Source of the DNA: Actinomyces israelii DSM 43320
GTDB lineage: Bacteria > Actinomycetota > Actinomycetes > Actinomycetales > Actinomycetaceae
DNA: 64,000 nucleotides
Direction: 5' to 3'
NCBI RefSeq assembly: GCF_000711965.1
Contig: NZ_JONS01000010.1
Location: 1-64,000, forward strand
The position numbers were made by a program, and so were the translations under genes. Position 1 is the first letter of the stretch; every line of letters starts with the position of its first letter. The notes below the pieces were generated by a model. It made no database searches and was not told where the DNA came from. It was given only the letters and a program-made list of their open reading frames with translations. Below are positions 1 to 64,000 of this stretch, piece after piece.

Positions 1-515
1 GCCAACAGGCCGGGAGAGCAGGTGGGTGGGCGATATCACCTATATCCGCACCTGGGAGGGGTTCGTGTACCTGGCGACCGTCCCCGGCTGCTGCACGAAG
101 AAAGCAGTCGGGTACGCGATGGCGGACAACATGCGCACCGATCTGATATGCGAGGCGATCGATATGGCGGCCCGCAGGTGCCCGTACACAAGAGGAGAGA
201 CGGTATTCCACTCGGACCGGGGGTGCCAGTACACCTCCGAGCAGCTCGCCAGGCACCTGGAGAGCTACGGCATTCGCCCTTCGGTGGGCAGGACCGGGGT
301 GTGCTGGGACAATGCCTGGGCGGAAGTCGGCGGGTGCGACCCTGAAGAACGAGAGGGTCTATCAGATGGTGTATCCCACAAGAAGCAAGGCCGTCCGGGA
401 TATTGCCTCCTGGATCGAGCTGGAATACAATCAGAAACGACTCCACTCCGCCCTGGGGTACAGGACGCCCAACGAGGTTGAGGAGGAGCACCGAGCAGTA
501 AGACAAGCAGCCTGA
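1..515 (+). pseudogene. IS3-family transposase (OrfB, DDE), 5'-truncated by the window and frameshifted
   Basis: Remnant of the DDE integrase of an IS3-family element, which cuts and joins the element's ends during transposition. The frame from 26 begins with the first catalytic Asp (GDITYI). It continues with the second in HSDRGCQYTS and the catalytic Glu in WDNAWAE. An extra G near 326 then breaks the frame: the rest (SAGATLKNERVYQ, then RLHSALGYRTPNE) is read in the +1 frame from about 327 to the stop at 513-515. Without the G the spacing from the catalytic Glu to TLK matches intact relatives. The 5' part (OrfA and the start of OrfB) lies outside the window. All three catalytic residues remain but no single frame encodes them together with the C-terminus, so it is probably inactive unless ribosomes frameshift here. 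Confidence 0.85.
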
Positions 516-533
516 AAGACCGCTTTCAGGGCT

Positions 534-701
534 GTCCGAGACACGCCCAGCAGTCCAGTTCTCTTGAGTGCGGCTGCCTGGGTGTTGCCTGTGTTCTTCT
601 TGGCCTCGCCCCAGACATGTTCTACGGGGCCAGAGGTAGGGTGCGTAGAGGGGCGTGCCTGACCAGGCACCCGGTGGTGGGCTGCTGGGTGTGTCTCGGG
701 C
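534..701. repeat. inverted copies of the IS 3' end between the two transposase remnants
   Basis: GTCCGAGACACGCCCAGCAG at 534-553 matches the complement of 682-701 (GCCCGAGACACACCCAGCAG) at 18 of 20 positions. Each copy lies a short way downstream of its own transposase remnant, as expected for the right end of one element present twice in inverted orientation. The exact terminus cannot be fixed, because similarity continues past the CA dinucleotide where an IS3 end would be expected. Nothing else was recognised between 516 and 744. Confidence 0.5.
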
Positions 702-744
702 TGTGGTTGATTGTGTTGGTCGGGCGGCTTTGTTACTGCTTACC

Positions 745-1290
745 GGATCGTGTTCGGCCTCGCTCTGCGTCCGGTACCCGAGCGCCGAGTGAAGACGCGT
801 CTGACTTGTGTACCGGGCTCGATCCGGGAGGCAGTGTCGTTGATGGCCTTGCGTCTGGTGGGGTGCACCATTGGCGTGGGCTCTTTCGTTCCTTCAGGGT
901 CGCACCCGCCGACCTCCGCCCGGGCGCCCGCCCAGCACGCCCCGCGGTCCTGCCCACCGAAGGAGGAGTGCCGTAGCCTTTCAGGTGCCTGGCGAGCCGG
1001 GCGGAGGCGTGCCGGGCTGCCGCGGCCCGGGGCGGGGCGGAAGATCGTCTTGTCCCTCCTCGTCGGGCACCTGCGGGCCGCCATATCGATCGCCTCGCAC
1101 ACCAGGGGCCGGTGCCGCGCGTGGTCGCCCCAGTGGCGTACCCGACCGCTTTCTGGGTGCAGCAGCCCGGGGACGGTCGCCAGACAGATCGGGTCCCTCC
1201 CCGGGTTCTGATACAGGTGGATGCCGCCCACCCACCTCACTCCCGGGCCTGCTGGCGGCGGGAGCCCCGCTTGACCAGGCCGGGACGCGA
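745..1290 (-). pseudogene. second, more degraded IS3-family transposase remnant, opposite orientation
   Basis: The complement of this stretch aligns with the remnant at 1-515. WVGGIHLYQ matches WVGDITYI, then CLATVPGLLH, EAIDMAARRCP and RHSSFGGQDRG follow, and finally RLHSALGYRT appears in another frame. The first catalytic Asp has become Gly, and the HSDRG and WDNA boxes are lost (FRPAPGRG and CWAGARA). Several frame changes separate the blocks. Weaker similarity (GLVKRGSRRQQARE) extends up to about 1290 and perhaps further. It carries the same extra G after the catalytic Glu position as the plus-strand copy. It points tail-to-tail at that copy, about 230 bp away. Confidence 0.75.
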
Positions 1291-1990
1291 GACTCCGGGC
1301 CCGGCGGCCCGGGCGGTGGCGCCGGGTCCCTCTCGGCGGGGCCGCGGCCTGGCGGGCCCTGGGAACGCACGGGCGGGTGCGCACCGCCTCGCGGCCCTGC
1401 GCCCGCGCCCCCGCGGCCGCAGGGCCGCGGTGACGCGCCGGTACCCGCAGGGCTCCGTCCGAGGCACCGAGCTCAGTCCTGATGAAAAGGACCAGTCCGC
1501 GTCGTCTGGTGGCAGCCGCCGACACCCGGCCCGCCGGCTCGCGGTAGCCCGACCCCCGGGCACCCCGGCCCCGCCGGCACACCAGCACAGGCCGGGCAGC
1601 CGTGCCCCTGGCGACCAGTGGCCTCCTACCCCGGGAGCCGCTTCCGCACCCCCACCCTTCGCGAAGTACGCCGCTGCTTCTTCCAGACAGCCCGCACCAC
1701 CACTCCCGGCGCTGCGGACTGCCAGGCGCGCAGCCCCCCGGGCCCCAGCCGACCCGCCGCGGAAACCCTCCTCACCCCCGGACGGCGGAATGACCCCTGC
1801 ACTACCCGCCCACCCAGCCCACCACTCCTCTGCGCCGGCAGACCACTGACAAGCAGACACCAACACGATCCTCCGACCCCTTCACCCACGCTCTCACGCA
1901 CAACCCGCAACCCCGAGCCCATCCGAGCACCACGCTCCCGACACAACCCCACCCTGTCCCGCCACCAGAACACCGGGCCCCCACTGTCCA
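1291..1990. other. about 700 bp without a recognisable gene
   Basis: Very GC-rich, proline- and arginine-rich in every frame, with open frames on both strands but no recognisable domain, ribosome binding site or start. The minus-strand side up to about 1480 may be the eroded 5' part of the IS3 remnant. It reads as decayed mobile-element DNA. Confidence 0.5.
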
Positions 1991-1994
1991 AGAA

Positions 1995-2150
1995 AAACCA
2001 CTCACTCCACAACGGCACCATCAGCCTCGCCGGGACCGCCTACCTCGTCTCCAGATCCCGAGCGGGCCAGGAGGCCCTGATCACCTGGGACGCCCACAGG
2101 ACCACCATCACCGACCCCCACGGCAAGGCCCACTCCCCCAGTACCCGTGG
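1995..2150 (+). pseudogene. possible C-terminal scrap of an IS481-like transposase
   Basis: The reading frame through 1995-2150 contains HNGTISLAGTAYLV, then RAGQEALITWD and TITDPHGKAHS. This resembles the small beta-rich domain after the DDE core in IS481-type integrases, where a line such as GTISLAG-x-YxVG is followed by a G(R/Q) step and an F-D/P-DG turn. No DDE core is present upstream. The frame runs on as an open but featureless stretch to 2253. This is a recognition by pattern only, so it is tentative. Confidence 0.35.
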
Positions 2151-2303
2151 CCGCAACCGGGAACCAGGCACGCCTCCCACCACGGCCCCGCCACACGCGC
2201 CACCCCAGGAGACCGCCCCCGCAAGAACCCCCGAAACGTCACCGATGCCCTGACACACCAACCATCACCAATCTCCTGAGACATCACAGTCCATGGTCGT
2301 CAC

Positions 2304-4406
2304 TCATACCCTAGGATTAGTACGCAGAAACTGCTGGTAAATCGATTCGCGGGTGATCCCGCGATGGGCGAGCACAGAGAGAAGGACGATCAGAATAATA
2401 TTCTCAGCCGCAACCGCCCCGATCGTTGTCGGCTCGATCGAGATGTCAACATAGGAGTCAGTGCTATCGAGGATCCACTGAGTCAGATGGCTGGAGAGCT
2501 GGCCGGAAAAAATGAGGTTGACCAGCAGAGCACCCAGAGCGATGGCCGCGAACAGTATAATCACGCTGCGCATGAACTCGCCCCTCGACATCCCGAACCC
2601 CCGCATGAGATTGATCTTCCACTCTATGAAGTCGATGAACGCGGAGAAGAGCTTGTAGGCAATATACGCGCTGACCAGGAGGATGACGGCGGTCAGTCCG
2701 TAGACAAGCGACAAGGTCCCTGCGGCCGAGTTCTGATAGAATTTTCTATAGTCCGCCCTGGACATGATCGTCGTACCGTCAGGAAATGCATCCTCAACCT
2801 CCTCCTTCGGAAGATCAGTCGCATAGTAGGTCGTCCCTTTCCCTTTGTACAATTCTTCGAACTCAGCGTTAGACATGTAGATCATCATGCCTGCATACTG
2901 TTCCGTACCCACGACGTCCGTTATCGTCACCATCTTGCCATTGATGTTCACGGTATTCCCGACCCCGATATTGTACTTCCTGGCCAGAGCGCGCCCGATA
3001 GCAACAGAATCGTCATTGAACGCCGAGCCGGACACCACATAGCCCTCATACCGGGAGAGATCGGTCGCATAAATCAGCGGATAGGCTCGCTCGCCGTTGA
3101 CCTCAATTCCACTGACGGGATTGATGTACGCAAATCGATGAAGGTCATGCTTATCCTCTATAGAGTCCGGGATACTGGCGGCTACGATCTGCGTCTCGAA
3201 GGGCATTGTCGTGTCTACCGATAGGTTCTCCTTCCGCATTACATCAAGCCCGATGGATACCGTACCGATATTGAGACCCGTGAGCACGGTCAGGATAACC
3301 AGCAGGCTCACCAGGGTCGCTCCCATGCTCCTGTAGAGGGATGACACCATCAGATGACGCTGAATCACGATCTCCATAATAACGAGCAGAACCGCGGCGA
3401 TGATGACGAGACCGTTCCTCGTGCACATGTACCCGGCCGCCCCTGCGGCGACACTGAGAATATATAAAAGCGACGGCGGCGCCTGGAATCTGGCAGTATC
3501 TCCCAGGCGAACTTTAACAAGAACTACCAGGATCAATGAGGCGATCAGCAGCGCAAATGTTGCCATCCATGCGGCAGCGAGAAGCAGAATCCAGTACCAG
3601 TGCGTCACGAGGGCCGCGACGATACCCGCGACAAGAAAGACCGAGCCGGTTTCCCATGCCACCCGTCTGAGCTCTTTCCGGTGGATCGTCACATAGCTGG
3701 TCGCTATCTCCCAGGGACTCGCGCCGAAACCGGCCAGGGCCTGCAGCTGCCGTGACGAATCGACAACTTGACGAAGGATCAGAGTAATCCATGCGACACC
3801 GCCCATGATCAACAGGGTGGCCGAGAAGATCCTGAGTATCAACTCGATGAGTGAATAGGTCTCGGCATTGATCTTCTGGTCGATGTTCTCGGCGGTCAAC
3901 CGCACGAAGCCCGCGTCGACGAGACGATCCGCGACGACTTTGTCCGGCTCCCGGTCGCATCGGATCTCACGCAGCGTCACCTTCGCTCCCGGTTCCATGA
4001 GGTAGATGTCGCCCAGACCATTGAGGGTCAGCGTCTCCGCGTACGTTCCAACGCACTGGCTGTCGCCGTCTGCATCGGAGGAATCACAATCCGAGCCACC
4101 GCCGTCGGGAGCGACATACTCGTCCGCGCGTGCGGGGGCGCGCCCTCGAACCAGAGACAGCGTTGAGAAGCTCGACATGAGTACCCGGCCATCCTGGTCG
4201 GTACCGATGATGGTGGCCGATGAGTCGGCGAGCTGCTCTATGAGGTCTCCGGGATCTGCTAGAACCCCACTTCGGTTATTGCTGACGTAGTACGCTCCGG
4301 TATGGGCATAGGCAGCTCTTTTGGATTCCTGAAAGCTCTGCAAAGCAATCGTGCTGACAGCATGAATGAGAACAATTAGAAGAATAAAACGGATGACGGT
4401 CTTCAC
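2304..4406 (-). CDS. FtsX-like ABC transporter permease linked to a small-peptide gene
   Basis: A 700-residue membrane protein, predicted to be the permease partner of the ATPase encoded just upstream. The N-terminus has one membrane segment (about 5-22) and then a large extracytoplasmic domain (about 25-180) with a Cys- and Asp-rich stretch. A cluster of membrane segments follows (about 187-385), then a second extracytoplasmic domain (about 395-565) and a C-terminal cluster (570-690). This doubled FtsX/MacB arrangement is common in transporters for peptides, lantibiotic immunity and lipid-linked substrates. The start is GTG at 4406, preceded by GGGGAG, and overlaps the ATPase stop by 4 bases (GTGA), so the two are translationally coupled. 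Codon use is much less GC-biased than in the housekeeping genes, which suggests transfer. The substrate is inferred from context only. Confidence 0.85.
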   Translation of the reverse strand: MKTVIRFILLIVLIHAVSTIALQSFQESKRAAYAHTGAYYVSNNRSGVLADPGDLIEQLADSSATIIGTDQDGRVLMSSFSTLSLVRGRAPARADEYVAPDGGGSDCDSSDADGDSQCVGTYAETLTLNGLGDIYLMEPGAKVTLREIRCDREPDKVVADRLVDAGFVRLTAENIDQKINAETYSLIELILRIFSATLLIMGGVAWITLILRQVVDSSRQLQALAGFGASPWEIATSYVTIHRKELRRVAWETGSVFLVAGIVAALVTHWYWILLLAAAWMATFALLIASLILVVLVKVRLGDTARFQAPPSLLYILSVAAGAAGYMCTRNGLVIIAAVLLVIMEIVIQRHLMVSSLYRSMGATLVSLLVILTVLTGLNIGTVSIGLDVMRKENLSVDTTMPFETQIVAASIPDSIEDKHDLHRFAYINPVSGIEVNGERAYPLIYATDLSRYEGYVVSGSAFNDDSVAIGRALARKYNIGVGNTVNINGKMVTITDVVGTEQYAGMMIYMSNAEFEELYKGKGTTYYATDLPKEEVEDAFPDGTTIMSRADYRKFYQNSAAGTLSLVYGLTAVILLVSAYIAYKLFSAFIDFIEWKINLMRGFGMSRGEFMRSVIILFAAIALGALLVNLIFSGQLSSHLTQWILDSTDSYVDISIEPTTIGAVAAENIILIVLLSVLAHRGITRESIYQQFLRTNPRV

Positions 4407-5074
4407 TGCTCCCCGCCTTCACGGTGGAGCTCTCCGCCTCGGAGCCAGAACCGATGCTCGAACTGGCTGGCCACGAGCGTCGAGTGGGTGACGAGCAGTA
4501 CCGTGCAGCTCTCCCGCTCATTAATATCTCGAATGAGGTCGATGACCGATTGGGAGCTGTCCTCGTCAAGAGCCCCCGTCGGCTCGTCCGCGAGAATGAG
4601 CTTCTTGTACGCGACCAGCGCGCGTGCGATCGCGATGCGCTGCTTCTCTCCACCGCTCAGCTCTTTCGCGGTTCTGGGCTGGAACCCGTCGAGTCCGACC
4701 CTCACGAGCATGGAGTCGATCACGCCTCGATGCTCCTGTTTGGGGACTTGAGAGAATCTCAGGGCGAGTCGGAGGTTTTCATCGACGGTGAGATCCTCGA
4801 AGATTCGAATGTCCTGGTAGATATAGGCGACGTACGAGCGGATGAGCTGCCGGGTTTTATTCTTAGAGAGCCCGGAGACCGGCTCACCATCATAGCTCAC
4901 AACTCCGGCATCGGCTCGTTCGAACAGTCCGACGATATTGAGCAGCGTCGTCTTTCCGGACCCGCTCTCGCCCAATATAATATTGACTTCATCAGGCACG
5001 AAGTCGCAACTGAGCTTCTCAAACAGAACTCGATTCCCAAACGATTTCCCCAGCCCGTCAACCCCGAGTCTCAC
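4403..5074 (-). CDS. ABC transporter ATP-binding protein of the peptide operon (FtsE/MacB/LolD type)
   Basis: A 223-residue ATPase, typical length for this family, which powers the FtsX-like permease downstream. Visible motifs are Walker A GESGSGKTT (about residues 36-44), a Q-loop in YIYQDIRIFEDL, the signature LSGGEKQR, Walker B LILADEPTGALDE and the H-loop THS. I chose the GTG at 5074 because GGAGGT lies 3 bases upstream and the encoded protein begins MRLGVDGLGKSF, as relatives do. A longer open frame reaches 5176 but would run through the upstream hairpin. The gene follows the 34-codon peptide gene after 80 bp and a strong hairpin. It probably serves export of, or self-protection against, that peptide. 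Confidence 0.9.
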   Translation of the reverse strand: MRLGVDGLGKSFGNRVLFEKLSCDFVPDEVNIILGESGSGKTTLLNIVGLFERADAGVVSYDGEPVSGLSKNKTRQLIRSYVAYIYQDIRIFEDLTVDENLRLALRFSQVPKQEHRGVIDSMLVRVGLDGFQPRTAKELSGGEKQRIAIARALVAYKKLILADEPTGALDEDSSQSVIDLIRDINERESCTVLLVTHSTLVASQFEHRFWLRGGELHREGGEQ

Positions 5075-5104
5075 GTTACCTCCGCCTAGTTCATTCACCT
5101 CAAA

Positions 5105-5142
5105 TTGTGGTTGGCGGAACGCAGCGGTTCCGCCAACCACAA
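5105..5142. terminator. intercistronic hairpin between the peptide gene and the ABC transporter genes
   Basis: A perfect 16-bp inverted repeat: TTGTGGTTGGCGGAAC at 5105-5120 pairs with its complement at 5127-5142 across a 6-base loop. On the minus strand it lies 12 bases after the peptide stop codon and about 30 bases before the ATPase start. The downstream T-run is short (AATTTG), so it would act as a partial terminator or an mRNA-stabilising stem. Such stems after precursor genes commonly give more peptide mRNA than transporter mRNA. Confidence 0.75.
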
Positions 5143-5154
5143 GCCCCGTCCTTG

Positions 5155-5259
5155 CTAATAGCAGCCACCGCCACAATTGATGCCGCTTGTCGGAGACACG
5201 TCCTCCTCAAGCTCAACGAGCTCATCAAGGTTGATCTCGTTGCTCTTCTCCTGCTCCAT
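5155..5259 (-). CDS. 34-residue Cys-containing peptide, candidate bacteriocin/RiPP precursor
   Basis: A very short gene that a length cut-off would miss. ATG at 5259 is preceded by AAAGGAGGTGA, a near-complete match to the anti-Shine-Dalgarno sequence, ending 5 bases before the ATG. The product starts MEQEKSNEINLDEL, is acidic through about residue 20 (VELEEDV), then turns into SPTSGINCGGGCY at the C-terminus. An acidic, Leu/Glu-rich leader followed by a Gly/Cys/Ser/Thr core is typical of ribosomally made, modified or disulfide-bonded peptides. The two Cys residues flank GGG, so a five-residue CGGGC ring by disulfide or other crosslink is possible. It is the first gene of an operon with an ATPase and an FtsX-like permease. 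No modifying enzyme or protease is visible nearby. I do not recognise the family. It could alternatively be a signalling peptide. Confidence 0.75.
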   Translation of the reverse strand: MEQEKSNEINLDELVELEEDVSPTSGINCGGGCY

Positions 5260-5273
5260 TAGACTCACCTCCT

Positions 5274-5342
5274 TTACTTCAGCACACGAACCCAAGCTCC
5301 TTCGCTGGGATGAAGACTATCACCTTTTCGAGCCGCACGCAT
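5274..5342 (-). CDS. possible 22-codon leader ORF upstream of the peptide gene
   Basis: ATG at 5342 opens a 22-codon frame (MRAARKGDSLHPSEGAWVRVLK would be its product, written here as the 22 residues' start MRAARKGD and end WVRVLK). Its TAA stop at 5276-5274 lies within the spacer just before the AGGAGG of the 34-codon peptide gene. No convincing ribosome binding site precedes it. It may be a chance frame, or a leader whose translation affects access to the next gene. Not recognised. Confidence 0.2.
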   Translation of the reverse strand: MRAARKGDSLHPSEGAWVRVLK

Positions 5343-5361
5343 CCGTTCGAGCGCTTTACTT

Positions 5362-5380
5362 GTTCGCGAACTTGCTTATA
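5362..5380 (-). promoter_or_regulatory. possible promoter and palindromic operator of the peptide operon
   Basis: On the minus strand a TATAAG hexamer (5380-5375) is followed at once by the perfect 10-bp palindrome GTTCGCGAAC (5362-5371). This arrangement would let a repressor cover the transcription start. No good -35 box stands 17 bp upstream, so the -10 assignment is weak. The leader between this site and the peptide ATG is about 100 bases. Confidence 0.3.
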
Positions 5381-5812
5381 GCGGTGTTACGAAAGCTCCT
5401 TGAGTCAGTGGTCGATGCTGGCGAAGTTACTGGATGTGCGTTACTACCCGGTTCGTTGCAGTCGCCTCACCATAGTGTGTCGTGAGAAGCGGCAGCCGTA
5501 TAGATGCCAGGGGCGGGGCCGAGCCGTTTGTGAGGGGCGTCAGGCTCCGGGTTTTCCGCAGGGTCGACCACCTGGTTATGGCGACAGCTTCCAGGAGTCC
5601 TGGTTGCGGACGGCGTCGGCTCATGCAGGAAGCCTGCGTCCTCGGCCAGGGCGCCATCCAGGAGTCTTTCGGGCCCCTACGGAGGTGACGACCGGCAGTC
5701 GGCGTGGGCCTGGTTGTGCGCCAACATCCCGGCGCTGCGTCTCTCGACTCGGTGCGGCGCGAACGGGCCGGTCAGGTCAGCCCCGTCGGTTCGCCCACCC
5801 CACGGGGCCGAC
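5381..5812. other. about 430 bp with no recognisable gene
   Basis: Short open frames occur on both strands, for example 5427-5657 minus, but none has a recognisable domain or a good ribosome binding site. GC content rises again from about 5500, so the right edge of the lower-GC island probably lies between 5400 and 5500. Confidence 0.5.
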
Positions 5813-6763
5813 CTACTGCGTCCGGGACGCGCGCTCCCGGCCAACCAGGGCGGCCAGGACCAGGTCGTGGATCGGGGTGGGCACGCCGGCCTCGTCCCCC
5901 GCGCGGCACACGGCGCCTACCTGGGCGTCGAGCTCGCTGGGCAGACCGGCGGCGATGTCCCGCTGCATCGAGGTCGTGGCGTGCTCGGGCTGCTGGTCGG
6001 CCAGCGCGAGAACCCGCTCCACGTACGCGGCCGGGTCCTCGGCCACCGGGTGCCCCAGGGCCGCGGCCACCTCGACGGTCTCACGGACCATGGCCCGATA
6101 GCTGTCGCGCAGCGCAGTCCGCAGGACGCCGATCGGGGCTCCCGCGACCGCCCCGAGGCCCCCCTGGGGCACGACGAAGGCGGCCTTGCGCCACAGCTCG
6201 GCCCAGATGTTCTCCGAGGCCCGCGCGCTCACCCCGGCCGAGCGCAGGGCCGCCACGAGCTCGCGCACCCGGGGGCTCGTCCCGCCGTCCCACTCCCCTA
6301 CCTGCATGGCGCCCAGGTCGCTCATGGTCTCGACACGACCGCGCTCCACCACCCGGGCGTAGACCCGGGCGACGCCGGGCAGGACCCGCTCCCGCCCCAC
6401 GGCCCGGGCCACGAGCCGGGGCGCCTCCACCCCGTTCTGAGTGGTGACGACGGCGGTGCGCGGCCCGGCGAGGGCCCGCAGCGCCGGGGCCAGCCCGTGG
6501 ATGGCCCCCACCTTGGTGGCCAGGAGGACCGTCTGCGGCCGCGGGCCGAGGGCCCGGAGGAGCTCGGCCGGGTCCGCCGCGGCCACGGGCGTCTCGATCC
6601 GGGCGCGCACCGAGCCTCCGGGCCCGGTCAGGGTGAGCCCGCGGCGGCCCAGGGCCTCCAGCGTCGCGCCGTGGACGAGGAAGCCGACGCGGTGACCGGC
6701 GTCGGCCAGCCGCGTCCCGAGCCAGCCGCCGATCCCTCCGGCGCCGATGACCACGATGTCCAT
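5813..6763 (-). CDS. panE: 2-dehydropantoate 2-reductase family protein (PanE/ApbA-like)
   Basis: A 316-residue NADPH-dependent reductase of the ketopantoate reductase family, which reduces 2-dehydropantoate to pantoate in the pathway to pantothenate and CoA. The N-terminal Rossmann fold shows GAGGIGGWLGTRLA (residues 7-20). TTQNGVEAP is the conserved Asn-Gly segment near the substrate. The C-terminal helical domain contains the family pattern SSMQRDI as TSMQRDI and ends with a PTPIHDLV-like segment. Length fits the family (about 300). The start ATG at 6763 begins the Rossmann strand (MDIVVIGAGG); longer frames upstream overlap the GNAT gene and are not believable. Distant paralogues act on other keto acids, so the exact substrate is inferred. 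Confidence 0.85.
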   Translation of the reverse strand: MDIVVIGAGGIGGWLGTRLADAGHRVGFLVHGATLEALGRRGLTLTGPGGSVRARIETPVAAADPAELLRALGPRPQTVLLATKVGAIHGLAPALRALAGPRTAVVTTQNGVEAPRLVARAVGRERVLPGVARVYARVVERGRVETMSDLGAMQVGEWDGGTSPRVRELVAALRSAGVSARASENIWAELWRKAAFVVPQGGLGAVAGAPIGVLRTALRDSYRAMVRETVEVAAALGHPVAEDPAAYVERVLALADQQPEHATTSMQRDIAAGLPSELDAQVGAVCRAGDEAGVPTPIHDLVLAALVGRERASRTQ

Positions 6764-6791
6764 GCCGTCTCCCGTCGTCGACCGGGGCCCG

Positions 6792-7391
6792 TCACCGGGC
6801 CCGGCGCCGCCCCGGGACTGCGGGGGCGAAGACGGTCCGCGCCATGTCCTGGTGCCAGATCCCCGCGTCCAGGTACCGTTCGCCGCCCACGACGGTGTAG
6901 CCGCAGCGCTCGTAGAAGCCCATGGCCTGCTCCTGGGCGGACAGCATGACGGTGACGGCGGCTCCGCCGTCCTCCTGGGCCACTGCGGCCCGCCGCCGGG
7001 CCGCGTCCTCGATGGCGGCGACCATCCGGACGCCGAGGCCGGTGCCCCGGCAGACGCGCCGCACGGCCAGCCGCCCCAGGTGGACCAGGCCGGGGCGCCC
7101 CGGGTCGGCCAGCAGCCGCCCGGCCGCCAGCGGCGCCCCGTCCGCCCCGCGGGCCAGCACGTGGATGGTGGTGGGCTCATCGTCGCGGGCGTCGATCTCC
7201 AGGGCCAGGGGGACGTCCTGCTCGGCCACGAAGACCTCCAGGCGGACGTCGGCGATGCCGGCGCGGACGGACTGCGCGGCCGGGTCGGCGGCGTCGCCCG
7301 CGCAGGTCTCGAACCGGTAGGGCTCGACGGCGGCGCTCACGGGCGGGATCAGTAGGTCGGGGAACCCGGGGTGCGTGGTGGACAAGGTCAT
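6792..7391 (-). CDS. GNAT-family N-acetyltransferase
   Basis: A 199-residue acetyltransferase that would transfer acetyl from acetyl-CoA to an unknown amine. The core shows ADVRLEVFVAEQDVP, then LGRLAVRRVCRGTGLGVRMV with the acetyl-CoA-binding R-x-x-G-x-G/A loop (RGTGLG). MGFYERCGYTVVGG near the C-terminus is the usual GNAT tail. The pattern is close to the ElaA/YjdJ type (VFVVEQ plus GRLAV). An N-terminal extension of about 45 residues precedes the domain. It lies 28 bp upstream of the panE-like gene on the same strand, so the two may be cotranscribed. Confidence 0.85.
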   Translation of the reverse strand: MTLSTTHPGFPDLLIPPVSAAVEPYRFETCAGDAADPAAQSVRAGIADVRLEVFVAEQDVPLALEIDARDDEPTTIHVLARGADGAPLAAGRLLADPGRPGLVHLGRLAVRRVCRGTGLGVRMVAAIEDAARRRAAVAQEDGGAAVTVMLSAQEQAMGFYERCGYTVVGGERYLDAGIWHQDMARTVFAPAVPGRRRAR

Positions 7392-7436
7392 CGGTTCCTC
7401 CAGGGCCGGTTGGTGTGCGGTTCGATCTATGAATGA

Positions 7437-8357
7437 TCACGGCACGCGCAGCACGTCAAGGGCGTGGGCGAGGTCGTCGGGATAGTCGGCGTGGAAGGTC
7501 ATCCGCTCCCCCGTGATCGGGTGGGCGATGCCGAGCTCGCGGGCGTGCAGCCACTGGCGCGCCAGGCCGGTGCGGGCGGCCAGGGCCGGGTCGGCGCCGT
7601 AGGTGAGATCCCCCACGCAGGGGTGGCCGACGGCGGCCATGTGCACCCGGATCTGGTGGGTGCGCCCGGTCTCGAGACGGACCCGCGCCAGGCAGGCCGC
7701 GGGCATGGCCTCGATGACGTCGTAGTGGGTGACGGACTCGCGCCCGCCGTCGAGGATCGCCATCCTCCACTCCCGGCCCGGGTGCCGGCCGATGGGGGCG
7801 TCGATGGTGCCGCTGATGGGGTCGAGGTGCCCCTGGAGGAGGGCGTGGTAGACCTTGGAGACCTCGTGCTCCCGGAAGGCGCGCTTGAGGACCGAGTAGG
7901 CCCGTTCCCCCTTGGCCACGATCATGACGCCGGAGGTGCCCACGTCCAGGCGGGAGACGATGCCCTGGCGCTCGGCCGCCCCGGAGGTCGCCACCCGTAC
8001 CCGCATCGCCTTCAGGGCGCCGAGCACGTCGGGGCCGTCCCAGCCCATGGTGGGGTGGGCGGCCACGCCGGCGGGCTTGTCGACGACGACGATGTCCTCG
8101 TCCTCGTAGAGCAGCCCCATGCCGTCCACCGGGGTGGCCGCGGGGCCGGCGGGCCTCGGCTCGGGCATGTCCGCCTCGATCATGGCGCCGGCGGCCACCC
8201 GCCCGGACTTGCCGGCCGGGGCGCCGTCGAGGCGGACCGCCCCGGCCGCGCACAGCTCGCCCACCTTGGAGCGGGACAGGCCGGTCATCCGGGACAGGGC
8301 GACGTCGACCCTCTCCCCCGCCAGCCCGTCGGGCACCGGCAGCAGCCGCAGGCTCAT
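7437..8357 (-). CDS. rluD: RluA/RluD-family 23S rRNA pseudouridine synthase
   Basis: Isomerises specific uridines in 23S rRNA to pseudouridine. The 306-residue protein has an S4 RNA-binding domain at the N-terminus ([18 protein letters not shown], about 14-70). A pseudouridine synthase catalytic domain follows, with [15 protein letters not shown] and the catalytic Asp in SRLDVGTSG. It closes with [20 protein letters not shown]. Length fits RluD (about 305-325). The start ATG overlaps the lspA stop by 4 bases (ATGA), and the lspA-rluD pair at this place is the usual actinobacterial arrangement. The precise target uridines cannot be read from the sequence. Confidence 0.93.
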
Positions 8358-9139
8358 GGCCGCTCGTCCCGGGCGGCCTCGTCCTCCGGCCCGGCGGCGC
8401 CCACCGTCGTCGGGGCACCGTCCGCGGCGGTGCCGGCGGAGGCGTCCGCGGCGGTGGCGGCGGAGGGGGGCCCGTCCCGCCCGTCTCCGCCTGCGGGAGC
8501 GTCGTCCACCTCCTGCTCATCGGTGCCGTCGGGGTCGTGGTCCCCCGCCCGGCTGCCGTCGATCTCGAAGCCCGCGGCGGACAGGGCCATAATGGCCGCG
8601 GCCGCGCCGACGATGGCGATGTCGGCGACGTTGCCGACGAACAGGCCCCCGTAGTCGATGAAGTCGACGACGTGCCCGCGGAAGATCCCGGGCTCGCGGG
8701 CGAGCCGGTCGATGAGGTTGCCGACGGCGCCGCCCAGGACGAGGCCGAGCGTGACCGCCCACCACATGGACCCCAGCCGCCTCGACACCCGCAGCACGAT
8801 GACGGTCACGACCACGGCGACCGCGGTGAAGACCCAGGTCTGGCCCGTGGCGAAGGAGAAGGCCGCGCCGGGGTTGCGGACGAGCACGAGGCCCAGCCAG
8901 TGGCCCAGCAGGTCGATGCGCCCCGCGCCCCTCAGGACGGTCACCGCCCACGCCTTCGTCAGCTGGTCGACCACGACGACGCCCAGCGCGAGGCACCACA
9001 GCACGACGATCCAGCGGCTGGGGCGGGGCAGGCGCGCCGTCGCCGGTCTGGAGAAGAGTCGCCCGCGGGTGCCGCCGCGGGCGGCGGAGGCGCGCGGCGC
9101 AGGGATGTCGGCGGGTGCGGGGTCGGGCATCTGGCTCAT
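8354..9139 (-). CDS. lspA: lipoprotein signal peptidase (signal peptidase II) with long acidic tail
   Basis: Cleaves the signal peptide of diacylglyceryl-modified prolipoproteins in the membrane. The 261-residue protein has four membrane segments between about residues 45 and 190. Conserved boxes are [39 protein letters not shown] with the first catalytic Asp, and [24 protein letters not shown] with the second. The N-terminal 40 residues and the last 65 are extra. The C-terminus is low-complexity, rich in Asp, Gly and Ala, and makes the protein much longer than the usual 160-200. The start is ATG at 9139 with AAGGAA 4 bases upstream. Confidence 0.93.
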
Positions 9140-9161
9140 GGTTCCTTGAAGTCGTCATGCG

Positions 9162-9204
9162 CGGCCGAGGGCGGCGGCCCGGGAGGGGCCGCCGCCCTCG
9201 GCCG
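9162..9204. terminator. 19-bp perfect GC hairpin between wag31 and lspA
   Basis: Bases 9162-9180 are perfectly complementary to 9186-9204 around a 5-base loop. The hairpin lies downstream of wag31 and upstream of lspA on the minus strand and has no T-run. It probably terminates or attenuates transcripts from the division cluster so that lspA-rluD can be set separately. Confidence 0.6.
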
Positions 9205-9259
9205 ACGGGTGCGGTCCGTCCGCACCGCGCCCGGCAGTGGCGCGCCGCGGAGGCCGGGC

Positions 9260-9919
9260 TCACAGGCCCGCGGCGGTCGCCTCCTCCCCGTCCTCGACGT
9301 TGGACAGCAGACCCTGCAGGTAGCTCTTGAGCCGAGTGCGGTAGTCGGACTCGAAGCGGCGCAGCTCGTCGATCTTGTGCTCCAGACCGGAGCGCTCCTT
9401 CTCGAGCTGGGCCAGGGTGCGGTTGCGCTGGTCCTCCGCCTCGCGGACGATCTGCTCGCCGGTGGCGCGGGCCTCGCCGATGATGCGCTCGCCCTCGGCG
9501 CGGCCGTTGGCGACGTGCTCGTCGTGCAGGCGCTGCGCCAGCTCGAGCATGCCGGAGGCGGCACTGGGCTCCTCGCCGCCACCGGGACCGCCGCCCTGGA
9601 ACATGGTGGGCGGCGTCATCACCGGTGCGACCGGGGCGACCGGGGCGACCGGGGGCTGGGGCTCCTGCACGACCGGCTCGACGACGGTGGTCTCCGAGAT
9701 CCCGCGAGCGGCAGTGTCGCCGAGCTCGGCCACGCGCCTGTTGGCGGCCTCGAGCTTGGCCTTGAGGTCGGCGTTCTCAGCCTCCAGCTGGCGCATCGCC
9801 TCGACGACCTCGTCGAGGAACTCGTCGACCTCGTCCTGCTCGTAGCCCTCGCGGAACTTGGTCGCCTGGAACTTCTTGTTGAGGACGTCGTCTGCCGTCA
9901 GCAGCGTCATGGTCGTCAC
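9260..9919 (-). CDS. wag31: DivIVA/Wag31 polar growth and septum-site protein
   Basis: A cytoplasmic coiled-coil scaffold that binds curved membrane at poles and septa and recruits wall-synthesis enzymes. The 219 residues begin with the conserved membrane-binding segment LTADDVLNKKFQATKFREGYEQDEVDEFLD (residues 6-35, quoted here as start LTADDVLNKKF and end EVDEFLD). A short coil (45-75), a linker rich in Pro, Val and Ala with PVAPVAPVAPV (about 85-105), and a long C-terminal coiled coil (120-205) follow. This is the standard DivIVA layout. It sits at the end of the dcw cluster as in other actinobacteria. The start has GAGGTGACGACC just upstream. Confidence 0.95.
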   Translation of the reverse strand: MTTMTLLTADDVLNKKFQATKFREGYEQDEVDEFLDEVVEAMRQLEAENADLKAKLEAANRRVAELGDTAARGISETTVVEPVVQEPQPPVAPVAPVAPVMTPPTMFQGGGPGGGEEPSAASGMLELAQRLHDEHVANGRAEGERIIGEARATGEQIVREAEDQRNRTLAQLEKERSGLEHKIDELRRFESDYRTRLKSYLQGLLSNVEDGEEATAAGL

Positions 9920-10149
9920 CTCGGTGTCGTTACGGAAGATGTCACGGTCACCGGTTCAACCGGTCACTCATGCAACTAGGGTACCTGAACTCGAGGTTCA
10001 GGCCACTTTGGATGCACCCGCTCATGTCACGGTGCGATATCGATAGCCCGCGCAAAGCGCCCGATTCTCGGCCTGACGCCCATTACTCCGCTGCTGGAAA
10101 AGCCTGACGAGGAGCGTGTCACGGCAGTTCAGCGGCCAGCGGAGCGCCG
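9920..10149. promoter_or_regulatory. wag31 upstream region with an inverted repeat
   Basis: About 230 bp without a gene. It contains the inverted repeat CCTGAAC-TCGAG-GTTCAGG (around 9984-10002). On the minus strand the hexamer TACCCT follows directly and could be a TAnnnT -10 box for a separate wag31 promoter. No good -35 box is visible. Confidence 0.3.
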
Positions 10150-10440
10150 TCAGCGCAAGAGCGCAAGCAGGCGCTGGAGGATGACGATCGCGACGACCAG
10201 CACCAGAAAGCTCAGGTCGATGCCCATGCCGCCCAGCCGCAGCGCCGGGATCATCCGGCGCAGTCGCCGCAGGGGCGGGTCGGTCAGCCCGTAGACCAGG
10301 TTCGCCACCACGAGCACCACGCCGGTGGGACGCCAGTCCCGGGCGAACATCTGCACCCAGTCGATCACGACGCGCACGAGCAGGACCAGCATGTAGAGGC
10401 TGAGCAGGCTCGAGAGGATCGAGGCCGTCGCGGCGATCAT
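10150..10440 (-). CDS. yggT: YggT-family membrane protein
   Basis: A 96-residue integral membrane protein with two hydrophobic segments (about 8-28 and 70-92). Between them is the family motif around WVQMFARDWRPTGVV and TDPPLRRLRRMIPALRLGGMGIDLS, where TDP-x-L-x-x-x-R-x-x-x-P is characteristic. Its biochemical role is unknown. The gene is regularly found between sepF and divIVA, and it has been linked to division and cell-envelope homeostasis by that position. It follows sepF by 14 bp on the same strand and is almost certainly cotranscribed. Confidence 0.88.
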   Translation of the reverse strand: MIAATASILSSLLSLYMLVLLVRVVIDWVQMFARDWRPTGVVLVVANLVYGLTDPPLRRLRRMIPALRLGGMGIDLSFLVLVVAIVILQRLLALLR

Positions 10441-10454
10441 CGTCGCCCTCCTCC

Positions 10455-10928
10455 TCAGCTCTGGTTGAAGAAGCGGCCGTTGGCGGCGGTGGCGATGGCG
10501 CCCCCGTCGATGTCGACCGACGCGGGCGTCAGCAGGAAGACGCGCGGCGTGACCCGCTCGATGGCGCCGTGGAGGCCGAAGACCAGGCCGGCGGAGAAGT
10601 CGACCATGCGGCGGGCGTCGGACTCGCTCATGTTGGTCAGGTTGACGATGACGGGCACGCCGTCGCGGAAGGACTCGCCGATGACCCGCGCCTCGTTGTA
10701 GGTGGAGGGGTGGACCGTGACGATCCGGCGAAGATCCGGGGCGGCCGCCGGCTCGGGGGCATCGGCCTCCTCATAGGCGCGGTCGTAGGGCTCGTCGTAC
10801 TCCTCCTCCTCAGCGGGCGCGTACTCCTCGTCGTCATAGGCGGCCTCGGCCTGGTAGCCGCCCTCATAAGCGTTCTCAACGGGCTCGGAGTAACCGAGGA
10901 AGTTCGTCATCTTGCGCAACGCGCTCAT
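10455..10928 (-). CDS. sepF: SepF cell division protein
   Basis: A membrane-tethering partner of FtsZ. In actinobacteria without FtsA, SepF is the main anchor. The 157 residues begin with [15 protein letters not shown], an amphipathic N-terminal helix thought to bind membrane. A long acidic, Tyr-rich linker follows (about 20-60, with repeated [14 protein letters not shown]). The folded SepF domain is about 68-150 ([18 protein letters not shown], then VIVNLTNM, then [15 protein letters not shown]). GAAGGAG lies 8 bases before the ATG. The domain order and the location between the ftsZ group and yggT match other actinobacteria. Confidence 0.95.
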
Positions 10929-11046
10929 GGTGTGCTCCTTCTCCGTCCGGATCCCTGAGCAGCCCGGACGTGCTGACGGTATCGGCGTTTAGGAGGGGGG
11001 CTGCTGATTCGTCGCGGCGTGTCCCGGCCCGGTAGCGCCGGACCGG

Positions 11047-11823
11047 TCACGCTTCGGTGACGGCTTGACAAGCCCGGGTGACGACGATTCCCGCAATACG
11101 GCCGGTTGTCCCATCGCGCCGATAGGAGAAAAAGCGCCGGTCCTCCGCCGTGCACCACGGGCCGCCGGCGATGCGGGTCACGCCTGCCCGTCCCAGCTGG
11201 GCGCGCACCCCCGCGGCGACGTCGAGCCCGGGCGTGCCCCAGCGCGTCGTGGCGGCGCACTCGGGCTCGATCTCGGCCGCGGCCCGGCGCATCTCCTCGG
11301 GGACCTCGTAGCAGGCGCCGCACACCGCCGGGCCGATGGCGGCCCACACGTCGCCCGCACGCGCTCCGCGGGCAGCGAACGCCGCCAGCGCCCGGGGCAC
11401 GACGCCGTCGAGCATGCCGCGCCTGCCGGCGTGGACGGCGGCGACGAGGGCGCCGTCGTCTGTGGCGAGCAGCACCGGGACGCAGTCGGCCACGAGCACC
11501 CCTGCGGCGCGCGGCGCCCACGGGTCCCGGCACTCGACCACCAGGGCGTCCGCCGTCGGGGTCCGGCCGCGCCGCGCCGTGGCGACGACGGCGGAGTGGA
11601 CCTGGGCCATCCAGCCGATGTCGTCGGCGGCGAGCTCCAGCGCGCCCGCGAGGAGGCGCCGGTGGCGCTCCACCCTCTTGGGGTCGTCGCCGACATGGGC
11701 GGCGAGATTGAAGCCGGCGTAGGGATCGGCCGGCGTCACGGGCGGCGCCCCCGCGCCGCGGGTGGTGAAGCACCCGCGCGCACCAGGGCCCAGAGCAACC
11801 CGCAGGAGGTCGTCGGGCCCCAT
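11047..11823 (-). CDS. pgeF: PgeF/YlmD-family purine nucleoside phosphorylase / multicopper-oxidase-like fold protein
   Basis: A 258-residue member of the YfiH/YlmD (DUF152) family. Known members act as purine nucleoside phosphorylases or edit cytoplasmic peptidoglycan precursors, and were once called polyphenol oxidases. Visible family elements are GVSPADP-like NLAAHVGDDP, then AQVHSAVVAT with the metal-binding His. DCVPVLLAT carries the conserved Cys, and AAVHAGRRGML the second His. The C-terminus has GPAVCGACYEVPEEM. It starts 3 bp after the ftsZ stop, as is usual in this cluster. Confidence 0.9.
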   Translation of the reverse strand: MGPDDLLRVALGPGARGCFTTRGAGAPPVTPADPYAGFNLAAHVGDDPKRVERHRRLLAGALELAADDIGWMAQVHSAVVATARRGRTPTADALVVECRDPWAPRAAGVLVADCVPVLLATDDGALVAAVHAGRRGMLDGVVPRALAAFAARGARAGDVWAAIGPAVCGACYEVPEEMRRAAAEIEPECAATTRWGTPGLDVAAGVRAQLGRAGVTRIAGGPWCTAEDRRFFSYRRDGTTGRIAGIVVTRACQAVTEA

Positions 11824-11826
11824 GGC

Positions 11827-13119
11827 TCAGCGCAGGAAGTCGGGCAGCTCGATCTCTTCCTTCTCGGCGTCCACGCCGATGACGCGCGGGACGTCCAGCT
11901 CGGGCCCGGCCTCGGACAGCGGGTCGTCGACGTAGGCGGGAACCTCGTTGGTGGGGGCCGTCGTAGGCGTCGGGGCGGGAGCGGGCGGCTGCATGCTGGC
12001 GACCGGCAGCGAGGGGCGCACCACGGGACGGACGACGGGGTTCTCGGCGGCGTGGGCGCCTCCGCGCGAGGCGAACACGGACGCGGCGGGCTCCGGCGGG
12101 GCCGGCGATGGCGGCGCCTTGGTCAGGTTCTGGGCCGGCTTCTGGACCGGCGCGGCCTTGCTGGCGGGCAGGGGCTCCTCGTCGAAGCCCGCGGCGATGA
12201 CGGTCACCCGCACCTCGTCGCCCAGGGCCCCGTCGACCACGTTGCCGAAGATGATGTTGGCCTCGGGGTGGACGGCCTCGCGCACGAGGTTGGCCGCCTC
12301 GGAGATCTCGAACAGGCCGAGGTCGGAGCCCCCCTGGAAGAACAGCAGGACGCCATGGGCGCCCTCGATGGAGGACTCCAGCAGCGGGGAGGCGATGGCC
12401 TGCTCGGTGGCGGACAGCGCCCGACCCTCGCCGGTGGCCGAGCCGATGCCCATCAGGGCGCTTCCCGCGTCCTGCATGACGGACTTGACGTCGTTGAAGT
12501 CGACGTTGATCAGGCCGGGAGTGGTGATGAGCTCGGTGATGCCCTGAACGCCCTGGAGGAGCACTTGGTCCGCCTGCTTGAAGGCGTCGACGACGCTGAT
12601 GTTCCGGTCCGCGATCTGGAGAAGACGGTCGTTGGGGATGACGATGAGGGTGTCAACCTCGGCACGCAGGTTGGCGACACCGTCCTCGGCCTGGGCGGCG
12701 CGACGGCGCCCCTCGAAGATGAAGGGCCGGGTGACCACGCCGATGGTCAGAGCCCCCAGCTCGCGGGCGACCCTGGCGACGACGGGCGCCGCGCCGGTGC
12801 CGGTGCCGCCGCCCTCGCCGGCGGTGACGAAGACCATGTCGGCCCCCTCGAGGGCCTCGCGGATGTCGTCCTCGTGGTCCTCGGCCGCCTTGCGGCCGAT
12901 GGAGGGGTCGGCTCCGGCGCCCAGCCCTCTGGTCAGGTCCCTGCCGATGTCGAGCTTGGTGTCGGCGTCCGACATGAGCAGGGCCTGGGCATCGGTATTG
13001 ACGGCGATGAACTCGACGCCGCGCAGTCCGGCCTCGATCATGCGGTTGACGGCGTTGACGCCGCCACCGCCAACGCCCACCACCTTAATGACTGCCTGGT
13101 AGTGCTGCGATTCCGCCAC
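11827..13119 (-). CDS. ftsZ: cell division GTPase FtsZ
   Basis: Bacterial tubulin that polymerises into the Z-ring. The 430-residue protein shows [13 protein letters not shown] (about 16-28), the tubulin signature [15 protein letters not shown] (about 104-118), and the T7-loop region with [12 protein letters not shown] 110-residue variable Pro/Ala-rich linker follows. The C-terminal peptide reads [10 protein letters not shown], which matches the conserved tail contacted by SepF and FtsW in actinobacteria. The start is taken at 13119, where [10 protein letters not shown] precedes the first beta strand. Length is at the upper end for actinobacteria because of the linker. Confidence 0.98.
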
Positions 13120-13170
13120 TGTCTGCCTCCGCGAGTTCGTGCCGAGCCCCGTGGGACTCCCTCAACCCTC

Positions 13171-13191
13171 AACCTCAAGTTAAGGTTTATA
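13171..13191 (-). promoter_or_regulatory. candidate ftsZ promoter with a 17-bp palindrome
   Basis: In an AT-rich pocket upstream of ftsZ the minus strand reads TATAAA (13191-13186), a good -10 match. The near-perfect palindrome AACCTTAA-C-TTGAGGTT overlaps and follows it (13187-13171, 7 of 8 base pairs). A site placed just at and after a -10 box suggests repressor or MerR-type control, but no protein is assigned. The rest of the 13120-13303 gap holds nothing else recognised. Confidence 0.35.
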
Positions 13192-13303
13192 CTTATGTCA
13201 TTCTGACGATGACATGGGCAACGCTATGGGGCTCTCGCGCGGCGCCGTCGCATTTGCGCTCGGCGTGTTTCTGCGCGAGTCCCACGACTCGTGCCCCGGA
13301 CAC

Positions 13304-14242
13304 TCAGCCCCCTCCCGACGTCGTCGGACTGTGCGGGCTCGAGACGTCGTAGGTGGAGGCCGGCTGCCCCAGCAGGACGGCGAGAACCTCCGCCTTGAGG
13401 GCCGAGTCCGCGCTGTCCCCCCACACGACCCGGGCGCCCGAGCTGAGCACCAGGGTGACCTGCCCGGTGGTCGTGGCGCTGCCCGAGGCCACCTGCTGGC
13501 GGGTCTGCGTGTCCAGGCTGCCCACGGCCTCGGCGACGGCGCCGACCTGCTCCTGCGTCAGCGCCGCTTCGCTGTCGGCCGTGATCTCGGCCAGGCCCGA
13601 CTGGGACTGCTCGGCGGTCCCCAGGACGACGGCCTCCCCGTCGAGGATCTCGTAGCCCGTCTCGGTCCTGTGCTGCGCCACCGGCACCCGCATGGTCAGC
13701 GCGACGGCGAGCCCGTGGGGCCACGACCGCGTCACGGCGGCCGACTTCACACGCACCAGGTCGCCGGCGACCTCGTCGCCGAGCTCGGTCACGTCCAGGC
13801 GCACCAGCGACGTCCCCGCGTGCCCGGACAGCGCCTCCTGCACGTCGGCGGCCTCGACGCTCCCGTCGGACCCGGAGACCGTGACGTCGCCGGTGCGCAG
13901 GGCGAGCAGGGGGGAGTAGGCGAGCGCCCACACCCCCGCGGCCGCGCCGGCCGCAGCAGCGAGGGTCCACGCCAGACGGCGCAGGAGCAGGGCGCGGTCG
14001 GCGCGGCGGCGCTCGGCGAGCCGGTCGGTCAGCCCGGTGGACACCACGCGGTCGCGCCGGTCGGCGCGCGCCGCCCCGGCGCGCCGACCGAAGACGTCCA
14101 GGGCGCCCTCGGAGCGCGCCCCGGGGACGGGCCTGGCCACGAGGTCGCGGCCAGGCGTCGGGGCGCCGTCCGCGCCGGAGGCGGCCTCGGGGACCTCCTG
14201 CGGGTCGGGGACCTCGGGGCGCGGGGCCCTCGGCTTCCTCAT
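13304..14242 (-). CDS. ftsQ: cell division protein FtsQ/DivIB
   Basis: A bitopic divisome protein that bridges the Z-ring proteins and the septal synthases through FtsL. The 312 residues have a long cytoplasmic N-terminus (about 100 residues, basic and Pro-rich). One membrane segment follows (about 92-112, ending GVWALAYSPLL). The POTRA domain is next (TGDVTVSGSDGSVEAADVQE, about 115-185). The FtsQ beta domain follows (MRVPVAQHRTETGYEILDGE and on). It ends in a disordered Ser/Pro/Gly tail. The start overlaps the murC stop by 4 bases. Confidence 0.9.
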   Translation of the reverse strand: MRKPRAPRPEVPDPQEVPEAASGADGAPTPGRDLVARPVPGARSEGALDVFGRRAGAARADRRDRVVSTGLTDRLAERRRADRALLLRRLAWTLAAAAGAAAGVWALAYSPLLALRTGDVTVSGSDGSVEAADVQEALSGHAGTSLVRLDVTELGDEVAGDLVRVKSAAVTRSWPHGLAVALTMRVPVAQHRTETGYEILDGEAVVLGTAEQSQSGLAEITADSEAALTQEQVGAVAEAVGSLDTQTRQQVASGSATTTGQVTLVLSSGARVVWGDSADSALKAEVLAVLLGQPASTYDVSSPHSPTTSGGG

Positions 14243-15762
14243 GCCGCACCGTCCTGACGGGCGCCGAGCCGCTCCAGGATCACGGGGCCGAGCCGGGTGA
14301 CGTCCCCGGCGCCGATGGTCAGCGCCACGTCGCCGGGCCGGGCGGCATCGGCCAGGGCGCGGGCGGCCCGGTCGTGGTCCGCTATGTACCGGGCGCCCTC
14401 GACCCGGTCGGCGACGGTGGCGCCGGTGACGTCCGGAAAGTCCTCCTGGGTCTCGCGCGCGGGGTAGATGGAGGTCACGACGACGACGTCGGCGTGTCCC
14501 AGGGCGACGCCGAAGCGGTCGGCGAAGGCGCGGGTGCGGGAGAACAGGTGCGGCTGGAACAGCGCCAGGACGCGGCCGCCGCGGGCGTCGGCGACCTCGC
14601 GGGCGGCGGTCAGCAGCGCCTCGATCTCGGTGGGGTGGTGGGCGTAGTCGTCGATGACGCGCACCCCGGCCGCCTCCCCGCGCACCTCGAAGCGGCGCCC
14701 GGTCCCGCCGAAGGCGCCCAGGGCGCGGGCCATGGCCTCAGGGGCCACGCCCAGCTCGATCCCGGCGGCCCAGGCGCCGGCGGCGTCCAGGGCGACGTGG
14801 TCGCCGGGTAGGGCGAGCTCCAGGCGGATCGGACCGGTGACCGTGCGCTCCTCCGGGCGCGCCGGGCCCTGCCGCGTCGCCGGGCCCGCCTCGCCGCTCC
14901 ACAGGGTCAGCCGCGCGCTGGTGCCGCCGGCGCGGCGCTCGGTGATCTCCACGCGCGCGTGGGCACGATGGGCCCCGCCGCAGCAGCCCCCCGACTCCCC
15001 CGGGCAGGCGCCGTCGGTGCCGTAGGTCGTCGTCAGCACGCCCCGGTCGACCGCGGCGCGCGCCAGGCGCGCACCGCCGGGGTCGTCGGTGCACACGATG
15101 AGCCTGCCGCCGGGCCGGATGCTGCACGCGAAGTCGAGGAAGGCCCGCTCGAAGGCCTCGGGGGTGCCGTAGCTGTCGAGGTGGTCGGGCTCGACGTTGG
15201 TGACGACCGCCAGGTAGGGGTCGTAGTTGAGGAAGGAGCGGTCGGACTCGTCGGCCTCGGCCACGAAGGCGCGGCCGGCGCCGAGGCGGGCGCCGGTGCC
15301 CAGGTCGCGCACGACGCCGCCGACGGCGAAGGAGGGGTCCTCCCCCGCCACCGACAGGGCCTGGGCGAGCATGCCGGAGGTGGTCGTCTTGCCGTGGGCC
15401 CCGGCCACGGCCACGAAGTCGCGCCCCCGGGCCGCCAGGGCGAGCGCCTGGGAGCGGTGGATGACCTCCTGCCCGCGCTCGCGGGCGGCCGCCAGCTCGG
15501 GGTTGGTCTCCTTGATGGCGGTCGAGACCACGACCGTGGCCCCGGGCGGCACGTGAGCGGCGTCGTGGCCCAGCACGACCGCCAGGCCCAGCTCTCGCAG
15601 GTGGTCGAACGCGTCGCCGCCGACGGCGTCCGAGCCGGTGACGGTGGCGCCGCGCTCGGTCAGGAGCTGGGCGAGCACGCTCATGCCGGCGCCGCCGACG
15701 CCGATGAGGTGGAAGGCGCGCCCGCTGAGGTCGGTCGGCTCGTCCGTCGTCATCACTCGCAT
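14239..15762 (-). CDS. murC: UDP-N-acetylmuramate--L-alanine ligase
   Basis: Adds L-Ala to UDP-MurNAc, the first step of stem-peptide synthesis. The 507-residue protein shows an N-terminal Rossmann fold (FHLIGVGGAGMSVLAQLL, about 17-34). The ATP-binding P-loop is GAHGKTTTSGML (about 115-126). Mur-ligase motifs follow (EADESDRSFLNYDP, then NVEPDHLD). The C-terminal ligase domain has DDYAHHPTEIEALL. I chose ATG 15762 because it overlaps the murG stop (TGATG) and CAGGAGG lies a few bases upstream. A longer frame upstream lies inside murG and is an artefact. Confidence 0.96.
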   Translation of the reverse strand: MRVMTTDEPTDLSGRAFHLIGVGGAGMSVLAQLLTERGATVTGSDAVGGDAFDHLRELGLAVVLGHDAAHVPPGATVVVSTAIKETNPELAAARERGQEVIHRSQALALAARGRDFVAVAGAHGKTTTSGMLAQALSVAGEDPSFAVGGVVRDLGTGARLGAGRAFVAEADESDRSFLNYDPYLAVVTNVEPDHLDSYGTPEAFERAFLDFACSIRPGGRLIVCTDDPGGARLARAAVDRGVLTTTYGTDGACPGESGGCCGGAHRAHARVEITERRAGGTSARLTLWSGEAGPATRQGPARPEERTVTGPIRLELALPGDHVALDAAGAWAAGIELGVAPEAMARALGAFGGTGRRFEVRGEAAGVRVIDDYAHHPTEIEALLTAAREVADARGGRVLALFQPHLFSRTRAFADRFGVALGHADVVVVTSIYPARETQEDFPDVTGATVADRVEGARYIADHDRAARALADAARPGDVALTIGAGDVTRLGPVILERLGARQDGAA

Positions 15763-17057
15763 CAATCGGCCTCCTGGTCCGCCGACTCTCCGGTGGAATC
15801 GGCCTCGGGTCTCGTCTCGGGCTGCGGACCGGCCCCTGGTCCGGCGGCGACGGAGCGGACGAGCGCCGCCAGGCGGGCGGCGGCGTCGCGCACCCCGGTG
15901 GAGGCGGCGGCCTCGGCGGCCTCGGCGCGGGCCTCGGCGTCGGCCAGCAGGTCGGTGAAGGACACGATGTCGTCGGCGGCCAGGTCGCCGTCGGGCACGA
16001 GGCGGCCCCCGCCGGCGGCGACGGTGTCGGCGGCATTGAGCCTCTGCTCGCCGTTGCCGATGGGCAGCGGCACGTAGAGGGCGGGCAGGCCCAGGGCGGT
16101 CAGCTCGGCCACGGTGCCCGCGCCGGAGCGGCAGATGACGCCGTCGGCGCACGCGTAGGCCTGCTCCATGGCGGACAGGTAGTCCAGCACGTGGTAGCGG
16201 TCGGTCAGGTCGGGGGCGCACTCGCCCTCGGCGGCGGCCCGCTCCAGGGCGGCGCGCACGGGCGCGTCCTTGTCGCGCCCCGTCAGGTGGAGGATCTGGA
16301 GGTCGGCGGGCAGGCGCGCCAGGGAGGAGGCGATGACCTCGTTGAGGTGCTGGGCGCCCAGGGAGCCGCCGGTGATGAGAAGGGTCGGGGCCAGGGGATC
16401 CAGGCCCAGGGCGGCCGCGCCCCGGCTGCGGGCGCGCGCGGCCCCCTCGGCGTCGGCCCGTTCGGCCACCAGGGCTCCGATGGCGGGCCGTAGGGGCAGG
16501 CCGGTGACCTCGGTGCGCCCCTTGGAGGCCTTCAGGCGGGTCGAGGCGAAGGTCAGGGCCACCGCCGCCGCCCAGCCGGCGCCCAGGCGGTTGGCCAGGC
16601 CGGGCCGGGCGTTCTGCTCGTGGATGACCACGGGCACGCCCGCCTGCCGGGCGGCCAGGTAGGCGGGCGTCGACACGAAGCCCCCGAAGCCGACGACGAC
16701 CTGCGCACCCACGCGCCCGATGGCCTCCCCGGCGGCGGCCACGGCCTTCTGCAGCCGCCGCGGCAGCATGAACAGGTCCCCGGTGGGGCGGCGCGGCATC
16801 GGCACCCGGGGCACGTAGGCGAGCTCGTAGCCGGCCTCGGGCACGAGGCGGTCCTCCAGCCCCTCCCGGGTGCCCAGCACGAGGAGCTCGGCGCGCTCGT
16901 CCCCGCCGATCGCCGGGTCGCGCAGGGCGGCGGCCGTGGCCAGGAGCGGGTTGACGTGTCCGGCGGTGCCGCCGCCCGCGAGCAGCACGCGCAGCGGGCG
17001 GCGGGCCGCGGATGCGGGGGCGTCCTCGGGCGCACCGGTGAGATGGGTGTCAGGCAC
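15762..17057 (-). CDS. murG: UDP-GlcNAc:lipid I N-acetylglucosaminyltransferase MurG
   Basis: Transfers GlcNAc to lipid I to give lipid II on the inner face of the membrane. The 431 residues include the lipid I-binding glycine loop GGGTAGHVNPLLA (about 28-40). They also include HEQNARPGLAN and the second glycine-rich loop ITGGSLGAQHLNE. The UDP-GlcNAc pocket reads ICRSGAGTVAELTALGLPALYVPLPIGNGEQ (start ICRSGAGTV, end PIGNGEQ). It is longer than usual (about 360) because of N- and C-terminal extensions rich in Ala, Glu and Asp. Its start overlaps the ftsW stop by 8 bases. Confidence 0.96.
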   Translation of the reverse strand: MPDTHLTGAPEDAPASAARRPLRVLLAGGGTAGHVNPLLATAAALRDPAIGGDERAELLVLGTREGLEDRLVPEAGYELAYVPRVPMPRRPTGDLFMLPRRLQKAVAAAGEAIGRVGAQVVVGFGGFVSTPAYLAARQAGVPVVIHEQNARPGLANRLGAGWAAAVALTFASTRLKASKGRTEVTGLPLRPAIGALVAERADAEGAARARSRGAAALGLDPLAPTLLITGGSLGAQHLNEVIASSLARLPADLQILHLTGRDKDAPVRAALERAAAEGECAPDLTDRYHVLDYLSAMEQAYACADGVICRSGAGTVAELTALGLPALYVPLPIGNGEQRLNAADTVAAGGGRLVPDGDLAADDIVSFTDLLADAEARAEAAEAAASTGVRDAAARLAALVRSVAAGPGAGPQPETRPEADSTGESADQEAD

Positions 17058-18531
17058 GGTTCCTCCTGCGGGGGGCGATCACGGCAAGAGTACGGCGAAC
17101 GGCCGCTCCGCTGGCGCGCAGGGCCTCGGGCGCGCCGGGTTCGTTGCGGGCCAGGGCGAGCAGCACGCCTATGCCCATGAGCACCGAGACCAGGGCGGAG
17201 CCGCCCTTGGAGATCAGCGGCAGGGGCACGCCGAGCACGGGCAGCAGGCCGACCACGACGCTCATGTTGATCAGGGCCTGCCCGACGATCCAGGCCATGA
17301 GGCCGCCGGTGACCACCGAGACGTACAGGGAGCGGGAGCGCCTGATAATGCGCGCGCAGCACCAGCCGATGACGGCGAACAGGGCGATGACGATGAGCGT
17401 GCCGATCAGGCCGAACTCCTCGCCCAGGACGGCGAAGATGTAGTCGGAGTCGGCCTGGGTGAGATAGCCCCACTTCTGGCGCGACGAGCCCGGGCCCACG
17501 CCCCACAGGTTCCCGGTGCCCAGCGCCCAGCGCCCATGCTTGGGCTGGTAGCCGACGTCGTACATGTCTCCGTCGTCGGGGCGCCACCAGGCGAGGATGC
17601 GGGCGCGGCGGTTGGACGAGAGCGCGGACAGCAGCGCGAAGGCGCCCAGCCCGAGGCCGCCGAGCCCCACGAACCAGCGCCGGCCCAGTCCTCCCATCCA
17701 CAGGGCCCCGGCCACCAGCAGCGCCAGCACGACGACCGTGCCCAGGTCCCCGCCGCCCAGGACGAGGACCACCGCCAGCGCCACCGGGGCGAAGATCCAT
17801 CCGGCCAGGCGCCCGAGCTTGCGCCACGTGTCGACCCCCGGCAGGAAGATGTCCTGACGGGTGGTGACCATGGCCCCCAGGTAGAGGCACAGGGCGAGCT
17901 TGATGAACTCCGAGGGCTGGATGGTGCCGATGCCGGGGACGCGCACCCAGTTGCAGTTGCCCCCCACGCAGCTGCCCACGCCCGGGGCGTAGACGAGGAC
18001 CTGTCCGAGGATGGCGAGGATCAGGGCGGGGACGGCGATCCGCTTCAGGAGGCGCACGGGGGCGTGGGCGACGGCGGTCATGCCCGCCAGGCCGACCACG
18101 GCGAAGATGAGGTACTTCGCGAACTCGGTGAACGCGTCCTGGCCCTGGGCCGCCACGGTCACCGACTGGACCGAGAAGACCATGACCAGGCCGAACAGGA
18201 GCAGGAAGAGAGTGGACAGCAGCAGGGCGTAGTAGGTCAGCGTGGCGGGCTCGCCCGGCCGGGGTCCGTCGCCGCCCATCACCCGGTGCCACCACTGCCG
18301 CGGCCCGCGGGGCGCCGGGGCCTCCGAGGTCCTCGGCGTCGTCGAGGCCTCGGGGCTCCCGGCGGACGGCTCAGCCGGCCTGCGGGCCGGCTTGCGGGCA
18401 GGCTCAGAGCGCTGGCGCGGGGTCGTCTCGGCCGAGGGCGGAGTCACCGGCCTGCGGGCGCGCCCGAGCCGCGCCACACCGGTGCGATGGGCTCTGCCGC
18501 GCGTGGACCGGCCGTGCGAGCGCGCCATCAT
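17050..18531 (-). CDS. ftsW: FtsW, SEDS-family septal peptidoglycan polymerase
   Basis: A SEDS glycosyltransferase that polymerises lipid II together with FtsI at the septum. The 493-residue protein has a basic, disordered cytoplasmic N-terminus of about 95 residues. About ten membrane segments follow, from LTYYALLLSTLFLLLFGLVMV onwards. SEDS hallmarks are PSEFIKLALCLYLGAM, the long extracytoplasmic loop with WRPDDGDMYDVGYQPKHGRWALGTGNLWG, and GVPLPLISKGGSALVSVLMGIG (start GVPLPLISKGGS). The catalytic Asp region is in the large loop. ATG at 18531 overlaps the murD stop (ATGA); a longer frame upstream is murD antisense-frame noise. Confidence 0.95.
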   Translation of the reverse strand: MMARSHGRSTRGRAHRTGVARLGRARRPVTPPSAETTPRQRSEPARKPARRPAEPSAGSPEASTTPRTSEAPAPRGPRQWWHRVMGGDGPRPGEPATLTYYALLLSTLFLLLFGLVMVFSVQSVTVAAQGQDAFTEFAKYLIFAVVGLAGMTAVAHAPVRLLKRIAVPALILAILGQVLVYAPGVGSCVGGNCNWVRVPGIGTIQPSEFIKLALCLYLGAMVTTRQDIFLPGVDTWRKLGRLAGWIFAPVALAVVLVLGGGDLGTVVVLALLVAGALWMGGLGRRWFVGLGGLGLGAFALLSALSSNRRARILAWWRPDDGDMYDVGYQPKHGRWALGTGNLWGVGPGSSRQKWGYLTQADSDYIFAVLGEEFGLIGTLIVIALFAVIGWCCARIIRRSRSLYVSVVTGGLMAWIVGQALINMSVVVGLLPVLGVPLPLISKGGSALVSVLMGIGVLLALARNEPGAPEALRASGAAVRRTLAVIAPRRRNRA

Positions 18532-20027
18532 GGCCTGTCCCCCGTCCGCCCGCCGCCGAGGAGGGCGCGCACCGAGGCCGCGAAGAGGTCGCCCCTGTGG
18601 GCGTAGGAGCTGAACTGGTCCCACGAGGCGCAGGCCGGGGCGAGCATGACGGTGTCCCCGGGGCGCGCCAGGGCGGCGGCCGCCGCGACGGCCCCGTCCA
18701 TGACTGAGGCGCTGTCGCCGTCGGCGACGCGGGTCACCGCCAGCCCGGGCGCCCGGGCGCGCAGGGCGGCCAGCACGTCGGCCTGGTCCTTGCCGATCAC
18801 GACGGCGCCGCGCAGGGCGGGGCGCACCGCGCGCACGAGGTCGTCGAAGGAGGCGCCCTTGGTGTCGCCCCCGACGATCCACACGCCGGTGCCCGCGGGC
18901 AGGGAGGTCAGGGCCGCGCTCGCGGAGTGGGGGTTGGTGGCCTTGGAGTCGTCGACCCAGGTGACGCCCCCGCCCTGGGCCACAGTGACGATGCGGTGGG
19001 CGCCGGGGGTGAAGGCGCGCAGGCCGCGGGCGACCGCGCCGGGGTCGCGGGCGACCGCCCAGTGGGCCAGGGCCAGGGCGGCAGCGGCCAGGGCGTCGGC
19101 GACCATGTGGGCGGGCAGGCGGCCCGCCTCCCCGCCCGGCGCCAGGTGCGCCAGGTCCTCCAAGGTGCCCAGCTCGCGTCCGTGGTGCGGGCGGTCAGTG
19201 CACCAGGCCCGGTCGACGAGCACGTCGTCGACCAGGCCGACCTGGCCCGCGTCCGGCGGTCCGGGCGAGAAGCTGACCCTCCAGCAGCCCTCGGCGACGT
19301 CGGCCTGCTCGACCATGGCCCGGGTCGCGGGATCGGCGGCGTTGTACACGGCCGCCTGCCGGGCGCGCGCATACACGCGGGCCTTGTCCGCCCTGTAGGC
19401 CTCCATGCCGCCGTGCCAGTCGAGGTGGTCGGGCGCGAGGTTGAGGCAGGCGGCGGCCAGCGGGCTGAGCGTGCGGGTGGTGTGGAGCTGGAAGCTCGAC
19501 AGCTCGACGGCCATGGCGTCGGCCCGGCCCTCAAGGACGGTGGTGATGGTGGGGGAGCCGATATTGCCCACGGCCGGGGCATCGAGCCCGGCCGCGGTCA
19601 GGATGGCGGCCAGCATGCCGACGGTGGTGGTCTTGCCGTCGGTCCCCGTCACGACGATCCACGGCACCTCGGGGCGGGTGGCCTGCTGGAAGCGCCAGGC
19701 GAGCTCGATCTCGCTCCACACCCGGATGCCGTCCCGGCGTGCGCGGGCGAGGACCGGACCGGTCGCCGGCACCCCCGGGGAGACGATGAGCAGGTCGGGG
19801 CGGGCCCGGTCCAGGGCGTCGGCCTGGGCGCGGTCGTCGCCGAGGGTGACCCGCTCGAGCGGCGCCGTCACGGCGTCGGCCGCGTCCCGGCGGGCGTCGA
19901 GCAGGTGGATGCGCGCGCCGAGGCCGGTCAGCGCCTCGATGACGGCGAGCCCGGTGCGGCCGGCGCCGACGACGCCGACACGCGCCCCGGCCAGGTCCTT
20001 AAGCGTGATGGCGTCGGCGGTGGTCAC
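18528..20027 (-). CDS. murD: UDP-N-acetylmuramoyl-L-alanine--D-glutamate ligase
   Basis: Adds D-Glu to UDP-MurNAc-L-Ala. The 499 residues show an N-terminal domain GAGRTGLAVIEAL (about 19-31). The P-loop is GTDGKTTTVGML (about 119-130). EL-SSFQL follows, then the catalytic segment NLAPDHLDWHGGMEAYRADKARVY. The C-terminal domain has VDDSKATNPHSASAALTSL and ends with APACASWDQFSSYAHRGDLF, the MurD signature. I used GTG 20027 (MTTADAITLKDL), since the longer frame upstream runs into mraY. No strong ribosome binding site is visible there, so the start may be a few codons off. Confidence 0.95.
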   Translation of the reverse strand: MTTADAITLKDLAGARVGVVGAGRTGLAVIEALTGLGARIHLLDARRDAADAVTAPLERVTLGDDRAQADALDRARPDLLIVSPGVPATGPVLARARRDGIRVWSEIELAWRFQQATRPEVPWIVVTGTDGKTTTVGMLAAILTAAGLDAPAVGNIGSPTITTVLEGRADAMAVELSSFQLHTTRTLSPLAAACLNLAPDHLDWHGGMEAYRADKARVYARARQAAVYNAADPATRAMVEQADVAEGCWRVSFSPGPPDAGQVGLVDDVLVDRAWCTDRPHHGRELGTLEDLAHLAPGGEAGRLPAHMVADALAAAALALAHWAVARDPGAVARGLRAFTPGAHRIVTVAQGGGVTWVDDSKATNPHSASAALTSLPAGTGVWIVGGDTKGASFDDLVRAVRPALRGAVVIGKDQADVLAALRARAPGLAVTRVADGDSASVMDGAVAAAAALARPGDTVMLAPACASWDQFSSYAHRGDLFAASVRALLGGGRTGDRP

Positions 20028-20092
20028 TGGCGGTCTCGATCCTGGGGTCGTGCGAAGCGGTTGTGAGGAAGACGGTGTGCGCGGCGCCCCGG

Positions 20093-21181
20093 TCACGACA
20101 CGAGGTACTCGGTGTAGAACAGGCCCAGCCCCACCACGACGCAGACCCCGGCGACGATCCAGAAGCGGATGACGACGTTGACCTCGGTCCATCCGCCGAG
20201 CTCGAAGTGGTGGTGGAGCGGCGCCATGCGGAAGACGCGCCTGCCCGTGGACTTGAAGGACGCCACCTGGATGACGTCGCTGAGCACCTCGGCCAGGAAG
20301 AGCCCGCCGAGGATGACGGCCAGGAACTCCGTGCGGCTCAGGATCGACAGGCCCGCCAGCGCCCCGCCCAGGGCCAGGGAGCCGGTGTCGCCCATGAAGA
20401 TCTTGGCCGGGGAGGCGTTCCACCACAGGAAGCCGAAGCAGGCGCCCATGAGGGCGGCGGCGATCATGGCCAGGTCGCGCGGGTCGCGGATCTGGTAGCA
20501 CAGCGTGGCCACGACGTCGGGATGGCCGTAGGCGCACGACTGGTTGGTCTGCCACACGCCGATGAGGGTGTAGGCGGCGAAGACCATGGCCGAGGAGCCG
20601 GCCGCGAGCCCGTCAAGGCCGTCGGTGAGGTTGACGGCGTTGGACCAGGCGGTGATGAGGAAGTTCGCCCACAGGACGAACAGGGCCAGGCCCGCCGCCG
20701 TCCCGGCGAAGGCCAGGTCCAGGTTCGTGTCGCGCGCGAAGGAGACGCGGGTGGAGGCGGGGGTCAGCCCGTAGCGGTCGGCGAAGCACAGGGCCACCAC
20801 GGCGAAGGTGATGCCGATGAGCGCCTGCCCCAGCATCTTCTGCCAGGCGCGCAGCCCCAGCGAGCGCTCCTTGGAGATCTTCTCGAAGTCGTCGAGGAAC
20901 CCGATCAGGCCCAGTCCCACGACGAGGAAGAGCAGCAGCACCCCGCTGGCGCGAGGGGGGCGCAGCTCGATGAGGTTGGCGACCGCGTACCCGAGCACGG
21001 TGGCCAGGATAATGACCAGGCCGCCCATGGTGGGGGTGCCGCGCTTGGTGAAGTGGCCCTGGGGGCCGTCCTCGCGGATGAACTGGCCGTACTGGCGCCG
21101 GTGGAGGAAGCGGATCAGCAAGGGGGTGCCGAGCAGCGTGACGAGCATGCCGACGGCGGCAGCGGCGAGGATCGCGGTCAT
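20093..21181 (-). CDS. mraY: phospho-MurNAc-pentapeptide translocase MraY
   Basis: An integral membrane enzyme that links UDP-MurNAc-pentapeptide to undecaprenyl phosphate, giving lipid I. The 362-residue protein has about ten membrane segments. Conserved cytoplasmic motifs are KRGTPTMGGL, GFLDDFEKISKERSLGLRAWQKM with the Asp pair, and NAVNLTDGLDGLAAG. Others are FMGDTGSLALGGALA and APLHHHFELGGW, the last carrying the HHH cluster. The length matches E. coli MraY (360). The start ATG overlaps or abuts the murF stop at 21181, so both are coupled. Confidence 0.97.
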   Translation of the reverse strand: MTAILAAAAVGMLVTLLGTPLLIRFLHRRQYGQFIREDGPQGHFTKRGTPTMGGLVIILATVLGYAVANLIELRPPRASGVLLLFLVVGLGLIGFLDDFEKISKERSLGLRAWQKMLGQALIGITFAVVALCFADRYGLTPASTRVSFARDTNLDLAFAGTAAGLALFVLWANFLITAWSNAVNLTDGLDGLAAGSSAMVFAAYTLIGVWQTNQSCAYGHPDVVATLCYQIRDPRDLAMIAAALMGACFGFLWWNASPAKIFMGDTGSLALGGALAGLSILSRTEFLAVILGGLFLAEVLSDVIQVASFKSTGRRVFRMAPLHHHFELGGWTEVNVVIRFWIVAGVCVVVGLGLFYTEYLVS

Positions 21182-22674
21182 CAGGCGTCCATCTCCTTGA
21201 GGCCTTCCTTGAGGCGGTCGGCGATGCGCCAGGCGCCGGAGTCGTGGGACCCCTTGACCAGAACGGCGTCCGCGTCGCGCAGCGGGCAGTCGGGTGAGTC
21301 GAGCAGGGCGAGTGCCGCGTCGGCGTCGGGCAGCTCCACGGTGGGCACGCCGTCGGCGGCGGCGGCGCGCGCGGCGGGAGCGGCGCCGCCGCCGACGGTG
21401 ATCAGCAGGGCCGCCCCCGCCCGGGCCGCGAGCTCGCCGGTGCGGGCGTGGTCCGCCGCCTCGGACGCCCCCAGCTCGAGCATCTCGGAGACGACGACGA
21501 CGCGGCGCCGGTCGGCGGCCAGGGCGGGCAGGGAGGCCAGCGAGGCCGTCATGGAGTCGATGTTGGCGTTGTAGGAGTCGTCGATCAGCAGGATGCCGCC
21601 GCCGTCGAAGGGGACCTCGCGCACGTCCATGCGGTGCGGGCTCTCGATGCGTGCGCTGCCAAGCGCCTCGGCGACGGCCCCGGCGGGCGCCCCGGCCGCG
21701 AGCGCGAGGCCCGCGGCGGCCAGCGCGTTGACGATGTTGTGGGCGCCGGGCAGCGCCAGGCGCACGCGGCGGGACCCGGTCAGGCCGGGGGCGTGCAGGT
21801 CGAAGGCCGCCCGGGCGTCGTCCCCCAGGCGCACGCCGGTGGCCCGCAGGTCGGCCGGGGCGCCCGTGGCCGAGAAGGTCAGGACGTCGGCCGGAGCGAG
21901 CCGGGCCATGGCCGCGGCCCGCGGGTCGTCGGCGTTGAGCACCGCGGTCCCGGTGGCCACCAGGCCGGAGACGATCTCGCTCTTGGCGGCCGCCACGCCG
22001 TCGATCGAGCCGAATCCCTCCAGGTGGGCGTGGCCGATCACGAGGACGGCGGCGGCGTCCGGCGGGGCGATCCGGGTGAGGTAGGCGATGTGCCCGGGGG
22101 CGGAGGCGCCCATCTCCAGCACGAGGTAGCGGGTGGACTCGTCGGTCTCCAGCACGGTCAGGGGCAGGCCGACCTCGTTGTTGAACGAGGCGACGGGAGC
22201 GACGGTGGGCCCCTGCGCGGCCAGGAGCTGGCGGGCCAGGTCCTTGGTGGTGGTCTTGCCCACCGAGCCGGTCACGGCCACGACCGTGAGCGCCTCGCCC
22301 CGCGCGGCGGCGCGCTCGCGCAGGTCCACCAGGTGGCCGCGGGCGAGCTCGCCGAGGGCCTCGACGGTGTCGGGGACGACCAGGAGCGGGAAGGCGTCCG
22401 GGTCGTGGCCCGCGGCGGCCAGGGAGGCGCGGGCGGCGCCGGGGTCGCTCACCAGGGCGGCCGCGCCCCCGGCCGAGGCGACCTGGCCGACGTGGGCGTG
22501 GCCGTCGGTTCGCTCACCGGCGATGGCCACGAACAGGGCGCCCGGGCCGGCCCTGCGCGAGTCGGTGACGACATCGGTGACCGTCCGGGCGGCGGCGCCG
22601 TCGTCGGCGCCGGCGAGACTGCCGGCGGGGGCGCCGGCGAGGGAGGCGATGCGGGGCAGGGGGCGGGGGATCAT
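21181..22674 (-). CDS. murF: UDP-MurNAc-tripeptide--D-alanyl-D-alanine ligase
   Basis: Adds the D-Ala-D-Ala dipeptide and completes the cytoplasmic pentapeptide. The 497 residues include TDVVTDSRRAGPGALFVA (N-terminal domain), the P-loop GSVGKTTTKDLARQL and FNNEVGLPLTVL. ILVLEMGASAPGHI is present as YLVLEMGASAPGHI, and the C-terminal domain has LIDDSYNANIDSM. These are typical MurF elements. The start ATG 22674 overlaps the murE stop (ATGA). A longer open frame that spans murE is not real. Confidence 0.96.
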   Translation of the reverse strand: MIPRPLPRIASLAGAPAGSLAGADDGAAARTVTDVVTDSRRAGPGALFVAIAGERTDGHAHVGQVASAGGAAALVSDPGAARASLAAAGHDPDAFPLLVVPDTVEALGELARGHLVDLRERAAARGEALTVVAVTGSVGKTTTKDLARQLLAAQGPTVAPVASFNNEVGLPLTVLETDESTRYLVLEMGASAPGHIAYLTRIAPPDAAAVLVIGHAHLEGFGSIDGVAAAKSEIVSGLVATGTAVLNADDPRAAAMARLAPADVLTFSATGAPADLRATGVRLGDDARAAFDLHAPGLTGSRRVRLALPGAHNIVNALAAAGLALAAGAPAGAVAEALGSARIESPHRMDVREVPFDGGGILLIDDSYNANIDSMTASLASLPALAADRRRVVVVSEMLELGASEAADHARTGELAARAGAALLITVGGGAAPAARAAAADGVPTVELPDADAALALLDSPDCPLRDADAVLVKGSHDSGAWRIADRLKEGLKEMDA

Positions 22675-24293
22675 GCGGGCGTCACCGGCCCCCACGTGGC
22701 CTCGGCGGCCGCGCGCATAACGGGCGCGTCGTTGTAGCGGATGAACTTCCCGGCGACCTCCTGGAAGGGCTCGTGGCCCTTGCCGGTGACGATGACGGTG
22801 TCCTCGGGCCCGCATATCTCGACGCCGCGGCGCACGGCGTCGCCGCGGCAGGTGGTGATCTCCTCGACGTCGGCCAGGTCGGGGCGCACCGAGCGCACGC
22901 CGGCCAGGACGGCGTCGCGGATCGACTGGGGGTCCTCGCTGCGGGGGTTCTCGTCGGTGACGACCAGGACGTCGGCCAGGCGGGCGGCGACCTCGCCGAG
23001 CATGGGCCGCTTGCCCCGGTCCCGGTCGCCGTCGGAGCCGAAGACGACGATGAGGCGGCCCGGGGTGATCTGGCGGACGGCCTTGAGGGCGAGCTCCAGG
23101 GCGTCGGGCGTGTGGGCGAAGTCCACGATGCACAGCCCGCGCACGCCGTCGCGGTGGGTGATGCGCTGCATGCGCCCGGGGATGTTGTGGGCCCTCGCCA
23201 GGGCGGCCACGGCGGTGTCGGCGGGGACGCCCGCGCGCATGGTCATCACCAGGGCCAGGGCGGCGTTCTGGACGTTGACCAGACCGGGCAGCGGGCAGGA
23301 TGCCTCGACGCGCTCGGAGTCCGGGCCGTGCAGGACGAAGGTGGTGGCGGAGTCGGTCATGGACACGGCGGCGTCGCTGACCCACCAGTCGGCGGGGGCC
23401 GCCTTCGATCCATCGGCGCCGTCGGCGGGGTAGGCCCGCAGGCGGTCCACGGGGATCAGGCCGGCCCCCTCGATGCGGTCGGCGAGCCGGCGCCCCCACT
23501 GGTCGTCGACGCAGACGACGCCGCGCCGGGCGTGCTCGGGGGTGAACAGCAGGGCCTTGGCGTCGAGATAGGCCTCCATGGTCTTGTGGAAGTCGAGGTG
23601 GTCGCGCTGCAGGTTGGTGAAGCCGGCGACGTCTACGACTGTGCCTCCCAGGCGGTGCAGGACGATCGCGTGGCTGGAGGCCTCCAGGCTGGCGGCCCCC
23701 ACGCCCTCCTCCACGGCCAGCGCCATCATGCGCTGGAGGACGGGGGCCTCCACGGTGGTGCGGGGGGACTCGATCGACAGGCCGCCCACGCGCAGCTCCA
23801 CCGTGCCCGCGACCATGCACCCGCCCAGGTGGGCCGTCAGGATCGCGTCGTTGAAGTAGGAGGTCGTGGTCTTGCCGTTGGTGCCCGTGACCGCGGTGAC
23901 CGTCAGGCGCTCGGCGGGGTGGTGGTAGACCTCGGCCGCCAGGGGGCCGGCGACGGCGCGCGGGTCGTCGGCGATCAGCACGGGCACCTGCGGGAGCGAG
24001 GCGCGGACCGCGGCCGCACCGGCCTCGTCGGTGAGCACCGCGACCGCGCCGGCCGCGACCGCCTCGGGGGCGAACTGCGCGCCGTGGTGGGTGAAGCCGG
24101 GCAGAGCGACGAATATCTCGCCGCGGGCGACGTCCGCGGAGTCGACGCTGACGCCGGTGACGGCCAGGCCGTCGGGCGCCTCCGCCCCGGAGGCGGGGCG
24201 CAGCGCGAAGCGCGTAGCGAGGTCCTTCACCGTAACCGGAGCGCTGTGGTGCGGACGCAGCGCGGCAGCCGACTCGTACGCGTGGTTGCTCAT
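22671..24293 (-). CDS. murE: UDP-MurNAc-L-alanyl-D-glutamate--diamino acid ligase MurE
   Basis: Adds the third, dibasic residue of the stem peptide. The 540-residue protein has an N-terminal UDP-binding domain (LAVTGVSVDSADVARGEIFVAL, start LAVTGVSVDS). The P-loop is GTNGKTTTSYF, and LEASSHAIVLHR and TNLQRDHLDFHKTMEAY follow. The C-terminal domain carries IVDFAHTPDALE. The diamino-acid pocket motif is ENPRSEDP, close to the DNPR form known from diaminopimelate-adding enzymes. Many Actinomyces are reported to contain lysine or ornithine at this position, so the substrate here is uncertain. GGAACC just upstream of the ATG is the likely ribosome binding site. Confidence 0.95.
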   Translation of the reverse strand: MSNHAYESAAALRPHHSAPVTVKDLATRFALRPASGAEAPDGLAVTGVSVDSADVARGEIFVALPGFTHHGAQFAPEAVAAGAVAVLTDEAGAAAVRASLPQVPVLIADDPRAVAGPLAAEVYHHPAERLTVTAVTGTNGKTTTSYFNDAILTAHLGGCMVAGTVELRVGGLSIESPRTTVEAPVLQRMMALAVEEGVGAASLEASSHAIVLHRLGGTVVDVAGFTNLQRDHLDFHKTMEAYLDAKALLFTPEHARRGVVCVDDQWGRRLADRIEGAGLIPVDRLRAYPADGADGSKAAPADWWVSDAAVSMTDSATTFVLHGPDSERVEASCPLPGLVNVQNAALALVMTMRAGVPADTAVAALARAHNIPGRMQRITHRDGVRGLCIVDFAHTPDALELALKAVRQITPGRLIVVFGSDGDRDRGKRPMLGEVAARLADVLVVTDENPRSEDPQSIRDAVLAGVRSVRPDLADVEEITTCRGDAVRRGVEICGPEDTVIVTGKGHEPFQEVAGKFIRYNDAPVMRAAAEATWGPVTPA

Positions 24294-24447
24294 GGTTCCT
24301 CAATCTATCGTGGCCGGAAGGTGACGGCTCGCGCCGCCGGAACGTGCAGGGGACCGCGCAGGTCGAAGGCTACGCCCTGGTCACGGCCCAGGTGACCGCC
24401 ACGGGGTGCGCTCCCCCACACCGAGCGGCCCGCGCGCCGGGGCTCGG

Positions 24448-26262
24448 CTAGCCGTGGTCGCCGGCGGCCTGGGCGGCCTGGGCGGCCTCGGCGTCGGCCT
24501 GCTCGGCGGCCTGGGTCGCCGCGATGGACGGATCGGGCGCAATGCCCAGGGAGTGCATGGTGGCGAGCGCGATCTTGCGGAACACCGGGGCCGAGACCGT
24601 GCCGCCGTAGGTGTCCCGGGGGCGGTAGACGATGACGGCCACGGCGATGGCGGGGTCGCGGGCGGGCGTGAAGCCCACGAAGGAGGCGACCGTGCCGTCC
24701 TCGGTGAGGATCTCGGTGGTGCCGGTCTTGCCCGCCACCAGGTAGCCGTTGATCGAGGCGGCCTCCGCGGTGCCCCCCTCCTGGGTGACGCCGATGAGCA
24801 TCTCCGTGAGCGCGTTTGCGGCGGGCTCGGAGATGACGCGCTCCCCCTCCGGAGCGGTCTGAGGAGTCTCCTTTCCCTTGGGGTCGATCCAGGCGTCGAT
24901 AATGCGCGGGGCGACGCGCACGCCCTTGTTGGCGACGGTCGCCAGCACCTGGACGGCCTGGAGCGCGGTCCCGGCGATCCCCTGGCCGAACATGGTGGTG
25001 TAGCTGGTCCGGTCGTCCCAGTCCTCGGCGGCGCCGAGCATCCCGGCGGACTCGGCGGGCATCTCGATGCCGGTGAGGCTGCCGAAGCCGAAGCGCTCGA
25101 TGTAGGAGTGGCGCACCTGTGCCGGCAGCTTCTCGCCGATCTGCACGGTGCCGACGTTGGAGGACTCGGCCAGCACCTGGGCGGTGGTCAGGCTCTGGGT
25201 CGGGTGCTCGTGGGAGTCACGGAAGGTCTGCCCGTTGGCGGCCGTCCACGTGTAGGGCACGGTCCACGAGTCCTCGGGGGTGATCGCCCCCTCCTCCAGC
25301 GCGGCGGCGAAGGTCATGACCTTGCCGACGCTGCCGGGCTCGAAGATCGCCTGGACGCTGCGGGCGGTGCGGTCCTCCTCGGCGGTGGCCTGGAAGTCGG
25401 CCGGGTTGACCGCGTTGGAGTCGGCCAGCACGAGCACCTTGCCGGTGGAGGGCTCCATGACCACCGCGCACCCCCAGTCGGCTCCCTGGGCCTTGACGAC
25501 CTCGTCGATGGCGTCCTGCGCGATGGCCTGCAGGTCCGGGTTGACGGTGGTGCGCACCGTCGTCCCCGGCACCGCCTCGACCTCCTCCTGCTCGCCGGTG
25601 GGGATGATGGCCCCGGTCTTGCCGATCTCGACGCTGCCCTCGCCGTCGACGCCCGTGAGCTGCTCGTTCTGGGTCAGCTCGAGGCCGGCGGTGCCGATGA
25701 GGACGCGGCCGTCCCCCTCATAGGTGTATCCGAGCACGTTGCCGGCCACCTTCCCCGCCGGGTAGGTGCGGCGGGTGCGCTGGTCGGGCTCGACGCCGGG
25801 GATGGCCAGCGCCTTGATCTGCCGCCAGGTGTCCGGCGAGACGGCCTCGGCGATGACCGTGTAGGGGGACTCCCCGACCATCTGGGCGCCGAGCTCCTGG
25901 GCGTCCACGCCCAGGATGTCGGCCATCTGCCTGGCGGCGGCCGCCGCCCCGTGCCCGACGACGGCCTGCGACTCCTGGCCGGTGGCCGGGTCGACGCGGT
26001 CCTCGGTCTGCTCGTACTGGGCGATCTTGAGCTGGTTGACGCCGATGTCGTACGAGACGGCGGAGGAGGCGAGGACCGTGCCGTCACGTCCCAGGATCTC
26101 CCCGCGGGGGGCGCGGTTGACCCAGGTGACGGTGCGCTCGTCCTTGGCCCTGGCGGCGAGCTCCGGGCCGGCGACCACCTGGAGCCAGGCGGTGCGGCCG
26201 GCCAGGGCGGTGAACCCGGCCAGGCCCATGACCTGAAGGGCCCGACGGCGGCTGGGGTTCAC
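24448..26262 (-). CDS. ftsI: FtsI, septal class B penicillin-binding protein (PBP3)
   Basis: The transpeptidase that crosslinks septal peptidoglycan with FtsW. The 604-residue protein has a short cytoplasmic N-terminus and one membrane segment (about 8-25). A pedestal/dimerisation domain follows (about 45-230). The penicillin-binding domain carries the active-site serine in FEPGSVGKVM (SxxK), then ESSNVGT (SxN) and VAGKTGTTE (KTG). It ends with a low-complexity Ala/Gln/Glu tail (about 580-604). Start GTG or ATG at 26262, 7 bases after the ftsL stop. Length fits the family. Confidence 0.96.
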   Translation of the reverse strand: MNPSRRRALQVMGLAGFTALAGRTAWLQVVAGPELAARAKDERTVTWVNRAPRGEILGRDGTVLASSAVSYDIGVNQLKIAQYEQTEDRVDPATGQESQAVVGHGAAAAARQMADILGVDAQELGAQMVGESPYTVIAEAVSPDTWRQIKALAIPGVEPDQRTRRTYPAGKVAGNVLGYTYEGDGRVLIGTAGLELTQNEQLTGVDGEGSVEIGKTGAIIPTGEQEEVEAVPGTTVRTTVNPDLQAIAQDAIDEVVKAQGADWGCAVVMEPSTGKVLVLADSNAVNPADFQATAEEDRTARSVQAIFEPGSVGKVMTFAAALEEGAITPEDSWTVPYTWTAANGQTFRDSHEHPTQSLTTAQVLAESSNVGTVQIGEKLPAQVRHSYIERFGFGSLTGIEMPAESAGMLGAAEDWDDRTSYTTMFGQGIAGTALQAVQVLATVANKGVRVAPRIIDAWIDPKGKETPQTAPEGERVISEPAANALTEMLIGVTQEGGTAEAASINGYLVAGKTGTTEILTEDGTVASFVGFTPARDPAIAVAVIVYRPRDTYGGTVSAPVFRKIALATMHSLGIAPDPSIAATQAAEQADAEAAQAAQAAGDHG

Positions 26263-26269
26263 GGGGTCC

Positions 26270-26716
26270 CTACTTGGAGTCCGCCGTGGCGGCGGTGCCG
26301 CCGGACAGGGTCGAGCTGGACAGGTCGATGACGCCGGGGGCCGCGGCCGGGACCATGCCCAGCGCGGCCGCCCGCGACGCGAGCGCGTCGGGCGAGGAGG
26401 CCTCCTGGACGTCCGAGCGGACCGTCTCGATGTGGTCGTTCAGGACGTTGAGCTCGGCCTGCGCCGCCTTCATCTTGTAGGCGGTGTCCGCCATCTTGGC
26501 GTTCAGGAGCATGGATGCCGCCAGTGCTCCCACCAGGATCGCGACGACCACCAGCAGAAACGGCAGGGTGGATCGCGCCGGGGCGACCCCCCGGACGACG
26601 CGGAGCCGGGGCTGCTCCCTGACCTGCTTGACCTGGTCGCGCGCCGTGGAGCGCCGACCGGATAGGGCGATGTCGTCGGTACGTGGACGGCGGACTCGGG
26701 CCGCGGCTGTACTCAT
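26270..26716 (-). CDS. ftsL: FtsL-like small divisome protein
   Basis: A 148-residue bitopic membrane protein in the FtsL position between rsmH and ftsI. The N-terminus is basic and cytoplasmic (about 45 residues). One membrane segment follows (about 50-71, LPFLLVVVAILVGALAASMLL). A short extracytoplasmic coiled coil comes next (about 75-105, AQAELNVLNDHIETVRSDVQE), then DALASRAAALGMVPA, the usual A-x-x-LGM end of FtsL. Sequence identity in the family is low, so the call rests on topology and place. It overlaps the rsmH stop by 4 bases. Confidence 0.9.
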   Translation of the reverse strand: MSTAAARVRRPRTDDIALSGRRSTARDQVKQVREQPRLRVVRGVAPARSTLPFLLVVVAILVGALAASMLLNAKMADTAYKMKAAQAELNVLNDHIETVRSDVQEASSPDALASRAAALGMVPAAAPGVIDLSSSTLSGGTAATADSK

Positions 26717-27858
26717 CTGCCTCTCCTTCCTTGTGCGGGCGTTCTGGCGGGATGGGGGCGGGGTCTGGGGGCGGGCTCCGGCGCGGGGGCCTCGGCGGCG
26801 GGGCGGATGCGGGTGGCGGCCCGCAGCCGCACGGACGCGCTGCGGGGGTTGGCGGCGAGCTCGTCGTCGTCGGCCCTGACCGCCCCGCGGGTGGCCGGCT
26901 CGAGATAGGGCAGGGCGTCCCGGGGCACGACGGGCAGTCCCGGGGGCGCCGACGGCGAGGCCCCCGCGGCGAGGGCCCGCTTGACGATGCGGTCCTCCAG
27001 GCTCTGGTAGGACTCGACGACGACGCGCCCGCCGACCCGCACGGAGTTCAGCGCCCGGGGCACGGCGCGCTCGAGCAGCTCCAGCTCGGCGTTGACCGCC
27101 ACGCGCAGCGCCTGGAAGGTCCGCTTGGCCGGGTGGCCGCCGGTGCGGCGCGCGGCGGCGGGCACGCAGGCGCGCACCAGGTCCGCCAGGGCGTCGGTGG
27201 ACCTGACCGGGTCGCCCGCCTCGCGCCGTCGCACAATGCCGGCGGCGATGCGCGAGGCGAAGCGCTCCTCGCCGTAGGCCCTCAGGATGCGGGCCAGCTC
27301 GCGCTCCCCGGCCGTGTCGAGGAGGTCCTGGGCGGTGGGCCCGCCGGACTGGTCCATGCGCATGTCCAGGGGAGCGCTGCGGGCGTAGGAGAAGCCCCGC
27401 TCGGCGCGATCGAGCTGGAAGGAGGAGGCTCCGAGGTCCATGAGGACCGCGTCAACGACGCCGTCCCACCGTCCGGCCGCTCCCGCGGCCTCGCGCGCGA
27501 CGACGTCGACGCGGTCGTAGGTGGTGCGCACCGCGCGGAAGCGCTCGCCGAAGCGGTCCAGCCGCGAGCACGCCAGCGCGATGGCCTCGGGGTCGCGGTC
27601 GATCCCGACGACCGCGAGGGTACCGAAGCGCTCCAGAGCGGCCTCGGCGTGCCCGCCCATGCCGAGCGTGCAGTCGATGAGGACGGGGCGCTCGGGCGCC
27701 CCCGCCCCGGTCAGGGCCGGTGCGAGCAGGTCGAGGCAGCGGTCCAGGAGGACGGGCGCATGGAGCTCGGCTGCCCGCCCGGCGCCGGGTCGAGCCGCCG
27801 GGGCGGCCCCGGGGCGACCGGCGGAACCGGAGTCGACGGCTGCTCCGATCTCGTTCAC
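26713..27858 (-). CDS. rsmH: 16S rRNA (cytosine-1402-N4)-methyltransferase RsmH/MraW
   Basis: Methylates N4 of C1402 in the decoding centre of 16S rRNA using S-adenosylmethionine. The 381 residues begin with a 30-residue Ala/Gly/Pro extension before AAELHAPVLLDRCLDLL. The SAM-binding motif is LIDCTLGMGGHAEAAL, followed by GIDRDPEAI and DAVLMDLGASSFQLDRAERGFSY (start DAVLMDLGASS). MRMDQSGGPTAQDLL and PAKRTFQALRVAVNAEL follow, typical for the family. The start is GTG 27858, with AGGAGGAGG a few bases upstream. It ends in a disordered Ala/Pro/Arg tail. Confidence 0.96.
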   Translation of the reverse strand: MNEIGAAVDSGSAGRPGAAPAARPGAGRAAELHAPVLLDRCLDLLAPALTGAGAPERPVLIDCTLGMGGHAEAALERFGTLAVVGIDRDPEAIALACSRLDRFGERFRAVRTTYDRVDVVAREAAGAAGRWDGVVDAVLMDLGASSFQLDRAERGFSYARSAPLDMRMDQSGGPTAQDLLDTAGERELARILRAYGEERFASRIAAGIVRRREAGDPVRSTDALADLVRACVPAAARRTGGHPAKRTFQALRVAVNAELELLERAVPRALNSVRVGGRVVVESYQSLEDRIVKRALAAGASPSAPPGLPVVPRDALPYLEPATRGAVRADDDELAANPRSASVRLRAATRIRPAAEAPAPEPAPRPRPHPARTPAQGRRGR

Positions 27859-28088
27859 CGCCTCCTCCTTCCTGGTCGGTCCTGCGGGTCTGGATGGTGC
27901 GCGAGCGGGCGCGAGCCGCTGGGCGGGCCCGGCCCTGTCCCACCAGGACTCCTCCCGCGTGTTCCGGCGCCGGGGAAGTGGCGTCGGATGCTGCGGCGGG
28001 CGGAGACCTCACGGGACGGGGCCGCGGGTGCTCGGCACGGGTATCGGGTATGCGGTTGTGCTCGCGGCGCGCGGCCGCGGAGCGATGG

Positions 28089-28520
28089 TCAGAAGAAGCC
28101 GGGGATGACCTCCTCGGCGGTGTCGGCGAAGATCTGCTCCTGCGCAGCCAGGTAGGTCTTCCAGGCCTCGGCGTCCCAGATCTCCACGCGGGCTCCGGCG
28201 CCGATAACGGCCAGGTCCCGGCTCAGCCCCGCGTAGGCTCGCAGGGAGGCGGGCAGGGTGATGCGCCCCTGCTTGTCCGGGATCTGAGAGTCCGCGCCCG
28301 ACAGCATGACGCGCACGTAGTCGCGCGCCTGCTTCTGGGCGAGCGGAGCCTCGCGCAGCTGGGCGTACATGCGCTCGAACTCCGCGGCGGTGAAGACGTA
28401 GAGGCAGTGTTCCTGTCCTCGGGTGAGAACCACTCCCCCGGCCAGCTCGTCCCGGAACTTCGCCGGGAGGATGAGTCGTCCTTTCTGATCGAGGCGGGGG
28501 GCGTGGGTGCCCAGGAACAT
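28089..28520 (-). CDS. mraZ: MraZ, first gene and transcriptional regulator of the dcw cluster
   Basis: A 143-residue DNA-binding regulator of the division and cell-wall cluster. It contains two copies of the SpoVT/AbrB-like MraZ fold. The first reads [25 protein letters not shown] (start [14 protein letters not shown]), the second [22 protein letters not shown] (start [13 protein letters not shown]). The DxKGR...LP pattern is seen in both. I chose ATG 28520 because AAGGAGGGA stands 6 bases upstream and relatives start MFLGTH. A longer frame to 28574 would include the leader. Length matches the family (about 143). Confidence 0.95.
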
Positions 28521-28549
28521 TGAGCATCCCTCCTTCCCCACCTCGACGA

Positions 28550-28605
28550 TCCAATGGGCCCCACAGTACTCCACTTCCCTCCCTTTTCTCCCACACCAGG
28601 CGTCG
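28550..28605 (-). promoter_or_regulatory. candidate MraZ-binding repeats upstream of mraZ
   Basis: On the minus strand, 45-80 bases before the mraZ ATG, the leader has a run of G-rich direct repeats: GTGGGAG, GGGAGGGA, AGTGGAG and GTGGGG, spaced by roughly 8-10 bases. MraZ proteins in other bacteria bind closely spaced repeats with a TGGG core in their own promoter. The match is by pattern only. Confidence 0.35.
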
Positions 28606-28742
28606 CATCCGCGTCACGCTCCCGTCTCAGAAGGCACGAAGTCGCCGTTTTCCGCGGTGGAGCGAAGTGGAGGGGAGCCGGTCGGCGGTCGTCCTCCGGC
28701 GTGGCGCCGCCACCGGCCGCGGACGTGATGTCAAGCACAAGA

Positions 28743-28770
28743 AGCCCCGTCACCGGGGGGTGACGGGGCT
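28743..28770 (-). terminator. strong hairpin terminator after the DUF3040 gene
   Basis: A perfect 12-bp stem: AGCCCCGTCACC at 28743-28754 pairs with 28759-28770, with a 4-base loop. On the minus strand it is followed by TTCTTGTGCTTG, which gives a modest U-run. It lies between the DUF3040 gene and the mraZ leader, both on the minus strand, and insulates the dcw operon from read-through. Confidence 0.75.
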
Positions 28771-28837
28771 CGAAGAGCTGCGGGTGGAGGGAAGTGGAGG
28801 GATTCAGGACCGGGTCGGGGCCCAGCCGGGCCTCAAG

Positions 28838-29233
28838 TCAGTCCTCGCGGCTGCGGCGCCGGTCCCAGCGCTCGGACTGGCGGCCCATGAACGACGATCC
28901 GGGGGAGCGCCCGCCGGGAGCCCCTTTGCGCCGCGAGCCCCGGGAGCCGGGGGAATCGGCCCGGGTGAGCATGAGGGTCACGCCCCACACCGCGAGCCCG
29001 AAGCCCGCCACGCCCAGGAAGATGGAGGCCACCGAGTGACCCACGGCCACTCCCGTGATCACGAGGGCCAGCCCCACCAGCACCAGGGCGGCGCCCGCGC
29101 CCACGTGGCGCGGCGAGACCCGCCCCGCGGGGACCTCCGCGCTGTCCATCGTATGAGCCAACGACGGGTCCTCGACGTGGAGCTGCTCCTCCAGATCGCG
29201 CAGCACCTGTTGCTCACGCTCTGACAACGCCAC
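28838..29233 (-). CDS. DUF3040 membrane protein
   Basis: A 131-residue protein of the actinobacterial DUF3040 family. The N-terminus reads VALSEREQQVLRDLEEQL, the family hallmark, with a short acidic helix to about residue 30. Two membrane segments follow (about 46-64 and 68-88, GAALVLVGLALVITGVAVG and ASIFLGVAGFGLAVWGVTLML). The tail is basic and Ser/Gly/Arg-rich. The function is unknown. It commonly neighbours mraZ in actinobacteria. GTG at 29233 was chosen because the conserved SEREQ motif follows at once. Confidence 0.88.
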   Translation of the reverse strand: MALSEREQQVLRDLEEQLHVEDPSLAHTMDSAEVPAGRVSPRHVGAGAALVLVGLALVITGVAVGHSVASIFLGVAGFGLAVWGVTLMLTRADSPGSRGSRRKGAPGGRSPGSSFMGRQSERWDRRRSRED

Positions 29234-29350
29234 AGCGCACCTCGCTTTCCCGAGTCTCGTGCTCCGGTGGCGGCGCCGCGACAGGTCGGCCCGCGCCGGC
29301 GCGGTTCCGGACACTTCCAGGATAATCGGTGAGCGTCGCATCTGGGAAAC

Positions 29351-30607
29351 TCATGGCGCCGATCCTGGGGCCGCGGCCCCCGGGGGCGGACCGGCAGGCG
29401 GGTCCAGGAGGCTCGCGGGGGCCAGGGCCCCGGCGCCCCAGCGCCGGCGCACGGCGTCGGCGGCGCGCTCGGGCGCCCCGCGCCGGGGGTCGTCGTCCAG
29501 CAGGAGCTGGATGCCGTCGTCGGGGCGGGCCAGGTCCTCGACCCTGACGCCCAGCAGCCGGAAGCCGCCCCCCGGGGTGGGCAGGGCGTCGAAGAGGCGC
29601 TCGACGACGGCGAACAGGTCGCGGGCCAGGTCCGTGGGAGCCGACAGGGTGCGCGAGCGGGTGACGGTGACGAAGTCGGCGCCGCGCGCCTTGAGCACGA
29701 CAACGCGGCCGCGCAGCTCGCCCGCGCGCAGGCGGGCGGCGCACTGGTGGGTCTGGTCGAGCAGGACGCGGCGGGCGTGGGCGCGGTCGGTGATGGTCTC
29801 GAAGAAGGTCGACTCGGTCCCCACGGACTTCTCCTCGCGCCCCGGGCTCACGGGCCGCGGGTCGATGCCGTGGGCGAGGTCGTGCAGGTGACGGCCGGCG
29901 GCGGGCCCGAGGATCTTCTCCAGGCGCCGCACGTCGGTGGCGGCCAGGGTCCGCACGTCGCGGATCCCCCAGCGCTGAAGGGCCCGGGCGCTCTTGTCCC
30001 CCACCCCCCACAGCGCCCCCACCGGCAGGACGTCGAGGAAGTCCTGGGTGGCGTCGGCCGGCACGAGCAGCATCCCGTCGGGCTTGGCGTGGGAGGAGGC
30101 GAGCTTGGCGACGAACTTGGTGGCGGCCACGCCCACCGAGGCGGGCACGCCGATGCGATCGCGGACCTCGGCGCGGATCCAGCGGGCGATCGCGACCGGC
30201 GGGCCCATGCGCCGGCGCGCTCCGGAGACGTCGAGGAAGGCCTCGTCGACGCTGACCTTCTCCGTCAGCGGCGTGACCTGCTCCAGGATGTCCATCACCC
30301 GGCGCGAGACCCGGGAGTACAGGCCGTGGCGCACGGGCAGGACGACCGCCTGGGGGCAGCGCCGGTGCGCCTCGGTCATCGACATGGCCGAGGCCACGCC
30401 GTAGACCCGGGCCTCGTAGGAGGCGGCCGAGACGACGCCCCGCCCCGCGGTCCCTCCCACAATGACGGGGCGCCCGGCGAGCTCGGGGTGCTCGAGGAGC
30501 TCGACCGAGGCGAAGAAGGCGTCCATGTCGACGTGGAGGATCGGCGTGGCGGAGTCGTCGTCGCCCCAGGAGCGGCGCGCCGCCTGCGCGCGAGGGGACC
30601 GACTCAT
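29351..30607 (-). CDS. dinB: DNA polymerase IV (Y-family, DinB)
   Basis: An error-prone translesion polymerase. The 418 residues show LHVDMDAFFASVELLEHPEL with the first catalytic Asp (about 24-43) and AASYEARVYGVASAMSM. The second acidic site is KVSVDEAFLDVSG (about 115-127). The thumb helix-hairpin-helix reads LPVGALWGVGDKSARAL. The little-finger domain follows (from about 255, KSVGTESTFFETI). The C-terminal 40 residues are Ala/Pro/Gly-rich. ATG 30607 gives MSRSPRAQ; a much longer open frame upstream overlaps the neighbouring gene antisense and is spurious. A C-terminal beta-clamp motif is not obvious. Confidence 0.95.
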   Translation of the reverse strand: MSRSPRAQAARRSWGDDDSATPILHVDMDAFFASVELLEHPELAGRPVIVGGTAGRGVVSAASYEARVYGVASAMSMTEAHRRCPQAVVLPVRHGLYSRVSRRVMDILEQVTPLTEKVSVDEAFLDVSGARRRMGPPVAIARWIRAEVRDRIGVPASVGVAATKFVAKLASSHAKPDGMLLVPADATQDFLDVLPVGALWGVGDKSARALQRWGIRDVRTLAATDVRRLEKILGPAAGRHLHDLAHGIDPRPVSPGREEKSVGTESTFFETITDRAHARRVLLDQTHQCAARLRAGELRGRVVVLKARGADFVTVTRSRTLSAPTDLARDLFAVVERLFDALPTPGGGFRLLGVRVEDLARPDDGIQLLLDDDPRRGAPERAADAVRRRWGAGALAPASLLDPPAGPPPGAAAPGSAP

Positions 30608-30743
30608 GACCGCCTCCCGTCCTGCGCGCCCTGCGAAGCCTGCACGGCCGCCCCGGCCGCGCGGCCGGGGGGCCACCGGCCCGCCCGGTCGCATCCACGA
30701 TAGCGTGGGCCTGTGGTACCCAGGCGGTCGGCTAGAGGATCCG

Positions 30744-30781
30744 CCGGCCGGCCTGGCGGGCGCGCCCGCCAGGCCGGCCGG
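30744..30781. repeat. 38-bp perfect palindrome in the dinB / spermidine-synthase-like intergenic region
   Basis: Bases 30744-30762 are exactly complementary to 30763-30781, centred on CGCG; the left arm begins CCGGCCGGCCTGGCGGG. It lies between the divergent genes dinB and the spermidine-synthase-like gene, within the 5' extension of the latter's open frame. As DNA it could extrude a cruciform. As RNA it would form a 17-19 bp stem without a real loop. No T-run follows on either strand. Confidence 0.8.
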
Positions 30782-30826
30782 GCGGCAGGGGCGTCGCTGC
30801 CGCTGCGGGCGCTTCCCTCGTCCCCG

Positions 30827-31576
30827 GTGCGCACATCTGTGGCGACCGCCGAGCTCCAGGTGCGCGACCGCGGGGTCCTGCTCCTGCTGGACGGCGCGGA
30901 GTCGTCGTGGATCGACCTGCACGACCCCGCGCACCTGGACTTCGAGTACCTTCAGCAGATGGACGCGGCACTCACGGCGCTGCGCGGCGAGCGCGAGCCG
31001 GTGCGGGCCGTCCACCTGGGCGCGGCGGGGTGCGCGCTGGCGCGGGCCTGGGACGCCACGCGCCCCGGCTCGACCCAGCTCGCGGTGGAGATCGACGCCG
31101 TCCTGGCGCGGCGGGTGCGGGAGTGGTTCGACCTGCCGCGCGCCCCGCGGCTGCGCATCCGCGTGGGGGACGCGGCCCGGGTGGCGGCGGACCTGCGCGC
31201 GGGCGAGTGGGACGTCGTCGTGCGAGACGTGTTCCGCGACGGCGAGGTGCCGGCCGCCTGCCGCGCCCCAGAGCTCGCCGCCGCCTGCCGCCGCGCGCTG
31301 GCGCCCGGTGGCCTCTACCTGGCCAACACGGCCAGTGCGCCCGGCGGGCCGCGTCGGACGGTCGCCGGCGAGCTCGCCGTCGCGCAGCGGGTCTTCGGCG
31401 GGGTGCTGGCGGTGGCCGACGCCGCGGTCGCCCGGGGCCGACGACGGGGCAACCTCGTGATCGTGGCCCGCGACGCGCCCTTCACGGCCCGCGAGGCCGA
31501 CGCCGTCGAGCGGGCGGTGCGCCGCCTGCCGCTGCCCGCGCGCACCTGGCGCGCCGCCGATCCGGCCCTGTCCTGA
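30827..31576 (+). CDS. spermidine-synthase-like class I methyltransferase-fold protein
   Basis: A 249-residue protein with the fold of polyamine aminopropyltransferases. It reads ELQVRDRGVLLLLDGAESSWIDLHDPAHLDFEYLQQM at the start (begin ELQVRDRGVLLL). AVHLGAAGCALARAWD is the SAM-type glycine loop, AVEIDAVL the acidic residue after strand two, and DVVVRDVFRDGEVP the catalytic-site region. AACRRALAPGGLYLANTAS follows. Actinobacteria carry many such proteins that are not true spermidine synthases, so polyamine activity is not claimed. I chose GTG 30827, because the longer frame from 30713 runs through a 38-bp palindrome and is low-complexity. It diverges from dinB. Confidence 0.8.
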   Translation: MRTSVATAELQVRDRGVLLLLDGAESSWIDLHDPAHLDFEYLQQMDAALTALRGEREPVRAVHLGAAGCALARAWDATRPGSTQLAVEIDAVLARRVREWFDLPRAPRLRIRVGDAARVAADLRAGEWDVVVRDVFRDGEVPAACRAPELAAACRRALAPGGLYLANTASAPGGPRRTVAGELAVAQRVFGGVLAVADAAVARGRRRGNLVIVARDAPFTAREADAVERAVRRLPLPARTWRAADPALS

Positions 31577-31673
31577 CCGCTGCCGGCCTCCTCGCCGTCG
31601 GCCGCGCCGGGCGACCGCTCCCCGCCCGCGAGATGCCCCGGGCATGGGCTGCTGCTGCCGAGCGCCGCCCGGA

Positions 31674-32082
31674 GTGGATGCCCCGAGGCCGAACCCTGAG
31701 ATCTCGCTGGAGCGGACAAGCACGAAGCCCCTCTTCGCGCAGGTCGCCCAGTCCCTGAGTGCCGCCATCGCGTCGGGCGACTTCCGGCCGGGACAGCAGA
31801 TCCCCACCGAGCCGGAGCCGGCCACCACCTACGGAGTGAGCCGAATCATGATCCGTCGCGCCATTGAGGAGCTCTGCCAGCACGGCCTGCTGATCAAGCG
31901 GCAGGGCAAGGGCACCTTCGTCCGCGAGAGCAAGACGGCCAGGAAGATCGCGCACATCTCCAGCTTCTCCGAGTCCTGCCGCGCCAGCAGCATGGTCCCG
32001 TCCGCGGAGGTGCTCAGGAGGGAGCTGCTCGACTCGCCGCCGCCGGACGCCCCGCCCCGGCTGGTCGGGCTGGTGGACCCCG
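31674..32082 (+). pseudogene. GntR-family regulator (HutC type), truncated in the UTRA domain
   Basis: The frame holds a complete GntR winged helix: KPLFAQVAQSLSAAIASGDFRPGQQIPTE (start KPLFAQVAQSL), then YGVSRIMIRRAIEELCQHGLL and the wing KRQGKGTFV. The start of the UTRA ligand-binding domain follows (ISSFSESCRASSMVPSAEVL, then LLDSPPPDAPPRLVGL). After about 32082 the sequence becomes the antisense of a PfkB-type kinase, so roughly two thirds of the ligand-binding domain is missing. The frame stays open to 32657 but has no domain beyond that point. A start at GTG 31674 or ATG 31644 is possible. DNA binding might persist without effector response. Confidence 0.8.
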
Positions 32083-32084
32083 AC

Positions 32085-32345
32085 AGCACGGCGGCGGCCC
32101 GGCGCTCGTCGTCGGCCCCGGTCAGCTCGACGGCCTCGTCGGCGTTCGGGAAGAAGTACTCCACGCACCCCAGCGCCTCCGCAATGTCCTCCAGGCCGGC
32201 TCCCGCCCGACTGGGCACCATGTCGGCGCACACCGTCATACCGGTGGCCTTCGCCCGCCGGAACAGCGAGGCCATCCGCCCCCCGGAGATCAGTGGGTTG
32301 TTGAATATCGACCCGAAGGCGAGGATCCTGGCCGAGCCGAGCAGC
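32085..32345 (-). pseudogene. PfkB-family carbohydrate kinase fragment
   Basis: On the minus strand this stretch reads ARILAFGSIFNNPLISGGRM, then FRRAKATGMTVCADMVPSRAG, and then IAEALGCVEYFFPNADEAVELTGADD. This is the middle of a ribokinase/fructokinase-like protein (the part leading to the NEDEA-like NADEA motif). Both the first ~130 residues and the catalytic C-terminal third with the GxGD motif are absent. It abuts the truncated GntR gene head-on at about 32083, which marks the deletion or inversion junction. It lies just downstream of the dehydrogenase remnant and was probably in one operon with it. Confidence 0.75.
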
Positions 32346-32378
32346 CCCTCGCGTCGAGGTGCGTCATGCCCATCCCCC

Positions 32379-33050
32379 TCAGGTCAGGTCCGCGTCGACG
32401 ACGACAGCCTTGGTGAACTCGTCGGGCTCGTCGGCGGCGAGCTCGAAGGCCGGCTGGATGTCGGCGTGGTCGAAGTGCCTGTCGACCAGCGAGGAGACGT
32501 TGACGGCGCCCGAGCGCATGAGCGCGATCGTCGTCGGGCAGCTGTTGCAGGAGCGGAACACCGTCTGGATGGTCATCTCGCGGTTGATCTTGAGGCAAGG
32601 AGACGGGCGCCTCCCCCGGCACCGTGCCGACGACCAGGATCCTCCCGTGGCGCTTGACGACCGCGAGGCCGAGCTCGACCGTGGCCGCCGCCCCGGCGGT
32701 CCCGAAGACCACATCCGCGCCGTAGCGCCCGACGATCTGGCGGATGCGCCCGGCGATGTCGGCCTCCCGCGCGTTGACGGCGGCGCCGGCCTTGAGGCCA
32801 GCCCCCGCCCGACCTCGACGACGACGCCGGAGGGCTCATGGCCCAGCCCGGCGCTCCGGCCGGGCTCCGGCGGGACGCAGGGCCCGAAGCCGTGGGTGTC
32901 GGAGCCGCGCACGCCGACCCGGGCGATCTTGATCACCGCCTCGTCCGGTCCCGGCGCGGGGCGCTCGCACGCCTCGATCACCATGCGTGCGGGCTCCCCG
33001 AGCAGGGCCCGCATGCTCTCGGTCGTTCTCCCGGTTGGGCTCTCGGTCAT
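32379..33050 (-). pseudogene. zinc-dependent polyol/alcohol dehydrogenase with internal deletion and compensating frameshifts
   Basis: The N-terminus is recognisable as a medium-chain dehydrogenase: MRALLGEPARMVIEACERP, then KIARVGVRGSDTHGF and GHEPSGVVVEVG. After about residue 80 the frame changes. The +1 frame carries GADVVFGTAGAAATVELGL, KRHGRILVVGTVPGEAPVSL, which belongs about 120 residues further along the family. The original frame resumes with EMTIQTVFRSCNSCP and ends FTKAVVVDADLT. The catalytic zinc Cys (normally CGSD) is Arg (RGSD), and part of the Rossmann fold is deleted. It is therefore a non-functional relic of a sorbitol/xylitol-dehydrogenase-like gene. Confidence 0.8.
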
Positions 33051-33062
33051 GTCGTTCTCCTG

Positions 33063-33357
33063 ACTGCGAGCGGGCGGAGGCCGCGCCGCCCGGGGCAGGG
33101 CCGTCAGAGAGGACCGTCAGAGGCGGGCGGCGGGCCCGCCGGCGCCGCCTCATCGCCCTGTGGGCCAGGGCGAGACCGGTCTGCCGGTCAGCCGCGGCGC
33201 GAGCATCGCGGCGGGCAGGGCCGGGCCGGCGCACCACGCGCCCAGGGCCGTGGTGGTCGTCGAGGCGATCATGGCGGACCGGCGCGCCGGCAGCCGTCCG
33301 GGCAGCGCCCCGACCGGCTCACGACCGGCGCGCAGCCGCAGCCTGCCGGGGCGTGCC
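33063..33357. other. 295 bp without a recognisable gene
   Basis: GC-rich, between the dehydrogenase relic and the PAC2 gene. Open frames here have no recognisable domain. Nothing else was seen. Confidence 0.5.
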
Positions 33358-34281
33358 TCAGTCCTCCCGGCGGTCGTCGAGGTGCCAGGCGTCCGGATCG
33401 GCCTCGGCCGCCTGGAGGAAGGCCTCCAGGCGCGCACCGATCTCGTCTGCGGAGGGGACCTCCACGGCCCGCGCCAGGTCGGCGCCGCTCACCGGCGCGA
33501 CGGCGTCGTACTGGGCCTCCAGCGCGCTGACGACGGCGGCGACCTCGGGCTGCCCGGCCGCCTCGGCGTCGATCTCGGCGCGGTTGATGCTGGCGGCCGC
33601 CTCGAGGTCGCCGACCGGCAGGGCCAGGCCCGTGGCCTCCGAGACGGCGGCAAGCAGGGCCGCCGCCCCGGCGGGGTAGTCGTCGCGGGCCACGTAGTGC
33701 GGGATCCCGGCCGACAGGCCGCGCGAGTCGAGCCCGGCCTGCCCGAGCCGGAGCTCGAGGAAGGCGCCCATGGAGCCCGGGACCTCGACCCGGCCGAAGA
33801 AGTCGGGCTGGTCCGGCAGCAGCTCGGGCCGGTTGCCGTGGTGGTGGACGTAGGTGGGGCGCGTGTGCGGGGTCGCCAGGGGGAGCCCGGTCATGCCCAC
33901 GGCCTGGGACACGCCCATGGAGACCACCAGGTGCGTGACCGCGCCGACGAACTCGTTCCACCGGAAGTCGGGCTCGGCCCCGTGGAGGACGAGCAGGTCC
34001 TCGCCCTCGTCGTCCTGGAAGAGGTCCAGGACGAGCTCGGGCACGACCGCGCTCTCATAGGTGTGGGTGGCGTATGTCATGACGGGCCGTCGGGCCCGGT
34101 AGTCGACCAGCGTGTCGACGTCGAAGGTGACCATGCGCTCATGGGGCAGGGTCATGAGCAGCTGCTCAATGGCGAGGGCGCCGGCGTGCCCGGCGTCCAT
34201 GGCGCCGTCGAAATGGTGCAGGAGCACGCGCGGGGACGCCGGGTCCCCGGCCGGGTGCTCGACGGTGTACAGCGATCCCAC
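33358..34281 (-). CDS. PAC2-family protein (proteasome assembly chaperone-like)
   Basis: A 307-residue PAC2-fold protein. PAC2 relatives in eukaryotes chaperone proteasome assembly; bacterial ones are mostly uncharacterised, and one in mycobacteria is linked to the proteasome. Visible family features are HHFDGAMDAGHAGALAIEQLL near the N-terminus, then VTFDVDTLVDYRARRPVM. LLVLHGAEPDFRWNEFVGAVTHLV and GMTGLPLATPHTRP follow. The second half carries GRVEVPGSMGAFLELRLGQAGL and GIPHYVARDDYPAGAAALLAAV. A C-terminal acidic helix ends the protein. It diverges from the helicase gene. No proteasome genes are in the window. Confidence 0.88.
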   Translation of the reverse strand: MGSLYTVEHPAGDPASPRVLLHHFDGAMDAGHAGALAIEQLLMTLPHERMVTFDVDTLVDYRARRPVMTYATHTYESAVVPELVLDLFQDDEGEDLLVLHGAEPDFRWNEFVGAVTHLVVSMGVSQAVGMTGLPLATPHTRPTYVHHHGNRPELLPDQPDFFGRVEVPGSMGAFLELRLGQAGLDSRGLSAGIPHYVARDDYPAGAAALLAAVSEATGLALPVGDLEAAASINRAEIDAEAAGQPEVAAVVSALEAQYDAVAPVSGADLARAVEVPSADEIGARLEAFLQAAEADPDAWHLDDRRED

Positions 34282-34592
34282 TGCTCCTCCTCTCGCGCTC
34301 GAGGCGCCTAACCACGATGACGGTCATCACGGGTGCGCTGGGCGCACCGGCGACAGCCGCACCACCAACGGGTGCAACGCCCGGCGCCCGCGGCCTGTTC
34401 CCTCGGCCCGGGGGGGCCGCGCCGCATCCGATACGGCGATCGTGTCACATCTTGGATGTCTTCGTCGTCGACGTCGTTGAACACATCCGGTCAGGAGAAT
34501 AATGAGTCGCCCTGCGAACCGCGGCGAGCCCGACGGCTCGCCGGCACAGCCCCGGCGCATCCGCGCCCGCCCGCCGTCCTCAGTGAGGTCAT

Positions 34593-37187
34593 GTGACTCA
34601 GCCCCGCCACACGCACGTCTCCCCCGCCGAAGCCTTCACGCCCGCCCAGCCGGAGGGGGCCGCCGTCGGGGCCTCCCGCGAGCGCGAGATCGCCTCCGAG
34701 CAGAGGGTCGTCGACCTGGCCTACCGCGAGCTCGACCGCCAGCTGGCCGAGGCCAGGCGCTCCCTGGCGGCCACGGAGGCCCGCGGGGGCAGCGGCACCC
34801 ACCAGTCCCGCGGGGAGAGGGACGCCTACGCCGTGCACTACACGAACCTGATCTCCTCCCTGGAGGGGGTCGAGGACCGGCTCGTGTTCGGCAGGATGGA
34901 CCTGGACCCGCGGGCCGTCGCCGCCCCGGCCTCCGCCGGACCGGTCACGGACGCCGGGAGGCGGCACTACGTGGGGCGTACCGGGCTGCGGGACGCCCAG
35001 CACCGCGAGGTGGTCCTGGACTGGCGCGCCCCGCTGGCGCGGGCGTTCTACCAGGCAACCGCCTCCGACCCGATGGGCCTGGTGCGCCGCCGGCACATCG
35101 AGACCCGGCAGCGCACGGTCCTGGGGGTGGAGGACGAGCTCATCGACGTCGGCGGCCTGGACACGGCCTCGGCGAGCAGCGGGCGGGCGGCGGCGACGGG
35201 CCTGCAGGGCGAGGGCGCCCTCATCGCCGCCATGAGCACGGCCCGCGACGGGCGCATGAGCGACATCGTGGCGACGATCCAGGCCGAGCAGGACCGGATC
35301 GTCACCTCTGACGGCACGGGGGTGCTCGTCGTCCAGGGAGGACCCGGCACGGGCAAGACGGCGGTGGCGCTGCACCGGGTCGCCTACCTGTTCTACTCCG
35401 AGCGCGAGCGCCTGGAGCGCTCCGGCGTGCTCCTGGTGGGGCCCTCGCGCACCTTCCTGCGCTACGTGGAGCAGGTCCTGCCCTCGCTGGGCGAGACCGG
35501 CGTGGTCTCCACCACCCCGGCGGACCTGGTTCCCGGGGTTCGCGCCCGCGGTGCGGAGACGGCGGCGGCGGCAGAGGTGAAGTCCCGGCGGGTGTGGGTC
35601 ACGATCCTGCGCCGGGCGGTGCGGGACCTGCAGCGCGTGCCCGACTCGCCGCGCCCCATTGTCGTGGACGGCACGCGCTTAGAGCTCGATCCCGAGGACG
35701 TGCGCAAGGCGATCGGTCGGGCCCGCCGGTCCGGCAGGCCCCACAACCTGGCGCGCGAGACCTTCGTGCTGTGGCTGCTGGAGCGCCTGACCGACCAGCT
35801 CGCCGCCGCCACCCACCGGGACGCCTCGGACGCCGACACGCGCGCGTGGATCCGCGAGGACGTCCGCACCGCCCGCGACGCCCGCCGCGAGATCAACCTG
35901 TGCTGGATGCCCACGACGCCGGTGGGCCTCCTGGAGCGGCTGTGGGCGCGCCCGGCCCTGCTGGAGCGCCTGGCGCCCGAGCTCACGGCGGCGGACCGGG
36001 CGCTGCTGGAGCGCGCCGCCGGCGCCGAGCTGACCCCGGCCGACGTGCCGCTGATCGACGAGCTGGCCGAGCTGCTGGGCCCGAGCCAGGACGCCCAGGC
36101 GCACCGGGCGCGCCTGGAGGCGCGCCGCCGCCAGGAGCTGGTCTCCTATGCGGCCCACGCGATCGCAGCCCAGGACCTGGGCGAGGGCATGGTGAGCGCC
36201 GAGATGCTGGCGGACCGCGTGGAGGCCCCCGGACCCTCACTGACCCTGGCGGAGCGGGCGCGGGCCGACCGGACGTGGACCTACGGGCACATCGTGGTCG
36301 ATGAGGCGCAGGAGCTCGGCGCCATGGCGTGGCGGGCCCTGGCGAGGCGGTGCCCGGTGCGCTCCTTCACGGTGGTCGGCGACCTGGCGCAGTACTCGGG
36401 GCCGAGCGCCCCGGGCTCGTGGGCCGACGTGCTGGCCGCGCTGGGAACGCGGGCGGCCACGCCCGGCACAGCCGGCGGGGACAGCGGAGCCGGCGGGGTC
36501 GCGGAGGATACGGCAGACACGGCGGAGGCGGACGGCGGGCCGTCCGCCTCCACGCCCCTGCGCCAGGAGGCGCTGACCGTGTGCTACCGCACGCCGGCCA
36601 CCATTGTGGCCGCGGCGGAGGATGTGGCGGCCGCCCTGGGGCAGCCGCCGGTCTTCCCGGTCCGCTCGGTGCGCGACCTGCCCGACTGCCTGGCGGTCGA
36701 CGACCCGCTCGACCGGCCCGGCGCCGACGGCGCACGGAACGAGCAGGCCTGGGCCCGGGCCCTGCGCGCCGCGGTGCGCGAGGAGTCCGCCGCCCTGGAC
36801 CGGGCCGTGGGCGCCGACGGCGGTCGGATCGCCGTCATCACCCCGCGGCCCGAGGAGGACACCGCGATCCTGGAGGACGACCCGAAGCTGGCGCGGGCGC
36901 TGGCGGCCCCCGGCGGGGACGTGCTGCGCAGCCGCCTGGCGGTGATGGCGCCGCGGCTGAGCAAGGGGCTGGAGTTCGACGTCGTCGTGCTGGTGGAGCC
37001 CGCCGTCGTGGGCGGGGCGAGCCCCGGCGACCTGTACGTGGCCATGACGCGGCCCACCCGCCGGCTGCGGGTGGTCTCCCGCGGTCCCCTGCCCGAGGGC
37101 CTGCGGCGCCCATGGGCGCCCGCCGGCCGTGAGCGGGACGACACAGGCGCCTCCGCCGCCCCCGCCTGCAGACCTACGCAACCGTAG
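34593..37187 (+). CDS. helD: HelD-type UvrD-like helicase / RNA polymerase recycling factor
   Basis: A superfamily 1A ATPase of the HelD class. Known members bind RNA polymerase and release it from stalled complexes, and some confer rifampicin tolerance. The 864-residue protein has an N-terminal coiled coil (about 28-60, REREIASEQRVVDLAYRELD), which is the part that enters the polymerase secondary channel. It has Walker A VVQGGPGTGKTAVALHRVAYL (start VVQGGPGTGKT, about 248), Walker B VVDEAQELGAMAW, and motif III GDLAQYSG. The C-terminus has LSKGLEFDVVVLVEP and VAMTRPTRRLRVVSR. Start GTG 34593 with GAGGT just upstream. Its stop codon lies inside a 27-bp palindrome. Confidence 0.88.
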   Translation: MTQPRHTHVSPAEAFTPAQPEGAAVGASREREIASEQRVVDLAYRELDRQLAEARRSLAATEARGGSGTHQSRGERDAYAVHYTNLISSLEGVEDRLVFGRMDLDPRAVAAPASAGPVTDAGRRHYVGRTGLRDAQHREVVLDWRAPLARAFYQATASDPMGLVRRRHIETRQRTVLGVEDELIDVGGLDTASASSGRAAATGLQGEGALIAAMSTARDGRMSDIVATIQAEQDRIVTSDGTGVLVVQGGPGTGKTAVALHRVAYLFYSERERLERSGVLLVGPSRTFLRYVEQVLPSLGETGVVSTTPADLVPGVRARGAETAAAAEVKSRRVWVTILRRAVRDLQRVPDSPRPIVVDGTRLELDPEDVRKAIGRARRSGRPHNLARETFVLWLLERLTDQLAAATHRDASDADTRAWIREDVRTARDARREINLCWMPTTPVGLLERLWARPALLERLAPELTAADRALLERAAGAELTPADVPLIDELAELLGPSQDAQAHRARLEARRRQELVSYAAHAIAAQDLGEGMVSAEMLADRVEAPGPSLTLAERARADRTWTYGHIVVDEAQELGAMAWRALARRCPVRSFTVVGDLAQYSGPSAPGSWADVLAALGTRAATPGTAGGDSGAGGVAEDTADTAEADGGPSASTPLRQEALTVCYRTPATIVAAAEDVAAALGQPPVFPVRSVRDLPDCLAVDDPLDRPGADGARNEQAWARALRAAVREESAALDRAVGADGGRIAVITPRPEEDTAILEDDPKLARALAAPGGDVLRSRLAVMAPRLSKGLEFDVVVLVEPAVVGGASPGDLYVAMTRPTRRLRVVSRGPLPEGLRRPWAPAGRERDDTGASAAPACRPTQP

Positions 37188-37201
37188 GTTACGGTTGCGT
37201 A
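37175..37201. promoter_or_regulatory. 27-bp palindromic operator before the acyl-CoA ligase pair
   Basis: TACGCAACCGTA at 37175-37186 is exactly complementary to TACGGTTGCGTA at 37190-37201, with a GGT centre. This is the form of operators bound by TetR-family repressors, many of which control fatty-acid genes in actinobacteria. It overlaps the helD stop codon (37185-37187) and lies 60 bp before the ligase GTG. No regulator gene is adjacent. It could also act as a weak hairpin after helD. Confidence 0.65.
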
Positions 37202-37261
37202 CGGTCGCATCTATCAACGCCCCCGGCCGTGGCCGGAGCACCTTCGAGGAAAGGGGAGCCC

Positions 37262-39190
37262 GTGAGCAGGTCCGACGCCGCTTCCGCGCCCGAGCCCCGG
37301 TCCACCGGCAGCGCCGCCGTCCCCGACGCCCCCGCGCGCCCCCACTACGCCCCGGGTGTTCCCGGCGTCGTCGCCCCGGTCACCGAGCCGCTGTCCCGCA
37401 TGCTCGACGACGCCGTCCGGCGCTTCCCCGACCGGGTCGCCCTGGACTTCCTCGGGCAGGCCACCACCTACCGCCGGCTCGGCGAGCAGGTGGCGCGCGC
37501 CGCCGAGGCCCTGCGGCGCCTGGGCGTGGGCCGCGGGGACGTCGTGGGCGTCATCCTGCCCAACTGCCCCCAGCACGTCGTCATCGCCTACGCCGCCTGG
37601 CGCATCGGCGCCATCGTCGCCGAGCACAACCCGCTGGCCCCGGCGGCGCAGATCCGCGAGCAGATCGAGCTCCACCACGGGCGGGTCATGATCGCCTGGG
37701 AGAAGTCCCTGGCCCGCCTGGTCCAGACCACCGGCTCGCTCGAGGGCGCCGGCATGGCCGGCCTGAGGGTCCTGGCGGTCGACCTGTCGCGCGGGCTGCC
37801 GTGGACCAGCCGCCTGGCCCTGAGGCTCCCGGTGGCCGCGGCCCGCTCCCGGCGCAGCGAGCTGCGCGGGAGGGTCCCGGCCGGGGTGGCCTCCTTCGAC
37901 GACCTGGTGGCGACCGCCACGCCGCTGCCCGTCGGGCACCCGCTGCCCGGCGTCGACGCGGTCGCCGTCCTGCTCTACACCGGGGGCACCACCGGGGTGC
38001 CCAAGGCGGTCAAGCTCACCCACGCCAACGCCCGGTCGAACGCGGAGATGTCCCTGGCGTGGGCCTCCCGGACCTGCGAGGCCGGCGAGGAGACCTTCTA
38101 CGCCGTCCTGCCCTTCTTCCACGCCTTCGGGCTGAGCCTGTCGCTGCTGTGCGCCGTGGGCCTGGCCGCCACCCAGGTGGTCCTGCCCAAGTTCGGCGCC
38201 GACATGGTCCTGTCCGCCTGGAAGCGGCACCCGGCGACCTTCTTCCCCGGCGTGCCCGTCATGTTCGACCGCATTGTCTCGCGCGCCCGGGCGACCGGGG
38301 CCGACCTGTCGAGCTGCAAGATCGCCGTGTGCGGCGCCGCCCCCAACCCCAGGGCGGTCGCCGAGGCCTGGGAGCGGGCCACCGGCGGAGTCATTATCGA
38401 GGGCTACGGCATGACCGAGACCTCCCCCATCATCCTGGGCAACCCCATCTCCCCCGAGCGGCGCGCCGGCACCCTGGGGGTGCCCTACCCCTCGACCGAG
38501 GTGCGCGTCGTCGACCCCGAGGACCCCGAGCGGGAGGTCGCCCCCGGCGACATCGGCGAGCTCATCGCCCGCGGCCCCCAGGTCTTCGCCGGCTACTGGG
38601 AGAACCCCGAGGAGACCGAGGCCGTCATGCTGCCCGGCGGGTGGCTGCGCACCGGGGACCTGGTGCGCCAGGAGGAGGACGGCTTCTACGTCATCGCCGA
38701 CCGCCGCAAGGAGCTGATCATCTCCGGGGGCTTCAACGTCTACCCCACCGAGGTCGAGGCGGCCGTGCGCTCCATGCCGCAGGTCGAGGAGGTCGCCGTC
38801 GTCGGGCTGCCCGCTGAGAGCGGCAACGAGTCGGTGGTGGCGGCCATCCTGCCCAAGGAGGGCCAGACCGTCACCCTGGAGCAGGTGCGCGCGTGGGCCG
38901 AGAAGACCCTGTCGCACTACGCCCTGCCCCGCCAGATCGCCATCCTGAGCGAGATGCCGCGCTCCCAGATCGGCAAGGTGCTGCGCCGGGTGGTGCGCGA
39001 GGAGCTGCTGGCGGCCCGTGAGGCGGCCTCAGGGGCGGCCAGCGCGGCCGCCACGGCGTCGGCCAGTGCCGCCAGCGCCATCGTCGAGCGCCTCGGGGAG
39101 GCGGGAGCCCGCTCCGAGGGCAGGCGCGGCGTCGGGACGGCCTCCAGGCCCGCGCCGCCCGACCGCCGGGCCCGCGGGGACGCCGGGTGA
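37262..39190 (+). CDS. long/medium-chain acyl-CoA ligase (FadD-like), first of a tandem pair
   Basis: An AMP-forming ligase that activates a fatty acid with ATP and joins it to CoA. The 642 residues show the AMP-binding signature YTGGTTGVPKAVKLTH (about residue 239). FFHAFGLSLSLLCAVG is the fatty-acid tunnel region. GYGMTETSPIILGNP and the hinge with YWENPEETE follow, and DRRKELIISGGFNVYPTEVE carries the C-terminal domain. The A10 lysine is in RSQIGKVLRRVVRE. The last 60 residues are low-complexity Ala/Ser/Arg. Start GTG 37262, with AAAGGGGAG 4 bases upstream. Substrate chain length is not evident. Confidence 0.9.
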   Translation: MSRSDAASAPEPRSTGSAAVPDAPARPHYAPGVPGVVAPVTEPLSRMLDDAVRRFPDRVALDFLGQATTYRRLGEQVARAAEALRRLGVGRGDVVGVILPNCPQHVVIAYAAWRIGAIVAEHNPLAPAAQIREQIELHHGRVMIAWEKSLARLVQTTGSLEGAGMAGLRVLAVDLSRGLPWTSRLALRLPVAAARSRRSELRGRVPAGVASFDDLVATATPLPVGHPLPGVDAVAVLLYTGGTTGVPKAVKLTHANARSNAEMSLAWASRTCEAGEETFYAVLPFFHAFGLSLSLLCAVGLAATQVVLPKFGADMVLSAWKRHPATFFPGVPVMFDRIVSRARATGADLSSCKIAVCGAAPNPRAVAEAWERATGGVIIEGYGMTETSPIILGNPISPERRAGTLGVPYPSTEVRVVDPEDPEREVAPGDIGELIARGPQVFAGYWENPEETEAVMLPGGWLRTGDLVRQEEDGFYVIADRRKELIISGGFNVYPTEVEAAVRSMPQVEEVAVVGLPAESGNESVVAAILPKEGQTVTLEQVRAWAEKTLSHYALPRQIAILSEMPRSQIGKVLRRVVREELLAAREAASGAASAAATASASAASAIVERLGEAGARSEGRRGVGTASRPAPPDRRARGDAG

Positions 39191-41046
39191 GGGCTCCCGC
39201 CGGCGGGGGCGCGCGGCCGGGGCAGGCCTCCCGCGCGTCCGGGGCCGGGGGCCCCGCGGTTCCAGCCGGCCCGGTGGCCCCGGCTGACCCGGCTGACCCG
39301 GCTGACTCAGACGCCTACCGGCGCCCCCACTACCAGCCGAACATCCCCGCCGTCATCGAGGTGCCCGACGCCCCGCTGAGCGAGCTGCTGGAGACGGCCG
39401 CGCGGTTCTACGGCGAGCGCTGCGCCGTGGACTTCCTGGGGGCGGGGCTGACCTACGCCGAGCTCCTGGAGGCCTCCGAGCGCGCCGCCCAGCTGCTGCG
39501 CGAGTCGGGCGTCGAGGCGGGCGACCGGGTGTCCATGATCATGCCCAACTGCCCCCAGCACATGATCGCCGTCTACGGGGCCCTGCGCCTGGGGGCGATC
39601 GTGGCCGAGCACAACCCGCTCGCCCCCTCCCGAGAGGTGCGCGCCCAGCTCGACCACCACGGGGCGCGAGTCGTCATCGTCTGGGAGAAGGGCATCGACC
39701 TGCTCCTCGACCCGGCCCCGGCGGCCGGCGGCCAGGAGGGGACGGACCCGCTGTCGGGCCGCACGGTGTTCTCGGTGGACCTGTCGGCGGCCATGCCGGT
39801 CCGGCTGCGCGCCGCCCTGCGCCTGCCGGTGGCGCGGGCCCGCGAGACGCGCGCCTCGATGAAGGCCGACCGGCTGCCCGCCGGCGTGCGCTCCTGGGAC
39901 CGGGAGGTCGCCCGGGCCCCACGGCTGCCGGCGTCGTGGCCGTACCCGGGCGGCGGCGACGTCGCGGTCCTGCTGCACACCGGCGGCACCACGGGGGCGC
40001 CCAAGGCCGCCATGCTCACCCACACCAACCTGCGGGCCAACACCAACCAGGCCATCGCCTGGGTCCCCATGCTGCACGAGGGCGCGGAGACCTTCCTGGC
40101 CCTGCTGCCCTTCTTCCACGCCTTCGGGCTGACCTTCAACCTGTTCTGCGCGGTGCAGAAGGCGGCCACGCAGGTGATGCTGCCGAAGTTCTCCGTCAGC
40201 CAGGTGCTGGAGGCCCACCGGCGCCGGCCGATCACCTTCTTCGTGGGGGTGCCGGTCATGTTCGAGCGGATCCTGCGGGGCGCGCAGAAGAAGGGAGTGG
40301 CCCTGGACACGCTGCGCTACGGGGTGTGCGGCGCCGCCCCGATGCCGCCGGCCGTGGGCGCCGAGTGGGAGTCGGCCACCGGCGGGTTCTTCGTCGAGGG
40401 CTACGGCATGACCGAGACGAGCCCGATCGTGGCCGGCACGCCCATGGGGCCGAGCCGGCGCCTGGGGGCGCTGGGCCTGCCCTTCCCCTCCACGGACGTG
40501 CGCGTGGTGGACCCCGACGACCCGGACCCGGACCGGGAGGTGCCCGACGGCGAGCCGGGAGAGCTCCTCGTGCGCGGGCCGCAGGTCTTCGCCGGCTACT
40601 GGGGCGAGCCGGAGGCGACGGCGGCTGCCGTGCTGCCCGGCGGGTGGCTGCGCACCGGGGACATGGTGCGCCGGGAGGACTCCTTCCTGTGGATGGCCGA
40701 CCGCAGGCGCGAGCTGATCCTGACCGGCGGGTTCAACGTCTACCCCTCCCAGGTGGAGGCGGCCATCCGGGACATGGACGCAGTGGCGGACGTGGCCGTC
40801 GTGGGGCTGGACAGCGGGGCCGGGGGCGAGCTCGTGTGCGCCGCGGTCGTCCTGGAGGACGGGGCTCCCGCGGGCGCCGTCACCCTGGAGGCGGTGCGCG
40901 CCCACGCCGAGCGGGCGCTCCCCCACTACGCCCTGCCCCGCTACCTGGAGATCATCGACGAGATGCCCCGCAGCGCGATCGGCAAGGTGCTGCGCCGGGT
41001 CGTGCGCGAGCGGATCACACGATCGCAGAGCCTATCGGCTAGGTGA
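39187..41046 (+). CDS. acyl-CoA ligase (FadD-like), second of the tandem pair
   Basis: A 619-residue AMP-forming ligase, clearly a paralogue of the preceding gene: both share NCPQHM/V-IA-Y, GAIVAEHNPLAP, LPFFHAFGL and GYGMTETSPI. The AMP-binding motif reads HTGGTTGAPKAAMLTH (about residue 258). DRRRELILTGGFNVYPSQVE and the catalytic lysine in RSAIGKVLRRVVRERI follow. An N-terminal 40-residue Ala/Gly/Pro extension precedes HYQPNIPAVIEVPDAPLSELL. It begins with GTG at 39187 overlapping the upstream stop (GTGA), so the two are translationally coupled. The A-to-V differences in the tunnel hint at a different acyl substrate. Confidence 0.9.
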   Translation: MRAPAGGGARPGQASRASGAGGPAVPAGPVAPADPADPADSDAYRRPHYQPNIPAVIEVPDAPLSELLETAARFYGERCAVDFLGAGLTYAELLEASERAAQLLRESGVEAGDRVSMIMPNCPQHMIAVYGALRLGAIVAEHNPLAPSREVRAQLDHHGARVVIVWEKGIDLLLDPAPAAGGQEGTDPLSGRTVFSVDLSAAMPVRLRAALRLPVARARETRASMKADRLPAGVRSWDREVARAPRLPASWPYPGGGDVAVLLHTGGTTGAPKAAMLTHTNLRANTNQAIAWVPMLHEGAETFLALLPFFHAFGLTFNLFCAVQKAATQVMLPKFSVSQVLEAHRRRPITFFVGVPVMFERILRGAQKKGVALDTLRYGVCGAAPMPPAVGAEWESATGGFFVEGYGMTETSPIVAGTPMGPSRRLGALGLPFPSTDVRVVDPDDPDPDREVPDGEPGELLVRGPQVFAGYWGEPEATAAAVLPGGWLRTGDMVRREDSFLWMADRRRELILTGGFNVYPSQVEAAIRDMDAVADVAVVGLDSGAGGELVCAAVVLEDGAPAGAVTLEAVRAHAERALPHYALPRYLEIIDEMPRSAIGKVLRRVVRERITRSQSLSAR

Positions 41047-41079
41047 TGCCCGCGGGCGGCGCAGCCCCTTTTTCACCGA

Positions 41080-41147
41080 GATCGGTCGTATTCCGGCTCG
41101 AGATCGGTCCAGTTCCGCGCCGAGATCGGTCCGGGGAATCCGGCCAG
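41080..41147. repeat. 22-bp tandem repeat, locus 1 (three units)
   Basis: Three imperfect units starting GAGATCGGTC at about 41082, 41104 and 41126, each 22 bp. The core is GAGATCGGTCCGGTTCCGGC with one to four changes per unit. It lies between the converging second ligase gene and the ABC permease gene. The same unit occurs at 47140-47205 and, in the other orientation, at 48698-48755. Confidence 0.85.
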
Positions 41148-41195
41148 GCGCCAGCCGGATGCCGGCCCCTGGCCCTGCGCTCCTCTCACCACCGG

Positions 41196-43430
41196 CTACC
41201 GCGGCCCGCGGTTGCCACCACCTGCACCGCGAGGCGGTGTGCCGGAGGGCGCGACTCGCAGTGCTGCGCCCAGGGCCACGACCTGGGGGACGACGAGGGC
41301 GACAGCGGTGCTGGCGATCAGGAGTGTCCAGGGGACGGCGGGCGGTGCGGTGAGGTCGTCGTAGTAGGGGACCAGGGCCCAGGCGAGCCAGGCCCAGGTG
41401 GTGGCGACGGTGACGGCTGCGATGGCCAGGCCGAGGAGCTGGAGGCCGGCGGTCTCGGTCAGGACGCTGAGGACGATGGTGGTGCGGGAGGCGCCGGTGC
41501 GTCGCAGTACCCGGCTCTCGTCCCGGCGCGATCGGATCAGGGCCAGGGTCTGCTGGATGATGACGGCGGCCGCCAGCAGGCAGACGCCGCCGACGAGGGT
41601 CGCGTCGTTGGAGGCTCCGCGCCTGCTCTCGGCGGCGATGGCGTCGTCGGTCCACCCCTGGCCGGTGGTGACGGCGGCGCCGGTCGGAGCGACGCGAGCC
41701 AGGGACGCCAGGAGCCGGTCCTGGCCGCCAGGGGCGGCGGTGAGGAACCAGTCCTCGGTGACCGGCTCGCCCGCAGCCGGAGGCAGGACAGTGTCGTCGG
41801 CCAGCAGGCGGGTGCTCACAAAGGGATAGCCGTACTCGAACAGGGCCGCCACCCGCAGGGTGACCTCGCCCCCGTCGGCGCCCAGCAGGGTGATGGAGTC
41901 CCCCACCCGGTAGGCGCTGCCGTCCTCCCGGGTGGCATCGGTGCGCAGCGCGACTCCGGTGCCGTGGATGTCGTCGGCCTCGCCCTCTACCAGCCGGGGG
42001 CCGGCGGCCGCCACCAGGGCGGTCGGGTCACTGGCAGCGGTCACGGTCGCCTGATAGCGGGCCAGGGTGGTCAGGGGGAAGGACTCCTGGCGGGCGCGGT
42101 CGAGGATCTGGGCGCCGGTCGCCCCGGCGGGGGCGACCATCCAGGAGGTGGAGCTGGTTCTGGCGCGCACGGCACCGGTGGCCTGGGGCAGGGCGGAGGC
42201 GTCCCGCCAGGCGGTCTCCAGGTCGTCCCGGGGGCGGTCGGACCGGGCGTGGAGGGCGGCGTCGACCTGGCTGGACAGGGTGTAGTCGGCCCTGTAGTCG
42301 CGCCCGGAGCCGAGGTTCGAGGCCATCACCGGGACGGTGGCCAGGACCGCCACGGCGGTGATGGGGACGACGACGGCACCGGCGCGGCGGGCGGCGGTGC
42401 GGGCATGGGCCCAGGCGGTCAGGCCCGCTCCCGGGTCCAGGGCGCGCACCGGCAGGCGGGCCAGGCCCACCGCGGGCCCGGCCAGCAGGGGAGCCAGCGC
42501 GCACAGGGCCACCGCCACACCACCACCGACCCACAGGGCGACCCCGTCGTCGGCCTCCCAGGGCAGGCGGGCGGGCCCGGCCGCCCAGACCCAGGCGGTC
42601 AGGGCGGCGCCTGCGGCGGCCACCGCCCACCGGGCCGGGGTCATGCCCCGCCGCTGCTCGGCGGCGGACTCGCGCACCGCCTCCACTGCGGCCGCCCGCG
42701 CAGCCCCGCGGACTCCGACCAGGGCCCCGACCGCGGTCACCGCGGTCATGAGCGCCACCGTGAGCACCAGGCCGGAGGGCGTGACCGCCGGGACGTGACC
42801 AGGAGCCCAGTTGTCCTGGGAGGCCAGCAGGCCCGCCAGGGGCCGCAGGCACGGTACCGCGGCCAGGGCGCCCGCGGTGGAGGCGGCCAGCCCCAGCAGG
42901 AGGGCCTCGCGGGCGACCATGACGCGCACCCGGGCCGGGCTCGCCCCGGCCAGCCGCAGCAGCGCCAGCTCACGGCGCCGCCCCTGGACCGCCACGCTCA
43001 TGGCCTGGGCCACCAGGACCAGGGCCGCCAGCGCCCCGCCTGCCAGCATGAGCACCGACGTCAGGTGACCGGCGTAGACCCGCCCCAGGAACCAGACGGC
43101 CCGGGGCGCGCTCATGCCGGTCGTGTCCACCCCCGACAGGCGCGAGGCCTGGAAGAACAGCACCTGGGAGCCCACCAGCGCCGAGGCCATGGCCACCACC
43201 ACCGCCACCCCCGCATAGGGCACCCGGTGGTCGCACAGCATCGACCGGGCCACCGCCCACCGGGCCCGGGAACGCCCGACCCGCCCGCGCAGGCCCCCGT
43301 TCCGCTCGCTCCGCCGGGCCCGCCGCTGAGGACCGGAGGACCGACCGTCCGCGTCTCGGCCGTCCCGCCGCCTCCTCGGGCCTCGGCGGTCCCGGCTCTC
43401 CCGGTGGCTGTTCCTGCTCATGCGGGTCAT
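41196..43430 (-). CDS. ABC transporter permease with FtsX/MacB-type domains
   Basis: A 744-residue permease, partner of the ATPase just upstream. A basic, Arg-rich N-terminus of about 55 residues precedes the first membrane segment (VPYAGVAVVVAMASALVGSQ). The first FtsX domain follows (about 110-230, with QGRRRELALLRLAGASPARVRVMV). A second cluster of segments is at about 260-330. A large extracytoplasmic domain spans about 390-600. A second FtsX domain ends it (ALIRSRRDESRVLRRTGASRTTIVLSV, then segments to the end). The FtsX-FtsX layout is that of exporters for peptides, antimicrobials or lipids. Substrate unknown. The start overlaps no gene; the ATPase ends 16 bp upstream. Confidence 0.88.
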   Translation of the reverse strand: MTRMSRNSHRESRDRRGPRRRRDGRDADGRSSGPQRRARRSERNGGLRGRVGRSRARWAVARSMLCDHRVPYAGVAVVVAMASALVGSQVLFFQASRLSGVDTTGMSAPRAVWFLGRVYAGHLTSVLMLAGGALAALVLVAQAMSVAVQGRRRELALLRLAGASPARVRVMVAREALLLGLAASTAGALAAVPCLRPLAGLLASQDNWAPGHVPAVTPSGLVLTVALMTAVTAVGALVGVRGAARAAAVEAVRESAAEQRRGMTPARWAVAAAGAALTAWVWAAGPARLPWEADDGVALWVGGGVAVALCALAPLLAGPAVGLARLPVRALDPGAGLTAWAHARTAARRAGAVVVPITAVAVLATVPVMASNLGSGRDYRADYTLSSQVDAALHARSDRPRDDLETAWRDASALPQATGAVRARTSSTSWMVAPAGATGAQILDRARQESFPLTTLARYQATVTAASDPTALVAAAGPRLVEGEADDIHGTGVALRTDATREDGSAYRVGDSITLLGADGGEVTLRVAALFEYGYPFVSTRLLADDTVLPPAAGEPVTEDWFLTAAPGGQDRLLASLARVAPTGAAVTTGQGWTDDAIAAESRRGASNDATLVGGVCLLAAAVIIQQTLALIRSRRDESRVLRRTGASRTTIVLSVLTETAGLQLLGLAIAAVTVATTWAWLAWALVPYYDDLTAPPAVPWTLLIASTAVALVVPQVVALGAALRVAPSGTPPRGAGGGNRGPR

Positions 43431-43445
43431 GGCCGTGTCTCCCCT

Positions 43446-44228
43446 TCAGCCCCGGGACTGTGCCTCGACCCGGGCCTGGAGGTCGGCCAGGTGCCCGGCA
43501 ATCTGGGCGGCACCCGCCCCGGAGACCCCGCCCGCCGTGCACCCGTCCACCAGCCACACCACCCGGTCGGCCCACGCGGCCACGCGAGGGTCGTGAGTGA
43601 CCACCAGCAGCCCGCCGCCGGCATCGGACAGCAGGTCAAGCTGCCCCAGCACCGCAGCGCCCGCCCGCACGTCCAGCGCCCCCGTCGGCTCGTCGGCGAA
43701 CACCATCGCCGGACGCGACACCAGGGCCCGGGCCACCGCCACCCGCTGCCGCTGACCCCCCGACAGCCGGGACGGCAGACGATCCTCCAGGCCGGCCAGT
43801 CCGACACGCTCCAGCACGCCCGTCACGTCCCCGGGTGAGCGCATCCGCCCGCCCATCAGCCCGGGCAGGGCCACATTCTGGGCCGCCGTCAGCGACTCCA
43901 CCAGGTTCAGGTCCTGGAATATGAAGGCCACCCGGTCGCGGCGCATCGCCGTCAGCATCCTCTCCGAAGCGGATACCACATCCACCCCGTCGAGCAGCAC
44001 CCGCCCCGCGCCGGCACGCAACAGGCCCGCCGCGCACAGCAGCAGGGTCGATTTGCCCGACCCCGACGGCCCCATCACCGCCACGCGCTCGCCGGCGCCC
44101 ACGCTCAGGTCCACGCCCCGGAGGACCAGCGAGCCGTGCGCCGAGTAACGGAACTCCAGTCCGGACACCTCGAGCACACCGGGCAAGGACTCAGAGGACT
44201 CAGAAAACTCAGAGAACTCAGTCACCAT
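43446..44228 (-). CDS. ABC transporter ATP-binding protein (MacB/LolD type)
   Basis: A 260-residue ATPase that pairs with the permease downstream. It shows Walker A GPSGSGKSTLLLC (about 54-66), a Q-loop in FIFQDLNLVESLTAAQNVALP, the signature LSGGQRQR, Walker B MVFADEPTGALDV and the H-loop VTHDPRV. The N-terminus EFSEFSESSESL is encoded by a 9-bp tandem repeat. Start ATG 44228. The order ATPase then permease, with a 15-bp gap, suggests one operon. Confidence 0.92.
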   Translation of the reverse strand: MVTEFSEFSESSESLPGVLEVSGLEFRYSAHGSLVLRGVDLSVGAGERVAVMGPSGSGKSTLLLCAAGLLRAGAGRVLLDGVDVVSASERMLTAMRRDRVAFIFQDLNLVESLTAAQNVALPGLMGGRMRSPGDVTGVLERVGLAGLEDRLPSRLSGGQRQRVAVARALVSRPAMVFADEPTGALDVRAGAAVLGQLDLLSDAGGGLLVVTHDPRVAAWADRVVWLVDGCTAGGVSGAGAAQIAGHLADLQARVEAQSRG

Positions 44229-44338
44229 GGGAAAGCTCCAGAGGCGTCAGCCGGCAGGGAGCGATGAAGAAGGCCGAGGAACGACGAGGGGGAAGACGTG
44301 GAGCGCCCGTGCGGCGGACCCTGCTCCCGGCCGCCGGC

Positions 44339-45235
44339 TCACAGCAGCCCCGAGGCGTCCAGGACCTCGCGCAGGGCGGCGACGTCGTCGGCCTCGGCGC
44401 GCACGAGCGGCAGGCGGACGGCGGCGCAGGGGACGCGCCCCTGCAGCAGCAGGGCCTCCTTGGCCATGACGGCGCCCTGGCCGCCGCCCATGATCGCCTG
44501 CACCAGCGGGCGGATGCGGCGGGCGACCGCCCGGGCCCCGGCCAGGTCCCCGGCGTCGACCTCGGTGAGCATCTGCCGCCAGGAGTGGGCGTCGGCGTGC
44601 GCCACGACCGAGACCACGCCCGAGGCGCCGTGGGCCAGCCAGGCGAAGTTCAGCCCGTCGTCGCCCGAGTAGTAGGCCAGGCCGGTGGCCTCCATGCGCC
44701 GGAAGCCCTGCTCGACGTCGCCGGTGGCGTCCTTGACCGCCAGGACCCGCTCGTGCTCGGCCAGCCGGGCCAGGGTGGCGTCGGTGATCCTCACGCCCGT
44801 GCGCCCGGGGATGTCGTAGATCATGACGGGCAGGTCGGTGGCCTCCACGACCGCCATAATGTGCCGGTAGACGCCCTCGGCGCTGGGGCGGTTGTAGTAG
44901 GGGGCGTTGATGAGCAGGCCCTCGGCGCCGGCGGCCTGGCTGCCCGCGCCGATGCGCACCGCGTGGGCGGTGTCGTTGGAGCCCGCCCCGGCCACGAGCA
45001 TGGCGCGGCCGGCGAGGGCGTCCTTCACCTCGCGCAGCAGCGTCTGCTTCTCGGGCAGGTGGGTGGTGGGGGCCTCGCCGGTGGTGCCGGCCAGCAGGAT
45101 CATGTCCGCGCCGTCCTCGACGAGGGTGACGGCCAGGGCCTGGGCGGCCTCGACGTCAATCTCCCCCTCGGGGGTGAAGGGCGTGACCATAGCGACGCCG
45201 ACGGAGCCGAAGGGACGAGTCGGAAGAGCGCTCAT
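44339..45235 (-). CDS. dapA: 4-hydroxy-tetrahydrodipicolinate synthase
   Basis: Condenses pyruvate with aspartate semialdehyde in the diaminopimelate/lysine pathway. The 298 residues form a TIM barrel with GVAMVTPFTPEGEID at the start and LLAGTTGEAPTT, the phosphate-like loop. MIYDIPGRTGV contains the catalytic Tyr. The Schiff-base lysine is in VLAVKDATGD (about 165). SGDDGLNFAWLAHGASGVVSV follows. Length equals E. coli DapA (292). ATG 45235 was chosen; a longer frame upstream reads into the divergent GNAT gene. It does not adjoin dapB, from which it is separated by a plus-strand GNAT gene. Confidence 0.96.
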   Translation of the reverse strand: MSALPTRPFGSVGVAMVTPFTPEGEIDVEAAQALAVTLVEDGADMILLAGTTGEAPTTHLPEKQTLLREVKDALAGRAMLVAGAGSNDTAHAVRIGAGSQAAGAEGLLINAPYYNRPSAEGVYRHIMAVVEATDLPVMIYDIPGRTGVRITDATLARLAEHERVLAVKDATGDVEQGFRRMEATGLAYYSGDDGLNFAWLAHGASGVVSVVAHADAHSWRQMLTEVDAGDLAGARAVARRIRPLVQAIMGGGQGAVMAKEALLLQGRVPCAAVRLPLVRAEADDVAALREVLDASGLL

Positions 45236-45394
45236 GCCAGCAGTGTAACGGGGCTCTGTCGGGAGCATCGGCCGTAGGCCCCGACGAATTCGGGAGCGGG
45301 ATGCCCGGCGCATCGGGCACAGGTCCGCCGGTTGCGGTGATGGCGTGCTTGCGCGGCCCCACGGCCCGTCCCTCCCACCGATAGGCTCGCGGCC

Positions 45395-46150
45395 ATGACG
45401 CCTCCCGACTCCGTCTTCGACGCCGACCCCTCCTCCGGCCTGCCGGCCGGCGCACGCGGCGGGCTCCGCGCGCGCACCGACGGGGGCCGCCCGCACGCCG
45501 CCTCCTGCCGGCGCGGCGGGGCCGACCGCGACGGCCTGGGGGCGCCGGAGGCCGGTTCGCGCCCGTCCGAGGCGGGCGGCTTCGTGCGCGCGGCCGCGCA
45601 GGCCGACCTGCCGGCCATGGGCCGGGTCCACGCGGCGTCCATGCTCGCCTCGCTGGCCGCCGGCCACGACGGGCCTCTGCCCGAGGGCGTGCGGGCCATG
45701 GTGTCCGCCCCGGTCATCGCCGCCGGCTGGGAGTCCGCGGTCGTCGCTCCCCCGACCCGGGCCCACCACGCCCTGGTCGCCACCGCGGAGGGCGCCGTCG
45801 TCGGGCTGCTGGGGCTCGCGCCCACGGAGGCGGTCACCACCGAAGGCCCTGACGGCGTCTGCGAAAGCGATCCCTCCCGCACAGCCGAACGGCCGGCCGC
45901 GGCCGCCGAGGTCACAGCCCTCGGTGTCGCGCCGGCCCACCAGCGCCGCGGGCACGGCTCCCGGCTGCTCGCGGCGGCCGTGGACCTGGCCCGGGACGAC
46001 GGCGCCGCCATGCTCACGGTGTGGGCCGTGCGCGGGGACGAGTCGCTGGCGCGGCTGCTCGCCGGCGCGGGCCTGGAGCCGACCGGCTCCCACCGCGCGC
46101 TGCCGGTGGGTGACGGCATCACCGAGGACTGCTGGGCCGCCGCACTATGA
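45395..46150 (+). CDS. GNAT-family N-acetyltransferase
   Basis: A 251-residue protein. The first 62 residues are low-complexity and probably disordered. The GNAT domain begins at FVRAAAQADLPAMGRVHAASM and includes ALVATAEGAVVGLLGLAP. EVTALGVAPAHQRRGHGSRLLAAAVDLARDDGAAML carries the acetyl-CoA-binding loop (QRRGHGS). GAGLEPTGSHRALPV ends the domain. The substrate is unknown. It lies between dapB and dapA, on the opposite strand, and so interrupts a usually compact lysine gene pair. A small open frame overlaps its stop by 4 bases. Confidence 0.85.
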   Translation: MTPPDSVFDADPSSGLPAGARGGLRARTDGGRPHAASCRRGGADRDGLGAPEAGSRPSEAGGFVRAAAQADLPAMGRVHAASMLASLAAGHDGPLPEGVRAMVSAPVIAAGWESAVVAPPTRAHHALVATAEGAVVGLLGLAPTEAVTTEGPDGVCESDPSRTAERPAAAAEVTALGVAPAHQRRGHGSRLLAAAVDLARDDGAAMLTVWAVRGDESLARLLAGAGLEPTGSHRALPVGDGITEDCWAAAL

Positions 46151-46329
46151 GCGCTGAAGAACCCGAGGAGATCACGCTCCAGGACCGGCTGCCTGGGTTG
46201 CGCGCGGCATCAAGAACCTGGCGAGCTCCTCGCAGGGTCACCGCTGCGGAGCTCTTCGGCTCCCGCACCGGCCCATCCCCGGGTGGGACCGACTGGGGGG
46301 AAGACGCAGGCGCCGAGGCTCTTCCGTGA
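46147..46329 (+). CDS. possible 60-residue protein coupled to the GNAT gene
   Basis: ATG at 46147 overlaps the stop of the acetyltransferase gene (ATGA) and opens a 60-codon frame, starting MSAEEPEEITLQDRLPGL and ending EDAGAEALP. The 4-base overlap is the pattern seen for real coupled genes in this genome. The composition is unremarkable and no domain or motif is recognised. It ends 10 bp before a hairpin. It may be a genuine short gene or a chance frame. Confidence 0.35.
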   Translation: MSAEEPEEITLQDRLPGLRAASRTWRAPRRVTAAELFGSRTGPSPGGTDWGEDAGAEALP

Positions 46330-46339
46330 CCCGCTCCCG

Positions 46340-46362
46340 GGGAGACCTCGCTGAGGTCTCCC
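46340..46362. terminator. hairpin between the convergent GNAT region and dapB
   Basis: GGAGACCTC (46341-46349) pairs with GAGGTCTCC (46353-46361) across a 3-base loop, with one more G-C pair outside. It sits between the end of the plus-strand genes and the dapB stop. No T-run is present on either side, so it may be a bidirectional intrinsic terminator of limited strength. Confidence 0.55.
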
Positions 46363-46365
46363 TCC

Positions 46366-47118
46366 TCACAGGTCGAGCAGGGCGTCCAGGCCGACGGTCA
46401 GACCCTTCCGCTCGCCCACTCGCCGGACGGCGAGGATGACGCCGGGCATGAAGCTGGCGCGGTCGAAGGAGTCTGTGCGGATGGTCAGCTGCTCGCCGGG
46501 GTTGCCCAGCACGATCTCCTCGTGGGCGGTCAGCCCGCGCAGGCGGACGGCGTGGACGTGGACGCCGTCGACGACGGCGCCACGCGCGCCGAGCGGATCG
46601 GCCTGCGTGGCGTCGGGCACGGGCCCCAGGCCGGCCTCGGCGCGGGCGGCCGCGATGCCCCGGGCGGTGGCGATGGCGGTGCCGGAGGGGGCGTCGACCT
46701 TATCCGGGTGGTGGAGCTCGACGACCTCGGCGGACTCGAAGTAGCGGGCCGCCCTGGCCGCGAGGCTCATGGCCAGGACCGCCGAGAGGGCGAAGTTGGG
46801 GGCGATGAGGACGCTGCGGCCCGCGGCGCCGGGCTCGGCGAGGTGCTCGCGGACGCGGGCGTAGGACTCCTCGGTCCAGCCGGTGGTGCCGACGACGGCG
46901 TCCACGCCGGCGTCGATGAGGGCGTGGACATTGGCCTCGGCGACGGCCGGGACGGTGAAGTCCACGGCCACGTCGGCGCCGCCCAGGTGCGCGGCGGTGA
47001 TCTCGTCACCCACGTCGAGGCGGGCGACGAGCTCGAGGCCCTCGGCCTCCTCGACGGCCCGGCAGACAGTGGAACCCATGCGCCCGGCGGCGCCCGTGAC
47101 AGCAACGCGAATCGTCAT
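46366..47118 (-). CDS. dapB: 4-hydroxy-tetrahydrodipicolinate reductase
   Basis: Reduces hydroxy-tetrahydrodipicolinate in the diaminopimelate/lysine pathway. The 250-residue protein has the NAD(P)H-binding glycine loop VTGAAGRMGSTVC (about 6-18), then VDFTVPAV and GTTGWTEESYAR. The substrate site reads ELHHPDKVDAPSGTAIATARGI with the conserved His and Lys. TAHEEIVLGNPGEQLTIRTDSFDRASF follows. Length fits actinobacterial DapB (about 245). The stop is 3 bp from a terminator hairpin and the gene follows the M16 peptidase, as is usual. Confidence 0.96.
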   Translation of the reverse strand: MTIRVAVTGAAGRMGSTVCRAVEEAEGLELVARLDVGDEITAAHLGGADVAVDFTVPAVAEANVHALIDAGVDAVVGTTGWTEESYARVREHLAEPGAAGRSVLIAPNFALSAVLAMSLAARAARYFESAEVVELHHPDKVDAPSGTAIATARGIAAARAEAGLGPVPDATQADPLGARGAVVDGVHVHAVRLRGLTAHEEIVLGNPGEQLTIRTDSFDRASFMPGVILAVRRVGERKGLTVGLDALLDL

Positions 47119-47139
47119 ACCGCCAGCCTAGCCGCCCCG

Positions 47140-47205
47140 CCCGCCGAGATCGGTCGAGTTCCGCACCGAGATCGGTTCAGCCCCGGCTCGAGATCGGTCC
47201 GGCGG
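47140..47205. repeat. 22-bp tandem repeat, locus 2 (three units)
   Basis: Three units starting GAGATCGGT at about 47142, 47164 and 47186, each 22 bp apart, lie in the gap between the dapB start and the M16 peptidase stop. The orientation is the same as at locus 1 (41080). The last unit runs up to the peptidase stop codon. Confidence 0.85.
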
Positions 47206-47213
47206 CCCGCCTC

Positions 47214-48593
47214 TCAGAGGGCCGGCCCCACCAGGGCCCGGGCGCGCTCCTGCCTCACGAGCCACTCGGCGAGCCGGCGCACATCCTCGCCGGTGACGGC
47301 GCCCAGCAGCCGCAGGTTCTCCTCCATGCTGCGCAGCCGGCCGGTGACCACCTCGCTGCGCCCCAGGCGCCCCATGCGGGCCAGCGAGTCCTCCCCGCCC
47401 AGCACCATGGCGCCGCGGATCTGCCCGCGGGCGCGGGCCAGCTCGCGGTCGGTGACGCCGTCGGCGGCGAGCCTCTCGAACTCGCCGACCATGACGGCGC
47501 ACACCTCGTCCACCGCCTGCGGGGCGCAGCCGGCGTACAGGCCCAGCGCTCCCGTCCCGGCGTAGGAGGCGTCGAAGGCGTAGGTGGTGTAGGCCAGCCC
47601 CCGCTTCTCGCGGACCTCCTGGAACAGGCGCGAGGACATTCCCCCGCCCAGGATCGTGATGAGGACGCTCATGGCCCAGCGCCGCTCGTCGCGTACGGGA
47701 ATGCCCTGGCAGGTCAGGTACACGTGGGACTGCTCGCAGTCCCGCTCTATGCGCACGTCGTGGACGGCCAGGGCGATATCGGGCTCGGTCTCGAAGCGGC
47801 GCGGGCGCGGCGGGACTGCGCTGGTGGTGTCCCAGCCGGCGGAGGCGAGGTCGGCGGCAACGCGCTCGACGACCTGGTCGTGGTCGACGGCGCCGGCGAC
47901 GGCCGCCACCAGCGAGTCGGAGGCGTAGGTCCGCTGGTAGTGCTCCCACACCGCGTCGCGCGGCACGGCGGCGACGGTCTCGTAGGTGCCGCCGATGGGC
48001 CGCCCGAGCGGGGTGTCGTCGCCGAAGGCGGCGCGGGCGAAGGCCTCCTGGGCGATGTCCGCGGGGTCGTCGGCGGCGTCGGCCAGCTCGGAGATGATGA
48101 CGCCGCGCTCGGTCTCGACCTCTGCGGGATCGAGTGAGGAGGAGGTCACCATGTCGGTCAGGACGTCGAGGGCTCCCATGGCGTCCGAGCCCTGCACGCG
48201 CGCGTAGTAGGAGGTGTGCTCCTTGGCCGTCGCGGCGTTGGACTCGCCGCCGATGAAGTCGAAGGCCTCGGCGATCTCGCGGGCGGAGCGCGTGGCGGTG
48301 CCCTTGAACATGAGGTGCTCCAGGAAGTGGGTCGATCCCTCCTGCCCGACGGCCTCGTCGCAGGACCCGACGCCGAACCACATGCCCAGGCTCGCCGACC
48401 GCAGCCCGGGCACGGACTCGGTGATGACGCGCACCCCGCCGGGCAGGATCGAGCGGCGCAGCACGGCGCCGTCGTCGGTCAGGTGCAGCTCGGTGCCGGG
48501 ATCGCCTGCGGCGCCGCGCGCCAGATCGACCTCGGAGTAGCTGGTGGCGCCGCTCCGGAAGGCGCTGGCGGCTGAGGGGGCTGGGTTGGTCAC
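47214..48593 (-). CDS. M16-family zinc peptidase (PepR/insulinase-like)
   Basis: A 459-residue zinc metallopeptidase of the pitrilysin/insulinase family. The inverted zinc motif HFLEH is present in EGSTHFLEHLMFKGTATRSAREI (about residue 70). The third ligand Glu is in NAATAKEHTSYYARV. The C-terminal M16C domain shows the R/Y region with FQEVREKRGLAYTTYAFDASY. Length is standard for the bacterial one-domain-pair form. The gene lies directly between pnp and dapB, as in many actinobacteria, but its physiological substrate is not known. Confidence 0.9.
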   Translation of the reverse strand: MTNPAPSAASAFRSGATSYSEVDLARGAAGDPGTELHLTDDGAVLRRSILPGGVRVITESVPGLRSASLGMWFGVGSCDEAVGQEGSTHFLEHLMFKGTATRSAREIAEAFDFIGGESNAATAKEHTSYYARVQGSDAMGALDVLTDMVTSSSLDPAEVETERGVIISELADAADDPADIAQEAFARAAFGDDTPLGRPIGGTYETVAAVPRDAVWEHYQRTYASDSLVAAVAGAVDHDQVVERVAADLASAGWDTTSAVPPRPRRFETEPDIALAVHDVRIERDCEQSHVYLTCQGIPVRDERRWAMSVLITILGGGMSSRLFQEVREKRGLAYTTYAFDASYAGTGALGLYAGCAPQAVDEVCAVMVGEFERLAADGVTDRELARARGQIRGAMVLGGEDSLARMGRLGRSEVVTGRLRSMEENLRLLGAVTGEDVRRLAEWLVRQERARALVGPAL

Positions 48594-48697
48594 CCGGCGA
48601 GCCTAACGGGCCCGGCGGTGGCGCTGTCCACCGGACTGGTTCTCCTCGCCGACGGCGTAGCGCGGCGTCGCGGGGCACGCGGGCTCACCGCGCCGGA

Positions 48698-48755
48698 CCG
48701 ATCTCGAGCCGGAACCGGACCGATCTCGAGCCGGAACCGGACCGATCTCGGCGAA
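48698..48755. repeat. 22-bp tandem repeat, locus 3 (three units, reverse orientation)
   Basis: Units read as GGACCGATCTCGAGCCGGAACC on the plus strand: the first two, at about 48697-48740, agree base for base over the unit, and a third, partial one (ending ACCGATCTCGG) follows to about 48752. This is the complement of loci 1 and 2. It lies in the gap between the M16 peptidase start and the pnp stop. Confidence 0.85.
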
Positions 48756-48839
48756 AGAAGGGATGGGGGCGGGGGGCCGGGCCGCCTCGCGCCGCCCGGC
48801 CCCCGCCGTCGTCAGTGCGCGGCTACCGGCCGCCCACGC

Positions 48840-51200
48840 TCACTCCTCCTCGTCGGAGGTCTCGATGGTGCGGGTGCGGCGCCGGCGCGGACGGCGCTCA
48901 CGGCGCTCGCCGTCACCCTCGGTGCGCTCGCGGCGCGGACGGCGCTCGCGCCGCTCCCCGCCGGCGTGCGCCGCCTTGTTCTCCGCCTCGGCGGCCAGCT
49001 GCTCGTCGGACAGGACGGCGTGCAGGCTCAGCTTGCCGCGCTGGTCGATCTCGGCGAGCTCGACCTGGACCTTGTCGCCGACGTTCAGAACGTCCTCGAC
49101 GTTCTCCACGCGCTTGCCGCCCACCAGGCGGCGGATCTGCGAGACGTGCAGGAGGCCGTCCTTGCCGGGGGTCAGGGAGACGAAGGCGCCGAAGGTCGTG
49201 GTCTTGACCACGGTGCCGACGAAGCGCTCGCCGATCTCGGGCATCTGCGGGTTGGCGATGGCGTTGACGGCGTCGCGGGCGGCCTCGGCGCTCGGGCCGT
49301 CGGAGGCGCCGATGTAGACGGTGCCGTCGTCCTCGACCGTCAGGTCCGCGCCGGTGTCCTCCTGGATCTGGTTGATCATCTTGCCCTTGGGGCCGATGAC
49401 CTCGCCGATCTTGTCCACCGGGATGCGCACGGACAGGACGCGCGGGGCCGTGGGGGCCATCTCGTCGGGGCCGTCGATGGCCTGGGCCAGGACGTCGAGG
49501 ATGAAGATGCGGGCGTCGCGGGCCTGGCCGAGCGCCCCGGCCAGGATGTCGCTGGGCAGGCCGTCGAGCTTGGTGTCGAGCTGGAGGGCCGTGATGAAGT
49601 CGCGGGTGCCGGCGACCTTGAAGTCCATGTCGCCGAAGGCGTCCTCGGCCCCGAGGATGTCGGTCAGGGTGGCCCACCTGGTCTCGCCGTCGATCTCCTC
49701 GTGCATCAGGCCCATGGCGATGCCCGCCACGGGGGCGCGCAGCGGCACGCCCGCGTTGAGCAGGGACAGCGTGGAGGCGCACACCGAGCCCATCGACGTC
49801 GAGCCGTTGGAGCCGAGCGCCTCGGAGACCTGGCGGATGGCGTAGGGGAACTCCTCGCGGCCGGGCAGCACGGGCACGAGCGCGCGCTCGGCCAGGGCCC
49901 CGTGGCCGATCTCGCGGCGCTTGGGGGCGCCCACGCGGCCGGTCTCGCCGGTGGAGAAGGGCGGGAAGACGTACTGGTGCATGTAGCGCTTGTGCGTGAT
50001 CGGCGAGAGGTCGTCGATCTGCTGCTCCATGCGCAGCATGTTGAGGGTGGTCACCCCCAGGATCTGGGTCTCGCCGCGCTCGAAGACGGCCGAGCCGTGC
50101 ACGCGGGGAAGGACCTCGACCTCGGCGGCCAGGGTGCGGATGTCCTTCGGGCCGCGGCCGTCCATGCGCACGCCCTCGGTCAGGGTGCGGTGGCGCACGA
50201 GCTTCTTGGTGACGGACCTGAAGGCGGCCCTGAGGGCCTTGAGGTCCTCCTCTGTGCCGAAGCGCTCGGCGAGGTCGGCCAGGACCTCCTCGCGCACCTT
50301 GTCGATGGCCAGGTCGCGGGCCTGCTTGCCCTCGGTGGCGATGGCGCCGGCCAGATCGCGGGCCTGGGCCGCCTTCTCGACGGCGTCGTACTGCTCGTCG
50401 GAGTAGTCCAGGAAGAGCGGGAACTCGGCGGTGGGCTTCGCGGCGCGGGCGGCGACCTCCATCTGGGCCTCGCACAGCGCCTTGATGTGCGGCTTGGCGG
50501 CCTCCAGGGCCCCGGCGACGACGGCCTCGGTGGGGGCGGTGGCGCCGGCGGCGATCAGTCCCCAGGCGTTCTCGGTGGCGCCGGCCTCGACCATCATGAT
50601 GGCGACGTCGCCGTCCTCCAGGACGCGGCCGGCCACCACCATGTTGAAGGTGGCGCGCTCGAGCTCGGAGTAGCGCGGGAAGGCCACCCACTGGCCGTCG
50701 ATGAGGGCCAGGCGGGTGCCCGCGACGGGGCCGGCGAAGGGCAGGCCGGCGATCTGGGTGGACATGGAGGCCGCGTTGATGGCCAGGACGTCGTAGGCGT
50801 CGTCGGGGTCGATGGCCAGGATCGTCTCGACGACCTGGACCTCGTTGCGCAGCCCCTTGACGAAGGAGGGGCGCAGCGGGCGGTCGATGAGCCGGCAGGC
50901 GAGGATGGCGGAGGTCCCGGCGCGTCCCTCCCGGCGGAAGAAGGAGCCGGGGATGCGCCCGGCGGCGTACTGGCGCTCCTCCACGTCGACGGTGAGCGGG
51001 AAGAAGTCGAACTGGTCCTTGGGGTGCTTGCCCACGGTGGTGGCGGACAGGATGGCCGTCTCGCCGTCGAGGTAGGCCATGGCGCTTCCGGCGGCCTGCT
51101 TGGCCAGGCGCCCGGTCTCGAAGCGGACCACGCGCCTGCCGAATGAGCCGTTGTCGATCACTGCCTCGGCGGCGGTGACCTCGGGGTCGTCAATGAACAT
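48840..51200 (-). CDS. pnp: polynucleotide phosphorylase
   Basis: A 3'-5' phosphorolytic exoribonuclease of mRNA decay. The 786-residue protein contains two RNase PH domains. The first includes [13 protein letters not shown] and [26 protein letters not shown]-like [25 protein letters not shown] (start [10 protein letters not shown]). The second includes [18 protein letters not shown] and [34 protein letters not shown] follows. A KH domain ([21 protein letters not shown]) and an S1 domain ([31 protein letters not shown]) are next. A charged C-terminal tail ends it, with [15 protein letters not shown] and [10 protein letters not shown] repeats. The tail could bind RNA or RNase E. Confidence 0.97.
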
Positions 51201-51744
51201 CTGCGATGCGTCTCTTTCTCAGGTTTCCTCTGGGACGGGAGCGCGGTCTTCGATCGAGGCCCACGGAGCAGCCGCGCCGCGACCGACGCGACCCGATCCG
51301 GAGGCCACCACCGAAAACCGACGGCTCCTGCCGTCCGGGGCCACGGCTTGTTCCCGGGTCCCGGGCCCGCACCGGAGGGGCGGCGCCACATCGACGTCGG
51401 TCCTCACCGGTCCTCGGCGCGTGCGGCCCTGATATCCCTGATATCGCAGTCACGCGCACACATACGGGCACGGCGATCCTACCGTGGCGGTACCGGTATC
51501 GGCGTGAAGGCGCCGCCGTGACGGCGTGATATGGGACGCGAACCGGGCCGGGCCCGGCGCTCCGCCCCCGTAGGGCCCCGCGGCCGCGACAGCCAGGGAC
51601 CTTCGGGCCTGCCCCGCGGGCCGCCCCGCATGTGATGGTGGGCATACCACACCGTCCGGATCGGGCCGGAGGCGCCGTCCCCGCCCGAGAGACGACGAGC
51701 CGCAGAGGCTGCAGACGCTCAAAAGACACGTTAAGGAGACCGTC
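51201..51744. promoter_or_regulatory. 544-bp gap: pnp leader and fucO-like upstream region
   Basis: No gene recognised. Between the divergent pnp and dehydrogenase genes. It holds a short direct repeat CCCTGATATCCCTGATATC near 51429 and a partly symmetric GTGTGGTATGCCCACCAT-like element near 51640 on the complement. The fucO-like gene has TTAAGGAGACCGTC just before its ATG. No confident promoter boxes. Confidence 0.4.
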
Positions 51745-52896
51745 ATGACCCACCGCATGATCTTCAACCAGACCGGTCACTTCGGCCGCGGCGCCATCTC
51801 CGCCATCCCCGCGGAGATCACCGGCCGCGGCCTGACCAGGGCCTTCGTCGTCACCGACCCGGTCCTGGCCGGCAACGGGACGGCGGCCCGCGTCACCGAC
51901 CTGCTCGACGCCGCCGGCATCGCCTGGGAGATCTTCTCCGACGTCGTCCCCAACCCGCCCATTGAGAAGGTCCAGTCGGGCCTGGCCGCCTTCCGCGCCT
52001 CGGGCGCCCAGATCCTCATCGGCCTGGGCGGCGGCTCCCCGCAGGACACCTGCAAGGCCATCTCGGTGATCGCCACCAACCCCGGGTTCGAGGACGTGCT
52101 GAGCCTGGAGGGCCTGTCCCCCACGAAGAACCCGGGCGTGCCGATCATCGGCGTGCCCACGACCGCCGGGACCGCGTCGGAGACGACGATCAACTACGTC
52201 ATCACCGACACCGCCGCCAAGCGCAAGTTCGTGTGCGTGGACCCGCACGACATCCCGGTGGTCGCCGTCGTCGACCCCGACCTCATGGACGCCATGCCCC
52301 GCTCCCTGAAGGTCGCCACCGGCCTGGACGCCCTGACCCACGCCATCGAGGGGTACATCACCCCCGGCGCCTGGGAGCTGAGCGACGCCCTGTGCCTGCG
52401 CTCCATCCAGATGATCGCGAGGAGCCTGCGCGCCGCGGCCGACGGCGACCCCGACGCCGTCGAGGCGATGGGCCTGGCCGCCTACATCAACGGCATGGCC
52501 TACTCCAACGTCGGCCTGGGCCTCGTCCACGGCATGGCCCACCCCCTGGGCGGGCGCTACGGCGCCCCGCACGGGGTGGCCAACGGCATCCTGCTCGCAC
52601 CCGTCATGGCCTACAACGCCGAGTTCACCGGGGAGAAGTACCGCGACATCGCCGAGGCCTTCGGCGTGGCGGGGGCCCGCGCCATGGAGCTGGCCGACGC
52701 CCGAGCCGCCGCCGTGGCGGCCGTCGCGGCGCTGACGGCCGACCTGGGCAACCCCACGCGGATCTCCGAGGTCGGCGTGGACGCCTCCGGCGTCGCGGCC
52801 CTGACCGAGGACGCCTTCAACGACGTGTGCACGCCGGGCAACCCGCGCCCGGCGACCCGCGAGGACATCGAGGCCCTCTACCGCTCGCTGCTGTGA
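51745..52896 (+). CDS. fucO: iron-containing alcohol dehydrogenase (lactaldehyde reductase / FucO-like)
   Basis: A group III, iron-dependent alcohol dehydrogenase of 383 residues. Relatives interconvert L-lactaldehyde and 1,2-propanediol or 1,3-propanediol and 3-hydroxypropanal, using NAD. The nucleotide-binding part includes ILIGLGGGSPQDTCKAISV and GVPTTAGTASETT. Iron ligands are expected in DALTHAIEGYITPGAW (Asp, His) and in GLVHGMAHPLGGRYGAPHGVANGILL (His, His, start GLVHGMAHPLGG). The overall pattern is closest to FucO. It stands alone on the plus strand between pnp and the DUF6882-like gene, with GGAG 6 bases upstream of the ATG. It is an insertion within the usual rpsO-pnp pair. Confidence 0.9.
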   Translation: MTHRMIFNQTGHFGRGAISAIPAEITGRGLTRAFVVTDPVLAGNGTAARVTDLLDAAGIAWEIFSDVVPNPPIEKVQSGLAAFRASGAQILIGLGGGSPQDTCKAISVIATNPGFEDVLSLEGLSPTKNPGVPIIGVPTTAGTASETTINYVITDTAAKRKFVCVDPHDIPVVAVVDPDLMDAMPRSLKVATGLDALTHAIEGYITPGAWELSDALCLRSIQMIARSLRAAADGDPDAVEAMGLAAYINGMAYSNVGLGLVHGMAHPLGGRYGAPHGVANGILLAPVMAYNAEFTGEKYRDIAEAFGVAGARAMELADARAAAVAAVAALTADLGNPTRISEVGVDASGVAALTEDAFNDVCTPGNPRPATREDIEALYRSLL

Positions 52897-52948
52897 GGCC
52901 TGCGCCGTGAGCCCGGCCGGGCCCGGCCGGAGGACGGGCCCGGCCCCC

Positions 52949-53764
52949 TCAGGCGGTCGCGATCCGCGTCAGGCGCCCGGATTCGTCGAACTCGATGACC
53001 ATCTCGGCGGGGAAGCGGGCGATGACCCGCCGCCCCTCCCACCGGTAGGCGGTGCCGTTCCAGGCCAGGAAGCTCTCGGTGAGAATCCGGTGGTCGCAGG
53101 GGACCTGGAGGCAGTCGGCGAGGATGCGGGCGAAGCGGACCGCGTCGACCGGCGCGAAGACGCTCTTCGGGAGGCCGGAGAAGGCCAGGAGCACGGCCCC
53201 GCCGTCGTGCGGGCCCCGGTAGTAGCACAGGGACCCGGGGGCCAGCACGGTGGCGACCGCGGCGAGCCCGGGGCCGCTGAGCCCCTCTGTCAGCGGGAAG
53301 CAGTCGGTGGTCAGCTCCTTCAGGCCCCACTCGCGGCCCAGGCCCCGGACCCACTCGGCCACCTTCAGGACGGATGCGGGGAAGCCGTTGATATTGTTCC
53401 ACCCCCACATCCACGTGCCGTCGGCCAAGGACTCGCTGCCCAGGAGCTGCACCGGGTAGGAGTCCTCGCCGAAGGACAGGGTGCCGGCGTCGAAGTCGAC
53501 GAACCACCGGGGGGCGTCCAGGACGATCTGCGCGCACGCGTCCTGGATCGCCGCCGACGGGCCGAGGCAGGCGGACAGGACGTCCGCGAACCGGCTGCGG
53601 TCGAGCCGGATCCCGGCCTGCGCGAACGAGCGCCGCGGCGTCGTGGACCCCTCGACGGCGGTCTGCGGGGCGGTCGTCCCGGACCCGCCGCCGGAGGCCC
53701 GCGCCCCGGGGCGGTCCGCTCCCGCCGCCTGCGCGCCGTCGCGGCGCCCGTCGACAATGTCCAT
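52949..53764 (-). CDS. DUF6882-like protein of unknown function
   Basis: A 271-residue cytoplasmic protein. The middle reads WFVDFDAGTLSFGEDSYPVQLLGSESLADGTWMWGWNNINGFP, here cited by its segments LSFGEDSYPVQLLGSES and GTWMWGWNN. This matches my memory of the DUF6882 family: FG...FP-Q-LG-ES...GTWLWAW. The C-terminus carries AFSGLPKSVFAPVDAVRFARILADCL. I chose ATG 53764 because AGGAGG lies 6 bases upstream, rather than the ATG at 53779. The first 50 residues are low-complexity. No catalytic motif is apparent, and its function is unknown. Confidence 0.6.
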   Translation of the reverse strand: MDIVDGRRDGAQAAGADRPGARASGGGSGTTAPQTAVEGSTTPRRSFAQAGIRLDRSRFADVLSACLGPSAAIQDACAQIVLDAPRWFVDFDAGTLSFGEDSYPVQLLGSESLADGTWMWGWNNINGFPASVLKVAEWVRGLGREWGLKELTTDCFPLTEGLSGPGLAAVATVLAPGSLCYYRGPHDGGAVLLAFSGLPKSVFAPVDAVRFARILADCLQVPCDHRILTESFLAWNGTAYRWEGRRVIARFPAEMVIEFDESGRLTRIATA

Positions 53765-53930
53765 GATCATCCTCCTCATCCGGGGTGCTGGCGCGCGCCA
53801 GTCCTGCCCGGCCCGTCGTCGCCGTCCGCGTGGCCGCAGGCAAGGCGCCCGCAGAACTCCTGAACCGGCCTCGACGAGGAAACGACCGGTCTCGGCCGAG
53901 GGCGGGGAGGCAGCGGGCGGCGCGGGCGCG

Positions 53931-54200
53931 TCAGCGGCGGATGCCGAGGCGGGCGATCAGCGCGCGGTAACGCTCGATGTCCTCCTTCATGAGGTAGTCC
54001 AGGAGACGACGGCGCTTACCGATGAGCAGGTAGAGGCCCCGGCGCGAGTGGTGGTCGTGCGTGTGGGTCTTGAAGTGCTCGGTGAGGTTGGCGATGCGCT
54101 CGGACAGGACGGCGACCTGCACCTCCGGGGAGCCCGTGTCGCCCTCGTGGGTGGCGTACTCGGCGATGAGCTCCTGCTTGCGCTTGGCGGAAATCGACAC
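53931..54200 (-). CDS. rpsO: 30S ribosomal protein S15
   Basis: An 89-residue ribosomal protein that binds 16S rRNA and helps assemble the platform. The sequence starts [30 protein letters not shown], with the conserved segment [19 protein letters not shown] and then [32 protein letters not shown] (start [18 protein letters not shown]). It ends [13 protein letters not shown]. Length is exactly that of the family. It lies between ribF and the DUF6882-like gene, on the same strand as pnp but 2.7 kb before it, because two unrelated genes separate them. Confidence 0.98.
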
Positions 54201-54380
54201 TGCGGCTCCTGACTCTCGTTGCGCGGAGCGCCGGGGCTGGTCCTCCCGGGCATGACACGTCCGCGGCCGATCGACGGCGCGGCAACTTTACCAGTGCCCG
54301 AGCCCGCCTCGCGCCGCCGGGTCCGTGGGCTCGCGCACACGTGCTGGCGCGGCCCGTCACGGCCGCAGAGACCCCGTCGT

Positions 54381-54386
54381 TATAAT
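54381..54386 (+). promoter_or_regulatory. possible -10 box upstream of the esterase gene
   Basis: TATAAT at 54381-54386 is a perfect -10 hexamer 110 bp before the esterase ATG. No -35 box resembling TTGACA is seen 16-18 bp upstream, so this is a weak call. Confidence 0.3.
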
Positions 54387-54496
54387 CTCGACGTGCCCCT
54401 GGGACGGGTTCGTCCACTGGAAGGTGGGTCTGCACGGACCGTCCCCCGCCCATTCTCGAGCCGTAGCCAGGAGCCCCGGCGGACAAGGAAGACCTC

Positions 54497-55588
54497 ATGT
54501 CACGTCGTCCCTTCCTCATCGGAGGCCTCGCCCTCGTCATCATCGCCGCGCTCCTCGCCGCGACGACGTTCCTGCAGCGCACCACCACGCAGCCCGCGGC
54601 CTCCACCCCCAGCCCCGAGCCGCCGGAGAGCAGCGAGTCCCAGGCCCCGCCGGCCGCCACGGCCCCGGCCACGACGCAGTGCAGCCGCGTGCTCAGCGGG
54701 ACCCAGACCGTCGATGTCGACTTCGACGGCATTTCCTACCCGGTGCGGGTGCACGTTCCCGAGACGGCCGACCCCGCCACCCCGCTGCCCCTGGTCATGG
54801 ACCTGCACGGCTCGGACTCCAACGGCGTCTTCCAGGCCACCATCTCCGAGCTGGACGCCGTCGCCGACGCCGACGAGACCGGTTTCATCGTGGCGCAGCC
54901 GTCCGCCGCGATCGCCATGACGACCAGCAGTCCGCTGGCGGACGGGAACTGGGCCTGGAACGTCCCGGGCGTCCCCACCACCACCGGCCAGCTCCCGCCC
55001 GACGACGCGCGCGACGATGTCGCCTTCCTGTCCGCAGTCATCGAGGAGCTCACCTCTGAGAGCTGCGCGGACCCGCAGCGCGTCTATGTCACCGGCTTCT
55101 CCGGCGGCGGCCGCATGGCCTCCGCCCTGGCCTGCGCCCGGCCCGACCTGATCGCCGCCATCGCCCCGGTGGCGGGCCTGCGCGCGGGCCGCCCCAGCGC
55201 CGAGGACCCCGCCGCCGTCGACACGACCGAGTGCGCCGCGGCTCAGGGCGTGTCAGTCATGACCTTCCACGGGACGGCCGACCTGGTCAACCCCTACAAC
55301 GGCAACAGCGATCCGCGCTGGGGCTACGACGTCGCCACCGCCGTCCAGAGCTGGGCCGATCTCGACCAGTGCACCGAGACGGCGACCGAGCAGGTCACCG
55401 AGCACGTCCAGCGCACGACCCACCAGGGCTGCGCCCAGGGCGCGGAGGTCGTCTCCTACACGGTCACCGACGGCGGGCACACCTGGCCGGGCACCTCGGC
55501 CGACATCAGCGCGCTGGGAGCCACGACCCAGGAGATCAGCGCCTCCCAGCTCATGTGGGAGTTCTTCACCGCGCACCCCAAGGGCTGA
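54497..55588 (+). CDS. secreted esterase, PHB depolymerase / feruloyl esterase (LpqC-like) family
   Basis: A 363-residue alpha/beta hydrolase predicted to be exported. The N-terminus MSRRPFLIGGLALVIIAALLAATTFL is a signal anchor (segment 8-26, IGGLALVIIAALLAATTF). A Pro/Ser/Glu linker follows to about residue 60. The hydrolase domain has MDLHGSDSNG near the oxyanion hole. The nucleophile serine is in VTGFSGGGRMASALAC (GxSxG as GFSGG). FHGTADLVNPYNG likely carries the Asp, and the His is in DGGHTWPGTS. Cys residues suggest disulfides. Start ATG 54497, with AAGGAAG upstream. The natural substrate is not known. Confidence 0.85.
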   Translation: MSRRPFLIGGLALVIIAALLAATTFLQRTTTQPAASTPSPEPPESSESQAPPAATAPATTQCSRVLSGTQTVDVDFDGISYPVRVHVPETADPATPLPLVMDLHGSDSNGVFQATISELDAVADADETGFIVAQPSAAIAMTTSSPLADGNWAWNVPGVPTTTGQLPPDDARDDVAFLSAVIEELTSESCADPQRVYVTGFSGGGRMASALACARPDLIAAIAPVAGLRAGRPSAEDPAAVDTTECAAAQGVSVMTFHGTADLVNPYNGNSDPRWGYDVATAVQSWADLDQCTETATEQVTEHVQRTTHQGCAQGAEVVSYTVTDGGHTWPGTSADISALGATTQEISASQLMWEFFTAHPKG

Positions 55589-55637
55589 CGGCGCGCGGCG
55601 CTCCCGGCCCGCGCCGCCAGCCGCGCTCGGCTGTCCC

Positions 55638-56696
55638 TCATCGGCCGGCCGTGACGTCCTCGGGGCGGATCGGCCCGGGAACCGGCACCGCCAGCACGTG
55701 AGCGGCATCGACGACGTCCTGACGCATCTGGGTCATGAGCGGCTCTCGGCCGTCGAATGCGCGCATGGGGCGCAGCAGCTCGACGAGCTCGATGGCGACG
55801 ACCTCCCCGTACAGGTCGAGGTCGGCTCGCCCCAGCACGTGCGCCTCGACGGTGCGCCGGGGCACGTCGTCGAACGTGGGGTTGGTGCCGATGGAGATCG
55901 CGGCCGGCAGCCGCCGCTCGCGCCGCGCCCGGTCCCGTGAGCCGGGCGGGGCCGCGGCGCTCGGCGAGCGCACGAGCCAGCCGGCGTAGACGCCGTCGGG
56001 CGGGACCACGCCCGCGCTGGCCGCATCCAGGTTGGCGGTGGGGAAGCCCAGCTCGCGGCCGCGCCACCGCCCGCGGACGACGGTGCCGCGCAGGCGGTGG
56101 GCGCGTCCGAGGACCTCGGCGGCGCCGCGCATGTCCCCCGCCTCGAGGAGCTCGCGCACCCAGGTGGACGACCAGCGGCGCCCCGAGGGCGAGCGCACGT
56201 CGTCGAGGATCTCCGCCTCGAGGCCGTCGGCGCGGCAGATCCGCTCCAGCAGCGCCGCGTCGCCGCTGTTGCCGCGCCCGAAGCGCACGTCGTCGCCGAC
56301 GACGACCGCCCGCGCCCCGAGCAGCCCCTCCAGCCAGGTGCGCACGAACTCCTCGGGGCTCTGGTCGGCGAAGCTGAGGGTGTAGTGGACCACGAGGACC
56401 GCGTCCAGGCCGGTGGCGGCCAGGGCCGCGAGCCGGTCCGTCAGGGAGGCGACCATGGGCAGGTGGGTCTCGGGCCGGTGAACCAGCACCGGGTGCGGGT
56501 CGAAGGTGACGGCCACCGCCAGCGGGCGCTCGCCGCCGGGGCGGGTCATCTGTCTGGCGCGTTCGACGACGCGGGCGAGGATGGCCTGGTGCCCGCGGTG
56601 GACGCCGTCGAATATGCCGACGGTGACAACCGTCCCGGGTCCCTGCGGATCCCTCAGCCTCGCGGGCACCTGCCCGGAGCCGTACCAGATCTCCAC
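55638..56696 (-). CDS. ribF: bifunctional riboflavin kinase / FAD synthetase
   Basis: Phosphorylates riboflavin to FMN and adenylates it to FAD. The 352-residue protein has an N-terminal nucleotidyltransferase domain (VTVGIFDGVHRGHQAIL, with the HxGH motif as HRGH). The FAD synthetase site is near FGRGNSGDAALLERI, and STWVRELLEAGDM follows. The C-terminal kinase domain has HRLRGTVVRGRWRGRELGFPTANLD, SIGTNPTFDD, and EAHVLGRADLDLYGE. I chose GTG 56696 (MEIWYGSGQVP), because the family starts with this edge strand. The longer frame upstream is not supported. Neighbours truB and rpsO are typical. Confidence 0.93.
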   Translation of the reverse strand: MEIWYGSGQVPARLRDPQGPGTVVTVGIFDGVHRGHQAILARVVERARQMTRPGGERPLAVAVTFDPHPVLVHRPETHLPMVASLTDRLAALAATGLDAVLVVHYTLSFADQSPEEFVRTWLEGLLGARAVVVGDDVRFGRGNSGDAALLERICRADGLEAEILDDVRSPSGRRWSSTWVRELLEAGDMRGAAEVLGRAHRLRGTVVRGRWRGRELGFPTANLDAASAGVVPPDGVYAGWLVRSPSAAAPPGSRDRARRERRLPAAISIGTNPTFDDVPRRTVEAHVLGRADLDLYGEVVAIELVELLRPMRAFDGREPLMTQMRQDVVDAAHVLAVPVPGPIRPEDVTAGR

Positions 56697-56880
56697 TGCG
56701 GACAATCCTGTTCTCGATCCACTCGGCGGGCGCGGCCGCCGCTCTTGCGGGTCAACCCTGCCACGACCGGGTCGTCTCACGCGAACCACCCGCCGTGGAC
56801 GCACCGGATCACACCGCCGGCAGGACCGGGACCGGCACGAGCAGGCCGGACGGGGCACGGCCCGGTCCGCGCCACCGGAG

Positions 56881-56935
56881 TTGACCGCGCCTCCCGAAGG
56901 CGCTAGCCTCACACTAAACCGACGGTCGGTCTAGT
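56881..56935 (+). promoter_or_regulatory. promoter with overlapping TetR-type operator for the efflux cassette
   Basis: A -35 box TTGACC (56881-56886), a 17-bp spacer and a TAGCCT -10 (56904-56909, TAnnnT type) predict a start near 56916. The 23-bp palindrome ACTAAACCGAC-G-GTCGGTCTAGT (56913-56935, 10 of 11 pairs) covers that point. The half site resembles TetR-family operators (ACCGAC...GTCGGT). No regulator gene is found in the window, so the repressor is elsewhere. Confidence 0.65.
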
Positions 56936-57111
56936 TGAGGTCCGGAACCCTTTTCGCGTACCGGGCCACCGATCGGCCGTCCGCCCCGGAGGCCGGGACG
57001 GACCCAGACGGCACAACCCTGCGAGGAGCCCATGACCCCCACTGCGCACCCATTCGAGCCCCGGCCGGGACACGGGCCCGGCGCGCTCTCGGCATCTCCG
57101 GAGGATGAGAC

Positions 57112-58473
57112 ATGAAGCACCTTCACCTGCTGCTGACCGGCACCCTCGTCAACTCCGTGGGCAGCGGGCTGACCGCCTTCGGCCTGGCGATCTTCGCCTA
57201 CGCCGCCTACGGAACAGCCTCATCCGTGGCCCTGGTCCAGCTGTGCGCCTTCGCCCCGATCGTCCTGCTGGCCCCGGTGGCCGGCGCCCTGGCCGACCGT
57301 TTCGACCGCAGGCTCATGATGGTGATCGGCGACGGCGGCTCCGTGCTCGGGCTGGGCGTCGTCATAGCCGCCCTGAGCACGTCCGCGCCCAGGCTCGGCC
57401 TCATCCTGGCGGGCGTGGCGGCCTCCTCCTGCCTGGCGGCCCTGACCGAGCCCGCCCTGCGCGCCTCCGTGTCCGACCTGGTGGACGAGGCGGACTACGT
57501 GCGCAGCGCCGGCATGCTGCAGGCCGCCTCCTCCGCCCGCTACCTCCTGTCCCCGCTGCTGGCCGGCCTGCTCCTGCCCCTGGTGGGCCTGCGCGGGCTG
57601 GTGGCCCTGGACGCCTCCACCTGCCTGGTGACCGTGACCTGCTCGGTCCTCGTCATGCGCGCCGTGGGGCGTCGTCGCCCCGGTGGCCGAGGGGCCGACG
57701 CCCCGATCGCCCACCTCCTGGGCGGCTGGCGGGCGCTGTCGGCCCGGCCCGCCGTGCGCGCGCTGGTGGCGCTCATGACCTTCGTGACTCTGACCATCGG
57801 CATGCTGCAGGTCCTGCTCAAGCCCATCATGCTGCCGCACGTGGGCGCGGCGGCCATGGGCCGCCTGGAGACGGCGGCCGCCGTCGGGATCCTGGCCGGC
57901 GCGGGCCTGGTGACGGCCCTGGCCCGCCTGCGCCCCACGACGCTGCTGAGCCTGGGGACGGCGGGCGCGGGCACGGCCATGGTGCTCCTGTCCCTGCGCA
58001 CCTGGCCCTGGTGGGCGGCGGTCACCGGCTTCGCCGTCTTCGCCTGCCTGGCCCTGTGCAACGCCGGGGCGGAGACCCTTGTGCGCCTGAGCACCGACGA
58101 CGACCACCAGGCCCGGGTCTGGGGGACGATCAGCCTGGTCTCCCAGCTGGGGTACCTCCTGGCCTACCTCAGCGCCGGCCCCCTGGCCGACCGCGTCCTC
58201 CAGCCCCTTCTGACGCCCGACGGGGCCCTGGCCCCCAGTCTGGGAGCGGTCATCGGCACCGGGACGGGGCGCGGTGCCGCCGCGCTGGTGGCGCTGGCGG
58301 GCCTGGCCACCGTATGCCTGGCGGCCCTCATCCACATCCGGCGCCGGGCCCTGGCTCCCTCCGCTCCCGCCGGCGGGCGGGAGGCCCCGCGGACGCCCGA
58401 CGCCGCCGGGGCGGGGGACGGGGACGACGCCGCGGGGACGGCGGCCCGCTCCCGGAAGGCGGTCCCGTGCTGA
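57112..58473 (+). CDS. major facilitator superfamily transporter
   Basis: A 453-residue membrane protein with about twelve hydrophobic segments, opening LLLTGTLVNSVGSGLTAFGLA. The MFS loop 2-3 signature appears as GALADRFDRRLMM (about 56-68). The second half begins with VRALVALMTFVTLTIGML. A disordered Gly/Pro/Arg tail of about 50 residues ends it. It is typical of drug-efflux MFS proteins (MacB-like operon neighbour). The ATG has GGAGG 7 bases upstream. The start of the ABC permease gene overlaps its stop by 7 bases, so the two are coupled in one operon. Confidence 0.88.
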   Translation: MKHLHLLLTGTLVNSVGSGLTAFGLAIFAYAAYGTASSVALVQLCAFAPIVLLAPVAGALADRFDRRLMMVIGDGGSVLGLGVVIAALSTSAPRLGLILAGVAASSCLAALTEPALRASVSDLVDEADYVRSAGMLQAASSARYLLSPLLAGLLLPLVGLRGLVALDASTCLVTVTCSVLVMRAVGRRRPGGRGADAPIAHLLGGWRALSARPAVRALVALMTFVTLTIGMLQVLLKPIMLPHVGAAAMGRLETAAAVGILAGAGLVTALARLRPTTLLSLGTAGAGTAMVLLSLRTWPWWAAVTGFAVFACLALCNAGAETLVRLSTDDDHQARVWGTISLVSQLGYLLAYLSAGPLADRVLQPLLTPDGALAPSLGAVIGTGTGRGAAALVALAGLATVCLAALIHIRRRALAPSAPAGGREAPRTPDAAGAGDGDDAAGTAARSRKAVPC

Positions 58474-60785
58474 CCCGGCTCCTGAAGGCGGACCTGGCGC
58501 GCGGCGCCGTCGTGGCCGCGACCCTCACCACCCTGATCGCCCTGGCCGCCGCGCTGGTGTCGGCCAGCACCTCCCTCATCGTGGACACCACATCCGCGAC
58601 GAACCGGCTCTCGCAGCGGGCGAAGGCGCCGGACCTGATCCAGATGCACACCGGCCGGGTCAGCTCCCGGGAGATCGACGACTGGGCTGCCACCCGCAGC
58701 GAGATCACCGACCACGAGGTCATCAAGACCCTGCCGGTGCCGCGCCAGGAGCTGTGGATCAACGGCGCCGGCCAGGCCGACTCCTACCAGGAGCCCGCCT
58801 TCGTCACCGCCCCGCAGCGCATCGACCTGCTGCTGGACGAGGACGGCAACCCGGTCCACCCGGGCCCGGGCCAGGTGGTGCTGCCGATCCACTACCGGGC
58901 GGTGGGCGCGGCCGACGTCGGCGACACGGTCACCGTGGACGCCGGCGACTGGCGGATGGATCTGGAGGTGGCGGGCTTCCTGCGGGACTCGCAGATGAAC
59001 GCGCCCATGGTCCCCTCCAAGCGCCTGGTGGTCAGCCCGGAGGACTTCGCCTCCCTGGAGGAGCACATCAGCGATCCCGAGTACCTCATCGAGTTCACCC
59101 TGGCCGACTCGGCCCGTCCGCGCGCTGTCATCGACGCCTACAAGGAGGCGGGCCTGCCCAGCACGGGCATCAGCGTGGACTCCTCCATGGTTCTGCTCAT
59201 GAACGCCCTGAGCACCATGCTCATCGCGGCGGTCGCCTTGGTCGTGGCGCTCGTGCTGGCGGTGGTGGCCATGCTCGCCCTGCGCTACACGGTGCTGGCC
59301 GCCATCGAGGCGGACCTGGCCCAGATCGCGGTGCTCAAGGCCATCGGCGCCCCGCAGGGCCGCATACGCCGCCTCTACCTCCTGAAGTACATGGTGCTGA
59401 CGCTGGCAGGGTCGGCGATCGGCTACCTGGCGGGAATGCCCCTGGCCTCGGCGCTCGGAGCCCCGGCCCTGCTCTACCTGGGCACGCCCCCCACCACCGT
59501 CTGGAGCGTGGGCCTGCCCATCGTCATGGTGGTGGGGCTGGCCGGAACCGTTGTCGGCCTCACCTGGGTCACCCTGCGGCGCCTGGAGGCGGTCTCCGCC
59601 GTCGAGGCCCTGCGGTCCGGGGCCAGCGGCGCCCTGCGCCGGCGCCGCCACCGGTGGCGCCTGGCCGCCTCCCGGCGCATGCCCGTCCAGCAGTGGCTCG
59701 GGGTGCGCGAGGCGCTGCGCCCCTCCAACGCCCTGCTGCTCGGCATCCTGGCGCTGTGCGCCTTCACCATGGTGCTGCCGGTCAACGTCGCCACCACCCT
59801 GGACGACCCCCGTATCGCCACCTACCTGGGCGTGGGCGAGGCGGACCTGCGCATCGACGTGCGCACCGGCACCCAGGACCTGGCCGCCGTGGAGAGCGCC
59901 CTGACCGCCGACGACCGCGTCGCCGAGCACGCCACCGTGCTGCGCCGCAGCTACAGGATGCGCGCGCAGAGCGGAGACTGGGAGCCGGTGCTCATCGACA
60001 TCGGCGACCACGGCGCCTTCCCCATGAAGTACATGTCCGGACGCGCCCCCACCGGCCAGGACGAGGTCGCCCTGTCCTACAACCAGGCCAGGGCGACGAG
60101 CGCCGAGGTGGGCTCTACCGTCACCGTGAGCACATCCCAGGGGGACAGGGACCTGACGGTCACGGGCGTCTACCAGGACATCACCAACAACGGGAGCACC
60201 GCCAAGGCCGTCTTCGACGACGGCGCCCCCGCCCTGTGGCAGATCATCTACGCCGACATGCGCGACGACAGCCAGGAGACCGCCGTCGCCGACGACCTGC
60301 AACGGGACCTCCCGGGCGTCCAGGCCACTGCCATGAGCGACTACACCTCCCGGTTCTTCGGGGCCACCACCGCCCAGGTCCGCATCATCGCCGCCATGGC
60401 CTGCGCCGTCGCGCTGGGGCTGGCCTTCCTCATCACCGTCCTCTTCGCGGTCCTGGTCCTGTCCCGGGAGAGGCACCGGGTGGGCGTGCTGCAGGCCCTG
60501 GGATGCACACGGCGCGCCGTCGCCGGGCAGTACCTCACACGCTTCGGCGTCCTCGCCCTGGCGGGGACCGCCCTGGGCCTCCTGCTGGCGTCCACCCTGG
60601 GCGAGACGGCCATCGGAGCGGTCCTGGGCTCGCGCGGAGCGCCGAACGTGGTGCTCCTGCCGCGCCCGTGGCTGGTGGGGCTGGTCCTGCCCGCCGCGCT
60701 GGTCGCCACCGTCATGAGCGCCGTCGCCCTGGCCCTGCGCCGTCTGCCCGCCACGACCCCGGGCACCACCGGGTGGACCGAGTAG
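58467..60785 (+). CDS. ABC transporter permease with two FtsX-type domains
   Basis: A 772-residue permease translated from GTG 58467, which overlaps the MFS stop. It starts LTRLLKADLARGAVVAATLTTLIALAAALV. A large extracytoplasmic domain follows (about 45-235, with conserved AGDVGDTVTV-like GAADVGDTVTV). The first FtsX domain then has IEADLAQIAVLKAIGAPQGRIRRLYLLKY. A second cluster of segments and another extracytoplasmic domain (about 445-625) come next. The second FtsX domain ends with LSRERHRVGVLQALGCTRRAVAG. This is the doubled MacB/FtsX layout. The substrate is unknown. The adjacent ATPase follows 56 bp downstream. Confidence 0.9.
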   Translation: MLTRLLKADLARGAVVAATLTTLIALAAALVSASTSLIVDTTSATNRLSQRAKAPDLIQMHTGRVSSREIDDWAATRSEITDHEVIKTLPVPRQELWINGAGQADSYQEPAFVTAPQRIDLLLDEDGNPVHPGPGQVVLPIHYRAVGAADVGDTVTVDAGDWRMDLEVAGFLRDSQMNAPMVPSKRLVVSPEDFASLEEHISDPEYLIEFTLADSARPRAVIDAYKEAGLPSTGISVDSSMVLLMNALSTMLIAAVALVVALVLAVVAMLALRYTVLAAIEADLAQIAVLKAIGAPQGRIRRLYLLKYMVLTLAGSAIGYLAGMPLASALGAPALLYLGTPPTTVWSVGLPIVMVVGLAGTVVGLTWVTLRRLEAVSAVEALRSGASGALRRRRHRWRLAASRRMPVQQWLGVREALRPSNALLLGILALCAFTMVLPVNVATTLDDPRIATYLGVGEADLRIDVRTGTQDLAAVESALTADDRVAEHATVLRRSYRMRAQSGDWEPVLIDIGDHGAFPMKYMSGRAPTGQDEVALSYNQARATSAEVGSTVTVSTSQGDRDLTVTGVYQDITNNGSTAKAVFDDGAPALWQIIYADMRDDSQETAVADDLQRDLPGVQATAMSDYTSRFFGATTAQVRIIAAMACAVALGLAFLITVLFAVLVLSRERHRVGVLQALGCTRRAVAGQYLTRFGVLALAGTALGLLLASTLGETAIGAVLGSRGAPNVVLLPRPWLVGLVLPAALVATVMSAVALALRRLPATTPGTTGWTE

Positions 60786-60832
60786 TGATCAATACCGAGC
60801 AATACCGAACAATACCGAGCAATGGTGATCAA
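60785..60832. repeat. 10-bp direct repeats between the efflux permease and its ATPase
   Basis: AATACCGAGC, AATACCGAAC and AATACCGAGC lie end to end (60791-60820). The copies are flanked by identical GTGATCAA octamers at 60785-60792 and 60825-60832, starting with the last base of the permease stop codon. The ATPase ribosome binding site AAGGAG comes just after. Confidence 0.7.
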
Positions 60833-60841
60833 GGAGACCCC

Positions 60842-61669
60842 ATGACCTCTAGCAGCGCTGCCGCAGCATCCGCGACACCCGCAGCGGCCTCCCCGGCCTC
60901 CCCGGCCTCAGCGGCCCGCCCCGGCACTCGCCCCGCCCTGCGGGCCCGAGGGCTGACCAAGAGCTACGACGCCCCCGTCCTGAAGGACCTCGACCTCGAT
61001 ATCGAGGACGGCCAGTTCATCGCCATCATGGGGCCCTCCGGCTCGGGCAAGTCCACGCTCCTGCACTGCCTGAGCGGCATGGACCGGCCCTCCGGCGGCT
61101 CCGTGCTCCTGGGAGACACCGACATCGCCGCCCTGAGCGAGCGCGAGCTGGCCGCACTGCGCCTGTCGCGCTTCGGTTTCGTCTTCCAGCAGGCCCACCT
61201 TCTGGCCACGCTGTGCCTGCTGGACAACATCGTCCTGCCGGGCTTCCTGGCCGGACTGCGCCCGCGCCGGGAGGTGGAGGCCCGGGGCCGGGGGCTCATG
61301 GAGCGAATGGGCATCTCCGAGCTGGCCGGCAGCGATATCACCGAGGTCTCCGGCGGTCAGCTCCAGCGGGCCGGGATCTGCCGCGCCCTCATCAACGAGC
61401 CCGGCATCGTCTTCGCCGACGAGCCCACCGGGGCGCTCAACTCCGCCACCGCCGCCCAGATCCTCGACCTGCTCGGGGAGGTCCACGCCTCGGGCACGAC
61501 CCTGGTGGTGGTCACCCACGACGCCCAGGTCGCGGCCCGCGCCGACCGGGTGCTGCTGCTCGTCGACGGCGGCGTCGTGGAGGACCTCGCGCTGGGCGGG
61601 TACCGGGAGGCACAGGCCTCCCAACGTCTGGCCACGGTCTCCCAGGCCCTTCAGCGCCGGTCGGTCTGA
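60842..61669 (+). CDS. ABC transporter ATP-binding protein of the MFS/ABC efflux cassette
   Basis: A 275-residue ATPase, partner of the preceding permease. It opens with an Ala/Ser/Pro-rich stretch of about 35 residues, then ARGLTKSYDAPVLKDL. Motifs are Walker A GPSGSGKSTLLHCL (about 63-76), a Q-loop in FVFQQAHLLATLCLL, and the signature VSGGQLQRAGI. Walker B reads IVFADEPTGALNS, and the H-loop VTHDAQV. The signature has LQR rather than the usual QQR. ATG 60842 has AAGGAG 5 bases upstream. The operon MFS-permease-ATPase probably exports a toxic compound. Confidence 0.93.
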   Translation: MTSSSAAAASATPAAASPASPASAARPGTRPALRARGLTKSYDAPVLKDLDLDIEDGQFIAIMGPSGSGKSTLLHCLSGMDRPSGGSVLLGDTDIAALSERELAALRLSRFGFVFQQAHLLATLCLLDNIVLPGFLAGLRPRREVEARGRGLMERMGISELAGSDITEVSGGQLQRAGICRALINEPGIVFADEPTGALNSATAAQILDLLGEVHASGTTLVVVTHDAQVAARADRVLLLVDGGVVEDLALGGYREAQASQRLATVSQALQRRSV

Positions 61670-61727
61670 CGGCGCCCTCTGACGGCGCCCCGGCCCGGGC
61701 CCGTGAGGACTGCGTCGCGGTGCGGCC

Positions 61728-61782
61728 CAGTGCTGTTTCAGTACCGGCTCAGTGCTGTTTCAGTGCTGTTTCAGTGCTGGTG
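61728..61782. repeat. five 11-bp tandem units CAGTGCTGTTT
   Basis: CAGTGCTGTTT at 61728, CAGTACCGGCT at 61739, CAGTGCTGTTT at 61750 and 61761, and CAGTGCTGGTG at 61772, each 11 bp long. Units one and two together make a 22-bp period. On the minus strand the last unit encodes the C-terminal His-Gln-His and stop of the small CGCxGH protein. Confidence 0.8.
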
Positions 61783-61983
61783 GCCGCCGCAGCCGCAGCC
61801 TCCGGGCGCTGGGGCCGAGACGTCCCTCAGCCCCAGCAGGTTGCCGGTCCTGCGGCCCGGCACGACTCCCGAGGAGGCTCCGCCCTCCCGGCCCCGGGCG
61901 GCCGGGTTCTGCTCCCGGGGACCGCCGGCGTCGTGGCCGTCGCAGCCGCATCCGCTCGCGGTCCGGCTCGTGATCTGGTCCAT
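61771..61983 (-). CDS. possible 70-residue protein with two CGCxGH motifs
   Basis: A small frame 38 bp downstream of truB on the same strand. The product begins MDQITSRTASGCGCDGHDAGG and ends with LLGLRDVSAPAPGGCGCGGHQH, both quoted here as short pieces: SGCGCDGHD near residue 10 and GGCGCGGHQH at the end. The paired Cys-Gly-Cys-x-Gly-His motifs are suited to binding a metal or sulfur-containing ligand. Third codon positions are almost all G or C, as in real genes here. AGGAG stands 12 bases before the ATG, which is on the long side. I do not recognise a family. Not proven to be translated. Confidence 0.5.
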   Translation of the reverse strand: MDQITSRTASGCGCDGHDAGGPREQNPAARGREGGASSGVVPGRRTGNLLGLRDVSAPAPGGCGCGGHQH

Positions 61984-62020
61984 CGCGTCTCGTGTCTCCT
62001 GCAGGGGTTGCGGTCCGTCC

Positions 62021-63106
62021 TCATCGCGGCCCTCGGGCCGGGGCGAGCACGAGGACGGGACGCGCGCGTCCGCCCTCGCGGGCCAACAGTGCCACGACGT
62101 CCCCGCCCGGGGCGAACCCGGCGGTCACGGCGCCGTGGCCGCCGGAGCCCCCGGCAGCATCCGCCCGCGGCTCGGCGCCGTCTCCCGACGGTCGGGGCGC
62201 GTGTACGGCGCGATCGAGGACGCCGGCGGGCAGGGTCTGCCCGTGGCCGAGCGCGACGGACTCGGCCTCGTCGAGCTCGACGGCGGGGAAGCAGCGCCTG
62301 GCCACCGAGCTCAGCGACAGCGTGGTCAGGCCCACGGGCTGCGGGCGGCAGGAGTCCGCGGTCACCTCGGCGGCCAGGGCGTCGGGACCGCGGGCCTGCT
62401 CGACGCGGAACGGGCCCACGCGCGTGCGGCGCAGCGCGGTCAGGTGGGCCCCGGTGCCCAGCACGGCGCCGAGGTCCCTGGCCAGCGCGCGCACGTAGGT
62501 GCCCGAGGAGCACGACACGCGCAGGGGCAGGTCGACGACCCTGGTGCCGTCGTCGGCGCACGCGCCCGCCGGGGCGCCGGTGAGCGTCAGGGAGCGGATA
62601 GTGACGCTGCGGGCGGGCAGGGCGACGTCCTCGCCCCCGCGCACCCGCCTGTAGGAGCGCACGCCGTCCACCCTGATGGCGGACACGGCGCTGGGCACCT
62701 GCATGATCTCCCCCGTCAGGGCGCGCAGCGCGTCCTCCAGGCTCCGGGCGAAGGCGGCCCGGCCCCCGGGCCAGGAGTCGGGGGCCGGGCACCCGCGGGC
62801 GGCGGTCACCTCCCCCTCGGCGTCCTCGGTGAGGGTGTCCTGGCCCAGGCGCACGGTCGCCTCATAGGTCTTGTCGGCGCCGACGAGGTGGGTCAGCAAC
62901 CTGGTGGCGCGGCCGACCCCCAGGACGAGCAGCCCCGTGGCCATGGGGTCGAGGGTGCCGGCGTGGCCGACCTTGCGGGTGGCGGCCAGGCGCCGGGTCA
63001 GGGCGACGACGTCGTGGCTGGTCGGGCCCGCCGGCTTGTCGACCAGGAGGATGCCGTCGCGGGCCGTCACGGCGCCCCGGGGCGCGTCGGGACGCGGCGG
63101 CCTCAC
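62021..63106 (-). CDS. truB: tRNA pseudouridine-55 synthase
   Basis: Converts U55 of tRNA to pseudouridine. The 361 residues include [21 protein letters not shown], the catalytic-site [24 protein letters not shown] (Asp in GTLDPMATG, about 45-53), and [37 protein letters not shown] follows, then [16 protein letters not shown]. The C-terminal 100 residues form the PUA-like part with low-complexity insertions. The start ATG overlaps the rbfA stop by 4 bases. Length is a little greater than usual (about 300). Confidence 0.95.
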
Positions 63107-63603
63107 GCCCCCGCCTCATCGGGCGCCGCGGGCCCGGCCTGCTCGGCCGCGGGCGCCTCGGCGCTGCGGTCCTCGCCGTCGGGCTCGGCGCCGCGCCTGT
63201 AGGGGTCGGCGCCGGCGGCGTAGGCGGCGCCGGCGTGGGCGCGGGCGATCTCCTCGTCCCTGGCGCGGGCCCGGGCCAGGGCGTCGTCGAAGGACCTGGC
63301 CTGCGTGGGCAGGGCGTCGAGCTGGAAGGCGATCGAGGGCGTCAGGCGGATGCCGAGGGCCCTGCCCACCTCGGAGCGGATCAGCCCCTTGGCCGAGCTC
63401 AGGGCGGCGGCGCTGTCCCGACGGTCCTTGTCGCTGCCGTAGACGGTGTAGAAGATCGTGGCCTGCTGGAGGTCGCCGGTGACGCGCACGTCGGTAATGG
63501 TGACGAATCCCAGGCGCGGGTCCTTGATGCGCCCCTGCAGGAGACGGGCGACGGTCTCGTGGATGCGGTCGGCGACCTTGCGGGCGCGGGCGGCGTCGGC
63601 CAT
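63103..63603 (-). CDS. rbfA: ribosome-binding factor A
   Basis: A small KH-like factor for late 30S maturation and cold adaptation. The 166 residues begin [22 protein letters not shown], then [32 protein letters not shown] (start [15 protein letters not shown]), which is the RbfA core. [35 protein letters not shown] follows. A C-terminal extension of about 45 residues, rich in Ala and Glu with TAGGG-like [20 protein letters not shown], is peculiar to this group. It starts the rbfA-truB operon. Confidence 0.94.
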
Positions 63604-63803
63604 GGCGGGCTCCTCTGCGTGAGATCGATCGGAATCGTCGAGATTCCCGGAATTCGGCAGTGCGGGCGAAGGTGATGAGAAAGAGACCTCTCGCGCCGCA
63701 AGCCGTCCGAGCGCGCGGCAACGCGCCTCACTATGCTACGCGGTGCGGCCGACCGGGACAGAACCGGTGCCGCCGTCATCCCCGACCGCGAACGGATCAC
63801 GCC

Positions 63804-64000
63804 ATGGCCCCCTCCCCCGACGCGCCCGAGCCCGCCCCGGCGTCGGTGCGCGCAGCGGTGCAGCAGCCGTCGGGTGCCGGGGTCGCACTGGTTCTGGGCT
63901 GCTACACGCTGTGGGGCGTCTTCCCCCTGTACTTCCGCCTGCTGGCGGACGCGGGAAGCGTGGAGATCATCGGGCACCGCATCGTGTGGACCCTGGTCAC
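63804..64000 (+). CDS. rarD: RarD/EamA-type membrane permease, 5' part only (cut by the window end)
   Basis: ATG at 63804 opens a frame that runs off the window at 64000 (about 66 codons). After 25 low-complexity residues it reads GVALVLGCYTLWGVFPLYFRLL, then GSVEIIGHRIVWTLV. This is the start of RarD-type members of the drug/metabolite transporter family (typically G-x-x-x-xW-GxFPxYFK and E-I-x-x-HR-xW). The rest cannot be judged. It is transcribed divergently from rbfA, across a 200-bp gap. Confidence 0.8.
   Translation, partial: MAPSPDAPEPAPASVRAAVQQPSGAGVALVLGCYTLWGVFPLYFRLLADAGSVEIIGHRIVWTLV

What the first reader, a model, noticed from the sequence alone, without database searches (positions are those of the whole stretch)
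5155..5259. Unannotated 34-residue Cys peptide gene heading an ABC-transporter operon
A 34-codon gene with a perfect ribosome binding site (AAAGGAGGTGA), an acidic leader-like half and a C-terminus SGINCGGGCY stands first in an operon with an ATPase and an FtsX-like permease. Precursor plus ABC transporter is the minimal layout of a bacteriocin, RiPP or signal-peptide system. No known precursor family comes to mind, and no maturation enzyme is next to it, so export and self-protection by the transporter, with a disulfide-only or trans-acting maturation, is the simplest model.
Basis: partly seen in the sequence, partly recalled or inferred. Interest (0 to 1): 0.85.

Follow-up and report, generated by a model that had tools for sequence, protein, structure and literature searches.

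The report
Orphaned precursor of unnamed RiPP family
The small gene is real: it encodes the raw peptide of a rarely seen family of bacterial peptide natural products that relatives appear to finish with a radical-chemistry enzyme, but in this genome a mobile element seems to have cut off the genes that should process it.

Summary
On the minus strand, 5259-5155 encodes MEQEKSNEINLDELVELEEDVSPTSGINCGGGCY, with AAAGGAGGTGA in front, followed by an ABC ATPase and an FtsX/MacB-like permease. It is not chance: homologous peptides precede homologous transporters in Actinomyces oris WVU627 and Bifidobacterium bohemicum. Over the three pairs pN/pS is 0.15-0.28 (Fisher p<1e-6), and a strong hairpin follows each precursor. 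In the window a repeated element, inferred to be an insertion sequence, begins directly after the peptidase gene's first two codons. The peptidase and maturase were not found in the assembly; the M50 gene is absent from the window but was not sought beyond it. So this is a truncated radical-SAM RiPP operon: precursor and transporter remain. 'RiPP precursor plus transporter' is supported; 'disulfide-only maturation' is not. The precursors match no NCBIfam model, the maturase reached no listed cut-off, and the paper listings seen did not name the family. The layout resembles the epipeptide locus (precursor, radical SAM, M50, ABC). Cross-link chemistry and activity are unknown.

The parts
5155..5259 (-). 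Precursor peptide gene, 34 codons plus stop; acidic leader (about residues 1-26) and Cys-X3-Cys core
   Evidence: homologues in L010 and L014; purifying selection
5158..5181 (-). Core region INCGGGCY (residues 27-34); core limits inferred from the Gly that precedes it and the GG of the relatives
   Evidence: alignment; cleavage site is inference
5265..5275 (-). Ribosome binding site AAAGGAGGTGA; GGTGA is 5 nt before the start in all three loci (for A. oris, before the GTG at L010:11158)
   Evidence: regions printed
5106..5141 (-). 15-bp hairpin between precursor and ATPase, no T tract; may set precursor excess over downstream genes (inferred)
   Evidence: intergenic stretch -31.1 kcal/mol, z -3.4, 0 of 200 shuffles as stable; hairpins at the same place in L010 (z -4.5) and L014 (z -3.5); no terminator pattern found
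4403..5074 (-). ABC transporter ATPase, open reading frame intact
   Evidence: 75% identical to A. oris ATPase over 219 aa, 56% to B. bohemicum
2304..4406 (-). FtsX/MacB-type permease, 700 aa, open reading frame intact
   Evidence: 57% identical to A. oris, 36% (best segment) to B. bohemicum
2289..2294 (-). ATG GAC: all that is left of the cysteine-peptidase gene (both relatives begin MDCY)
   Evidence: junction alignment; element end mapped
2010..2288 (.). End of a repeated element, inferred insertion sequence; two other copies in the genome begin at the same TGTGATGTCTCAG with different flanks
   Evidence: L025; L033; no Pfam match in the ORF over it
1500..2009 (.). Second repeat piece (the query began at 1500, so it may start earlier), 100% copy elsewhere in the genome
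   Evidence: C14:94080-94589
26..481 (+). Transposase fragment with integrase core domain at the contig end (window position 1 = contig position 1)

Best explanation
The 34-codon gene is the precursor of a small radical-SAM RiPP family carried on foreign-looking, low-GC DNA. In the longer operons the order is precursor, hairpin, ABC ATPase, FtsX-type permease, BtrH-like cysteine peptidase, radical SAM/SPASM maturase, M50 membrane protease. Inferred working: the acidic leader (EIxLxELVxLEEDxSP) is read by the maturase, which cross-links the C-terminal Cys-X3-Cys core; the cysteine peptidase and/or the M50 protease removes the leader; the ABC pair exports the product and/or protects the cell. 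The hairpin keeps precursor mRNA in excess. In the window an inferred insertion sequence now stands after codon 2 of the peptidase gene, and the maturation genes no longer follow. The peptide there is probably made but not matured, and the transporter may remain as immunity or as a recent relic. Shown: homology, gene order, selection, the junction, failure to find peptidase and maturase in the assembly. Inferred: every enzymatic step, the leader/core border, export, immunity, and that the element is an insertion sequence.
For: Precursor homologues directly upstream of the homologous ATPase in A. oris (L010) and B. bohemicum (L014); 17 invariant columns, start Met included; Smith-Waterman z 16 to 24. 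pN/pS 0.18/0.83, 0.27/0.98, 0.12/0.79, Fisher p<1e-6 for all 3 pairs. Both relatives carry the peptidase, radical SAM (CX3CX2C in the alignment) and M50 genes, with conserved MDCY/RRHMGAHY and HEFxH/NLYPxxFTDGFN. Element end at window 2288. Maturase profile: 838 and 829 bits in the two relatives, nothing at E<=1e-5 in the own genome; peptidase: nothing at E<=0.01 in the own genome, found in both relatives. GC of operon against surroundings: 0.559/0.746, 0.495/0.706 and 0.661, 0.344/0.539 and 0.549. Hairpin in 3 of 3 loci.
Against: Only three loci were found, so conservation rests on three sequences. The assembly is in 102 contigs and the window begins at a contig end, so a displaced second half could lie in a gap. 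The M50 gene was sought only in the window, not in the rest of the genome. The core differs in the window (GINCGGGCY against GGGCG[AG][FL]C), and no GG precedes its first Cys. In B. bohemicum the permease, peptidase and M50 genes are in shifted frames, so only A. oris shows a fully open operon. The ORFs at 743-1588 and 1618-2250 had no Pfam match, so the element is called an insertion sequence only from its repeated, sharp end. No experiment links maturase and precursor.
Confidence: 0.82

Rival explanations
1. The window copy is a working two-component system: the unmodified or disulfide-bonded peptide is exported by the ABC pair as a bacteriocin or signal.
For: Peptide, ATPase and permease are all open; two Cys in a Cys-X3-Cys spacing in 3 of 3 precursors.
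Against: Both relatives carry a radical SAM gene and two protease-like genes, and a repeated element cuts this copy after codon 2 of the next gene. Neither protease of the relatives was found in the window.
Confidence: 0.08
2. The peptide is matured in trans by another radical SAM enzyme of the same genome, such as the SkfB-like one about 98 kb away on the same contig.
For: An SkfB-like radical SAM stretch exists at C9:103417-103797.
Against: Its best model is SkfB (84 bits over the matched stretch), whereas the relatives' enzyme is closest to PapB. It has its own candidate peptide upstream, and its reading frame is shifted in the assembly.
Confidence: 0.05
3. The locus has been kept as an immunity or cheater locus: the transporter protects against the family's product made by neighbours, and the precursor gene persists passively.
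For: ATPase and permease stay fully open after loss of the maturation genes; in the epipeptide locus the ABC pair was proposed as self-protection, although LiaIH proved the stronger determinant (PMC7026026, passages read).
Against: The insertion may simply be recent; no date for the loss was set. No test of protection exists.
Confidence: 0.3

Closest known systems
Epipeptides (YydF/EpeX; yydFGHIJ = epeXEPAB)
   Same: Short precursor, radical SAM enzyme, M50 membrane protease and an ABC pair in one operon (PMC7026026, passages; PMC10885120, passages); the A. oris M50 protein hits the YydH/LiaK model best (the B. bohemicum one was not scanned).
   Different: That hit is 43.4 bits against a cut-off of 225. 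The radical SAM enzyme's best model is PapB, not an epimerase. There is an extra BtrH-like cysteine peptidase, and the Cys-X3-Cys core is unlike YydF (recalled).
PapB-type ranthipeptides
   Same: The best radical SAM model for both relatives is NF047865 PapB (189.7 and 198.4 bits); the best solved structure is 5wgg (recalled as the SCIFF maturase CteB).
   Different: Below the PapB cut-off of 340. PapB links Cys to Asp/Glu in CX3D/E motifs (PMC9413430, abstract and passages); these cores have CX3C and no Asp/Glu after the first Cys.
Lactococcin 972-type bacteriocin export systems
   Same: The window ATPase's best model is TIGR03608 (191.8 bits).
   Different: Below its cut-off of 254.85. The peptide is 34 residues, with no hydrophobic signal stretch visible in the sequence.
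Streptosactin (Ggg) sactipeptides
   Same: Gly-rich Cys core and radical SAM/SPASM enzyme (the GggB model is among the weak hits: 79.9 and 81 bits); the core likeness is recalled.
   Different: Far below the GggB cut-off of 650; different transporter and proteases (recalled).

Membership tests
Radical-SAM RiPP cluster | Short precursor next to a radical SAM/SPASM enzyme with CX3CX2C | tested here: met
   Met in A. oris and B. bohemicum; not met locally in the window, where the enzyme is missing
Radical-SAM RiPP cluster | Enzyme modifies the precursor | not testable with these tools
   Needs co-expression and mass spectrometry
Epipeptide (YydF/EpeX) | M50 protease of the YydH/LiaK family at its cut-off | tested here: not met
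   A. oris protein 43.4 bits, cut-off 225
Epipeptide (YydF/EpeX) | Radical SAM epimerase of the YydG kind | tested here: inconclusive
   No epimerase model among the best 25 shown of 79 and 80 families; the rest were not shown
PapB ranthipeptide | Maturase reaches the NF047865 cut-off | tested here: not met
   189.7 and 198.4 bits, cut-off 340
[quoted passage not shown]
   Core is Cys-X3-Cys in 3 of 3 precursors
Lactococcin 972 system | ATPase reaches the TIGR03608 cut-off | tested here: not met
   191.8 bits, cut-off 254.85
Any curated precursor family in Pfam or NCBIfam | A match to the peptide | tested here: not met
   0 families: window peptide at E<=1 in both libraries; the two relatives at E<=0.01 in NCBIfam only
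BtrH_N (PF14399) | Gathering score reached by the cysteine-peptidase-like protein | tested here: not met
   A. oris protein 23 bits, cut-off 29.7; Cys and His stretches kept in both relatives

The most novel reading that the evidence does not exclude
These operons make a new class of very short RiPP: an acidic leader is cut after the Gly-Gly of the SPATGG stretch, releasing a six-residue radical-SAM-cross-linked Cys-X3-Cys macrocycle (GCGGLC or GCGAFC). Two dissimilar proteases (papain-like and M50) share the trimming. The operon moves between Bifidobacterium and Actinomyces on insertion sequences, and broken copies such as the window's persist as immunity loci.
Probability: 0.2. Interest if true: 0.75.

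Novelty: new variant of a known kind. Interest (0 to 1): 0.47.

Why it matters
It exposes a small-ORF RiPP family whose precursors had no NCBIfam model here and, in the one annotated record seen, no listed gene. One operon is fully open (A. oris, from the human mouth) and ready to test. It combines a radical SAM maturase with two different protease-like proteins and an FtsX-type ABC pair. The window copy shows how a mobile element can strip a RiPP cluster to precursor plus transporter, a layout that invites misreading as a minimal bacteriocin system.

Tried and rejected
Rejected: chance ORF; disulfide-only minimal system as the native state (relatives carry maturation genes). Weakly supported: trans maturation by the SkfB-like enzyme.

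Led nowhere: viral-contig scans with the permease alone, the permease alignment, the maturase and the precursor confirmed no relative; the first genome-contig scan with the window permease alone likewise. The second rested on two short peptide patterns only, so it will have missed diverged relatives. Plasmid tblastn with the 34-aa peptide found nothing even at E 10, although a homologue is in that collection, so that search was insensitive. The plasmid collection gave only the A. oris record for the window permease and for the A. oris peptidase; for the A. oris maturase it gave 591 records, of which only A. oris was at 60% identity or more; for the M50 protein, 71 records, likewise. The phage collection gave nothing for the permease. 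Solved-structure searches with the permease profile and the peptidase were empty or meaningless. AlphaFold of the permease from 3 rows gave mean pLDDT 41.8, so no fold search was run and nothing is concluded from it. Rfam gave no hit at gathering score for 2200-5900; the promoter and terminator scans of 5000-5900 were empty. Papers: the listings shown by eight searches (several were cut to the best 15) did not name this family; only passages of PMC7026026, PMC10885120 and PMC9413430 were seen.

Weak rows not counted as relatives: 4 of 394 genomes besides the own one had 25-28% partial permease matches (E 1e-6 to 6e-6, all of one genus), taken as generic FtsX permeases, two other genomes of 49 had peptide matches at E 0.52 and 0.73, taken as noise, three weak radical SAM matches in the own genome, of which one (L013) was not classified.

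Full report
What is in the sequence. The reported ORF is on the minus strand: ATG at 5259, stop at 5157-5155, product MEQEKSNEINLDELVELEEDVSPTSGINCGGGCY. AAAGGAGGTGA lies at 5275-5265. It is followed by an ABC ATPase (5074-4403) and a 700-residue permease (4406-2304) that starts in a GTGA overlap with the ATPase stop. The ATPase is closest to TIGR03608, lactococcin 972-type export, but below the cut-off (191.8 against 254.85). The permease shows only sub-threshold FtsX and MacB_PCD matches. The peptide matches no Pfam or NCBIfam family at E<=1.

Relatives. The window permease found one plasmid-collection record, NZ_CP116225.1 of Actinomyces oris WVU627 (55.6%). Its gene table shows ATPase, permease, hypothetical protein, radical SAM protein, hypothetical protein. 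An unlisted ORF sits upstream of the ATPase (L010:11149-11253); judged by its ribosome binding site, it probably starts at the GTG at 11158 (MERDDEIDLDELVQLEEDVSPATGGGCGAFC). A scan of the species-genome collection with the two-permease alignment, by two short peptide patterns only, gave one further locus, in Bifidobacterium bohemicum DSM 22767 (L014). It has the precursor MNNKPIKPVDNEIDLSELVRLEEDASPATGGGCGGLC and the same gene order. ATPases are 75% (A. oris) and 56% (B. bohemicum) identical to the window's. The maturases of the two relatives are 45% identical to each other.

The peptide is under selection as a protein. The three precursors align with 17 invariant columns, start Met included: EIxLxELVxLEEDxSP...G..CG..C. 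Smith-Waterman z-scores are 16 to 24 against 2000 shuffles per pair; the homologous ORF scored 102 and 93 while the next best of 709 and 745 open segments in the two loci scored 33. Over 26 aligned codons, third-position differences are 15, 18 and 14 against 4-9 at the other positions. pN/pS is 0.18/0.83, 0.27/0.98 and 0.12/0.79 (uncorrected proportions), Fisher p<1e-6 in each.

What the relatives carry and the window lacks. In A. oris the permease is followed by a protein with a weak BtrH_N match (23 bits, cut-off 29.7), a radical SAM/SPASM protein (best NCBIfam model PapB ranthipeptide maturase, 189.7 bits, cut-off 340) and an M50 protein (best model YydH/LiaK, 43.4 bits, cut-off 225; Pfam Peptidase_M50 25.5 bits, cut-off 27.2). 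B. bohemicum has the same three, the radical SAM gene open (PapB 198.4 bits), the permease, peptidase and M50 genes in shifted frames. Shared candidate catalytic stretches are MDCY and RRHMGAHY in the peptidase, HEFxH and NLYPxxFTDGFN in the M50 protein; their catalytic roles, and the papain-like nature of BtrH_N, are recalled. tblastn of the A. oris peptidase, radical SAM and M50 proteins against the window found no credible match at E<=1 (best 24.6 bits over 18 residues, peptidase; none for the other two).

How the window lost them. Homology to A. oris continues past the permease stop to ATG GAC, the first two codons of the peptidase gene (2294-2289). At 2288 a repeated element begins with TGTGATGTCTCAGGAGAT. 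Of the 13 other places in the genome matched by 1500-2340, two reach this end (to 2291 and 2289 by BLAST); read by eye both begin with the same TGTGATGTCTCAG and have different flanks (C82; C1:274267). I infer an insertion sequence; the ORFs at 1618-2250 and 743-1588 gave no Pfam match, while 26-478 has an integrase core. The contig ends at window position 1. The radical SAM profile that scores 838 and 829 bits in the two relatives finds nothing in the window's genome at E<=1e-5. A single-protein query with the A. oris enzyme gave three weak partial matches (26.6-29 bits): one is MoaA-like, one SkfB-like, the third was not classified. The peptidase finds nothing at E<=0.01. The M50 protein was not sought outside the window. 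The genome is rated 100% complete but in 102 contigs, so a gap cannot be excluded.

Mobility and rarity. The operon is lower in GC than its surroundings in all three hosts: 0.559 against 0.746, 0.495 against 0.706 and 0.661, 0.344 against 0.539 and 0.549. In B. bohemicum it lies between inverted 1.37-kb repeats of 99.9% identity that hold a transposase-like ORF (identification recalled). The permease was found in 1 of 49 genomes of the window's genus, 1 of 200 of the family and 1 of 112 of the B. bohemicum genus, each time a genome that supplied the query. In the class it was found in 1 of 394, with 4 weak partial matches besides. The maturase profile found 0 of 396 genomes of the order and 0 of 392 of the phylum at E<=1e-40; these sets are samples and held no known positive.

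The hairpin. Between precursor and ATPase each locus has a strong stem-loop with unrelated sequence (-31.1, -35.4 and -27.8 kcal/mol for the intergenic stretch; z -3.4, -4.5, -3.5; 0 of 200 shuffles as stable in each). No terminator pattern was met in the window. Kept position with changed sequence points to a role at the RNA level, most simply precursor excess through partial termination or mRNA protection. This is inference.

Mechanism. By analogy with epipeptide loci (precursor, radical SAM epimerase, M50 protease, ABC pair; PMC7026026 and PMC10885120, passages seen) the likely order is radical SAM modification, leader removal, export and self-protection. The chemistry is open: PapB links Cys to Asp/Glu (PMC9413430, abstract and passages), and these cores have no such residue after the first Cys, so a Cys to alpha-carbon link (sactionine type) within the Gly-rich core or a link to the C-terminal residue are candidates. 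In the window the peptide should be translated but not matured; whether the transporter is kept for immunity is untested.

Verdict. A real gene and a real RiPP family that reached none of the curated NCBIfam cut-offs shown, seen in a broken copy. Interest is moderate: the family is worth expressing from A. oris, while the window locus itself is most likely a relic.

Noticed in passing
G000 contig C9:103090-104411 (L020:5091-6412), same contig as the window: SkfB-like radical SAM gene in two overlapping frames (shifted in the assembly), with a hydrophobic two-Cys candidate peptide upstream (...YMSVVPVCSTVAFVAFLAACAATAV) and CPBP-protease/ABC-type genes downstream (reading of the downstream genes recalled, not searched): looks like a separate sporulation-killing-factor-like locus.
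   Followed up: partly
L017 (NZ_CP116225.1:1-50000): The 415-kb A. oris 'plasmid unnamed1' carries groL, cysS, ispF, rlmB and clpB, so it is probably a piece of chromosome (or a chromid) rather than a plasmid.
   Followed up: no
L010:23368-26085: A YcaO-like protein and a thiazolylpeptide-type bacteriocin gene lie about 7 kb beyond the radical SAM operon in A. oris WVU627.
   Followed up: no
L014:7669-9039 and 15554-16924: Inverted repeats, 99.9% identical, with a transposase-like ORF, frame the B. bohemicum operon like a composite transposon.
   Followed up: partly
L021 (AP012283.1, Melissococcus plutonius plasmid) 3316-10520: A small ORF, two ABC ATPase-type genes, a permease and a protein related to the A. 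oris M50 one (29% over about 150 residues), without an annotated radical SAM gene in the stretch shown: possibly another peptide-export cluster.
   Followed up: no
window 1-2288: Patchwork of repeated pieces at the contig end; 13 other matching places in the genome for 1500-2340.
   Followed up: partly
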